Assembly (NCBI GenBank): GCA_905479415.1
Contig: CAJQMK010000042.1
Location: 1 to 39,200 of the forward strand
Source: an uncultured Flavobacteriaceae bacterium
GTDB lineage: Bacteria > Bacteroidota > Bacteroidia > Flavobacteriales > Flavobacteriaceae
Direction: 5' to 3'
DNA: 39,200 nucleotides
Shown piece after piece: positions 1-39,200 of this stretch. The notes beneath the pieces are model-generated. The model did no database searches. It was given only the letters and a program-made list of their open reading frames with translations, and was not told the origin of the DNA. The position numbers were made by a program, and so were the translations under genes. How positions within the stretch are numbered: position 1 is the first letter of the stretch; the number at the start of each line of letters is the position of its first letter.

Positions 1-1196
1 TCAACTTTTTCTTTATTAATTGAAATTGAATTTTGTTTTAAAGCTCTAATAATTTCAGATTTTGATGATAAAAATTTTGCCTTATAAAGAAATTCTTGAA
101 CGAGAGCGGGCTGTCTGATTTCATCAAATGAAATAATTATACTTGGCACACCTTCAAAAATATCTAAAAATGTATTTTCATCAAGATCGCTCAGATCTTT
201 AGAGGTAGATTTTCCAAATAAAATATTCGATGCTTTTATTGATTTGTCTAAATCCTCTTCACAATGAACTAATTTTGTAAGATAATTTGCTATTGTTTTT
301 TGAAGAAATCTTTGATGAGGTGCTTCATCGTGTGTCTTTATATATTCTTCTATTTCATTTTCACTATAAAAAGTAAAAATTTTAATATATTTTTTTGCAT
401 CAGCATCAGAAATATTAAGCCAGTACTGATAAAATTTGTAGGGAGATGTTTTGTTTCTGTCTAGCCAAACATTTCCGGCTTCTGTTTTACCAAATTTAGT
501 TCCATCTGCTTTAGTAATTAAAGGACAAGTTAAAGCATAAGCTTTTTCTCCAGTTTTTTTTCTTATTAATTCGACTCCACTTGTTATGTTTCCCCATTGG
601 TCACTTCCACCCATTTGAACCAAACAATTGTTTTCAGAAAACAGGTGGTAAAAATCATAAGCTTGAATTAACTGATAAGAAAATTCTGTAAAAGACATAC
701 CTACTGTAGAATCCTTACTTAATCTTTTTTTAACTGATTCTTTTGCAATCATGTAATTTACAGTAATATATTTTCCAGTATCTCGAATGAAATCAATTAG
801 ATTAATATCTTTAAACCAATCGTTATTGTTACATAAAACAGCAGAATTTTTTTTATCGGAATCGAAATTTAAAAATTTAGACAACTGCTTATAAATGCCA
901 TTTATATTTTTATCTAAATCATCTTGACTTAATAAGTTTCTCTCGTTTGATTTTCCAGAGGGATCACCGATCATACCTGTTGCTCCACCAACCAGAACTA
1001 TAGGTTTGTGACCACATTTTTGAAAATGCATTAAAATTAAAATTTGAACCAAACTACCAATGTGAAGAGAATCAGCAGTAGGATCAAACCCAATATATCC
1101 ACTGCAGGAATTTTCTAGTAACTGATCTTCACAACCAGGAATGGAATCTTGAAGCATTCCTCTCCATTCTAATTCTTTAATAAAGTTTTTTGACAC
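1..1196 (-). CDS. tyrS: Tyrosyl-tRNA synthetase, 3' end cut by the window
   Basis: This cytoplasmic class I aminoacyl-tRNA synthetase charges tRNA-Tyr. About 398 codons are visible. The HIGH-type motif appears as HIGSL at residues 45-49, after the GFDPTADSLHIG block, and the KMSKS loop appears as KFGKT at 234-238, which is the bacterial TyrRS form. The visible end reaches an S4-like RNA-binding segment (SEIIRALKQNSISINKEKV), so only roughly the last 30 residues are missing. I chose the GTG at 1196 because an in-frame TAA lies just two codons upstream and the residues VSKNFIKELEWRG align with the usual N terminus; the first ATG would be codon 14 and would cut into that helix. A perfect Bacteroidota -7 box lies 14 bases upstream. 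Identity is certain; the start is likely. Confidence 0.95.
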   Translation of the reverse strand, partial: MSKNFIKELEWRGMLQDSIPGCEDQLLENSCSGYIGFDPTADSLHIGSLVQILILMHFQKCGHKPIVLVGGATGMIGDPSGKSNERNLLSQDDLDKNINGIYKQLSKFLNFDSDKKNSAVLCNNNDWFKDINLIDFIRDTGKYITVNYMIAKESVKKRLSKDSTVGMSFTEFSYQLIQAYDFYHLFSENNCLVQMGGSDQWGNITSGVELIRKKTGEKAYALTCPLITKADGTKFGKTEAGNVWLDRNKTSPYKFYQYWLNISDADAKKYIKIFTFYSENEIEEYIKTHDEAPHQRFLQKTIANYLTKLVHCEEDLDKSIKASNILFGKSTSKDLSDLDENTFLDIFEGVPSIIISFDEIRQPALVQEFLYKAKFLSSKSEIIRALKQNSISINKEKV

Positions 1197-1210
1197 AGCT
1201 TAAATTTTAA

Positions 1211-1218
1211 CAAATATA
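1211..1218 (-). promoter_or_regulatory. -7 promoter box for tyrS
   Basis: Read on the minus strand this is TATATTTG, a perfect match to the Bacteroidota consensus TAnnTTTG. It ends 14 bases before the GTG start, which implies a leader of only about 10 bases. No TTG is seen at the usual 17-23 base spacing upstream, so the -33 element is weak or missing. Confidence 0.45.
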
Positions 1219-1269
1219 TACCTCTTGTCTTTAAGAAAAAAGTAAACCAAAAAATAGTATTTTTACATT

Positions 1270-2265
1270 ATGATATTAGTAACTGGAGGAACTGGACTTG
1301 TAGGTTGTCATTTACTCTATTCTCTTGTAAAAGAAAATAAAAAAGTAAGAGCCTTATATAGAAAAAATAGTAAAACTGAAAGTGTAAGAAAAGTTTTTTC
1401 TTATTACTCAAAAGATTATAAAAAATTATTTGATAAAATTGAATGGGTTGAAGGTGATATTAATGACATAACAAGTCTTGATGTTGCTTTTAAAAATATA
1501 AATGAAATATATCATTGTGCAGCCTTTATTTCTTTTAGTAATCAGGATTTAAACGCTATGAAAAAAATCAATGTTGAAGGAACTGCTAATATGATTAATT
1601 CTGCCATTGATAAAAAAATTAATAAATTTTGTTATGTTAGTACAATTGCAGCAGTAGGTGAAAGAAAAAATATTATGATTGATGAAGAATGTAAATGGAA
1701 TGAAAACAATAACCCATATTCAAAAACAAAACATGATGCGGAATTAGAGGTTTGGAGAGGAATATCTGAGGGTTTAAACGCTGTTATAGTCAATCCAGGT
1801 GTAATTATTGGAAGTGGTTTTTGGAAAAGAGGAAGCGGAGCTTTTATCACTCAAATAAGTAGAGGAATAAACTACTATCCGCCAGGTTCTACAGGATTTA
1901 TTTGTGTAAAGGATGTTGTTAAGATTATGAGAGACTTAATGGATAAAAATATATTTTCTGAAAGATTTTTACTTGTTTCTGAAAACTGGACTCAAAAAGA
2001 TTTTATTTTTTCTGTTTGCAATCATTTGAATTTAAAAACACCTCAAAAAAAAGCTAGTAAAAGCTTAATGATATTAGCACTAATCTTAGATGCTGTAAGA
2101 AGTTTTTTTCTAAATAAACGAAGAAGACTAAGTAGTGCCATTATTGAGTCTAGTCACTCTAAAAACAAATATTCAAACAAGAAAATAACATCTGCCTTAG
2201 ATTATAAATTTATAGAAATAGAAAAGTCAATTAAAGAAACTTGTAAGAACTATAAGCTTAATTAA
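1270..2265 (+). CDS. NAD-dependent epimerase/dehydratase, extended SDR family
   Basis: An extended short-chain dehydrogenase/reductase with a Rossmann fold. The nucleotide-binding motif GGTGLVG is at residues 6-12. The catalytic triad is visible as Ser124 (in VSTIAA), Tyr150 and Lys154 (in NPYSKTK). At 331 residues it has the usual length of the dihydroflavonol-4-reductase-like epimerases that flavobacteria carry beside DUF4296 and dihydroorotase genes. The substrate cannot be told from sequence; a nucleotide-sugar or steroid-like alcohol are both possible. Its 3' end overlaps the convergent DUF4296 gene by 8 bases. A TATTTTTA box lies four bases before the ATG, so its mRNA may have almost no leader. 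Confidence 0.85.
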   Translation: MILVTGGTGLVGCHLLYSLVKENKKVRALYRKNSKTESVRKVFSYYSKDYKKLFDKIEWVEGDINDITSLDVAFKNINEIYHCAAFISFSNQDLNAMKKINVEGTANMINSAIDKKINKFCYVSTIAAVGERKNIMIDEECKWNENNNPYSKTKHDAELEVWRGISEGLNAVIVNPGVIIGSGFWKRGSGAFITQISRGINYYPPGSTGFICVKDVVKIMRDLMDKNIFSERFLLVSENWTQKDFIFSVCNHLNLKTPQKKASKSLMILALILDAVRSFFLNKRRRLSSAIIESSHSKNKYSNKKITSALDYKFIEIEKSIKETCKNYKLN

Positions 2266-2629
2266 TTAATGATAATGAGTCCTTAATTTCTCTGGTTTCT
2301 TTATTTAATTCAATTTCAATAGAGTCTTTAATAGATCTCATTTTTTTTTGAAGTTGAGAATAAATTTTTAAGTATTTTTTTGGTTTTGAAGAATAATAAC
2401 TGTTACTATTAACAAACTGTATACTGTCTATATTATGCTTTTTGTATAAAAATGTATCTTTTATATTATAATAATTTAAATCTGAATTATTTCTATACGC
2501 CCTACTTGAATTAATGATGTTTATATCTAAAAGAAAATCTACCATTTGTTCCTCAGACATTAAATCAGTCGGACTGTTTTGATCAGAACAAGATATTGTT
2601 AAAATTAGTAAAATGAATATTTTTTTCAT
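2258..2629 (-). CDS. DUF4296 lipoprotein
   Basis: A 123-residue predicted lipoprotein: the N terminus is a short hydrophobic stretch followed by a lipobox ending at Cys14 (TISC). The body (EEQMVDFLLDINIINSSRAYR, then a charged helical C-terminal part) matches the DUF4296 family, whose function is unknown. Its start overlaps the stop of the dihydroorotase gene by four bases (ATGA), so the two are probably cotranscribed and translationally coupled. The pairing of DUF4296 with dihydroorotase is common in flavobacteria as I recall it, but no link to pyrimidine synthesis is established. Confidence 0.8.
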   Translation of the reverse strand: MKKIFILLILTISCSDQNSPTDLMSEEQMVDFLLDINIINSSRAYRNNSDLNYYNIKDTFLYKKHNIDSIQFVNSNSYYSSKPKKYLKIYSQLQKKMRSIKDSIEIELNKETREIKDSLSLIN

Positions 2630-3963
2630 CTATTAAAAGTTAATTTTTTTCCGCTTAAAGTTGAATTAATTAATCCGTTTTCATAAACTAATTTTCCATT
2701 AACAATAGTATGTGTTACTTGAGAATCAAATTGTAAACCCTCAAATGGTGACCAATTACATTTATACAAAATATTTTCTTTATTCACCGTCCATGACTTA
2801 TTCATGTCTATTAAAACCAAATCTGCATAATAGCCTTTTCTTATATAACCTCTTTTTTTTATTTGAAATAGTATTGCAGGATTATGACACATTTTAGTCA
2901 CTATTTTTTCAAGAGATATTTTGTTATTCAAATGATGTTGAATCATTGAGACTAAAGCATGCTGTACCAATGGACCGCCAGAGGGACAATCTAAATAAGG
3001 TTTAGATTTTTCTTCCAATGTATGTGGAGCGTGATCAGTGGCAATCACATCAATTCTATCTTCCAATAAAGAATTCCAAAGCCCCTCCCTATCATTATCA
3101 GTTTTAATAGCTGGATTCCATTTTATATAAGATTGTTTTTCTTGATAATCTTTATCACTAAACCATAAGTGGTGAACACAAACTTCTGAGGTTATTTTTT
3201 TTTCCTTTAAAGGAATATCATTCTGAAATAACAAAGATTCAGCTTTAGTAGACAAATGAAAAACGTGTAGTCTAGCATTAGTTTCTTTGGCAAGTTTTAT
3301 TATTTTTTTTGTTGATTTTAAACAAGCTTCTGCAGACCTTATTTTTGAATGACAGTCAAAAGGAATATTTGAATTATATTTTGTTCTATATTTTTTTAAA
3401 TTTTCATTAATGATTTGTTCATCTTCACTATGCACAACAATAATTAAATCAGTGCTTAAAAAAATATCCTTTAAAATTTGTTGATCATCAACTAACATAT
3501 CACCTGTTGAAGATCCTAAAAATATTTTTAAGGCAGCTACCTCATTTTTATTTACTTTTTTTATTTCATCAAGGTTTGAATTGGTTGCTCCAAACATAAA
3601 TGAATAATTTGCATATGAACTCTTGTCAGCTATTTCAAATTTTTTATTTAATTCTTTGATGGTTGTTGTCTGAGGAACAGTATTAGGCATTTCAATAAAA
3701 GACGTGATTCCACCAGCTACAGCTGCTTTTGACTCTGAACTTATCGTCGCTTTATGGGTTAAACCGGGTTCTCTAAAATGAACTTGATCATCTATTAGTC
3801 CTGGAATTAAAATTTTTCCTGACGCATCAATAATCTTGCAATCATTTGGTGTTGAAATGCTTGGGCTAATTTGGTTAATTATATCATTTATGATTAATAA
3901 ATCAGATTCAAAAATCTTTTCTTCATTTACAATCGTTGCGTTTTTAATAAGAATTTTTTTCAT
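2626..3963 (-). CDS. pyrC: Dihydroorotase
   Basis: Catalyses the reversible cyclisation of carbamoyl aspartate to dihydroorotate in de novo pyrimidine synthesis, in the cytoplasm. At 445 residues it is the long class I form of the amidohydrolase superfamily. Visible metal-site elements are Asp58 and His62 with Arg64 (in DDQVHFREPG), the Lys that would be carboxylated at 146 (AALKIFLG), His178, His236 and Asp310 (ATDHAPH). The first His of the usual DxHxHxR motif is Gln60 here; I recall the same DDQVHFR form in other Bacteroidota dihydroorotases, so it is probably a lineage feature. The ATG abuts the stop of the upstream mannosyltransferase gene, making a three-gene minus-strand operon (4685 to 2258). 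Confidence 0.93.
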   Translation of the reverse strand: MKKILIKNATIVNEEKIFESDLLIINDIINQISPSISTPNDCKIIDASGKILIPGLIDDQVHFREPGLTHKATISSESKAAVAGGITSFIEMPNTVPQTTTIKELNKKFEIADKSSYANYSFMFGATNSNLDEIKKVNKNEVAALKIFLGSSTGDMLVDDQQILKDIFLSTDLIIVVHSEDEQIINENLKKYRTKYNSNIPFDCHSKIRSAEACLKSTKKIIKLAKETNARLHVFHLSTKAESLLFQNDIPLKEKKITSEVCVHHLWFSDKDYQEKQSYIKWNPAIKTDNDREGLWNSLLEDRIDVIATDHAPHTLEEKSKPYLDCPSGGPLVQHALVSMIQHHLNNKISLEKIVTKMCHNPAILFQIKKRGYIRKGYYADLVLIDMNKSWTVNKENILYKCNWSPFEGLQFDSQVTHTIVNGKLVYENGLINSTLSGKKLTFNR

Positions 3964-4685
3964 TATTTATTAAACAAACTTTTAAACCTCATTATAATCA
4001 AACCAAAAATTGCTTCAAAAATAATATTTCCATTCATCTTAGACTCTCCATAAATTCTATCTTTAAATATAATTGGAATTTCCTGCATTTTAAATTTTTT
4101 CTTAAAAGCTTTAAACTTTAATTCAATTTGAAAAGCATATCCGTTAAACATTATTGAATCTAAATTAATTGCTTTTAAAACCTTTGCTTTATATCCTACA
4201 AATCCAGATGTTGCATCTTTAACTGGCATACCTGTAATAATTCTAGAATAAAAAGAAGCGAAGTAGGAAAGAATAATCCTACTTAAAGGCCAATTAACAA
4301 CATTAATTCCATTAATGTACCTTGAACCAATCACTAAATCAAAATTTGAGATACATAATTCATTATGCAACCTAACCAAGTCAATAGGGTCGTGAGAAAA
4401 GTCAGCATCCATCTCAAAGATATAATTGTAATTATTTTTTAGTGCCCAATTAAATCCATCAGTGTAAGCTTTTCCCAATCCATCTTTATTATCTCTAGAA
4501 AGTAAAAACACTTTTTTAGAATTTTTTAAAGCAAATGATTGTACAAGAAAACCTGTACCGTCTGGTGAATTATCATCAACAATTAAAATATTAAAGTCTA
4601 AAGAAAGTGACAAAACACTCTCAATAATATTAATAATATTATCAGCTTCATTATAAGTCGGTACAATTACAAGAGCTTTAGACAT
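3963..4685 (-). CDS. Polyprenol monophosphomannose synthase-like glycosyltransferase (GT2)
   Basis: A family 2 glycosyltransferase of the dolichol-phosphate mannose synthase type, 240 residues, without added membrane segments at the C terminus. It would transfer mannose from GDP-mannose to a polyprenyl phosphate at the inner membrane, giving the donor for extracytoplasmic mannosylation. The nucleotide-binding DDNSPDGTG is at residues 37-45 and the metal-binding DADFSHDP at 93-100. The stop codon shares a base with the dihydroorotase start. It heads the operon; a perfect -7 box is found 11 bases upstream of the ATG. The exact donor sugar is inferred from the family only. Confidence 0.88.
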   Translation of the reverse strand: MSKALVIVPTYNEADNIINIIESVLSLSLDFNILIVDDNSPDGTGFLVQSFALKNSKKVFLLSRDNKDGLGKAYTDGFNWALKNNYNYIFEMDADFSHDPIDLVRLHNELCISNFDLVIGSRYINGINVVNWPLSRIILSYFASFYSRIITGMPVKDATSGFVGYKAKVLKAINLDSIMFNGYAFQIELKFKAFKKKFKMQEIPIIFKDRIYGESKMNGNIIFEAIFGLIIMRFKSLFNK

Positions 4686-4696
4686 TTTATTTTTTA

Positions 4697-4704
4697 CAAA
4701 AATA
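4697..4704 (-). promoter_or_regulatory. -7 promoter box for the mannosyltransferase operon
   Basis: On the minus strand the sequence is TATTTTTG, matching TAnnTTTG perfectly, 11 bases before the start at 4685. No TTG at the right distance is seen. The 72-base divergent gap also holds a perfect box facing the other way. Confidence 0.45.
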
Positions 4705-4745
4705 CAGATTTAAGAAGTAAATTTAATTAAGGATTAAAATATTAT

Positions 4746-4753
4746 TAATTTTG
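4746..4753 (+). promoter_or_regulatory. -7 promoter box for the DUF4271 gene
   Basis: TAATTTTG matches TAnnTTTG perfectly and ends only four bases before the ATG at 4758. If used, transcription would start at or next to the start codon, giving a leaderless message. No matching -33 TTG is present. Confidence 0.4.
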
Positions 4754-4757
4754 AACG

Positions 4758-5408
4758 ATGAATGAACTAGAAATCATAGATTTTCCAATTCAAAATTGGG
4801 TTAAAATAATTATAATTCTAGGAACAGTTCTCATGCTTTTTTCAAGATTATATATTGGAGATAGATTCCAATATTTATTTTCATTTTGGAATATTCACCG
4901 ATACTTTCATTATAAATCTGGAGAAACTATTTCTCTATTTACGCCAAATAATATAACAATGTTTTTTTTAAGAATATTGACCACCTCTTTATTTTTATTT
5001 ATGTTATTTAGAGATAAATATTTGACTGATCAAAAAGAGTTTTTTATTAAACTTTGTATTGGATTAAGCGTTTTGCTAATATTAAAATTTATAATTGAAA
5101 ATATATTTTCTTTGATTTTTAAGTTCAAAAAAAAATTAAACGAAGTAAGCAGATACAGAATTGGGATTAAAAATTTATTTTCTGTTCATTTGTATTTCTT
5201 TCTGATAATAATGATTTTTGGTGATTTACCATTAGAAAATATCTACACTATTTCACTTACGTTGTTTTTGATTTATAATGGTCTTTATTTAAAATTTATT
5301 TTAAATAAATACTTAATCAATGGGTTAAAAGCTCTTGTATATTTTATTTTGTACATTTGCACGTTCGAAATCGCACCTATTGCTGGTGTTATTTATTTAA
5401 TTAAATAA
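4758..5408 (+). CDS. DUF4271 integral membrane protein
   Basis: A 216-residue inner-membrane protein with about six hydrophobic segments (roughly residues 15-33, 70-86, 95-115, 140-160, 165-180 and 190-212). It matches DUF4271, a flavobacterial family of unknown function that typically precedes the uroporphyrinogen-III synthase gene. The 11-base gap to the next gene suggests one transcript. No catalytic motif is visible. The partner gene suggests, without proving, a link to heme metabolism or simply conserved gene order. Confidence 0.8.
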   Translation: MNELEIIDFPIQNWVKIIIILGTVLMLFSRLYIGDRFQYLFSFWNIHRYFHYKSGETISLFTPNNITMFFLRILTTSLFLFMLFRDKYLTDQKEFFIKLCIGLSVLLILKFIIENIFSLIFKFKKKLNEVSRYRIGIKNLFSVHLYFFLIIMIFGDLPLENIYTISLTLFLIYNGLYLKFILNKYLINGLKALVYFILYICTFEIAPIAGVIYLIK

Positions 5409-5419
5409 TAATAGTATTT

Positions 5420-6166
5420 ATGAAAGTTAAATCAATTTTAGTTTCACAACCTGCCCCAACTATTGAAAATTCACCTTATATAACTTTAAAGAAAAAAAGA
5501 AAAGTTAAAATAGATTTTATTCCTTTTATTCATGTTGAAGGAATGACGGCAAGAGAAGTTAGACATCAAAAAATTGATTTATCAAAATTTTCAGCTATTA
5601 TTTTAACTAGTAGAAACGCCATTGATCATTTTTTTAGAGTTGCAGAAGAAATGAGATTTCCGATTCCAAACGCTCTTAAATATTTTTGTTTATCTGAAGC
5701 TGTTGCATTTTATCTTCAAAAATATGTTGTTTACAGAAAAAGAAAAATATATGTAGGTGGAAGAACTTTTGAAGATCTTTCAGTTCAAATAGAAAAATAC
5801 AATGAAGAGAGTTACTTAGTTCCAAGTGCTGACGTGTTATCTCCAGCAATTCCAAAAAAACTTGATGAACTTGGAGTTAGATGGACTCAAGGAACGTTCT
5901 ACAAAACAAAAATTAGCGATTTATCCAGTTTAAAAGATGTTTACTATGATATTTTAGTTTTTTTCAGTCCATCTGGAATAGAATCTTTGCTTTCTAACTT
6001 TCCTGACTTTAAACAAAATGACACTAGAATAGCGGTTTTTGGTAAAACGACAGTAAAAGCAGCTGAAAAAGCTGGATTAAGAATTGATATTTTAGCGCCT
6101 ACACCTAAAGTCCCTTCAATGTCTAAAGCATTAGACATGTACATCGAAAAAGCAAATAAAAAATAA
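5420..6166 (+). CDS. hemD: Uroporphyrinogen-III synthase
   Basis: Converts hydroxymethylbilane to uroporphyrinogen III, with inversion of ring D, in heme and siroheme synthesis. At 248 residues it has the family length. HemD proteins are poorly conserved, and the call rests on the two-domain pattern: ILTSRNAIDHFF in the first half, the YLVPSADVLSPAIPKKLDELG hinge region, VFFSPSGIESLL, and IAVFGKTTVKAAEKAGLRIDILAPTPKVPSM near the end. The T-x-x-A-A/G-L-x-x-x-x-A-P-x-P block is the HemD signature region. It follows DUF4271 by 11 bases and runs convergently into the thioredoxin-like gene with a one-base gap and no room for a terminator. Confidence 0.88.
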   Translation: MKVKSILVSQPAPTIENSPYITLKKKRKVKIDFIPFIHVEGMTAREVRHQKIDLSKFSAIILTSRNAIDHFFRVAEEMRFPIPNALKYFCLSEAVAFYLQKYVVYRKRKIYVGGRTFEDLSVQIEKYNEESYLVPSADVLSPAIPKKLDELGVRWTQGTFYKTKISDLSSLKDVYYDILVFFSPSGIESLLSNFPDFKQNDTRIAVFGKTTVKAAEKAGLRIDILAPTPKVPSMSKALDMYIEKANKK

Positions 6167-6167
6167 A

Positions 6168-6743
6168 TTAAGCTTCTATTTTACTTTTAAAAGTTTTAAC
6201 AAACCCATCAAAATCTTCTTGAGATTTAATGTTCTTGTAATTATCATCTTTAAAAAGATGCAAATAAATTTCAATTTGCTTAGGATTCAAATAACCCTTA
6301 ACAGGACTAATATAGTTCATTTGAGAATCAAAAAATAAAGTTGAGGGATAAGCATTAATTCCTAAAAATCTAGTGAATTCATGAGAAGAATTTCTCTTTT
6401 GAGATCTACTTTCATCATAATTTGGATTTGTAAAAGTTTTATTCATGAAATTAACTTTTTCATCTCCTTCGGCGTTAAATTTGACGGCATAATAATTACT
6501 GTTAATGTAATCAACAATTTCAGGATTGCTAAAGGTATTTTTATCCATCAACTTACAAGGACCACACCAGTTAGTGTAAACATCAATAATAACGTTTTTA
6601 GGGTTGGTTTTCTGTAATTCTACTACTTTCTCCAAAGTCACCCAATTTATCTCTTGAGCTTGGATATTAAAGCATACAAAAACAAAAAATACTATTGAAT
6701 ATATTTTATATAATTTCAGATTAATGTAACTTTTATTCTGCAT
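6168..6743 (-). CDS. Periplasmic thioredoxin-like protein
   Basis: A 191-residue exported thioredoxin-fold protein. Residues 1-30 form a signal peptide ending in IQAQ. The redox motif WCGPC is at 59-63 and the conserved cis-proline segment is NAYPSTLFFD further on. The arrangement (VIIDVYTNWCGPCKLMDKNTF, followed by VKFNAEG) is that of the thioredoxin_7/DUF255-type oxidoreductases that reduce or isomerise disulfides in the periplasm. Its start overlaps the end of the POT transporter gene by 11 bases, so it is the last gene of the long minus-strand operon. The client protein is unknown. Confidence 0.85.
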   Translation of the reverse strand: MQNKSYINLKLYKIYSIVFFVFVCFNIQAQEINWVTLEKVVELQKTNPKNVIIDVYTNWCGPCKLMDKNTFSNPEIVDYINSNYYAVKFNAEGDEKVNFMNKTFTNPNYDESRSQKRNSSHEFTRFLGINAYPSTLFFDSQMNYISPVKGYLNPKQIEIYLHLFKDDNYKNIKSQEDFDGFVKTFKSKIEA

Positions 6744-8232
6744 TATGAACTAGTCGTTTTAGTGGCTTAATAATTAGTATTACCAATACACCAAAAATTG
6801 TGCAAAAAATTGTAATTCCTGTAAAAGTCCAAAAATCACCTGCTTCAGAAGCGTTTTCACCAATTAGTCCAGCAACTTTATTTCCTAGTCCTGTTGCTGC
6901 AAAATATGCGCCCATCATAAAAGCTCCCCACCTAGCAGGGGCTAATTTAGTTATAAATGAAAGTGCTACTGGAGATGCACATAACTCACCAATAGTGTGA
7001 AATAAATAAGCTAACATAAGCCAGTACATAGCAGATTTTTGAGTAATCTCACCTGCAGCATTATACGATACTTCGTTAGATGCTAGTGACATAAATGAAA
7101 ATCCTAAGCCCATAATAATAACTCCCACTGCCATTTTAAAAATAGATGAATGTTCATAACCTCTTTTTTTCCACCAGATCCAAAAAGACCCAACTAAAGT
7201 GGCAAAAATTAATATGTAAGTTGCGTTTGCAGACTGAAACCAACTTGCTGGAACCATAAAACTACCTAAAGCTAAATCAGTTTTTTGGGATGCATAAAGG
7301 TTCATTAAGCCACCGGCCTGTTCAAAAGCTCCCCAAAACACAATAACAATAAGAAAAGCCAAATACGTAACTAAAATTCTGTCTTTTTCAATTTTATTAC
7401 CATCATTGTAAACTACTATTGCAAATCCAACAGCAAAAGCAATTCCTATTAACAATAATCCATAACTCCAATCTCCGCTGTATCCCAAATAGACTCCCAA
7501 CAAAGCAGTCAAACTAAATCCAATTAATGAATTAGATTTTTTAAAAATTTGTAAAAATAAATTAGAAGATTCATTGTCTGTTTTATCTAACTCTATTTTA
7601 TTACCAACGTGAACTAAATATTTTTGACCTTTCCAGTAAACAAATTGACCTATTAACATCCCAACTCCAGCCAAACCAAAACCATAATGCCAATTATAAA
7701 CTTCTCCAACATATCCTACCAAAATTGCTGAAACAGCTGCACCCACGTTAATTCCCATATAAAAAATATAAAAACCCATGTCTCTCTTATCAATATCCTT
7801 ATCACCATAAAGACCTCCAACCATAGTAGAAATATTTCCTTTTAAACATCCAACACCTAAAACAATAAATGTAAGTCCAGTATAAAAAGTCCATAATGCT
7901 TCAACAGCTAAAATACCATGGCCAAAACATAACAAAAGACCTCCAACCATAACAGATTTTCTTTGACCTAAAAATCTATCTGCTAAAATTCCCCCAGGAA
8001 TCGTTGCCAAATAGACAAACATAGTATACCAACCATATAAAGCAATTGCAGAACCATCACTCCATCCCATTCCTGGATTGTCTCCTCCAGTCTCTGAAAC
8101 TAAATACAAAACAAGAATTGCTCTCATTCCATAATAGCTAAATCGTTCCCATAACTCAGTAAAAAATAATACAAAAAGTCCTATTGGGTGTCCAAAAAGT
8201 GTCTTGTGATGTAATTCAATTTGATTGCTCAT
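6733..8232 (-). CDS. POT-family proton-coupled peptide transporter
   Basis: A 499-residue major facilitator protein with about 12-14 membrane segments. The signature ELWERFSYYG at residues 26-35 is the ExxERFxYYG motif of proton-dependent oligopeptide transporters, which import di- and tripeptides across the inner membrane. A second family mark is GDKDIDKRDMGFYIFYMGINVGA. It starts four bases after the CutC gene ends and overlaps the thioredoxin-like gene, so it belongs to the same operon. Peptide import next to amino-sugar genes would fit use of peptidoglycan or glycoprotein fragments, but this is inference. Confidence 0.92.
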   Translation of the reverse strand: MSNQIELHHKTLFGHPIGLFVLFFTELWERFSYYGMRAILVLYLVSETGGDNPGMGWSDGSAIALYGWYTMFVYLATIPGGILADRFLGQRKSVMVGGLLLCFGHGILAVEALWTFYTGLTFIVLGVGCLKGNISTMVGGLYGDKDIDKRDMGFYIFYMGINVGAAVSAILVGYVGEVYNWHYGFGLAGVGMLIGQFVYWKGQKYLVHVGNKIELDKTDNESSNLFLQIFKKSNSLIGFSLTALLGVYLGYSGDWSYGLLLIGIAFAVGFAIVVYNDGNKIEKDRILVTYLAFLIVIVFWGAFEQAGGLMNLYASQKTDLALGSFMVPASWFQSANATYILIFATLVGSFWIWWKKRGYEHSSIFKMAVGVIIMGLGFSFMSLASNEVSYNAAGEITQKSAMYWLMLAYLFHTIGELCASPVALSFITKLAPARWGAFMMGAYFAATGLGNKVAGLIGENASEAGDFWTFTGITIFCTIFGVLVILIIKPLKRLVHNAE

Positions 8233-8236
8233 AATT

Positions 8237-8863
8237 TTATTTAATATTAATTATTTTCTTTCCGTGATAAAATTTACCATTTGTAAGAGTGTGTAAGCTT
8301 TCAAAATTCTCAAAAGTTATTCCCCCTGCTATAATAATTTCAAATCTATCGGGTACTAAAACTAACATTTTTTTTAGAGTTTCAACGGCATTTATTGCAA
8401 AACGCTCACCTCCAGATGTTAATACACCATTTATATTAGAATTTTTAGAGATTAAAGACAAAGAATCTAAAACCGAGCTAGTAGAATCTATGGCTTTATG
8501 TATAATGACATCTAACGGTTTTGAAATTTTCGATAGTCTATTTATTTGATCCATTTGAAAATCAGAATTCTTATTCAGGCATCCAAACACTACACCATCT
8601 ACTCCAATTCTTTTACAAAATTCAATATCATCAATCATAGTATTTATTTCATCTTCGGAATACTCAAAAGATGGATGCTTTGGTCTTATCATCACTCTTA
8701 TTGGGATTTTTAAAACTGAAAATGCATTAATGATTAATTCTCTTGAGGGAGTTAACCCGTCTAAATCTAATCTTCCACATAGCTCAATTCTATTGGCTCC
8801 ATTTTTTTCAGCTTTTAAAGCTTCCTCTAATGAATCAACACAAACTTCTTTAATAATTTGCAT
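8237..8863 (-). CDS. cutC: CutC family TIM-barrel protein
   Basis: Matches CutC strongly at the N terminus (KEVCVDSLEEALKAEKNGAN then RIELCGRLDLDGLTPSRELI) and in the middle (IRVMIRPKHPSFEYSEDE, VFGCLN, VIIHKAID). At 208 residues it is shorter than E. coli CutC (about 248), ending soon after the GGITFENF strand. The name comes from a reported copper-homeostasis effect in E. coli whose molecular basis is doubtful; the fold suggests an enzyme. Here it lies between the NagB fusion and a peptide transporter, so a role in sugar metabolism is at least as plausible as copper handling. It follows the upstream gene by 13 bases. Confidence 0.88.
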   Translation of the reverse strand: MQIIKEVCVDSLEEALKAEKNGANRIELCGRLDLDGLTPSRELIINAFSVLKIPIRVMIRPKHPSFEYSEDEINTMIDDIEFCKRIGVDGVVFGCLNKNSDFQMDQINRLSKISKPLDVIIHKAIDSTSSVLDSLSLISKNSNINGVLTSGGERFAINAVETLKKMLVLVPDRFEIIIAGGITFENFESLHTLTNGKFYHGKKIINIK

Positions 8864-8876
8864 TTAAGAAATATAA

Positions 8877-10781
8877 CTAAAAATGATATCTTTTAAAAGT
8901 TTCGATTGCAGTGTAATCAGACATACCAATATCTCTAAATTTTTTAGCTATGGCTCGATTTCGATCCTCAGTCCTGACCCAAAATTCTCTATTATCGTCA
9001 CCCTGAAACATAACGTTATCTTTTTGAGTTTGATGATAGAATATGGCTTTTCGTTTTCTTAACACTTGATTTGGACTCATTGGAACTGCCATATCAATAA
9101 GATGAATTGGCCATTCATGCCAAGCTCCTCTATATAACCAGACCCAACAATCTTTCATAAAGGGTTTATTTTTAATATCATCTAAAACACTAAGTAAAAT
9201 ATCTAAACAAACTTTGTGAGTACCGTGAGGATCAGCCAAATCCCCAGCTGCATAAATTTGATGAGGTTTCAAATTGCTAATAATATCTTTTGTAATTTCA
9301 AAATCCTTTTTTTCTGGGGGGTTTTTCTTAACAGTACCCGTTTCATAGAAAGGCAATTTCAAAAAATGAACTTGCGAATCTGGGATTCCAAAAAATCTTG
9401 TAGCAGCAAGAGATTCTTTTTCTCTAATAATTCCAGCAATTTTTCTTACTTCAGGATGATTTAAAATTTCGTTATTATCTTTTAAAATTTCTATGAGATT
9501 TTTGTTTTCACATTTAGAATTAGGAAATGCTGAACTTGTAACTTCTAAAAACTTTAGAACGTCAGAATTATTCACTGCGATATTTCCTGATGTTTGATAA
9601 ACTATATGGACTTCATGACCCTGGGAAACTAATCTGTCAAAAGTACCACCCATAGAAATTACGTCATCATCCGGATGCGGGCTAAAAATCAATACTCTTT
9701 TTTTTGCTGGTTTTGATCTTTCAGGTCTGACCTTGTCATCAGAATAGGGTTTTCCTCCTGGCCATCCTGTAATTGATCTATGTAATCTTTTATAAAAATC
9801 AAGGTTTAAATCATAGTATGATTTGGAAAGTAGTAGTTCTGAAAGATTATTTTCATTATAATCAGACTCCGTTAAATTTAAAATTGATTTTCCAGTTTGT
9901 TTACAAAGCCATGCAACCGCTTTAGCTTTTAATTCCTCATCCCAATCACATGATCCTGTACGCCATGGTGATTTTATTCTTGTCAAATCTTCTGAAGCTG
10001 ACTCGTCTAATACAAATGTTACATTATTATGTTTTTGCAGAAAACTAGAGGGAATATTAGAATCAATTTCACCTTCTATTGCTTTTTGCACAACCGTTGA
10101 TTTATTATTTCCCCAGGCCATTAAAACAATTCTTTTAGATTTTCTAATGGTTCTAATTCCCATTGTAATTGCAGTATTAGGAACGTTTTCAATGCCGTAA
10201 AACGATTTTCTAGCATCATTTCTTGTCATATAATCTAAATGAACTAACCTAGTTAAAGAATTATAATTAGAACCTGGCTCATTAAATCCAATATGACCAG
10301 TTCTACCAATCCCCAGTAATTGAAAATCTATACCCCCAGAATCAACAATTTGTTTTTCATATTTGATACAATAATCATTAATTTTTTCTTTTTGAATTGT
10401 CCCATCAGGAATATGAATATTTTTCTTTTCTATGTCAATATGATCAAATAAATGTATTCCCATAAAATGATGATAACTATTAATATCATTTTTTTTCATA
10501 GGGTAATACTCATCAAGATTAAAAGTTATAACATTTTTAAAACTTAAATTTTCTTCTTTATGCATTCTTACTAATTCCTGATAAACAGAAATTGGAGATG
10601 AACCAGTAGCTAAACCTAAAACACAATTTTTATTTTGCTTTTGTTTTTTTATTATTAAATCTGCAATTTCTTTAGCTACAATTTTTGAAGCCTCTTTTGA
10701 GTCGTTAAAAATCACACTATGAATTTTTTCAAATCTAGTTTGTTCTAATGCACCAGTTGATTTATGACTTATATTCATCAA
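8877..10781 (-). CDS. nagB: Glucosamine-6-phosphate deaminase fused to PIG-L deacetylase domain
   Basis: A 634-residue two-domain protein. Residues about 20-275 are glucosamine-6-phosphate deaminase, converting GlcN-6-P to fructose-6-phosphate and ammonia: catalytic region NLDEY at 88-92 and GIGRTGHIGFNEPG at 157-170. Residues about 360-634 are a PIG-L/LmbE-type zinc deacetylase: HPDDD at 369-373 and DPHGTH at 517-522. This fusion is common in Bacteroidota. The second domain suggests removal of an N-acetyl group from the sugar before deamination, which could stand in for NagA, and no nagA is visible in the window. The ATG overlaps the stop of the sodium symporter gene by four bases. Two adjacent ATGs exist; the first is used here. 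Deaminase role is near certain, deacetylase substrate is inferred. Confidence 0.93.
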   Translation of the reverse strand: MMNISHKSTGALEQTRFEKIHSVIFNDSKEASKIVAKEIADLIIKKQKQNKNCVLGLATGSSPISVYQELVRMHKEENLSFKNVITFNLDEYYPMKKNDINSYHHFMGIHLFDHIDIEKKNIHIPDGTIQKEKINDYCIKYEKQIVDSGGIDFQLLGIGRTGHIGFNEPGSNYNSLTRLVHLDYMTRNDARKSFYGIENVPNTAITMGIRTIRKSKRIVLMAWGNNKSTVVQKAIEGEIDSNIPSSFLQKHNNVTFVLDESASEDLTRIKSPWRTGSCDWDEELKAKAVAWLCKQTGKSILNLTESDYNENNLSELLLSKSYYDLNLDFYKRLHRSITGWPGGKPYSDDKVRPERSKPAKKRVLIFSPHPDDDVISMGGTFDRLVSQGHEVHIVYQTSGNIAVNNSDVLKFLEVTSSAFPNSKCENKNLIEILKDNNEILNHPEVRKIAGIIREKESLAATRFFGIPDSQVHFLKLPFYETGTVKKNPPEKKDFEITKDIISNLKPHQIYAAGDLADPHGTHKVCLDILLSVLDDIKNKPFMKDCWVWLYRGAWHEWPIHLIDMAVPMSPNQVLRKRKAIFYHQTQKDNVMFQGDDNREFWVRTEDRNRAIAKKFRDIGMSDYTAIETFKRYHF

Positions 10782-12592
10782 TTCAATTTTTTAAGTTTAT
10801 TCCAATTGTACTTTAAACCCCAAGAAAACACAATAGCTATTGTTAAAAATGAAATTCCGTCATTTATTTGACCATAAATAAAATATCCTGTTGAAAACAA
10901 AAGGGAGTATATAGCAAAAGATCCACATAACATACAAAGTATTCCTAATGGGACTGACCATGTTTCATTATCACCAGCTTTATTAAAGGATATATTTTGG
11001 CTTTTAGCTTCATTTTTAATTTTGTTCCATCCTGGCCCGCCTGGATTGGTTTTTTTACAGAAATTAATTAAAGATTCTGTAGTATCTGGTTTAGTTAAAA
11101 AAGTTACTAAAACCCATATTATGGTAGTAAACAAAACAACTGCAGGAAATTTATAATAACTTGGATACATTCCAACATCAGAAAACAACGTGTCTCCTAA
11201 AGAAGAAAAATTTAAAATAATAGAAATAAACCCTGAAACGAACATAGCTGAGATTTCACTCCAAGCGTTTATTCTCCACCAAAACCATCTTAAAATAAAA
11301 ATAAGACCTGTTCCAGCGCCAAACATTAAAATAACGTCAAATAACTGAAGGGCATTTGTTAATAATAAAGCAAAAACAGCACTAAGAACAAATAAGCTTA
11401 CTGTTGAAATCCTTCCAATATTAACAAGTTCTTTTTCACTGGCATGCTTATTAACCTGCTGTTTATAAAAATCATTTACAATATATGATGACCCCCAGTT
11501 TAAATGGGTAGAAATTGTTGACATATATGCTGCGCCAAGAGAAGCTACAACTATTCCTAAAAGTCCAGAAGGCAATTTTGTAAGCATAGCTGGATAAGCT
11601 AAATCTTGACCTAACTTATCAGCAGATATATTAGGAAAAGCTTCTTGAATACTTGCTAAATCTGGAAAAATAACTAAAGATGCTAAAGCAACAATTATCC
11701 ATGGCCAAGGTCTTAATGCATAGTGCATAACATTAAAGAAAAAAGTAGCACCAATTGCATGATTTTCATTTTTTGCAGCCAACATTCTTTGAGCAATATA
11801 ACCGCCTCCACCAGGCTCAGCACCAGGATACCATGAACTCCACCACTGAACAGCCAGAGGGACTATAAGTAATGGAATATAAACATCCGGATTGTCAAAA
11901 CTTGGTACAATAGATAGTTTTCCTGAAACATTTTCGTTTAGCATTAAATTAGACAAACCACCAACCTCGGGTAAATTAACTAAATAATATGCTGCACCAA
12001 CAGAGCCAATCATAGCTACAAAAAAGAGTATAAAATCAGTGTATACTACGCCTCTAAACCCTCCTACGGTACTAAAAATTACTGTGATAGAACCTGCATA
12101 TAAAATAGTTTCCATCGGATCTAACCCTAACATAATCTCTCCAATTTTTATTGCTGCAAGTGTAACTCCAGCCATAGCCATCACATTAAAAATAACGCCT
12201 AAATAAATTGCTCTAAATCCTCTTAAAAACTTACCTCCCCAACCACTATACCTTAGTTCATAAAACTCCATGTCAGTGGAAACATTTGACCTACGCCAAA
12301 GTTTTGCATAAACAAAAACTGTTAAAAGACCTGTGAAGAGAAACGCCCACCATACCCAATTCCCTGAAACTCCATTATTTCTAACAATATCAGTTACCAG
12401 ATTGGGTGTGTCTGTTGAAAATGTTGTTGCAACCATTGAAATTCCCAACAACCACCATGGCATATTTCTTCCAGATAAAAAATATTCACTAGAACTTGAA
12501 GAAGATTTTTTTGATACATAAAACCCTATGTATAGAGTTAAGGTAAAGAATCCTATTATTATTGAAATATCGAGAAAGGAAAGGTCTATCAT
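10778..12592 (-). CDS. Sodium:solute symporter (SSS family)
   Basis: A 604-residue inner-membrane symporter with about 13-14 membrane segments. The N terminus has the SSS pattern YIGFYVSKKSSSSSSEYFLS-type linker followed by GRNMPWWLLGISMVATTFS. A run of six serines (codons AGT/TCT-rich, near 12500) lies in the first loop. Substrate cannot be read from sequence; position between a sugar kinase and NagB makes an amino sugar or acidic sugar likely. It overlaps the NagB fusion gene by four bases and follows the GHMP kinase by 70 bases, which contain only AT-rich sequence with a possible TAAATTTA box, so an extra internal promoter is possible. Confidence 0.9.
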   Translation of the reverse strand: MIDLSFLDISIIIGFFTLTLYIGFYVSKKSSSSSSEYFLSGRNMPWWLLGISMVATTFSTDTPNLVTDIVRNNGVSGNWVWWAFLFTGLLTVFVYAKLWRRSNVSTDMEFYELRYSGWGGKFLRGFRAIYLGVIFNVMAMAGVTLAAIKIGEIMLGLDPMETILYAGSITVIFSTVGGFRGVVYTDFILFFVAMIGSVGAAYYLVNLPEVGGLSNLMLNENVSGKLSIVPSFDNPDVYIPLLIVPLAVQWWSSWYPGAEPGGGGYIAQRMLAAKNENHAIGATFFFNVMHYALRPWPWIIVALASLVIFPDLASIQEAFPNISADKLGQDLAYPAMLTKLPSGLLGIVVASLGAAYMSTISTHLNWGSSYIVNDFYKQQVNKHASEKELVNIGRISTVSLFVLSAVFALLLTNALQLFDVILMFGAGTGLIFILRWFWWRINAWSEISAMFVSGFISIILNFSSLGDTLFSDVGMYPSYYKFPAVVLFTTIIWVLVTFLTKPDTTESLINFCKKTNPGGPGWNKIKNEAKSQNISFNKAGDNETWSVPLGILCMLCGSFAIYSLLFSTGYFIYGQINDGISFLTIAIVFSWGLKYNWNKLKKLN

Positions 12593-12662
12593 AAGTTAAT
12601 TGTTACATAAATTTAATAATTATTATTTTTCTATTCTTTTTTAATAGATTAAAAGAGAATAA

Positions 12663-13727
12663 CTATAGACTAAATATTCCACACGACACATTAGCTTTTA
12701 CCACTTCCTTAGCTCCAATATTGTACATCGCATTAATAATTCTATTTTCATTTTTTTCGTTCGACAATATTAATATCGAACCTCCGCCACCTGAACCAAT
12801 TATTTTTGCACCGTATGCTCCATTTTCAATAGCTAAATCAATCATTTTATCAATTAAAGGAACTGTAGTCGATAAATCATTTTTTAAAATGTTATGATGC
12901 CTGTTCATCAAAATTCCTAACTTATTGAGATTTGGATTTATTTTTTTTAATTCTATATAAGCTTCTTGAGTAATCGAATGATTTTCTACAGCAGCTTTAA
13001 AGTATTTATATGAGGTTTTGTTCATTTGATTTTCATACTTACTAACATCTTTAATAGAAATTTCACTTAAGCTAAAATTCGGATTGTTTAAAATGATATT
13101 ATCAATAGAACTAATAGTTTTATTTTTTAAATTTTTTAAAACTAAATCAGTTTTTTTCATAACGCCAGAATTCGCTATTATGAAATTTTTAAAAGGGTTA
13201 CTTATTTTTTTATAACTAAAAGCGCTTTTAGTTTCTAAAAAAATGGTGTTTCCAATTGATATTGAATACTGATCCATTCTACCGCCTGACCCACCCTGTT
13301 CAACTACCTCACTTTGATAAGCTAGTTCAGCTACAAATTCTTCTGAACTTTTTTTTGAATCAAAAATTTTTAAAAAAAATCCAATTAAAGCCACATTTAA
13401 AGCTGATGAACTTGAAATGCCTGCATTTATGAAAATATCACTTCTAATTTTTATATCGTACCCTTTGTCAATTTTTATATTATTTTTCTTTAATGTCTTA
13501 ATAACATAACGAATATGATCTCCTTTTTTTATAACTGAAAAATCTTCATCTAATTTTATCTTAATTACTTGATCAAAATCAATCAAAGAGAACAATAAAT
13601 AATTTGTGTTATTTGGGACTCCTTCAACAACCATATATTTATTTATCGCACAAGCAATAACTGGAAGACCAAGATAATCTTGATGATCTCCGAATAAACA
13701 AATTCTTGCAGGTGCTTTTGAAATCAT
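12663..13727 (-). CDS. GHMP kinase, galactokinase-like sugar kinase
   Basis: A 354-residue cytoplasmic small-molecule kinase. The substrate-binding start APARICLFGDHQDYLGLPV resembles the galactokinase GEHTDYN region, the ATP loop GISSSSA is at 103-109, GGRMDQYS at 149-155 resembles the galactokinase MDQ segment with its catalytic Asp, and the C-terminal GSGGGGSILIL is GHMP motif 3. Galactokinase-type members phosphorylate the anomeric oxygen, so it may make a sugar-1-phosphate; glucuronic acid, galactosamine or a related sugar are candidates. It lies four bases after the sulfatase gene and before the symporter, so its substrate should be the sugar freed by the sulfatase. Family is sure, substrate unknown. 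Confidence 0.85.
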   Translation of the reverse strand: MISKAPARICLFGDHQDYLGLPVIACAINKYMVVEGVPNNTNYLLFSLIDFDQVIKIKLDEDFSVIKKGDHIRYVIKTLKKNNIKIDKGYDIKIRSDIFINAGISSSSALNVALIGFFLKIFDSKKSSEEFVAELAYQSEVVEQGGSGGRMDQYSISIGNTIFLETKSAFSYKKISNPFKNFIIANSGVMKKTDLVLKNLKNKTISSIDNIILNNPNFSLSEISIKDVSKYENQMNKTSYKYFKAAVENHSITQEAYIELKKINPNLNKLGILMNRHHNILKNDLSTTVPLIDKMIDLAIENGAYGAKIIGSGGGGSILILSNEKNENRIINAMYNIGAKEVVKANVSCGIFSL

Positions 13728-13731
13728 TTAT

Positions 13732-15264
13732 CTATTGTTCAAGTGAAGGAATGATGAATTGTTTTAAGTAGGGAGTGCTATGAGCCTCACTAAGCTTTTG
13801 CTCAAGTTCATTAACTATTTCAGGATTTTTTAAAGAAACATCATTCAATTCTTTTTCATCAGATGTTAAATCAAACAGCTTTAGTTTTGAAGGGTTTTTA
13901 AATAAATTATTTTTAACACCTTTCCATTTTCCCATTCTAATTGCTTGCAAACCACCACTTGCAGGATATTCCCAATACAAATAATCGTGTTTGGCTTGAA
14001 TTCCTCCAATCATTTCATGGTAAAAACTTATTCCATCTGTTTCAACATTATTTTTAATCCCTGCAACATCACATGCAGTTTCAAAAAAATCATAAAATGC
14101 CGATATATGGTTTGATTTAGAACCAGACTTTATTTTGTTTGGCCATGAAGCTATCATAGGGACTCTAATACCTCCTTCGCTTACACTTCCTTTCATTGTT
14201 CTTCTTGAATTGACAAATTTACCTGTGCTATTAAAAAATTTATAATCAACATGATCAACCCACGTTGGGCCATTATCACTGGTAAAAATAATTAGTGTGT
14301 TTTCATATTGATTAATTTCTTTTAATTTCTCAACTAATTCACCAACCTGTTCATCTAAGTAAGAAATCATTGCAGCATAAGTAGCTCTTGGAGTTTTATT
14401 TGGATAATACGATTTTCCAGTGTAAGGGATTTCTTTACCAAATTTTTTTTGATAATATTCAACCCATTTAGTTGGTGCTTGCAATGGTAAGTGTGGGATT
14501 GGAGAAGCGTAGTATAGAAAGAAGGGAGAATCTTCATTTCTTGATATAAAATCCAAAGCTTCATTGTGCATTAAAGTCGGTGCATAATCATTTTGGTTAT
14601 ATTTTGAATATGATTCATATTTATATGGATCTAGATCGCCAAGTCCTTCTTGTTTTGTAACTATATAATTATTTAATACATCTCTAGTTTCATTTTTCCA
14701 TAAGTGAGTTGGATAATAGGTATGTGCTTGTCGTTGACAATTATATCCATAAAAAAAATCAAATCCTTTTTTGTTAGGAATGCTATTAGTCATTGGTGCT
14801 CCAAGTCCCCATTTCCCTACCATTCCTGTCTTATAACCATTTTCATGTAACACTTGAGCTACTGTGACAATAGAGTCTAGAAGAGGTCTTTGCCCTTCTA
14901 AACTAGGGTCTTCAAACATAGCTTTAAAACTCCACACATTTCCTCTTTCAGACCACTCACCGTTAGCTCTTATGTGAGTATTTCCAGAATGTTTTCCAGT
15001 TAACAAAACGCTTCTTGCAGGAGCACAAACAGGAGCTCCAGAATAATGATTAGTAAAGATCATTCCTGATTTTGCTAAATTATCAATATTTGGAGTTTCA
15101 ATTACTTTTTGACCAAAAGCACCTACCTCACCATAACCTAAATCGTCAGCTAGTATGTAAATAATATTAGGACGTTGAGTTTCAACAGAAAAATCACAAG
15201 CATAATTTACGAGTAATAAAAAAGACAAAAATATAATCTGAAATTTTTTTATAAAATATTTCAT
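13732..15264 (-). CDS. Sulfatase lipoprotein, formylglycine-dependent
   Basis: Removes sulfate esters from a carbohydrate, probably at the cell surface or in the periplasm. The 510-residue protein starts with a lipobox ending at Cys23 (VNYAC). Metal ligands are in ILADDLGYGE at 38-46. The active-site signature CAPARSVLLTG begins at Cys80; this CxPxR cysteine must be converted to formylglycine. LYDLTSDEKE-like C-terminal block (LFDLTSDEKELNDVS) is typical of S1 sulfatases. It heads the minus-strand operon that continues with sugar kinase, symporter and NagB. A maturase candidate, a lipoprotein FGE, is encoded at 17665-18675. Which sulfated sugar it takes cannot be told. Confidence 0.92.
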   Translation of the reverse strand: MKYFIKKFQIIFLSFLLLVNYACDFSVETQRPNIIYILADDLGYGEVGAFGQKVIETPNIDNLAKSGMIFTNHYSGAPVCAPARSVLLTGKHSGNTHIRANGEWSERGNVWSFKAMFEDPSLEGQRPLLDSIVTVAQVLHENGYKTGMVGKWGLGAPMTNSIPNKKGFDFFYGYNCQRQAHTYYPTHLWKNETRDVLNNYIVTKQEGLGDLDPYKYESYSKYNQNDYAPTLMHNEALDFISRNEDSPFFLYYASPIPHLPLQAPTKWVEYYQKKFGKEIPYTGKSYYPNKTPRATYAAMISYLDEQVGELVEKLKEINQYENTLIIFTSDNGPTWVDHVDYKFFNSTGKFVNSRRTMKGSVSEGGIRVPMIASWPNKIKSGSKSNHISAFYDFFETACDVAGIKNNVETDGISFYHEMIGGIQAKHDYLYWEYPASGGLQAIRMGKWKGVKNNLFKNPSKLKLFDLTSDEKELNDVSLKNPEIVNELEQKLSEAHSTPYLKQFIIPSLEQ

Positions 15265-15325
15265 TGTTTTGTTTTGAAGTTAGTACTAATTTAAAAAATT
15301 GAAAGAACATCACCAATACATTGAT

Positions 15326-15333
15326 TATCTTTG
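15326..15333 (+). promoter_or_regulatory. -7 promoter box for the HMG-CoA reductase gene
   Basis: TATCTTTG matches TAnnTTTG perfectly and ends four bases before the ATG at 15338. A TTG at 15299-15301 is 24 bases upstream, one base beyond the usual 17-23 spacing. The message would be leaderless or nearly so. Confidence 0.45.
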
Positions 15334-15337
15334 AATA

Positions 15338-16669
15338 ATGAAAAAAGAATTTTTTGAAAATAAAATTGAAGGATTTTCAAGGTTAAGTAAAAAAGAAAAA
15401 ATAGATTGGATAGAATCAAATTATTTTAGAAATCAATCTACATCAATTTTAAAAAAGTACTGGAACAATGATAAGGCTTTACAAAAAATTCACGATGAGT
15501 TTACAGAAAACACACTATCTAATTTTTATTTACCACTTGGCGTTGCACCTAACTTTTTAATTGACGGAAAAGACTATACAATTCCAATGGTTATTGAAGA
15601 AAGTTCTGTGATTGCTGCTGCTTGTAAAGCTGCAAAGTTTTGGAGAAATAAAGGAGGTTTCAAAACTGAAATTTTAAATTTCAAAAAAACAGGTCAAGTT
15701 CATTTTATTTTCAACGGTGAAAAAAATAAATTGTTCAAGTTTTTTAATATTATTAAATCAATATTTTTTGAAGATAGCGATTCATTAAACTCAAGTATGA
15801 AAGCACGAGGAGGAGGAATATTGGATATTGAAATTTTAGATAAAACTTCTGATATTGAAAACTACTTTCAAATAAATTCAATCTTTGATACTGTAGATTC
15901 AATGGGTGCAAACTTTATAAATTCGTGTTTAGAACAATTTGCCATTACATTAAAACGAGAAGCTAAAATTTATTCTGAATTTGATGAAAATGAAAAAGAG
16001 ATAGATATAATAATGAGTATACTTTCAAATTATGTTCCAGAATGCATAGTAAAAGCTGAGGTGAGTTGTGATATTCAATCTATTGCTGATAATGGAATGA
16101 AAGGAGAAGAATATGCTAAAAAATTTGCTCAAGCTATTGAAATTGCTAAAACTCAAACCAATAGAGCTGTAACTCATAACAAAGGGATAATGAACGGAAT
16201 TGATTCTGTGGTTATTGCTACTGGAAACGATTTTAGAGCAATAGAAGCAGCAGTTCATGCTTATGCAGCTAAAGATGGGTTTTATAAAAGTTTGACTGAT
16301 GTTTCTATAGAAAACAACATATTTAAATTTTGGATTGAAATTCCTTTATCACTTGGAACAGTTGGAGGAATAACAAACCTGCATCCGTTAGTTAAATGGT
16401 CATTAGATTTATTGGATAATCCAAAAGGAAAAGAACTAATGAAAATAGTTGCAGTAGCTGGACTTGCTCAAAATTTTGGAGCAATCAATTCTTTAATAAC
16501 AACAGGGATTCAAAAAGGACATATGAAAATGCATTTAATAAATATTTTAAATTCATTAAATGCAAACGACAAAGAAAAAGAACAATTAATTAATTTTTTT
16601 AAGAAAAACACTGTTTCTTATAGTTCTGCTAAAAATGAATTAATAAATTTAAGAAAGAATGGATTTTAA
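15338..16669 (+). CDS. mvaA: Hydroxymethylglutaryl-CoA reductase, class II
   Basis: Interconverts HMG-CoA and mevalonate. The 443-residue protein belongs to the class II (degradative-type) reductases that many flavobacteria use for biosynthesis of isoprenoids through the mevalonate pathway. Visible marks are the substrate region LPLGVAPNFLIDGKDYTIPM with the following EESSVIAAA, the catalytic Lys region THNKGIMNGIDSVVIATGND, the glycine-rich SLGTVGGITNLHP and the C-terminal catalytic His in KGHMKMH. It overlaps the next gene, also a mevalonate-pathway kinase, by 11 bases, so the two are cotranscribed. Confidence 0.94.
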   Translation: MKKEFFENKIEGFSRLSKKEKIDWIESNYFRNQSTSILKKYWNNDKALQKIHDEFTENTLSNFYLPLGVAPNFLIDGKDYTIPMVIEESSVIAAACKAAKFWRNKGGFKTEILNFKKTGQVHFIFNGEKNKLFKFFNIIKSIFFEDSDSLNSSMKARGGGILDIEILDKTSDIENYFQINSIFDTVDSMGANFINSCLEQFAITLKREAKIYSEFDENEKEIDIIMSILSNYVPECIVKAEVSCDIQSIADNGMKGEEYAKKFAQAIEIAKTQTNRAVTHNKGIMNGIDSVVIATGNDFRAIEAAVHAYAAKDGFYKSLTDVSIENNIFKFWIEIPLSLGTVGGITNLHPLVKWSLDLLDNPKGKELMKIVAVAGLAQNFGAINSLITTGIQKGHMKMHLINILNSLNANDKEKEQLINFFKKNTVSYSSAKNELINLRKNGF

Positions 16670-17558
16670 AATTTCAAGTCCAGGAAAACTTCTAATTACA
16701 AGCGAATATTATGTAACTAAAGGGGCGCTGGCACTAGCAATTCCTACTAAATTTAGACAAAGCCTAGAATTTAAATGTGACAATTCAAATAAATTAAAAT
16801 GGAAAAGTTTTGATGAAAATAATGAACTATGGATAAATTGTGAATTTGAACTTTCTAGTTTTGAAATAAAAAAAAATAAAAATAAGTTCAGTAAAACTCT
16901 TCAATCAATACTGATTTCTGCAAATAAAATCAATCCTATGTTTTTAAAAAATAATTGTGGAGGATCAGTCTCAACTCATCTAAATTTTTCAAAAAAATGG
17001 GGTCTAGGAACATCATCTACTTTAATAAATAATATTTCAAAATGGGCTAATATAGATCCCTATGAATTGTTGTGGTCAAACTATAAAGGAAGTGGTTATG
17101 ATATTGCATGCGCATTAGCAAAAACACCTATTTTATATAAACTTGAAGATAGTATTCCAATTGCTAAATCAGTACAATTTAATCCTGATTACACTAAAAA
17201 TATATTTTTTGTTTATTTAAATAAAAAACAGGACAGTAATAAAGAAATAGATAAATTTTTTGAAATGAAAATTTCTGATCTTAAGATAAAAAAACTGTCC
17301 GATTTAACACTTGAATTTGTTAATTCAAAAACATTATTAGATTTACAAAACTGTATAAAAAAACATGAAAATATAATCTCTGAAACTTTAAAAACAATTC
17401 CAGTAAAAAATAAATATTTTAACGATTACAAAGGAGAAATCAAAAGTTTGGGAGCGTGGGGAGGAGACTTTATTTTAGCAGCCGGACCAATTAATTCAAA
17501 AAAGTATTTTTATGAAAAGGGATATAAAACAGTGTTTAATTTTAAAGAAATATTTTAA
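16659..17558 (+). CDS. GYDIA family GHMP kinase, probable mevalonate kinase
   Basis: A 299-residue GHMP-superfamily kinase. Motif 1 is SSPGKLLITSEYYVTKGALA at 6-25, the ATP loop is GLGTSST at 115-121, and the GYDIA segment that names this Bacteroidota family is at 146-150. The C-terminal GAWGGDFILAAG is motif 3. Overlap with the HMG-CoA reductase gene makes phosphorylation of mevalonate or phosphomevalonate the best guess. It is not closely similar to the GHMP kinase at 12663-13727, which has galactokinase features. A sigma-54-like site begins nine bases after the stop codon. Confidence 0.87.
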   Translation: MDFKISSPGKLLITSEYYVTKGALALAIPTKFRQSLEFKCDNSNKLKWKSFDENNELWINCEFELSSFEIKKNKNKFSKTLQSILISANKINPMFLKNNCGGSVSTHLNFSKKWGLGTSSTLINNISKWANIDPYELLWSNYKGSGYDIACALAKTPILYKLEDSIPIAKSVQFNPDYTKNIFFVYLNKKQDSNKEIDKFFEMKISDLKIKKLSDLTLEFVNSKTLLDLQNCIKKHENIISETLKTIPVKNKYFNDYKGEIKSLGAWGGDFILAAGPINSKKYFYEKGYKTVFNFKEIF

Positions 17559-17568
17559 AAAAAACAGT

Positions 17569-17585
17569 TTGGCACGATTAATGTA
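17569..17585 (+). promoter_or_regulatory. Sigma-54-like promoter in intergenic gap
   Basis: The sequence TTGGCACGATTAATGTA fits the RpoN consensus TTGGCACRNNNNTTGCW except for one T-to-A change and a T in place of the -12 C. The -24 GG (17571-17572) and the -13 G (17583) have the correct 11-base separation. It points rightwards into a 68-base stretch that ends in a strong terminator, with no open reading frame. Confidence 0.45.
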
Positions 17586-17595
17586 TTTTTAATAA

Positions 17596-17663
17596 CACAT
17601 AATATTTTTGGTTAGTTGTTGTTAAAAATGCTCAGTTTCCTAAAGCTGAGCATTTTTGTTTTT
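17596..17663 (+). ncRNA. Candidate small RNA downstream of sigma-54-like site
   Basis: If the sigma-54-like promoter is used, transcription would start near 17596, 12 bases after the -12 position, and stop at the hairpin-plus-T tract ending near 17663. The RNA would be about 68 bases: an AU-rich single-stranded 5' part (including the run GGTTAGTTGTTGTTAAAAA) and a 3' terminator stem. I recognise no known family. The alternative is that the hairpin is only a shared terminator for the two convergent genes. Confidence 0.3.
17624..17657. terminator. Bidirectional rho-independent terminator
   Basis: A 12-base perfect inverted repeat (AAAAATGCTCAG and CTGAGCATTTTT) with a 10-base loop. T runs follow on the plus strand (TTTTTGTTTTT) and the A run gives T on the minus strand. 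It lies between the stops of the GYDIA kinase (17558) and the formylglycine-generating enzyme (17665, minus), so it can end both transcripts, and also the candidate small RNA. Confidence 0.8.
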
Positions 17664-17664
17664 A

Positions 17665-18675
17665 TTATAAATCTAATACCGTTCTGAACCCAACATGTTG
17701 AGAACTACTATCAGGTGTACTTTTCATTCTCATTGAGTTTCTAAAACCACTACAATAGGAATCGTTACACAAAAAACTTCCTCCTCTCATCACTCTTTTG
17801 GAACTAAATGGATCATTAGGGTCAAAACTTTTTGTTGGACCTTTTGGGTTATTAGCAACCTTATTTGAAATGGTTGAATAATAATCACTGTGATATAAAT
17901 CTGAACACCATTCCCATACATTTCCGGAAATATCATATAACCCAAAATCATTATCACCAAACGATTTAACTGGTGATGTGTAGTAAAAGTCATCTAAAAC
18001 CATATTATTTGAAGGAAAATCTCCTTGCCAAACATTTGCCTTTTGCACACCTGTGTCAATAGACTGATTTCCCCACGTGTATGTAGTATTAGAGTTTCCA
18101 GATCTCATAGCATATTCATATTCAGCTTCAGTTGGAAGTCTCCTTCCTTTCCATTTACAATATGCTACAGCATCATCCCAGCTTACATGAATAACTGGAT
18201 GATCTAAAATTGTATCAATTGTACTTTCCTTTCCATAAGGCTGTTTCCAATTAACTTCTTTTTGAAGCCTCCACCATTGAGAAAAATCGTTTAAATTTTT
18301 TGTTTTTGATTCAAAAAAAACAAGAGAGGATGGTGCTAATAAACTATCATGAGGTTTTGGAGTATTGGGAGGTAAATATTGCTTTAAATCATTCCAATCT
18401 ATAGTTCTTTCAGCGGTGGTTAAATATCCAGTAGAATCTACGAATTTCTTGAAATCTGCATTAGTAACCTCTGTTTCATCCATAAAAAAAGAATTTACAA
18501 TAACTTTGTGCTGAGGATATTCATCCCTCATAGCTTGGTTGTTGTCTGCCCCCATTAAAAACTCGCCACCATTAATAAAAACCATTCCATTTGGAACTTC
18601 TTTTATTTCTTGTTTATTAAAAGTATTACACGAAAAATTCAAACTTAAAATAATAAAGAAAATTATTTTTTTCAT
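17665..18675 (-). CDS. Formylglycine-generating enzyme (sulfatase maturase), lipoprotein
   Basis: Oxidises the active-site cysteine of sulfatases to formylglycine, using oxygen and copper. The 336-residue protein has the SUMF1/FGE fold from NGMVFINGGEFLMGAD to the last strand VGFRTVLDL. Both catalytic cysteines are present at 303 and 308 in RGGSFLCNDSYCSGFRNSMR, followed by the TPDSSSQHVGFR block; this closely follows the eukaryotic and aerobic bacterial FGE pattern. A lipobox-like N terminus ending at Cys16 (LNFSC) puts it outside the cytoplasm. The sulfatase at 13732-15264 has the CxPxR motif FGE needs. It is a single-gene unit ended by the hairpin at 17624-17657. Confidence 0.9.
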   Translation of the reverse strand: MKKIIFFIILSLNFSCNTFNKQEIKEVPNGMVFINGGEFLMGADNNQAMRDEYPQHKVIVNSFFMDETEVTNADFKKFVDSTGYLTTAERTIDWNDLKQYLPPNTPKPHDSLLAPSSLVFFESKTKNLNDFSQWWRLQKEVNWKQPYGKESTIDTILDHPVIHVSWDDAVAYCKWKGRRLPTEAEYEYAMRSGNSNTTYTWGNQSIDTGVQKANVWQGDFPSNNMVLDDFYYTSPVKSFGDNDFGLYDISGNVWEWCSDLYHSDYYSTISNKVANNPKGPTKSFDPNDPFSSKRVMRGGSFLCNDSYCSGFRNSMRMKSTPDSSSQHVGFRTVLDL

Positions 18676-18812
18676 TGCTAAGGGTTTTCTTTTTTATAAA
18701 TGTAATATAAGTAACAATAATTTAGTCATATAATTTAACTGATTAGTATAAAAAATACAGGCTTTAATCCTATTTAATACAATTCTTTTTTTATTTTTTC
18801 TAAATTAGAAGT

Positions 18813-18839
18813 AACAACAACAACAACAACAACAACAAC
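18813..18839 (+). repeat. Trinucleotide microsatellite, nine AAC units
   Basis: Nine perfect AAC units lie in the leader of the DUF4212 gene and end nine bases before its ATG at 18849, in the place where a ribosome binding site would be. The tract has no G or T, so it would be unstructured in RNA. Strand slippage would change leader length in steps of three without touching the reading frame. Confidence 0.97.
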
Positions 18840-18848
18840 AAAACTACA

Positions 18849-19103
18849 ATGAGTAAAAATTTAGCACAAGAATATTGGAAAAAAAATCTTAAATACTTGG
18901 TAATTCTTTTATCAATTTGGTTCACCGTTTCTTTTGGTTTTGGAATACTATTAATTGATGAACTAAATCAAATTAAAATTGGTGGATTCAAACTTGGATT
19001 TTGGTTTGCTCAACAAGGATCTATTTATGTATTTGTAACATTAATTTTCATATACATAGGCCTTATGAACAAACTTGACAAAAAATATCATTCAAAAAAA
19101 TAA
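18849..19103 (+). CDS. DUF4212 small subunit of sodium symporter
   Basis: An 84-residue membrane protein with two hydrophobic helices (about residues 18-37 and 52-72) and a basic C-terminal tail. It matches DUF4212, the small protein always encoded just before VC_2705-type sodium:solute symporters and thought to be their partner subunit. The gap to the large subunit is two bases. The ATG is supported by the conserved start region ([12 protein letters not shown]). The leader holds the AAC microsatellite. Confidence 0.9.
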
Positions 19104-19105
19104 CT

Positions 19106-20782
19106 ATGAATTTACAAATTTGGATTTGGTTAATGATTGGAATTACCTTTTCATTATACATTGGTATTGCTATTTGGTCTAAAGCTGGTTCAACAAAAGA
19201 GTTTTATGTTGCAGGTTCAGGTGTTTCTCCTATTGCTAATGGAATGGCTACGGCTGCTGACTGGATGTCTGCTGCATCTTTTATTTCAATGGCTGGATTA
19301 ATTTCCTTTATGGGCTATGACGGTTCAGTATATTTAATGGGTTGGACTGGAGGATACGTTTTACTCGCTCTTTTACTAGCCCCTTATTTGAGAAAATTCG
19401 GAAAATTTACTGTTCCTGATTTTATTGGAGACAGGTATTACTCTGACACAGCAAGGCTTGTAGCGGTGTTTTGTGCGCTTATAATTTCTTTCACATATGT
19501 TGCAGGTCAAATGAGGGGTGTTGGACTTGTCTTTTCAAGATATTTAGAAGTTGATATTAATACAGGAGTTGTTATTGGAATGGCTATAGTTTTATTTTAT
19601 GCTGTTTTAGGCGGAATGAAAGGTATTACTTACACTCAAGTAGCACAATATTGTGTTCTAATTTTTGCCTTTATGGTTCCTGCAATTTTCATTTCAATGC
19701 AAATGACAGGTAATCCAATTCCACAACTAGGCTTTGGATCTGTAGGCACAGATGGAGTTTATCTTTTAGAAAAATTAGATGGATTAAGCAGGGACTTAGG
19801 GTTCCACGAGTATACAACTGGATCAAAATCTAAACTTGATGTGTTTTTCATCACAGCAGCTCTAATGATTGGAACAGCTGGTCTTCCTCACGTTATTGTT
19901 AGGTTTTTTACAGTGAAAAAAGTTAGCGATGCGAGAAAATCTGCAGGTTGGGCTCTTTTATTTATAGCGATTTTATACACTACTGCACCTGCAATTGCAG
20001 TTTTTGCTAGAACTAATTTAATTGAAACGGTTAGTGAAAAAAAATATGATGAAATGCCAGTGTGGTTTGAAAATTGGGAAAAAACTGGGCTTTTAACTTT
20101 TACAGATAAAAATGACGATGGCCTTATTCAATATGTTGCAGATCCACAACTAAATGAATTAACAATTGATAGAGACATTATGGTTATGGCAAATCCAGAA
20201 ATTGCTGAACTTCCAAATTGGGTGATAGCATTACTTGCAGCTGGTGCTCTAGCAGCAGCACTTTCTACAGCTGCTGGATTACTGCTAGTTATTTCCTCAT
20301 CTGTATCTCATGATCTTATTAAAAAAATTATAAAACCCGATGTAAGTGAAAAAGGAGAATTAATTGCAGCTAGAGTTTCTGCATTTTTTGCAGTTTTATT
20401 AGCTGGATATTTTGGAATAAATCCACCAGGATTCGTAGCAGCAGTTGTAGCTCTAGCTTTTGGTCTGGCTGCAGCTTCATTTTTTCCTGCTATAGTTATG
20501 GGTATTTTTTACAAAAGAATGAACAAAGAAGGAGCGATTTCTGGAATGATTACTGGACTACTTTTAATGCTTTTTTATATGACAAAATTTAAATTTGGAT
20601 GGTTTGGTGGAGGCTCGGAAGCAGACTGGTGGTTTGGAATATCACCTGAGGGCTTCGGGACATTTGCAATGTTAATTAATTTTATTGTTTCATTAATTGT
20701 ATGTCATTTAACTAAAGAACCTTCTAAAGAAGTTCAAGATTTAGTTGAGAATATAAGAATACCAACAATTGAAAATTCATGA
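19106..20782 (+). CDS. Sodium:solute symporter, VC_2705/acetate-permease type
   Basis: A 558-residue inner-membrane symporter with about 13 membrane helices. The start region ([38 protein letters not shown]-type pattern) is that of the ActP/VC_2705 branch, which carries acetate or other short-chain carboxylates with sodium. A hydrophilic insert between about residues 305 and 365 ([19 protein letters not shown] onward) is typical of this branch. It forms a unit with DUF4212 and overlaps the next gene by four bases. The neighbouring esterases would supply acetate, which fits an acetate carrier; substrate remains inferred. Confidence 0.9.
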
Positions 20783-21543
20783 AAAAGTTAAGTTTTTTTT
20801 TAATTGTTTTTATGGTGAACAATTTAAGCGCTCAAGATCTTAGTCAATATAAAAAAGAAAAAATTGTATTTGAAACGGACACACTTAATTACAGGATTCT
20901 AAAACCATTGAATTACAATCCCAGTAAACAATATCCTGTCCATTTATTTTTACATGGTGCTGGTGAAAGAGGAAATGACAATAAATCTCAATTGGTACAT
21001 GGAGCAAAATTATTTTTAAAAAAAGAAAATAGAGAACAATTTAATTCATGGGTTATATTCCCACAAGCTCCTAAAAACGATTGGTGGGGATATAAAGATC
21101 CATACAAGTTTGCGTATAATGTGAAAGAGTCAAATGCTATGAGTCTAGTAATAAAGTTTATGGACGAATTCATTAAAAGAGAAGACGTTAATCAAAATAA
21201 AATATACGTTAGTGGATTATCTATGGGTGGAATGGGAACTTTTGTGATTTTAAATTTAAGACCTGATATGTTCGCTGCTGCAACCCCGATTTGCGGAGAT
21301 GGAGACCCTAATTTAGTCAATAATTACGCGAAAAAAATTCCTATTTGGATTTTTCATGGATCTGACGATTCCGCAGTTAGTCCAAACAATTCTTTAAAAA
21401 TGGCTAAAGCTATTATTGATGCCGGCGGAAGTCCAAAAATCACTTTCTATGAAAATGTTGGACACGACAGTTGGAACAATGCTTTTAATGAAAAAGATTT
21501 TCTTGAATGGATACACTCTAAATCAAAAAAAACAAAACAATGA
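20779..21543 (+). CDS. Exported alpha/beta hydrolase (esterase)
   Basis: A 254-residue exported serine hydrolase; the signal peptide ends near NLSAQ at residue 19. The oxyanion region is [12 protein letters not shown] at 57-68, the nucleophile elbow GLSMGG carries Ser148, and likely Asp196/197 (HGSDD) and His229 (VGHDSW) complete the triad. The fold resembles the prolyl oligopeptidase/phospholipase-carboxylesterase group often found as carbohydrate esterases (CE1-like) in Bacteroidota. Four-base overlaps on both sides place it firmly in the operon between a symporter and an SGNH esterase. Release of acyl groups from plant or algal glycans is likely but not proven. Confidence 0.85.
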
Positions 21544-22247
21544 AATACAACAAAATATTATTAATATTAATTTTATTTTCAATCGCTATGAGTAACAATG
21601 CTCAAGACATATATATTCAAGGGGGTGGAACTCTCACAGATTGGGCTCATTTAAAAAAATACGAACAAAGCAATTCTGAACTTAAAAAAATTAATGAACC
21701 AGATCGTGTAGTTTTTATTGGTAATTCTATAACTGAAGGATGGTCTAATTTTGATAAAGATTTTTTTATAAATAATCCATTTGTAAATAGAGGAATTGGA
21801 GGGCAAACTACGCCTCAGATGTTAATAAGGTTTAAACCAGATGTAGTGAACTTAAATCCCAAAGCTGTAGTAATTCTGGCAGGAATAAATGATATAGCTG
21901 GAAATACAGGTCCAGTAACTATAGAGAATATAGCTGAGAATATCATTTCAATGGCTGAAATTGCAAAAGCAAATGAAATTAAAGTGTTTATTTGTTCAAC
22001 CCTACCAGCAATTGATTTTCCATGGTCTCCAGGAATGGAGCCTGGCCCTAAAGTTGTCAAATTAAATACTATTTTAAAAAATTATTGTGACTCGAATAAC
22101 ATTCCATATGTAGATTATTTTTCTGCAATGTCTGATGAAAAAGGTGGATTAAAGGTTCCTGAATATACTACAGCTGACGATTTGGTTCATCCTAATTTAG
22201 CTGGGTATAAAGTGATGGAAAAAATTATTCTCAAAGCATTAAATTAA
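21540..22247 (+). CDS. Exported SGNH/GDSL hydrolase
   Basis: A 235-residue exported esterase of the SGNH family with signal peptide ending about NNAQ (residue 22). Four blocks are visible: IGNSITEGW with Ser63 (GNS instead of GDS), GIGGQTT with Gly88, AGINDIAGN with Asn117, and DDLVHPN with Asp214 and His217. Members of this branch act as acetylxylan esterases or rhamnogalacturonan acetylesterases. It overlaps the previous gene by four bases and precedes the DUF1080 gene by seven. Deacetylation of oligosaccharides is the likely job. Confidence 0.87.
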   Translation: MKYNKILLILILFSIAMSNNAQDIYIQGGGTLTDWAHLKKYEQSNSELKKINEPDRVVFIGNSITEGWSNFDKDFFINNPFVNRGIGGQTTPQMLIRFKPDVVNLNPKAVVILAGINDIAGNTGPVTIENIAENIISMAEIAKANEIKVFICSTLPAIDFPWSPGMEPGPKVVKLNTILKNYCDSNNIPYVDYFSAMSDEKGGLKVPEYTTADDLVHPNLAGYKVMEKIILKALN

Positions 22248-22254
22248 TTTAGAT

Positions 22255-23040
22255 ATGAATTTTAGAAATATTATTTTATTAATTTTTCTATCAATTGTTA
22301 GTTGTAATCAAAGTAAATCAGATTGGGAAAATTTAATTATTGATAACTCTTTTGACGGTTGGCATATTTTTCAGGATGAGGGAAATAAAAGTGGCTGGTC
22401 AGTTGAAAATGATGTATTTATCTTTGATGCTAAAATGAGTTCAGAAAATATGCTCATTTCAGATGCTAGCTTAATATCAGACAAAAAATATTTGAACTTT
22501 GAAATTAAATTTGACTGGAAAATTGAGAAAGGTGGAAATAGTGGTTTCATGTGGGGAGTCAACGAAGAGATGAAATATAAATTTCCTTATCAAACAGGAC
22601 CTGAAATTCAAATTATAGATACTGAAACTTATCTCAGCCCTGAAACCATACAAGGTGGTGAAATAGAAATAAACAACATTTTAAATGATATTGGAAAAAA
22701 TAAAAATTTTTTAGGAGCTGTTTATGGAATATCTCCGCCTAGTAAATTAAATATTTCTAACCCAGCAGGAGAATGGAACTCTTATCACATTAAAATTGAC
22801 CACAGAAATAATAAAGGAAAAGTTAAGCTAAATAATATTCTAATTAATGAGTTTCCTTTAAGTGGTAAAACTTGGGATTCATTAGTAAATCAAAGCAAAT
22901 TTAGTAAGTCTGAAGACTATGAATACTTAGGTGATGAAAGATGGTACGGTTTTGCAAAAAATAAATACGGTCACATCTGTCTTCAAGACCATCCGGGAAA
23001 AGCTTATTTTAAAAATATTCAAATAAGAGAATGTGATTAA
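22255..23040 (+). CDS. DUF1080 lipoprotein (3-keto-disaccharide hydrolase family)
   Basis: A 261-residue lipoprotein with lipobox ending at Cys17 (SIVSC). The LamG-like DUF1080 fold shows as SFDGWHIF, then KFDWKIEKGGNSGFMWGVNE, then PAGEWNSYHIKIDHRN and the final GHICLQDHPGKAYFKNIQIR. The Pfam family is now named 3-keto-disaccharide hydrolase: members cleave glycosides that an oxidoreductase has first oxidised at C3. Three Gfo/Idh/MocA oxidoreductases are encoded within 10 kb, and a second DUF1080 gene lies at 35080. The seven-base gap to the SGNH gene suggests the same operon. The substrate is unknown. Confidence 0.87.
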   Translation: MNFRNIILLIFLSIVSCNQSKSDWENLIIDNSFDGWHIFQDEGNKSGWSVENDVFIFDAKMSSENMLISDASLISDKKYLNFEIKFDWKIEKGGNSGFMWGVNEEMKYKFPYQTGPEIQIIDTETYLSPETIQGGEIEINNILNDIGKNKNFLGAVYGISPPSKLNISNPAGEWNSYHIKIDHRNNKGKVKLNNILINEFPLSGKTWDSLVNQSKFSKSEDYEYLGDERWYGFAKNKYGHICLQDHPGKAYFKNIQIRECD

Positions 23041-23069
23041 AATCACTAATTATTAAACTAATTTTTCAT

Positions 23070-23077
23070 TAACTTTA
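23070..23077 (+). promoter_or_regulatory. Possible -7 box before the PSD1 gene
   Basis: TAACTTTA differs from TAnnTTTG in the last base and ends four bases before the ATG at 23082, the same spacing as other starts in the window. It sits in the 41-base gap after the DUF1080 gene and could give the PSD1/DUF1501 pair its own transcript. No -33 TTG is seen. Confidence 0.2.
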
Positions 23078-23081
23078 GTGG

Positions 23082-25391
23082 ATGAATAAAAATATCCGCA
23101 ATAATCTTCTTTTTTTTCTAGTGCCTTTAGTTGGGATATTAATTTTTAAGTTCATATCAACACAACCATCTATTAAAGAAATTTCAATCGATAATAGTAC
23201 TATTCAAAACAGTGTAGATAACACAACTAATACAAATTATAAAGAGGTTAATTTTAATTTTGACGTTAAACCGATATTATCCGATAAATGCTACACCTGT
23301 CATGGACCCGACGATAAAGCAAGAAAAGCTAATCTAAGACTTGATATTGAGGAAGGATTTTATTCAGCATTAGAAGAAAATCCAAATCATTTTGTAATAG
23401 ATAAGAACAATCCTAATAAAAGCGAAATTTTAAAAAGAATTGATAGCGAAGAAGCTAAATATGTTATGCCTCCTCCGGAATCTAATTTAAAATTAACTGA
23501 AAAAGAAAAAGAAATTTTAAAAAGCTGGGTTGCTCAGGGAGGTAAATGGGAACCTCATTGGGCATATACTAAACCAGAATTACCAGATTTACCTGAAATA
23601 AACATTGAAAATTGGGCATCAAATGAAATAGATTATTTTATAGCCAATAAATTAGAATCTAAAGGAATGTCACCTTCAGAAATTGAAGAAAAAGAAATAT
23701 TAATAAGAAGAGCTTATTTTGATCTGACTGGTCTTCCTCCTAGTTTAGAAAATATTGACGATTTTATTTCTGATTCAAGCAATAATGCATATGAACGTGT
23801 AATAGATAATTTATTAGAATCTAAAGCTTACGGTGAAAGAATGGCTGCTATATGGATGGATTTATCTAGATACGGAGATAGCCATGGCTATCAAGATGAT
23901 CAAGAACGAATCATGTGGCCGTGGAGAGATTGGGTTATTCACGCCTACAATTCAAATATGCCATATGATAAATTTATAACATGGCAAATGGCTGGAGACA
24001 TGCTACCAAACGCCACTAAAGAACAAATATTAGCTTCTGGATTTAACAGAAATCATAAGATAACTCAGGAAGGTGGAGTGGTACCTGAGGAATATAGAGT
24101 TGAATATGTTGCAGATAGAACTGTAACATCTGCTAAAATAATGATGGGGTTAACGGTTGAATGTGCTAGATGTCATACTCACAAATATGATCCAATTTCA
24201 CACGATGAATTTTTTAGTCTTTATAGTTTTTTTAATAATGTTGATGAGAATGGTTTGATTGTTTATGGAGATACTGCCCCAAAACCAAATTTAACTATAG
24301 ACGCTAATGATATTAAAAGTGATTTACCTTTTGTAAACCTACCAGACAGCATCAGTGATGTAACTCTGATGGTAATGAAAGAAACTGAAAATTTAAGAAA
24401 TACATATGTTTTAAACCGCGGAAGTTATGACTCACCAACAAGGCTTGTAAAGCCAGGTACACCTGAAACGGTATTAAAATTTGATGAACAAAAATATTCT
24501 TCAGACAGAATAGGATTATCAAAATGGTTTTTTGATAAAGACAATCCTTTAACATCACGAGTTACAGTTAACAGGTTGTGGCAACAATTTTTTGGAATTG
24601 GTATAGTAGCGACACCTGATGATTTTGGAAGTCAGGGAAATAAACCCTTTAACCCCGAATTATTAGATTGGTTAGCGCATACATTTCAAAATAAAGACAA
24701 TTGGGATACTAAAAAATTTATTAAAAGAATAGTAATGTCTTCTACTTACAGACAGTCAAGTAAAATTAAAAAAGAGAATCGCTTAATGGATTCTGACAAT
24801 ACATATCTAGCTAACTATCCAAGACAAAAACTTTCCGCTGAGATGATAAGAGACAATGCCCTTTCAACAAGTGGAATGCTAGTTGAAAAAATTGGCGGTC
24901 CTAGTGTTAAGCCAATGCAACCTCCAAATCTTTGGAATGAAGTTACTGGTGGTGGAGGCGGAAGTCTGGCTTTCTATGTTCCAGATACAGGCGATAATTT
25001 GTTTAGAAGAAGTTTATATACTTTTTGGAAAAGAACAGTCCCTCCTCCTTCAATGATGATATTTGATGCACCAACTCGAGATTTTTGCGCCCCTGTTCGT
25101 CAAAAAACTAGTACTCCTCTTCAATCATTAGCATTAATGAACGACCCGCAGTATCAACTGGCTGCAGAGAATTTATCTAAATCGATTTTTAAAGAAGAAA
25201 TTTCAATTGATAAAAAAATTATAAAACTATACCGAACTGTAACGGGTAGAACACCAATTGAAAAAGAATTAATCAAATTAAAAGAATTTTTAAATGAAGT
25301 CCAAAATTTGAATGATATTGAGGAACAAAAAGCTTTCAACTCATTAACCGTATTAGTTTATAATTTGGATGAAACCACTCAAAAAAGTTAA
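23082..25391 (+). CDS. Cytochrome c/DUF1549/DUF1553 (PSD1) protein
   Basis: A 769-residue exported protein of the type first described in Planctomycetes. An N-terminal hydrophobic anchor (residues 9-26) is followed by a planctomycete-type cytochrome c domain with heme motif CYTCH at 70-74 in PILSDKCYTCHGPDDKARKA, then DUF1549 (about 155-380) with a second CxxCH, CARCH at 361-365, then DUF1553 (about 490-750) including TSRVTVNRLWQQFFGIGIV and RQSSKIKKEN. It is paired with the DUF1501 gene two bases downstream, as is usual for the family. Function is unknown; heme binding suggests electron transfer outside the inner membrane, perhaps from the oxidoreductases encoded nearby. Confidence 0.9.
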   Translation: MNKNIRNNLLFFLVPLVGILIFKFISTQPSIKEISIDNSTIQNSVDNTTNTNYKEVNFNFDVKPILSDKCYTCHGPDDKARKANLRLDIEEGFYSALEENPNHFVIDKNNPNKSEILKRIDSEEAKYVMPPPESNLKLTEKEKEILKSWVAQGGKWEPHWAYTKPELPDLPEINIENWASNEIDYFIANKLESKGMSPSEIEEKEILIRRAYFDLTGLPPSLENIDDFISDSSNNAYERVIDNLLESKAYGERMAAIWMDLSRYGDSHGYQDDQERIMWPWRDWVIHAYNSNMPYDKFITWQMAGDMLPNATKEQILASGFNRNHKITQEGGVVPEEYRVEYVADRTVTSAKIMMGLTVECARCHTHKYDPISHDEFFSLYSFFNNVDENGLIVYGDTAPKPNLTIDANDIKSDLPFVNLPDSISDVTLMVMKETENLRNTYVLNRGSYDSPTRLVKPGTPETVLKFDEQKYSSDRIGLSKWFFDKDNPLTSRVTVNRLWQQFFGIGIVATPDDFGSQGNKPFNPELLDWLAHTFQNKDNWDTKKFIKRIVMSSTYRQSSKIKKENRLMDSDNTYLANYPRQKLSAEMIRDNALSTSGMLVEKIGGPSVKPMQPPNLWNEVTGGGGGSLAFYVPDTGDNLFRRSLYTFWKRTVPPPSMMIFDAPTRDFCAPVRQKTSTPLQSLALMNDPQYQLAAENLSKSIFKEEISIDKKIIKLYRTVTGRTPIEKELIKLKEFLNEVQNLNDIEEQKAFNSLTVLVYNLDETTQKS

Positions 25392-25393
25392 AA

Positions 25394-26857
25394 ATGGAAG
25401 AAATACATAAACACTTTTTAAATAATAACAGAAGAAATTTTTTAAAAAAAGCTGGTTTAGGCATTGGTGGTTTAGCGCTTGGATCTATGCTAGACCCTTT
25501 TGGTACAGATAACAATATCGATCCCTTTTCTTCCTTAAAAAATGATTTAAATCTTCCGCATTTTGCCCCAAAAGCTAAAAGAATTATTTATTTATTTCAA
25601 AGTGGTGGACCCTCGCAATTAGATCTTTTTGACTACAAGCCTAAACTAAATCAGTTGAGAGGGAGTGATTTACCAAAATCTGTTAGAGATGGGCAAAGAC
25701 TTACAGGAATGACATCAGGTCAAAATAATTTTCCTCTAGTTGGAAGTAATTACAACTTCAAACAATATGGTGAATCTAGAGCATGGGTTAGTGAATTAAT
25801 GCCGTATGTTGGGAAAATTGCAGATGAATTATGTTTTGTAAAATCAATGCATACTGAGGCAATTAATCATGATCCTGCGATTACTTTTTTTCAAACTGGA
25901 TCACAACAACCAGGAAGACCAAGTATGGGCTCGTGGATGAGCTATGGTCTTGGAAGTTTAAATAATAATATGCCTTCGTTTGTAGTTTTACTTTCAAATG
26001 GAACAGGAAGACCTAAAGGACAACCCTTATACTCAAGACTTTGGGGAAATGGATTTTTAAGTTCACTACATCAAGGGGTGCAGTTTAGATCAGCAAAAGA
26101 TCCTGTTTTATATTTAAAAAATCCTGATGGGGTAACTGCACAAGAAAGAAGAAAAATGCTTGACTACTTAGCGGAACTCAATCACCAACAAGAAGCTTCA
26201 TTTGGAGATCCTGAAATTAGCAGTAGAATAGCTCAATATGAAATGGCTTACAGAATGCAAACCTCAGTTCCCGAAACAATGGACATCTCAGATGAACCTG
26301 ACCATATTCTTCAAATGTACGGGCCTGATGCTCAAAAGCCAGGTACGTATGCAGCTAATTGTATCCAGGCTAGAAGATTAATTGAAAAAGACGTTAGGTT
26401 TGTTCAGCTTTATCATATGGGTTGGGATCAGCATGAAAATCTTCCTAATCAAATTAAAGGCCAATCAAGTGATGTTGATCAACCAACAGCTGCTCTTATT
26501 ATGGATTTAAAACAAAGAGGATTATTGGAGGACACATTAGTAGTTTGGGGAGGAGAATTTGGAAGAACTAACTATTGTCAAGGTACTTTATCAGATACCA
26601 ATTACGGAAGAGATCATCATCCGAGATCATTTACTATTTTTATGGCAGGAGCGGGAATTAAACCTGGATTTAGCTATGGAGAGACTGATGATTTAGGTTA
26701 TAATATTGTAAAAGATCCTGTTCATGTTCATGACTTACAGGCAACAATATTAAATCAATTTGGTGTAGATCACACGAAAATGATATACAAACATCAAGGC
26801 AGAAGGTTTAGATTAACGGACGTTTCAGGAAACGTAATTAAAGACTTACTTGCGTAA
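25394..26857 (+). CDS. DUF1501 protein with Tat signal
   Basis: A 487-residue protein of the DUF1501 family, related to the alkaline phosphatase/sulfatase fold. The N terminus NNRRNFLKKAGLGIGGLALG is a twin-arginine signal, meaning export in the folded state. Family marks are RIIYLFQSGGPSQLDLFDYK, FVKSMHTEAINHDPA, and VVWGGEFGRT with GRDHHPRSF. It forms a fixed pair with the cytochrome/DUF1549/DUF1553 protein. The molecular function of DUF1501 is not established. The stop codon directly abuts the stop of the convergent esterase gene. Confidence 0.9.
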   Translation: MEEIHKHFLNNNRRNFLKKAGLGIGGLALGSMLDPFGTDNNIDPFSSLKNDLNLPHFAPKAKRIIYLFQSGGPSQLDLFDYKPKLNQLRGSDLPKSVRDGQRLTGMTSGQNNFPLVGSNYNFKQYGESRAWVSELMPYVGKIADELCFVKSMHTEAINHDPAITFFQTGSQQPGRPSMGSWMSYGLGSLNNNMPSFVVLLSNGTGRPKGQPLYSRLWGNGFLSSLHQGVQFRSAKDPVLYLKNPDGVTAQERRKMLDYLAELNHQQEASFGDPEISSRIAQYEMAYRMQTSVPETMDISDEPDHILQMYGPDAQKPGTYAANCIQARRLIEKDVRFVQLYHMGWDQHENLPNQIKGQSSDVDQPTAALIMDLKQRGLLEDTLVVWGGEFGRTNYCQGTLSDTNYGRDHHPRSFTIFMAGAGIKPGFSYGETDDLGYNIVKDPVHVHDLQATILNQFGVDHTKMIYKHQGRRFRLTDVSGNVIKDLLA

Positions 26858-27763
26858 TTATTTTAAATGTTGTTTGAAAAATTTCCAAATTTCATCACTT
26901 GCATTAATATCATTATTTCCAAAGGCTCCAGGCCAATCGTGTCCCCCACCATCAACTCGATAAAACCAAACCTCATTGTTATAACTTCCTCCCTTTTTCT
27001 TAGTCAAAGAAACAGTTGAGTAATCTGATTTATCAATATCTGGAAAATTAAAAACTTCATCTTGAACACACGCATTCAAATCAGACCAAAACTCCATTAC
27101 TTCCAGAATATGAGGAGCGCCTCCCCAACCGTAAGCAGTATTCATTGTTCCATCCCATGGAACAGTGGTGTCAGAAGTGCCTGACATTTGTAAAACAGGA
27201 ATTTTATAAGCAGGTGAGCAATTATTCCAATCTGATCCACTCATTGTTCCAGTGATTGATGCTACAGCCTTAAAAACATCCGACTTTTCACATCCTAAAG
27301 TATAGGACATAAATCCACCATTAGACATTCCTGCTGTAAACACATTGTCAATACTAGATTTAAATTCTTCTCTAATTTTAATTGCTAAAAAAGATAAAAA
27401 ATCAATATCATTTACAGTACTCATTTGCAAATTAGCGTTCCAATGAGCCTGACCGGTTGCTAACATTGATCCTTGTGGGTAGCAAATCATGAATCCGTTT
27501 TGATCTGCCACATCATTCATTTTTGAATATGCTAAAATATTGTTCATATTACTTCCAAATCCGTGAAGCATGAACAAGAGCGGGGAATTTTCAGTATAAC
27601 TTTTTGGTTTATAAATAATGTATCTCCTATTAATTCCACCATAGTTAATAGAAAATTCTTTTTGCGTCCAAGCAGGCTGAGCTATTGGTTCTAATTCATC
27701 GTCTTGATTACTGCAACCAAATAAAACAAATACAAAAAAACATAAATATATATATCTATGCAT
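26858..27763 (-). CDS. CE1/PHB-depolymerase-type esterase lipoprotein
   Basis: A 301-residue lipoprotein (lipobox ends at Cys17, VLFGC) of the LpqC/polyhydroxybutyrate depolymerase-like esterase family, which includes feruloyl and acetylxylan esterases of CE1. The oxyanion stretch is FMLHGFGSNMNN, the nucleophile elbow AGMSNGG has Ser147, and SGTSDTTVPWDG and GGGHDWPG hold the likely Asp and His. It is the last gene of a five-gene minus-strand operon, one base after an oxidoreductase gene. Action on esterified glycan side chains is the likely role. Confidence 0.87.
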   Translation of the reverse strand: MHRYIYLCFFVFVLFGCSNQDDELEPIAQPAWTQKEFSINYGGINRRYIIYKPKSYTENSPLLFMLHGFGSNMNNILAYSKMNDVADQNGFMICYPQGSMLATGQAHWNANLQMSTVNDIDFLSFLAIKIREEFKSSIDNVFTAGMSNGGFMSYTLGCEKSDVFKAVASITGTMSGSDWNNCSPAYKIPVLQMSGTSDTTVPWDGTMNTAYGWGGAPHILEVMEFWSDLNACVQDEVFNFPDIDKSDYSTVSLTKKKGGSYNNEVWFYRVDGGGHDWPGAFGNNDINASDEIWKFFKQHLK

Positions 27764-27764
27764 A

Positions 27765-29081
27765 TTAAATTACTTTAGTTTCACCAGGCTTTGGAATGGT
27801 ATATCTACCATTACTATCAGGAAGTGTTGGTGGATTAGAATTCCAGCTTAAATCATTAGGAACAAGAACTTGTTGAGAATTTAATGCCTGTTCCCATGTT
27901 ATTTCTTTTCCTGTGTAGGTTGCCATTCTACCCATAATAGCAGTTAAAGTTGATTTTGCACCATATTCTGCATTATTAATTACACCTCCAGATCTAATAG
28001 ATTCAAATAATCTATCATGTTCGATTTGGTATGGACTTTTATCATTTGAGGGATCATGCTTAAACACATCATTACCATTATGATCAATAATTTTACAATA
28101 ATCACCAGATGTAACTAAATTGGCTTTCGTTCCCTGAAATGCTTCGCTTACGTCATATTTTGTTCCTGGTTGATGACGACATTGACTAGAAACTATTGCT
28201 CCACTTGGATATTTAAATTCAACAAAATGATGATCAAATATTTCTCCATGATCGATTCCTTTTCTTACTTCTCTTCCTCCCATTCCACTAGCAGATTTTG
28301 GATATTCGCCTATAAACCAATTAGCAACATCAATATTATGAATATGTTGTTCTAGTATATGATCTCCGCATAGCCAATTAAAATAATACCAATTTCTCAT
28401 CTGATATTCCATTTCTGTTTGACCTTTTACTCTTTTTCTTACCCAAACTCCAGCACTGTTCCAATAAACTTGACCAGAAACAATTTTTCCAATATCACCA
28501 TTATTAATAAGTTTAAGAGTTGAATTATAACTGTTTTGATACCTTCTTTGAAGACCAACCACTACGTTTAATTTTTTTTTCTTTGCAATTTTTGCAGATT
28601 CAAGAACTTGTCTAACTCCATTAGCATCTGTTGCAACAGGTTTTTCCATAAAAACATGTTTATCATTGTCAATTGCATATTTAAAATGAAGTGGTCTAAA
28701 ACCAGGGGGTGTAGCCAAGATTACTACATCTGCCATATCGATAACTTTTTGATATGAGTTAAATCCTACATGTCTGTTTTTTTCTTTCACTTTCACACTT
28801 CTTTCACCATTAAGTTCCTCTGAAATAGCTTTTAAACTTGATTCTAATCTGTCTTCAAAAGCATCAGCCATTGCTACTAATTCAACATCCTTATCAGCTC
28901 TAAGAGCTTGAACTGCAGCTCCAGTTCCTCTACCACCACAACCAACTAAGGCAAGTTTTAATTTTTTATTATTAGAACTATTTGCCATAGCCTCTAACGA
29001 AAATGTTGAAGACAATAATACACCACCAGTTAAAGCGGTAGACTTAACGAAAGATCTTCTAGAAAATTGTTTTTTACTCAT
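27765..29081 (-). CDS. Gfo/Idh/MocA oxidoreductase with Tat signal (EKP type)
   Basis: A 438-residue NAD(P)-dependent sugar oxidoreductase. The N terminus FSRRSFVKSTALTGGVLLSS is a twin-arginine signal. The Rossmann motif is LALVGCGGRGTG at 43-54 and the classical EKP motif, with the catalytic Lys147, is at 146-148. Family members oxidise or reduce ring hydroxyls of sugars with a tightly bound cofactor, which allows work in the periplasm. It differs from the other two copies in this window, which carry CQKP. It follows the isomerase gene by seven bases in the operon. A role in making 3-keto sugars for DUF1080 is inferred. Confidence 0.9.
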   Translation of the reverse strand: MSKKQFSRRSFVKSTALTGGVLLSSTFSLEAMANSSNNKKLKLALVGCGGRGTGAAVQALRADKDVELVAMADAFEDRLESSLKAISEELNGERSVKVKEKNRHVGFNSYQKVIDMADVVILATPPGFRPLHFKYAIDNDKHVFMEKPVATDANGVRQVLESAKIAKKKKLNVVVGLQRRYQNSYNSTLKLINNGDIGKIVSGQVYWNSAGVWVRKRVKGQTEMEYQMRNWYYFNWLCGDHILEQHIHNIDVANWFIGEYPKSASGMGGREVRKGIDHGEIFDHHFVEFKYPSGAIVSSQCRHQPGTKYDVSEAFQGTKANLVTSGDYCKIIDHNGNDVFKHDPSNDKSPYQIEHDRLFESIRSGGVINNAEYGAKSTLTAIMGRMATYTGKEITWEQALNSQQVLVPNDLSWNSNPPTLPDSNGRYTIPKPGETKVI

Positions 29082-29088
29082 TGTTGAT

Positions 29089-30003
29089 TTATTTAAAGTT
29101 ATCTACTTTTTTATATGAATTTATAAGTTTTAATTCTCCCTCTAATCCTTTAAGAGAATTACCGTGCTCCATGCCTAACACTCCATTAAATCCTTTGTCA
29201 TAAATATATTTAAAAATATTTTTATAATTTATCTCACCAGTTGTTGGCTCATTTCTTCCAGGGTTATCTCCAATCTGAAAGTAGGCTATTTCATTCCAAG
29301 ATGCTTCAATGTTTGGAATTAAATTACCTTCTTGTATTTGTTGATGATAAATATCAAAAAGGATTTTACAAGATTTTGAATTTACTGCCTTACAAATTTG
29401 AAAAGCTTGAGGACTTTCTGTTAAAAACAAACCAGGATGATCTCTAAAATTCAAAGGTTCTAAAACCATTGTTAAGTCGTGTTTTTCTAAAATTTCAGAG
29501 GCTTGTTTTAAAGTTTCTATAACATTTTGAGTTTGATAATTCATGTCTTTTCTTAAATCCAGATGTCCAGGAACTACAGTCATCCATTTTGCATTTACTC
29601 TTTTCGCAACTTCAACAGAGGTTGAAATATCATTTAAAAATTCACTTCGTTTGTTTAAGTCACCACTTGCTAGATTGGGTTCATTCCAATATATTTTATG
29701 AGCAACAAAAACACCCATTTTTATATTATAATTCGATAAAAAGTTTCCAATTTTTTCTTGAGTTTTAGCATCTCTATTTTTCATTCCATTATCCTCAAAT
29801 GCTTTAAATCCTTGATCTTTAATAAATTCTAATTGATTAAAAATATCTGATCCAGCATGGTTTTTAAACATTCCAAAATGTGGAGCGTAATTTAAATTAT
29901 AAACATGATTTGGGTTAGAATTATTATTAGAAAATAGTGGGTTGACTGCCATTAAACTAGCAGCTGTAAGGGTTGAATTTTGTATAAAATTTCTTCTTTT
30001 CAT
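29089..30003 (-). CDS. Hydroxypyruvate isomerase-like TIM-barrel protein, exported
   Basis: A 304-residue xylose-isomerase-like TIM barrel. The mature part matches hydroxypyruvate isomerase: VLEPLN with metal ligand Glu182, LFDIYHQQI with Asp217 and His220, QIGDNPGRNEPTTGEINY at 243-260, and a final metal Glu280 in GMEHG. The family signature here is GDxPGRxEPGTGEINY with Thr for the second Gly. The N terminus MKRRNFIQNSTLTAASLMAV looks like a twin-arginine signal, unusual for a cytoplasmic-type isomerase. Lying between two exported oxidoreductase-pathway genes, it may isomerise or epimerise a keto sugar rather than hydroxypyruvate. Confidence 0.85.
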   Translation of the reverse strand: MKRRNFIQNSTLTAASLMAVNPLFSNNNSNPNHVYNLNYAPHFGMFKNHAGSDIFNQLEFIKDQGFKAFEDNGMKNRDAKTQEKIGNFLSNYNIKMGVFVAHKIYWNEPNLASGDLNKRSEFLNDISTSVEVAKRVNAKWMTVVPGHLDLRKDMNYQTQNVIETLKQASEILEKHDLTMVLEPLNFRDHPGLFLTESPQAFQICKAVNSKSCKILFDIYHQQIQEGNLIPNIEASWNEIAYFQIGDNPGRNEPTTGEINYKNIFKYIYDKGFNGVLGMEHGNSLKGLEGELKLINSYKKVDNFK

Positions 30004-30012
30004 AATGTTATA

Positions 30013-30978
30013 TTAATTATTCCAGTATTCGTTTTGTTCTTCAATAGTTGGTGTTATGTACGGTCTTACGACTCTGAATCCAACAAACTGTGCGTCAGTA
30101 TGCCACCATTTACTTCTTGGAATTTGAGGATCTTGTTTTTTCCATTGTTTTGAAGATGCTTGTCTAGACGCACTTCTTAACCTGTAATAAGAACTTTTCC
30201 ATGAACCTCCCCTCACTACTCTTGGATATAATTTTATTGGCTTAACGATTGGGTTTTTACTTATACTTTGTGATGCTTTTAAATACGTTGTAGTATTGTA
30301 CGCGTCTAAAGTCCACTCAGAAACATTTCCATGCATGTCATGTAATCCCCAATTATTTGGTAGCTTTTGACCAACTTTATGATATTTATTACTACTATTA
30401 TCTTTAAACCATGCGTATTTATTTAATTCTTTAGGATCATCTCCAAATGAATAAGCTTCTTCAGATCCTGCTCGACAGGCATATTCCCATTCAGCTTCAG
30501 TTGGTAGTCTATAGAAGTTTCCTGTAATTGCCGAAAGCCACTGACAGAATTTTTTAGCAGCCAATTGAGTCATTGATATTGCGGGAAATCCATCTGTACC
30601 CATTCCAAAACTCATTTCTACGTATGGTGTTGTTGCACCTGAAACTGCATCAATATCGATATTTACTTCGTTTTTAGAATTAAATGCTGGCTGAAGTTCA
30701 TCCAAATTACGACTCATAAATAAATTATATAAATCCCAAGTTGTTTCATATTTAGCCATCCAAAACGAATCTACTTGTACCTTATGAACAGGACCTTCAT
30801 CGGCTAATCTGTTTTTTTCATTTAATGGGCTACCCATTAAAAATTGACCGCCAACAATAGGACTCAACTCAAGACCATAGTTAGTGTTTAAAATATATTG
30901 ATTGTATTCATTAAATTTTTCTTGGCTTAAAGAAAAGCTAAAAGAAAAACAAACTAAAATATAAATCAATTTCATCAC
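30013..30978 (-). CDS. SUMF1-fold protein lacking FGE cysteines
   Basis: A 321-residue exported protein (signal peptide to about residue 18) with the formylglycine-generating-enzyme fold: VGGQFLMGSPLNEKNRLADE at the start, KYETTWDLYNLFM, RLPTEAEWEYACRAG and VVRGGSW near the end. The segment that holds the two catalytic cysteines in true FGE reads RGGSWKSSYYRLRSASR here, with no cysteine, so it should not activate sulfatases. Related proteins bind ligands, modify proteins or act as iron-dependent oxidases such as EgtB-like enzymes. It lies between two pathway genes (gaps 33 and 9 bases), so it probably has a structural or catalytic part in the same process. Confidence 0.85.
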   Translation of the reverse strand: MMKLIYILVCFSFSFSLSQEKFNEYNQYILNTNYGLELSPIVGGQFLMGSPLNEKNRLADEGPVHKVQVDSFWMAKYETTWDLYNLFMSRNLDELQPAFNSKNEVNIDIDAVSGATTPYVEMSFGMGTDGFPAISMTQLAAKKFCQWLSAITGNFYRLPTEAEWEYACRAGSEEAYSFGDDPKELNKYAWFKDNSSNKYHKVGQKLPNNWGLHDMHGNVSEWTLDAYNTTTYLKASQSISKNPIVKPIKLYPRVVRGGSWKSSYYRLRSASRQASSKQWKKQDPQIPRSKWWHTDAQFVGFRVVRPYITPTIEEQNEYWNN

Positions 30979-31011
30979 CTTAAAGTAATGAAAAAAAGAA
31001 AGTCTTACAAT

Positions 31012-32358
31012 TTAAAATTCTCTGTATGGACTATCAAGGAATTTATTTGCCTCTTCTTCTTTAAATTTGGCTAGTTTATTATCCCAATGTAAAGTTTTAC
31101 CGGGGAATCTTCCGGCTATTACACCCAATAAAATTGTTTCAGTTAAACGTGCAGAATATGAAAAAGGAGCAGTACAATTATCTTTTCCAAGACAAGCGTC
31201 AACAAATTGGTGATAATGTAAATATGACTCACCTCCATAATCTCTAACTGGTTGATTTGTTATTTTTCCAGAACTTTCTAATTCAGCAAGATCTAATTCC
31301 ACATATTTTCCATCAACAATTAATTTAGGTAATTCCATAAAGTGCGGAAGTAATAATCTTCCTTTTTCTCCAACAAACATAGCGCCTTGCAAAGGCAGTT
31401 TATCTTTGTTCGGTAATTTTAAATCTTTATTATTTTTTGGTGCTCCAGAACCGTCTTGCCATATCCATTTTAGTTTTTCTGAAGTATATTTTGTTCCAGG
31501 AAATTCATATGTTACTTGGTTATGTTCAGGGAAACCAAATCCATTTGGCTTTCTACACTTATTTTTTATTGTTAATGGCACGTCAAGTTCAAGGGCGTTG
31601 TAGGGAGTATCAAAAATATGAACGCCCATATCTCCAAGTGTTCCACATCCATAATCTACAATTTTTCTCCAATTACCAGGATGATAAATTTTGTCTTTAT
31701 AGTCTCTGTATGACGCTGTACCTAGCCAAAGATTCCAGTCTAAATTATCGGGAATTGAATCAGATCCGTTTGGTACTGGGCCATCATATCCCCAATTTTT
31801 TGGAGACCAGGCTCTAACTGTACTGACTTTACCAATAATTCCAGATTGAATCAATAAAGTAGCTAATTTATAATCATAAAAAGAATGTACCTGAATACCC
31901 ATTTGGGTTATTAGGTTTTTATCTTTTGCCATTTTTCGCATTGCTCTAGCTTCACTTACATGATGAGTTAATGGTTTCTGACAATAAACAGATTTATTTA
32001 GTTCCATTGCCATCATCGATACAGGAGCATGTGTATGGTCTGGTGTAGAGACCATAACAGCATCAATCAAATCACTTATTTCAGAAAACATAATTCTATA
32101 ATCCTTATAGACTTTAGCTTTTGGATGTAGCTTACTAGCTGCTTCCAAAGCATTTGAATCTACGTCACAAAGCGCTACAACTTCCACAGATTTGTGTGAG
32201 GACATGTCTTTTAAATCTGCTGCTCCCATTCCGCCAACTCCTACATGAGCTAATCTCAAAATTTGATTATTATTTGATGCCCAAATTGATGTTGGCAATA
32301 CACTCAATGACGCCAAAGCAGCTGATGATTTAATAAAATTTCTTCTGTTATTTTTCAT
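31012..32358 (-). CDS. Gfo/Idh/MocA oxidoreductase with Tat signal (CQKP type)
   Basis: A 448-residue exported sugar oxidoreductase that heads the five-gene minus-strand operon. The twin-arginine signal is NNRRNFIKSSAALASLSVL. Rossmann motif: LAHVGVGGMGAADL at 36-49. The usual EKP is CQKP at 126-129, keeping the catalytic Lys, and STPDHTH at 104-110 is typical of this large Bacteroidota/Planctomycetes subgroup. A C-terminal SYLHYHQFVDACLGKDN and SARLTETILLGVIAGRFPGK are shared with the copy at 32532-33893. It presumably oxidises a glycoside at a ring hydroxyl in the periplasm; the electron acceptor is unknown. Confidence 0.9.
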   Translation of the reverse strand: MKNNRRNFIKSSAALASLSVLPTSIWASNNNQILRLAHVGVGGMGAADLKDMSSHKSVEVVALCDVDSNALEAASKLHPKAKVYKDYRIMFSEISDLIDAVMVSTPDHTHAPVSMMAMELNKSVYCQKPLTHHVSEARAMRKMAKDKNLITQMGIQVHSFYDYKLATLLIQSGIIGKVSTVRAWSPKNWGYDGPVPNGSDSIPDNLDWNLWLGTASYRDYKDKIYHPGNWRKIVDYGCGTLGDMGVHIFDTPYNALELDVPLTIKNKCRKPNGFGFPEHNQVTYEFPGTKYTSEKLKWIWQDGSGAPKNNKDLKLPNKDKLPLQGAMFVGEKGRLLLPHFMELPKLIVDGKYVELDLAELESSGKITNQPVRDYGGESYLHYHQFVDACLGKDNCTAPFSYSARLTETILLGVIAGRFPGKTLHWDNKLAKFKEEEANKFLDSPYREF

Positions 32359-32482
32359 AGTAATTATATTACGAATTAAAATTAATTAAAAAAAATAGAT
32401 TTTTTTTTTTTTAAAGATCAAAGTCTTATTACTTGGGATTAAAAACAATTAATTTAATATTAGATTAATAATTAAGATCTAA

Positions 32483-32513
32483 TTTGTTTTGATAATTTAT
32501 ATCAACTAAATTT
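32483..32513 (+). promoter_or_regulatory. Possible promoter for the 32532 oxidoreductase gene
   Basis: A TTG at 32483-32485 is followed after 20 bases by TAAATTTA at 32506-32513, close to the consensus TTG-N17-23-TAnnTTTG with the last base changed. The start codon is 18 bases downstream. The rest of the 173-base divergent gap is A/T-rich with a run of about 13 T near 32400-32412. Confidence 0.35.
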
Positions 32514-32531
32514 AGATAAAAAGACAATAAT

Positions 32532-33893
32532 ATGATTAAAAAAGATAATTCCAGAAGAGGGTTTTTAAAAAAATCAATTATTATTCCACCACTGTTTATA
32601 GTACCAAGACATGTTCTTGGTGGTAAAGGATATATATCTCCTAGTGATAAACTTAATATAGCTGCCGTTGGAGTAAGAAAATGGGGAATGGGATCTAACA
32701 ACCTACATCAATGTAGAAATGAAAACATAGTAGCTTTGTGTGATGTTGATTTTAATCATTCTAAACCAACTTTTGATAAATATCCTAAAGCTAAAGTCTA
32801 TAAAGATTACAGAGTGATGCTAGATAAGCAAAAGGATATAGACGCTGTTATTGTTGCAACACCAGACCATAATCATGCTGTTATTACAATGAAAGCTATT
32901 AAAATGAGTAAACATGTTTATTGTCAAAAACCATTAACTCATACAGTTTACGAAGCTCGAGAAATCACAAAAGCTGCAAAAAAATATAATGTCCAAACAC
33001 AAATGGGTAATCAAGGAAGGTCCTCTGATGAGATTAGAAAACTCAAAGAATGGATTGATGACGATGCAATCGGTCCAGTTAGAGAATTGTATGCTTGGAC
33101 GGATAGACCTATCGGGGGAAATGCTTGGGATACTTTTGCAGTTAAGGCAAAATCTAAAGAAAAACCTCCAATTCCTGAAGGTTTAGATTGGGATTTATGG
33201 TTAGGACCTGCTCAGTATAGAGACTATCATCCAGATTATCATCCGCTTTCTTGGAGAGCTTGGATTGATTTTGGAACAGGTTCAATGGGAGACATGGGTT
33301 GCCACATTTTAGACCCTGCTTTTTATGCTCTGGAACTAGGCGCTCCTAGTGAAATTCAGGCAACATCAACTCATTATATTCCAGAAATCGAGTCTCAAAC
33401 CTATCCTTCAGCTTCTATTGTAAGAATGAAATTCCCAAAAAGAGGTAAACATCCAGAATTAAATCTAACCTGGTCAGATGGAAGAATTCAACCTTCAATT
33501 CCTGACGAATTTAAGAGCGGAGAACAATTCACTTTAAGTGGAGCAATGTTTGTCGGAGATCAAGGGAAAATAACTCACGACTCTCACGGAGCTAGTGGTG
33601 TTAAAATTATTCCCGAAGAAAAAATGTTAAACTACAAACAACCCTCTCCATATATAAAAAGAGTAGATACTACCCATGAAGGAGATTGGATTAGAGCCTG
33701 TAAAGATGGAATACCTGCAAGTTCATCTTTTGACTATGGAGGTCCTTTAACAGAAATGGCATTACTTGGTATGATTGCAATTCGCTTAAAAAATCAGAAA
33801 CTTGAATGGAATTCTAAAGAATTTAAATTTAAAAATAATGAACAAGCAAATGCATTACTACATAAAACTTATAGAAAAGGGTGGAGCTTGTAA
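32532..33893 (+). CDS. Gfo/Idh/MocA oxidoreductase with Tat-like signal (CQKP type)
   Basis: A 453-residue paralogue of the product at 31012-32358, transcribed divergently from it. A twin-arginine-like signal NSRRGFLKKSIIIPPLFIV is present. The Rossmann segment is LNIAAVGVRKWGMGSNNL, with the usual GxGxxG altered to GVRKWG. ATPDHNH is at 109-115 and CQKP at 131-134. The C terminus (YGGPLTEMALLGMIAIRLKN) matches the paralogue. The altered glycine loop may change cofactor binding. Likely another oxidation step on a glycoside or a related substrate. Confidence 0.9.
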   Translation: MIKKDNSRRGFLKKSIIIPPLFIVPRHVLGGKGYISPSDKLNIAAVGVRKWGMGSNNLHQCRNENIVALCDVDFNHSKPTFDKYPKAKVYKDYRVMLDKQKDIDAVIVATPDHNHAVITMKAIKMSKHVYCQKPLTHTVYEAREITKAAKKYNVQTQMGNQGRSSDEIRKLKEWIDDDAIGPVRELYAWTDRPIGGNAWDTFAVKAKSKEKPPIPEGLDWDLWLGPAQYRDYHPDYHPLSWRAWIDFGTGSMGDMGCHILDPAFYALELGAPSEIQATSTHYIPEIESQTYPSASIVRMKFPKRGKHPELNLTWSDGRIQPSIPDEFKSGEQFTLSGAMFVGDQGKITHDSHGASGVKIIPEEKMLNYKQPSPYIKRVDTTHEGDWIRACKDGIPASSSFDYGGPLTEMALLGMIAIRLKNQKLEWNSKEFKFKNNEQANALLHKTYRKGWSL

Positions 33894-33951
33894 TTAACTT
33901 TGTCTTTTTTGCACAATATTTGATCTCAATGGTTAATAAATAGATCTTAGG

Positions 33952-35079
33952 TTGTTTAAATTAAAAATATTATTCTTTTTTATATATCTAGTTTCCTGTA
34001 CCAAGGAACCTGTACTGTACCAAGTTGATTTTGTAACTCAGCCGGTTAATGGAGGTTCTATTAATTTAAATTCAAATAATTATAATGAAGGTGAGATTTT
34101 AAAGCTCGAAGCTATTCCGTCTGAGAATTACAGTTTTGATTTCTGGTCTGGGGATCTCAACAGTAATAATTCTTTAATTGATTTAGTTGTTGATTCTGAT
34201 AAAACTGTATTTGCTAATTTTTCCAAAAAAAGATTTGAAGTAAATATAACCATTGAAGGTCAAGGGAAAGTCTCTAAAAGATTAATTAAAAGCGGTTCAA
34301 AAAACGATTATAGCTACGGAAGTATTTTAGAAATTTTAGCTTCTCCAGATAATGGATGGACTTTTGTTAAATGGCAAGGAGATATTGAAAATAATACCAC
34401 AAATCCTGTTCATATTAATATTGACGGTCAAAAAAATATTACTGCAATATTTAAAAAAAATTACATTGGAAAAAATACTTCTAAATTTTTAGCTCTTGGT
34501 GATAGTTACACAATCGGCCAATCGGTAGAGGTCAATCAAAGATGGCCTGTACAATTTTTAAAAGAGTTAAAATCCAGTACAAACGCTATAGATACACTTC
34601 AAATTATAGCTCAAACTGGATGGAGAGTTGATCAGTTAAAAGAAGCCATGAATAATTCTGATCTTCAACCACCTTACGGACTTGTTTCACTATTAATTGG
34701 AGTTAACAATCAATTTCAGGGTCAAGATGCTGTTGGATTCAGACCTGAATTTATTGAAATACTAGAAAAATCTTTAAAACTTGTTGAAAACAGAACAGAA
34801 AGATTATTTGTAATTTCTATTCCAGATTGGGGATCGAGCCCATATGGTGCTTCATTAAACAGAGAAAAAATTTCTAAAGAAATTGATGATTTTAATTCAG
34901 TTTTAAAGGAAGAGTCAGAAAAAAGAGGAATTAGATATTTTAATATAACAACAATTTCAAGAAGAGCTCTTACTGATAATTCATTAATCGCAAGTGACAG
35001 ATTACATCCAAGTGGAAAGATGTATAAACTATGGGTAGATAAAATGATCCCTGTTATATCTAAAGTTAATTTTGATTAG
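33952..35079 (+). CDS. SGNH hydrolase lipoprotein with two InlB-type repeats
   Basis: A 375-residue lipoprotein (lipobox ends at Cys16, YLVSC). Residues about 22-92 and 95-170 are two Listeria-Bacteroides (InlB B) repeats, recognisable by the repeated PxNGGSI/EGEILKLEAIP pattern and the FWSGD/KWQGD motifs followed by FANF/TAIFKK. An SGNH esterase domain follows: LGDSYTIG with Ser185, LIGVNNQFQG, and SDRLHPSG with the catalytic Asp and His. The start is a TTG; an in-frame stop lies five codons upstream and no ATG or GTG precedes the signal peptide. The repeats probably bind glycan or cell wall. It starts 58 bases after the oxidoreductase gene. Confidence 0.85.
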   Translation: MFKLKILFFFIYLVSCTKEPVLYQVDFVTQPVNGGSINLNSNNYNEGEILKLEAIPSENYSFDFWSGDLNSNNSLIDLVVDSDKTVFANFSKKRFEVNITIEGQGKVSKRLIKSGSKNDYSYGSILEILASPDNGWTFVKWQGDIENNTTNPVHINIDGQKNITAIFKKNYIGKNTSKFLALGDSYTIGQSVEVNQRWPVQFLKELKSSTNAIDTLQIIAQTGWRVDQLKEAMNNSDLQPPYGLVSLLIGVNNQFQGQDAVGFRPEFIEILEKSLKLVENRTERLFVISIPDWGSSPYGASLNREKISKEIDDFNSVLKEESEKRGIRYFNITTISRRALTDNSLIASDRLHPSGKMYKLWVDKMIPVISKVNFD

Positions 35080-35787
35080 TTAAAGTTTTCTAATTTTTAT
35101 ATTTCTAAACCAAATTGGACTGTCGTGATCCTGTAAAGCTATATATCCTTTTTTAAATTTTCCATAATCAGGATAATCATCCCATTTTCCAGAATCTCTT
35201 TTTAAATACCATTCTTTTGAATAGGGTACAAATTCCAATAACAATTTTCCATTTAACCAATGTTGAACTTTTTTTTCTGTATATAATATTTTAGATGAAT
35301 TCCATTGACCCGCTGGATTTAATTGTTTTTTGCTTAAATCAGCTTCATGCATTGCATAATTAGCTCCAGCTTTTTGCCATTCTTCAAGTTTAGCATTGTT
35401 TATCTCTTCCCAACCAATGTCATCAAGCAATTGATATTCAGGGGAAATCGCATATGGAGCTTGAAAACCTTCTTGAACGTTATAAAAAACTCCACTATTT
35501 CCTCCTTTTGGAAGTTTCCACTCAAGGTATAATTCAAAGTATTCGAATTCTTCCTTATAATATATTATATCTCCTCCTCCTATCCACTCATCTTCTAATT
35601 TAAGATCAGTATCAAATGTTAATTCTCCATCAATAGCGGCCCATTTTTCAGGTATTTCTTTTCCGTTATAAGCTCTCCATCCATCAGTTGACTTCCCATC
35701 AAATAAATCAATCCATTCTGATTCGTTTTTTTCACAAGAAATAGTGAAAAACAATAGTACAATTAAAATACATTTTAAATTTTTCAT
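35080..35787 (-). CDS. DUF1080 lipoprotein (3-keto-disaccharide hydrolase family), second copy
   Basis: A 235-residue lipoprotein (lipobox ends at Cys18, FTISC) with the DUF1080 pattern: DLFDGKSTDGWRAYNGKEIP, LEWKLPKGGNSGVFYNVQEG, LNPAGQWNSSKILYTEKKVQ and GYIALQDHDSPIWFRNIKIR. It is more like the typical family form than the copy at 22255, which has a long insert. It starts two bases after the GH20 gene, so it is cotranscribed with a hexosaminidase. The stop codon abuts that of the SGNH gene on the other strand. Cleavage of an oxidised disaccharide or glycoside is inferred from the family name. Confidence 0.9.
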   Translation of the reverse strand: MKNLKCILIVLLFFTISCEKNESEWIDLFDGKSTDGWRAYNGKEIPEKWAAIDGELTFDTDLKLEDEWIGGGDIIYYKEEFEYFELYLEWKLPKGGNSGVFYNVQEGFQAPYAISPEYQLLDDIGWEEINNAKLEEWQKAGANYAMHEADLSKKQLNPAGQWNSSKILYTEKKVQHWLNGKLLLEFVPYSKEWYLKRDSGKWDDYPDYGKFKKGYIALQDHDSPIWFRNIKIRKL

Positions 35788-35789
35788 GA

Positions 35790-37820
35790 TCAGATTTTAT
35801 ATGTTTCTTTTATTTTTTTTATTAGCATTATTTCAGATAAAAACTGCCAATCAAAGTTTTTTGTTTGATTAGCAGGATGATGATGATGATCCTGGTCTAA
35901 TATATAGTCGTCCGGTTTATTTAAGATTCTAGTCTTAGAATAGATTTTTTCAAACTTTTCTTTTGTAATATTAAACTCACTTTCAAGATTTTTTATATGT
36001 TTTAAATCACCATCAAAATCAACTTTTTCTAATTTCAATATAGCATTAGACGAAAACTTGGTAAGCTCATTAACCTGGTTGTAAATCTCTAATAAATACA
36101 AGTTTTTAGATTCACTTTGTATAAGATTATTAATAATAGTTTCTACTTTGAGTGAAATTTCTAGGGATCTTTTAGCATTATTAATTCTAACTTCATGTTT
36201 TTTAGACCATTCTCCTTTTTTATCTAAGTTCGGCAGGTCAATAATGTCAGACTCTAATGGGTTTTGTTTTTTAGAAAGTCCAGGTCTCCATCCGTTTTCT
36301 GAAAGCAGCATATTAAGCCACATACCCACTGGCTTTTCTAATGAATCTATAAAGGCAAAACTATCCTCTCCAAATTGAGATCCAAAATTTTTAATTCTAA
36401 ATAATTTTTTAAATTCTTTAATAGGCAAACTATTGCCAGACCAGCTGTATTGTGCAAAAGCAGCAATTCCTCTTTTGTAAAGCTCAAAATGAGGAGAATC
36501 ATCGTCCCACAAGGTCAGTAATAGACCATCTAATTTTTTATCAATAGAACTAGAAGCGAAAGATTTTATTTGAGAAATATTACTTTGGTTTTGTGGCATT
36601 AGTGTCCATCTAGTCTGGCCAGCTGTAGCTCCCATTACAATTAATTCATTTTTTGAATACCAATCCATGGCTTTTAAATTACCATAAGTATCAGATTTTT
36701 GGTAATTCCATCTCATGTAAACTGCATTTTTTGGAAATTTTTCAATAAAATTCATCAAGTTAATTTCGTTTTTCTCCCAAATTTCGTCAACCTCTTTTAC
36801 AGAAATTTTATCATTAAACATTGGATTATATACTCCAGCGTGTTTAAGTGGCATGTCATCCCAAAAAATTGGAATTCTTCCATGTTTTTCAGCAAACTCA
36901 CATACTTTATTAAGCCATATTAAATTTAACTCTAATTCAGTCTTATTATCTCTTTCAACCAAGTGAACTTCATCCCCTCCAATATGTAAATATTTTCCAT
37001 ACGGGGTAGCTTTAATTGCATCTAGATAGAGATCAAATTGTAGTTCGTATGTTTCTGGATTTAATGGATTAAAAGCCCAATCACTTTCTGGTTTATCTCT
37101 TAAATGAATATTCTTTTCATGCTTTAAAATAAACGAAGCATGTCCTAAACCTTGAACAAGAGGATTTATTATAATATTTCTAGATTTGGCATAATCACTT
37201 AACTCAATCCACCACTCAATAGAAAAAGAATCTGAAGAACCTACTTCCGGTCTTGAAACGTATTTAAGTTTATCTTCAAGTTCAACTATAATTCCATTGA
37301 TTTTTAAATTGGCCAGATGATCAATTAAATCAAAATAATAAGATTGTTTTTCAGTGTGATGCTTTAGATCTAAGTGAATAGGTCTAAAATCTAAAGAAGG
37401 CTGATCTTTAATATTTAAAATAGGAACGGATGTTTTCTGAGCAAATGCATTTTCTAATATTTGATTTAGTGTTACAAAAGCGTAAAATAAACCTTCTTGA
37501 TCCTTGGCTGTGATTAATATATTTTCCTTTTCAATATTTAAAATATAACCCTCACTTTTTAGATCAATACTGTCATCTATTTCAAATTTTATTGTTGAAC
37601 TTTCAGAGTCACCCTCAGAAATATTTTTTAAAAATCCATATGTAATCGGAATTTTATCATTTTTAGTTGAATAAGCATACTCAACTTTTTGAGCGTTTAT
37701 ATTTGAAAACTCTTGATGTTTAGATGAAACATCAATAGTCGGAATGATATTTAAATAATTATCAGAGCTGATGTTGGAATTACAAGAAACAATAAATATT
37801 AGTAATATTAAAAACCTCAT
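35790..37820 (-). CDS. GH20 beta-N-acetylhexosaminidase lipoprotein
   Basis: A 676-residue glycoside hydrolase of family 20. It starts with a lipobox (FIVSC, Cys13), an N-terminal GH20b-like domain (to about residue 145), then the TIM barrel. The catalytic pair is Asp283-Glu284 in HIGGDEV at 279-285. GH20 enzymes remove terminal GlcNAc or GalNAc by substrate-assisted catalysis. The C-terminal quarter is helical and holds a four-His run at 645-648. It would supply amino sugars for the NagB fusion encoded at 8877-10781. A promoter with the right spacing lies directly upstream. Confidence 0.9.
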   Translation of the reverse strand: MRFLILLIFIVSCNSNISSDNYLNIIPTIDVSSKHQEFSNINAQKVEYAYSTKNDKIPITYGFLKNISEGDSESSTIKFEIDDSIDLKSEGYILNIEKENILITAKDQEGLFYAFVTLNQILENAFAQKTSVPILNIKDQPSLDFRPIHLDLKHHTEKQSYYFDLIDHLANLKINGIIVELEDKLKYVSRPEVGSSDSFSIEWWIELSDYAKSRNIIINPLVQGLGHASFILKHEKNIHLRDKPESDWAFNPLNPETYELQFDLYLDAIKATPYGKYLHIGGDEVHLVERDNKTELELNLIWLNKVCEFAEKHGRIPIFWDDMPLKHAGVYNPMFNDKISVKEVDEIWEKNEINLMNFIEKFPKNAVYMRWNYQKSDTYGNLKAMDWYSKNELIVMGATAGQTRWTLMPQNQSNISQIKSFASSSIDKKLDGLLLTLWDDDSPHFELYKRGIAAFAQYSWSGNSLPIKEFKKLFRIKNFGSQFGEDSFAFIDSLEKPVGMWLNMLLSENGWRPGLSKKQNPLESDIIDLPNLDKKGEWSKKHEVRINNAKRSLEISLKVETIINNLIQSESKNLYLLEIYNQVNELTKFSSNAILKLEKVDFDGDLKHIKNLESEFNITKEKFEKIYSKTRILNKPDDYILDQDHHHHPANQTKNFDWQFLSEIMLIKKIKETYKI

Positions 37821-37824
37821 ATTT

Positions 37825-37855
37825 TAAATTTAATAATTATAATTGCCTAAGCCAA
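37825..37855 (-). promoter_or_regulatory. Promoter for the GH20/DUF1080 operon
   Basis: On the minus strand TTG (37855-37853) is followed after 20 bases by TAAATTTA (37832-37825), which ends four bases before the ATG at 37820. Spacing fits the Bacteroidota consensus; the last base of the -7 box is A rather than G. The message would be nearly leaderless. This lies downstream of the small-RNA terminator, so GH20 does not depend on read-through. Confidence 0.4.
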
Positions 37856-37874
37856 ATAAGTAATAGGCTGAAAA

Positions 37875-37948
37875 CAAAAAAAGCTTCCCAAAAGGAAAGC
37901 TCTTCATCGGTTCTCTACAAACCCCCTGCAAAAGCAGGTAACACAACG
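37875..37948 (-). ncRNA. Small structured RNA, possibly Flavo-1
   Basis: A compact transcription unit on the minus strand with no open reading frame. A perfect -7 box is at 37960-37953; a hairpin with stem CCTGC/GCAGG and loop TTTT lies at about 37938-37925; then comes a GC-richer tract reading GGGGGTTTGTAGAGAACCGA, and a strong terminator ends the RNA. The length would be about 74 bases. GC content is clearly higher than the surroundings, as expected for a conserved RNA. The pattern, as far as I recall it, resembles the Flavo-1 motif of Flavobacteria, but I could not check this. Start and end are approximate. Confidence 0.6.
37876..37901 (-). terminator. Rho-independent terminator of the small RNA
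   Basis: On the minus strand an eight-base stem (AGCTTTCC with GGGAAGCT, one T-G pair), a TTTT loop and a run of seven T. It faces away from the endonuclease-family gene and ends before the GH20 promoter, so it most likely ends the small RNA. Confidence 0.75.
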
Positions 37949-37952
37949 GTTG

Positions 37953-37960
37953 CAAATATA
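37953..37960 (-). promoter_or_regulatory. -7 promoter box of the small RNA
   Basis: TATATTTG on the minus strand, a perfect TAnnTTTG, placed about five bases before the first structured part of the RNA. No TTG at normal spacing was found. Confidence 0.45.
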
Positions 37961-38036
37961 TACTTTTGTTTGTTAACTATTAAAAAACAAATTGATTTAA
38001 TTAAATTTTTATAAATTAAAGAAGTAAATATTCATT

Positions 38037-38957
38037 ATGAAACAATCTAAATTAATTTTATTTATTGGAGTTTTATTTTTTTTAAATTTTCCAATTCATG
38101 CCCAAAAAAATACATTCAAAGTTATGGCTTGGAATATTTTGCATGGGGGAAATGATATTGAAAATGGTCCAGAAAATGTTGGTAAAATAATTAATGAAAT
38201 AAATCCTGATATAATTTTAATGATCGAAACATATGGGTCAGGTCCTTATATTGCAAAATACTCAAACTTAAACTTTCATTTAGTCGCATCTAAAGAAACT
38301 CCACTCAATGATAAATCAGTGAATTTATCCATTTACTCAAAATATGCTTTTGGAAAAAGAATTGATACGGAATTTCCATTTTATCTTGGGGGAATTGAAA
38401 TTCCTATAAACGGAAAAACTATACGTTTTTTTACAAATTGGTTCCATTATCTTCCCTGGGATAATGAACCTGAAAAGATGGGAAAAACAGTTGAGCAATT
38501 ATTAGAATGGGAACAAACTGAATCTAGACATAAAATGATTAAAAAAGTTTTACCATATTTAAAAAAGTTTGCTGCAGAAACTGATTCTATTCCAATGATA
38601 TTTGGTGGTGATATGAACACGTTGTCACATTTAGATTGGACGAAAAAAACAAAAAAAATTCATAATAATTTGATAGTTCCATGGAAAGCAACTAAAATTT
38701 TAGATGATTTAGGTTTGATAGACTCTTACAGAAAAGAGAACTCTAATCCAAAGACTTATCCTGGAATAACTTGGGATAAAAAGGGAAGAAACGATTCTCA
38801 CAGAATTGATTATATTTTTTATAAAGGGAAGTCTATTAAGTCCGTAAAGTCAAAGTCTTACAACGCTTATTTTAACGAACCAATAACTATAAATAACAAA
38901 AAAATTATTTACCCATCTGATCATGGAATAGTTGTCACAACATTTAAACTGAGATAA
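38037..38957 (+). CDS. Exported endonuclease/exonuclease/phosphatase-family protein
   Basis: A 306-residue exported protein; the signal peptide ends near PIHAQ at residue 22. The metal-dependent phosphoesterase fold shows as KVMAWNILHGG, DIILMIETYG with the metal Glu, GGDMNTLSHLDW, HRIDYIFYKG and the final PSDHGIVVTTF, which gives the usual Asn, Glu, Asp, Asn and His set. Such secreted members act on nucleic acids, phospholipids or inositol phosphates; the substrate cannot be told. The following metallophosphoesterase gene starts 11 bases downstream, suggesting a phosphate-ester operon. Confidence 0.87.
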   Translation: MKQSKLILFIGVLFFLNFPIHAQKNTFKVMAWNILHGGNDIENGPENVGKIINEINPDIILMIETYGSGPYIAKYSNLNFHLVASKETPLNDKSVNLSIYSKYAFGKRIDTEFPFYLGGIEIPINGKTIRFFTNWFHYLPWDNEPEKMGKTVEQLLEWEQTESRHKMIKKVLPYLKKFAAETDSIPMIFGGDMNTLSHLDWTKKTKKIHNNLIVPWKATKILDDLGLIDSYRKENSNPKTYPGITWDKKGRNDSHRIDYIFYKGKSIKSVKSKSYNAYFNEPITINNKKIIYPSDHGIVVTTFKLR

Positions 38958-38968
38958 TCTATTAAATA

Positions 38969-39200
38969 ATGAAAAGAAGAAATTTTATAATTAATGCTTT
39001 AAAGGGGAGTGTTTTAGCTTCAATTCCATTGTCATTATCATCATTTAATATAAAGAATACTAAATTGAAGATAGGTATAGTTTCTGATGTTCATCAAGAT
39101 ATAATTCATGATGGAGTTTCAAGATTAAGTTTGTTTATAAGTGAAATGAAAAAAAGAAAACCTGATTTTATCATTCAATTAGGAGACTTTTCTCTTCCCA
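38969..39200 (+). CDS. Metallophosphoesterase, 3' end cut by the window
   Basis: The first 77 codons of a calcineurin-like phosphoesterase. The N terminus MKRRNFIINALKGSVLASIP is a twin-arginine-type signal. The mature part begins with the first metal motif IGIVSDVHQD (DxH) and the visible sequence ends with FIIQLGDFSLP, the GD motif. It follows the endonuclease/phosphatase-family gene by 11 bases. It would remove phosphate from an unknown extracytoplasmic substrate. The frame runs open to the right edge. Confidence 0.85.
   Translation, partial: MKRRNFIINALKGSVLASIPLSLSSFNIKNTKLKIGIVSDVHQDIIHDGVSRLSLFISEMKKRKPDFIIQLGDFSLP

Follow-up and report, generated by a model that had tools for sequence, protein, structure and literature searches.

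The second gene of a five-gene operon of an uncultured Flavobacteriaceae bacterium encodes an FGE-fold protein, here designated SUMF, that is predicted to be secreted and, most likely, to serve as a binding or partner subunit for GFO2, a Gfo/Idh dehydrogenase encoded in the same operon. A probability of roughly 50% is assigned to the broader reading that the operon specifies an extracytoplasmic variant of 3-keto-glycoside sugar breakdown, in which SUMF is the secreted and near-obligate partner of GFO2 and handles substrate rather than acting as an independent oxidase. Since SUMF is inherited together with GFO2 across several phyla, it is probably an overlooked component of a sugar-oxidising pathway and not a sulfatase activator, for which proteins of this type are easily mistaken because they match the FGE-sulfatase domain. 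A widespread SUMF subfamily (Bacteroidota, Planctomycetota, Verrucomicrobiota and Rhodothermota) is thereby tied to one type of exported sugar dehydrogenase, which gives SUMF a concrete partner and may extend an oxidative route of glycan degradation that has been recognised only recently.

The window, i.e., the whole stretch of DNA analysed, comprises 39,200 nt of assembly GCA_905479415.1 (contig CAJQMK010000042.1, positions 1 to 39,200, forward strand). The operon, ordered GFO1-SUMF-TIM-GFO2-esterase, spans 26858..32358 on the minus strand with intergenic gaps of 33, 9, 7 and 1 bases; the coordinates, strand and gaps of the initial annotation proved exact upon rechecking, and its assignment of the genes to two oxidoreductases, a SUMF1-fold protein, an isomerase-like barrel and an esterase is borne out by Pfam (Table 1). 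SUMF lies between the two dehydrogenase genes but adjoins GFO1 only, being separated from GFO2 by TIM. A Bacteroidota-type promoter pattern has three matches in the window against 1.6 expected, none of them at the operon, and no tRNA was found in the window.

Table 1. Positions of the operon genes, of two stretches within SUMF and of other features of the window
Feature	Position	Strand	Basis or remark
GFO1, Gfo/Idh dehydrogenase with twin-arginine-like leader, BT_2158-like (glycoside 3-dehydrogenase-like)	31012..32358	-	Pfam GFO_IDH_MocA
SUMF, secreted FGE-fold protein lacking the catalytic Cys pair of FGE	30013..30978	-	PF03781 148 bits; 321 aa
RGGSWKSSYYR, SUMF residues 256-266, Cys-free stretch where FGE has its catalytic Cys pair	30181..30213	-	RGGSFLCNDSYC in the true FGE of the window
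DPQIPRSKWW, SUMF residues 283-292, family-specific conserved loop	30103..30132	-	D283, P284, P287 and S289 invariant in 113/113 rows
TIM, AP_endonuc_2 (hydroxypyruvate-isomerase-like) barrel, Tat-like N-terminus	29089..30003	-	PF01261 107 bits
GFO2, Gfo/Idh dehydrogenase with twin-arginine leader, conserved SUMF partner	27765..29081	-	Pfam Gfo/Idh, PF01408 47 bits
Esterase, lipoprotein-like, PHB-depolymerase type	26858..27763	-	PF10503 32.5 bits; NCBIfam e_dPHAscl_type1 144.5 bits, cut-off 150
DUF1501, convergent neighbour of the operon	25394..26857	+	Pfam
PSCyt1-DUF1549-DUF1553 (PSD1) cytochrome-type protein, convergent neighbour	23082..25391	+	Pfam
DUF1080 (3-keto-disaccharide hydrolase family)	35080..35787	-	PF06439 164 bits
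Second DUF1080	22255..23040	+	PF06439 108 bits
GFO3, divergent BT_2158-like Gfo/Idh	32532..33893	+	BT_2158_fam 498.6 bits, cut-off 750
True FGE, RGGSFLCNDSYC at the catalytic stretch	17665..18675	-	PF03781 262 bits; sequence
Sulfatase, Cys type (CAPARS), expected FGE client	13732..15264	-	PF00884 195 bits; sequence

The AlphaFold model of SUMF (pLDDT 87.8), a structure that the initial annotation had called for, displays the FGE fold (Z about 27 with FGE itself), and the motif scaffold LPTEAEWE, GNVxEW and RGGS is common to both proteins. The catalytic cysteine pair of FGE, which binds copper, is absent from SUMF, as had been proposed; however, the description of the protein as cysteine-free must be corrected, three cysteines (C10, located in the leader, C145 and C168) being present. 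None of the 113 alignment rows has a Cys at columns 262 (where FGE has its first Cys), 264 or 266; some Cys occurs within residues 258-268 in 13 rows, at no fixed position, and column 262 is Asp in 78 of the 113 rows and Ser or Asn in this genus. Given this column and the lack of any strictly conserved His in the alignment, SUMF has no obvious conserved redox site. It is very probably not a formylglycine-generating enzyme. Unlike FGE, SUMF possesses an extra DPQxPxSxWW loop, which falls outside the best match to every one of the 26 PDB sequences listed; R272 is invariant as well, and D110 and E61 nearly so. The conserved segments around 110 and 283-289 sit in low-confidence stretches of the model, so that binding to a partner or ligand would fit. 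By a crude leader test, 57 of 78 SUMFs scored (from the best 80 of at least 582 candidate loci, two at an edge being unscored) have a hydrophobic N-terminal stretch and 21 lack a clear one. Short SUMF fragments were left out of alignments A2 and A3 (L114 and L119 from both, L021 from A2); A2 further omits L001 and L136 (the window itself) as well as L019, whose position coincides with that of L127, and represents the 16 copies of the genus by L002, L005, L017, L056 and L057.

Several lines of evidence connect SUMF with GFO2. Within the genus, SUMF, TIM and GFO2 are kept by the same 16 of 21 relatives, and the search for absence of SUMF from most otherwise conserved copies of the operon, suggested by the initial annotation, thus came out negative; the gene order is identical in the 14 copies uncut by a contig end, two further copies being cut. 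Of 395 Bacteroidota genomes, 50 have SUMF and 345 lack it; a strict GFO2 was detected in 48 and 4 of these, respectively, at a limit of 1e-130 set after a gap in the E-values had been seen (at 1e-100 the counts are 49/50 and 12/345); in two of the genome scans, scoring was confined to the 4 or 5 best candidates of each genome. The four genomes having apparently GFO2 without SUMF (G310, G236, G122 and G215) were rejected as such, each containing a diverged SUMF with an intact loop that adjoins GFO2 in three of them and lies about 13 kb off in one; with the diverged proteins counted, all 52 strict-GFO2 genomes hold a SUMF.

A wider sample was obtained by scanning contigs with the motifs [KR][QR]DPQIP[RK]S or GL[YHF]DMHGN and taking the best 80 of at least 582 candidate loci, within which families were assigned by profile searches of every reading frame, longest-ORF gene calling being unreliable in GC-rich loci; the SSF2, EST/S9 and SusD labels are loose, and the PSD1 label was checked with Pfam on 8 of 12 upstream stretches. 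In 45 of these best 80 loci, belonging to four phyla, a Gfo/Idh gene, always of the GFO2 type, lies directly downstream of SUMF, as against 11 Gfo/Idh genes among the 606 genes situated at distances above 3 kb in these loci, and the adjacency is therefore more than chance. Five Planctomycetota partners are only 32-36% like GFO2, GFO2 directly follows SUMF in only 2 of 12 Verrucomicrobiota loci, and in 31 of the best 80 loci none of the surveyed families stands directly after SUMF. Conservation of the loop (79/80 of these best loci) is partly built in, since the loop motif served to pick them, and the profile that selected 28 further loci (28/28) contains the loop too; only four cases, found through GFO2 first, are free of this circularity. 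A 1367-aa open frame at G192, considered as a SUMF fusion and thus as proof of interaction, was rejected after its translation was read, as it represents a read-through in GC-rich DNA.

The old unit is SUMF-GFO2, often accompanied by TIM, and GFO1 and the esterase are local additions, since no genus but this one has GFO1 adjoining SUMF, and the esterase occurs there only here and in the related L058; to regard all five genes as the essential unit is thus not entirely correct. A tight subunit is not forced, however, since SUMF and GFO2 are far apart in the genomes of some Flavobacteriaceae (G022, G191 and, for one of its two SUMF copies, G031).

GFO2 bears the marks of the Gfo/Idh family (Rossmann domain, EKP lysine, HxxD), with R8 and R9 (the twin-arginine pair), K147 (the EKP lysine), H248 and D251 invariant in 46/46 rows, and the predicted structure resembles, in fold, levoglucosan dehydrogenase, DgpA, glucuronide-3-dehydrogenase and NAD-dependent glycoside hydrolases (Z 32.9-36.0). 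The best NCBIfam match of GFO1 is BT_2158_fam (310 bits; like GFO3, it stays below the cut-off of 750), its nearest solved sequences are 8tdf and 8tdh, and it lies beside DUF1080 in three other genera; TIM scores 132 bits with TIGR03234 (cut-off 353) and was aligned to 3ngf. Precedents for a 3-keto-glycoside pathway are found in PMC10628242 and PMC9007349. The BT2156-BT2160 and GlycDH/AtOGE pathways have Gfo/Idh dehydrogenases, an AP_endonuc_2-type barrel and DUF1080 neighbours in common with the window, where the barrel belongs to the operon and both DUF1080 genes, by Pfam scan, are close to the five-gene run but outside it, a point that counts against the proposed reading, as do the GFO1 and GFO3 scores. 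The Agrobacterium operon, as described in PMC10628242, contains two isomerase-like proteins and a Gfo reductase and entrusts the first oxidation to a flavoprotein, whereas here this step is presumably performed by a Gfo/Idh enzyme. The accessible texts on these pathways name no FGE-fold member, "FGE" occurring 0 times in that of PMC9007349 and "formylglycine" 0 times in that of PMC10646112; nor was a paper on a SUMF1-type protein in such operons found in the literature searched, a weak negative, most subscription papers being outside its reach.

In the mechanism that can be proposed, two Tat-exported Gfo/Idh enzymes would oxidise and then re-reduce a sugar hydroxyl, the nicotinamide being carried inside the folded enzyme, while TIM would work on the keto-sugar as an eliminase, hydratase or isomerase of the AP_endonuc_2 type, the lipoprotein esterase would remove acyl groups and SUMF would bind the sugar and/or GFO2 via two family-specific conserved loops. 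Gene families, leaders and neighbours are the grounds on which we infer the 3-keto pathway, the compartment in which it runs and the cofactor bound; two loci (L037 and L109) place SUMF in a single run with a GMC oxidoreductase, gluconate-dehydrogenase subunit 3, DUF1080, GFO2 and TIM, and neighbours such as DUF1080, GMC dehydrogenase and cytochromes point to 3-keto-glycoside metabolism outside the cytoplasm. A broad-specificity glycan pathway has reportedly been described by Nasseri et al. (2024) in Nature.

PvdO, the FGE-like protein of pyoverdine maturation, heads the fold list of SUMF (Z 31.5, 240 residues, 2.8 Å) and is its best PDB profile match; as NCBIfam names it dihydropyoverdine dehydrogenase, SUMF could be a similar, unrecognised FGE-fold oxidase that oxidises a sugar intermediate and hands the electrons to oxygen or to adjoining cytochromes. 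Among the 80 loci (the best of at least 582 candidates), 12 have cytochrome-type genes immediately upstream of SUMF (PSCyt1 domains in 8/8 scanned), and in L058 PSD1/DUF1501 run straight into SUMF. Nevertheless, this possibility is doubtful, in view of the cysteine-less column 262 and of the missing redox site described above; among the roles put forward by the initial annotation (scaffold, glycan-binding protein, oxidase), a binding or partner role is ranked above that of an oxidase. SUMF obtains only 93 bits against a PvdO equivalog cut-off of 500, the DPQ loop falls outside the PvdO match and the genomic settings differ. PvdO is also tied in fold score by TvpA (Treponema denticola variable protein 1, 2y3c; Z 31.2, 229 residues, 2.1 Å, 27% identity), a ligand-binding protein of a diversity-generating retroelement; a scan covering 29 of the 34 listed ORFs of the window detected no reverse transcriptase family. 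As to other FGE-fold families, the Bacteroidota T9SS ring lipoprotein PorK/GldK (GGSWKD motif) likewise lacks Cys in the aligned RGGSW stretch, but SUMF remains below the NCBIfam cut-offs of GldK/PorK (equivalog, 96.7 vs 350 bits), GldJ (equivalog, 35.8 vs 458.2), egtB (48 vs 360), ovoA (32.7 vs 400) and SenA (33.2 vs 420), and PF03781 is its sole domain, whereas EgtB, OvoA and SenA have an N-terminal DinB-type domain besides the FGE-type one. Similarly tentative is the idea that SUMF and GFO2 form a dedicated extracytoplasmic sugar oxidoreductase, in which a Tat-exported Gfo/Idh enzyme would hold a captive nicotinamide and the FGE-fold subunit would complete the active site or pass electrons to the PSCyt1/PSD1 cytochromes that recur next to it; if true, this would represent a new use of the FGE fold and a new mode of Gfo/Idh chemistry, independent of the cytosolic nicotinamide pool.

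Somewhat less probable is that SUMF is a non-redox enzyme that hydrates, epimerises or cleaves the 3-keto-sugar, a step done elsewhere by DUF1080 or by a second TIM barrel. The five-gene run has a single barrel and no DUF1080, compared with the two isomerase-like proteins of Agrobacterium, and the invariant polar residues D283, S289 and R272, together with D110 and E61, also speak for it; yet SUMF is not a simple replacement of DUF1080, since the latter is encoded nearby in the window and adjoins SUMF in L037 and L109. We know of no FGE-fold hydratase or lyase.

That SUMF and GFO2 stay linked as a relic of shared descent and of horizontal cluster transfer, devoid of any functional tie, appears improbable. 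The SUMF and GFO2 tree distances correlate with r 0.44 over 48 pairs (short fragments left out), above all 2000 permutations, but this mirror-tree figure, like the Fisher figures, is uncorrected for the shared ancestry of homologous copies. Against a relic speak the 52/52 genomes and the shifting gene order around the pair (SUMF-TIM-GFO2, SUMF-GFO2-TIM, GFO2-SUMF, DUF1080-SUMF-GFO2-TIM), the members of which persist.

Finally, a role of SUMF as an additional FGE devoid of the cysteines, or as a SUMF2-like protein modulating the maturation of sulfatases, which the fold, the 13 sulfatase matches of the genome (some partial) and GFO2 beside FGE and a sulfatase in L049 might suggest, is very improbable, SUMF going with GFO2 and a sulfatase being its nearest same-strand neighbour within 700 bases in 0 of the best 80 of at least 582 candidate loci, in a survey that included a sulfatase profile. 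As the initial annotation had maintained, sulfatase activation does not explain SUMF, because a true FGE and a Cys-type sulfatase are encoded in the same window. Part of the SUMF-GFO2 link could nonetheless reflect shared use of sulfated sugars, since in L047 and L049 the neighbour of GFO2 is a true FGE, accompanied by a sulfatase or by a GHMP kinase. The genome contains two further SUMF1-domain genes (480 and 533 aa; contigs C77 and C35), whose frames are Gld-like in length only.

SUMF, the FGE-sulfatase domain protein of the five-gene operon, has the fold of the sulfatase-activating enzyme FGE but is not an FGE, and is tied to GFO2, one of the two Gfo/Idh dehydrogenases of the operon. Coordinates and Pfam families agree with the initial annotation in delineating a five-gene unit having gaps of 33, 9, 7 and 1 bases, and all five products are probably located outside the cytoplasm, since each begins with a twin-arginine-like, hydrophobic or lipoprotein-like leader, as read directly from the sequences. 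The source assembly (1.34 Mb, 81 contigs) is 81% complete, and the named records that hold near relatives (L056-L058) are MAGs of Flavobacteriaceae/Flavobacteriales, apparently of marine origin.

Features of the window and of one surveyed locus (L183)
Feature	Coordinates	Strand	Description
GFO1	31012..32358	-	Gfo/Idh dehydrogenase (Pfam); twin-arginine-like leader
SUMF	30013..30978	-	FGE-sulfatase domain (Pfam); hydrophobic leader
TIM	29089..30003	-	AP_endonuc_2 barrel (Pfam); twin-arginine-like leader
GFO2	27765..29081	-	Gfo/Idh dehydrogenase (Pfam); twin-arginine-like leader
Esterase	26858..27763	-	PHB-depolymerase type (Pfam); lipoprotein-like leader
PSD1 + DUF1501 pair	23082..26857	+	PSD1 = PSCyt1-DUF1549-DUF1553; convergent with the operon
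Two-domain fusion	8877..10781	-	glucosamine-6-phosphate isomerase domain fused to PIG-L de-N-acetylase domain, 634 aa
Repeats and esterase	33952..35079	+	two InlB B-type repeats, then GDSL esterase
GH20-like	35790..37820	-	domain 2 clear, catalytic-domain match weak (32.3 bits)
Frame beside GFO2	L183:2607..3653	-	GC-rich genome; resembles ApbE-type flavin transferase by reading of the translation

Within the genus of the window organism, SUMF occurs in 16 of 21 relatives and TIM together with GFO2 in exactly the same 16, so that SUMF, far from being missing from most copies of the operon, is kept by every carrier of the other two. The five relatives without it are 51–82% complete, a contig of one (G004) breaking inside GFO1; the order GFO1-SUMF-TIM-GFO2-esterase is identical in the 14 copies uncut by a contig end, the two others being cut. 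Among 395 Bacteroidota genomes, 50 have SUMF (E ≤ 1e-60), 52 have strict GFO2 (E < 1e-130) and 48 have both, a co-occurrence for which the Fisher p of 2e-54 ignores shared ancestry and is descriptive. TIM is present in 45 of the 50 SUMF genomes and in 22 of the 345 others. At 43 of 53 SUMF loci, strict GFO2 is a same-strand neighbour no more than 600 bases away, and SUMF lies within 6 kb of 25 of the 27 GFO2-TIM neighbour pairs. The four genomes (of 345) apparently having strict GFO2 alone each carry a diverged SUMF with the loop DPQxPxSxWW, which adjoins GFO2 in G310, G236 and G122 and lies about 13 kb from it on the same contig in G215; all 52 strict-GFO2 genomes therefore hold a SUMF. Two SUMF genomes (G228 and G401) are without strict GFO2, the latter having a 41%-identical relative beside SUMF, and two genomes with TIM (G023 and G032) yielded neither SUMF at E ≤ 1e-20 nor GFO2.

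The best 80 of at least 582 candidate loci, obtained by scanning genome contigs with a genus-level profile and grouped by record title, comprise 39 from Bacteroidota, 26 from Planctomycetota, 12 from Verrucomicrobiota, two from Rhodothermota and one unplaced. The nearest surveyed same-strand gene within 700 bases downstream of SUMF is a Gfo/Idh gene in 45 (Bacteroidota 25, Planctomycetota 16, Rhodothermota 2 and Verrucomicrobiota 2, the last, with 2 of 12 loci, being the weak case), TIM in three and a loose SSF match in one; 31 have no surveyed family there, and for six of the 80 the sequence of the locus stops within 1 kb. All 45 downstream genes are nearer to GFO2 than to GFO1 or to GFO3, the divergent Gfo/Idh gene beside the operon, the partners in L070, L077, L079, L080 and L084 being only 32–36% identical to GFO2; as a background frequency, 11 of the 606 genes lying farther than 3 kb from SUMF are Gfo/Idh. 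The tree distances of SUMF and GFO2 are correlated (r 0.44 over 48 pairs, 0 of 2000 permutations as high), shared species history possibly contributing.

The earlier description of SUMF as cysteine-free holds for the catalytic places of FGE, not for the entire protein, which has cysteines at 10, 145 and 168. In the catalytic stretch the true FGE of the window reads RGGSFLCNDSYC and SUMF reads RGGSWKSSYYR; none of 113 relatives has Cys at the alignment position of the first FGE cysteine, 78 having Asp there and 12 Ser, and the cysteines found within residues 258-268 in 13 of the 113 have no fixed position. C145 and C168, which stand where human FGE has disulfide cysteines, are Cys in 91 and 98 of the 113. 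Thirteen sulfatase matches, some of them partial, were counted in the source genome. Since the window encodes both a Cys-type sulfatase and a true FGE, sulfatase activation is already covered without SUMF and, as initially proposed, does not explain this protein, which is devoid of the catalytic cysteines.

The solved folds nearest to the AlphaFold model of SUMF (mean pLDDT 87.8) are, on a level, PvdO (Z 31.5, 240 residues, 2.8 Å) and TvpA, a variable protein of Treponema (Z 31.2, 229 residues, 2.1 Å), with FGE structures ranking after them (Z about 27). A profile search listed 26 PDB sequences, and in none of them does the best match extend past position 256 of 298; beyond this point lies the family-specific stretch S275...W279...DPQxPxSxWW, in which all 113 rows have D283, P284, P287 and S289, while Q285 and W291 are each kept in 112, a conservation that is partly built in, the rows having been chosen in part by a motif or profile containing the DPQ loop. 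A second family-specific segment has D110 in 109 and Y119 in 112 of the 113 rows. Because both segments overlap blocks to which the model gives low confidence (91-120 and 281-290), they are read as a putative site that would become ordered upon binding of a partner or ligand.

In L037 and L109 the genes follow one another as GMC oxidoreductase, gluconate-dehydrogenase subunit 3, DUF1080 (the 3-keto-disaccharide hydrolase family), SUMF, GFO2 and TIM. In L038 DUF1080 stands on both sides of SUMF, followed by a GFO2-like gene; in L044, L045, L048 and L052 TIM adjoins the GMC/subunit-3 pair with no SUMF alongside. According to PMC9007349, DUF1080 proteins include BT2157, which hydrolyses 3-ketotrehalose, and a putative hydrolase of 3'-ketolactose, and PMC10628242 describes an Agrobacterium 3-keto-glucoside route made up of a flavin dehydrogenase, a Gfo reductase and two isomerase-like proteins, one a beta-eliminase and the other a putative hydratase. 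Folds matched by the model of GFO2 (Z 32.9-36.0) are those of NAD-dependent glycoside hydrolases, levoglucosan dehydrogenase, DgpA and glucuronide-3-dehydrogenase, and the catalytic residues of GFO2 are intact. In light of these neighbours, published routes and model matches, a 3-keto-glycoside role is the best reading of the operon, which is likely an extracytoplasmic module of this type. GFO1 probably joined SUMF later, since in L046, L050 and L051, which represent three other genera, it adjoins DUF1080, and it stands beside SUMF, among the loci surveyed, only in the genus of the window organism.

The explanation favored as a whole, with a probability of roughly one half, is that of a 3-keto-glycoside module in which SUMF would be a binding or partner subunit. 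That SUMF is instead an oxidase is unlikely and takes second place; that it is a non-redox enzyme is a little less probable still. No paper on a SUMF1-type protein in such operons was found in the open-access literature, of which coverage was limited, so that the novelty could fall.

Cytochrome-type genes also recur beside SUMF. PSD1-label matches lie directly upstream of it in 12 of the 80 loci, and PSCyt1 domains are present in all eight of these upstream stretches that were scanned, in two copies in six. In L058 the order, all in one direction, is SSF-S9-GDSL-PSD1-DUF1501-SUMF-TIM-GFO2-esterase-GFO; here PSD1-DUF1501 is co-directional with SUMF and directly upstream, DUF1501 touching it, whereas the pair of the window is convergent. 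The terminal GFO, at 23% identity, is not GFO1. In Maribacter/Zobellia-type Flavobacteriaceae, SUMF is upstream of PSD1 and DUF1501 in six loci (L039, L040, L095, L106, L127 and L172), a YceI-like protein and an M20 peptidase intervening in L040, and in G022, G031 and G191 it stands by PSD1-DUF1501 away from GFO2. For Verrucomicrobia, PMC5615132 places PSCyt genes near sulfatases and proposes that they take part in carbohydrate metabolism, giving their function as unknown.

Sulfated glycans or sugars are hinted at as the context of the GFO2 operon by the sulfatase, FGE, GH20-like and amino-sugar genes of the window and by the proximity of GFO2 to a Cys-bearing FGE in two loci, in L047 beside it with a GHMP kinase next and in L049 with a sulfatase in between. 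The two-domain fusion of the window has an SSF symporter, a GHMP kinase and a sulfatase nearby, and its neighbourhood looks like a cluster for the use of sulfated amino sugars.
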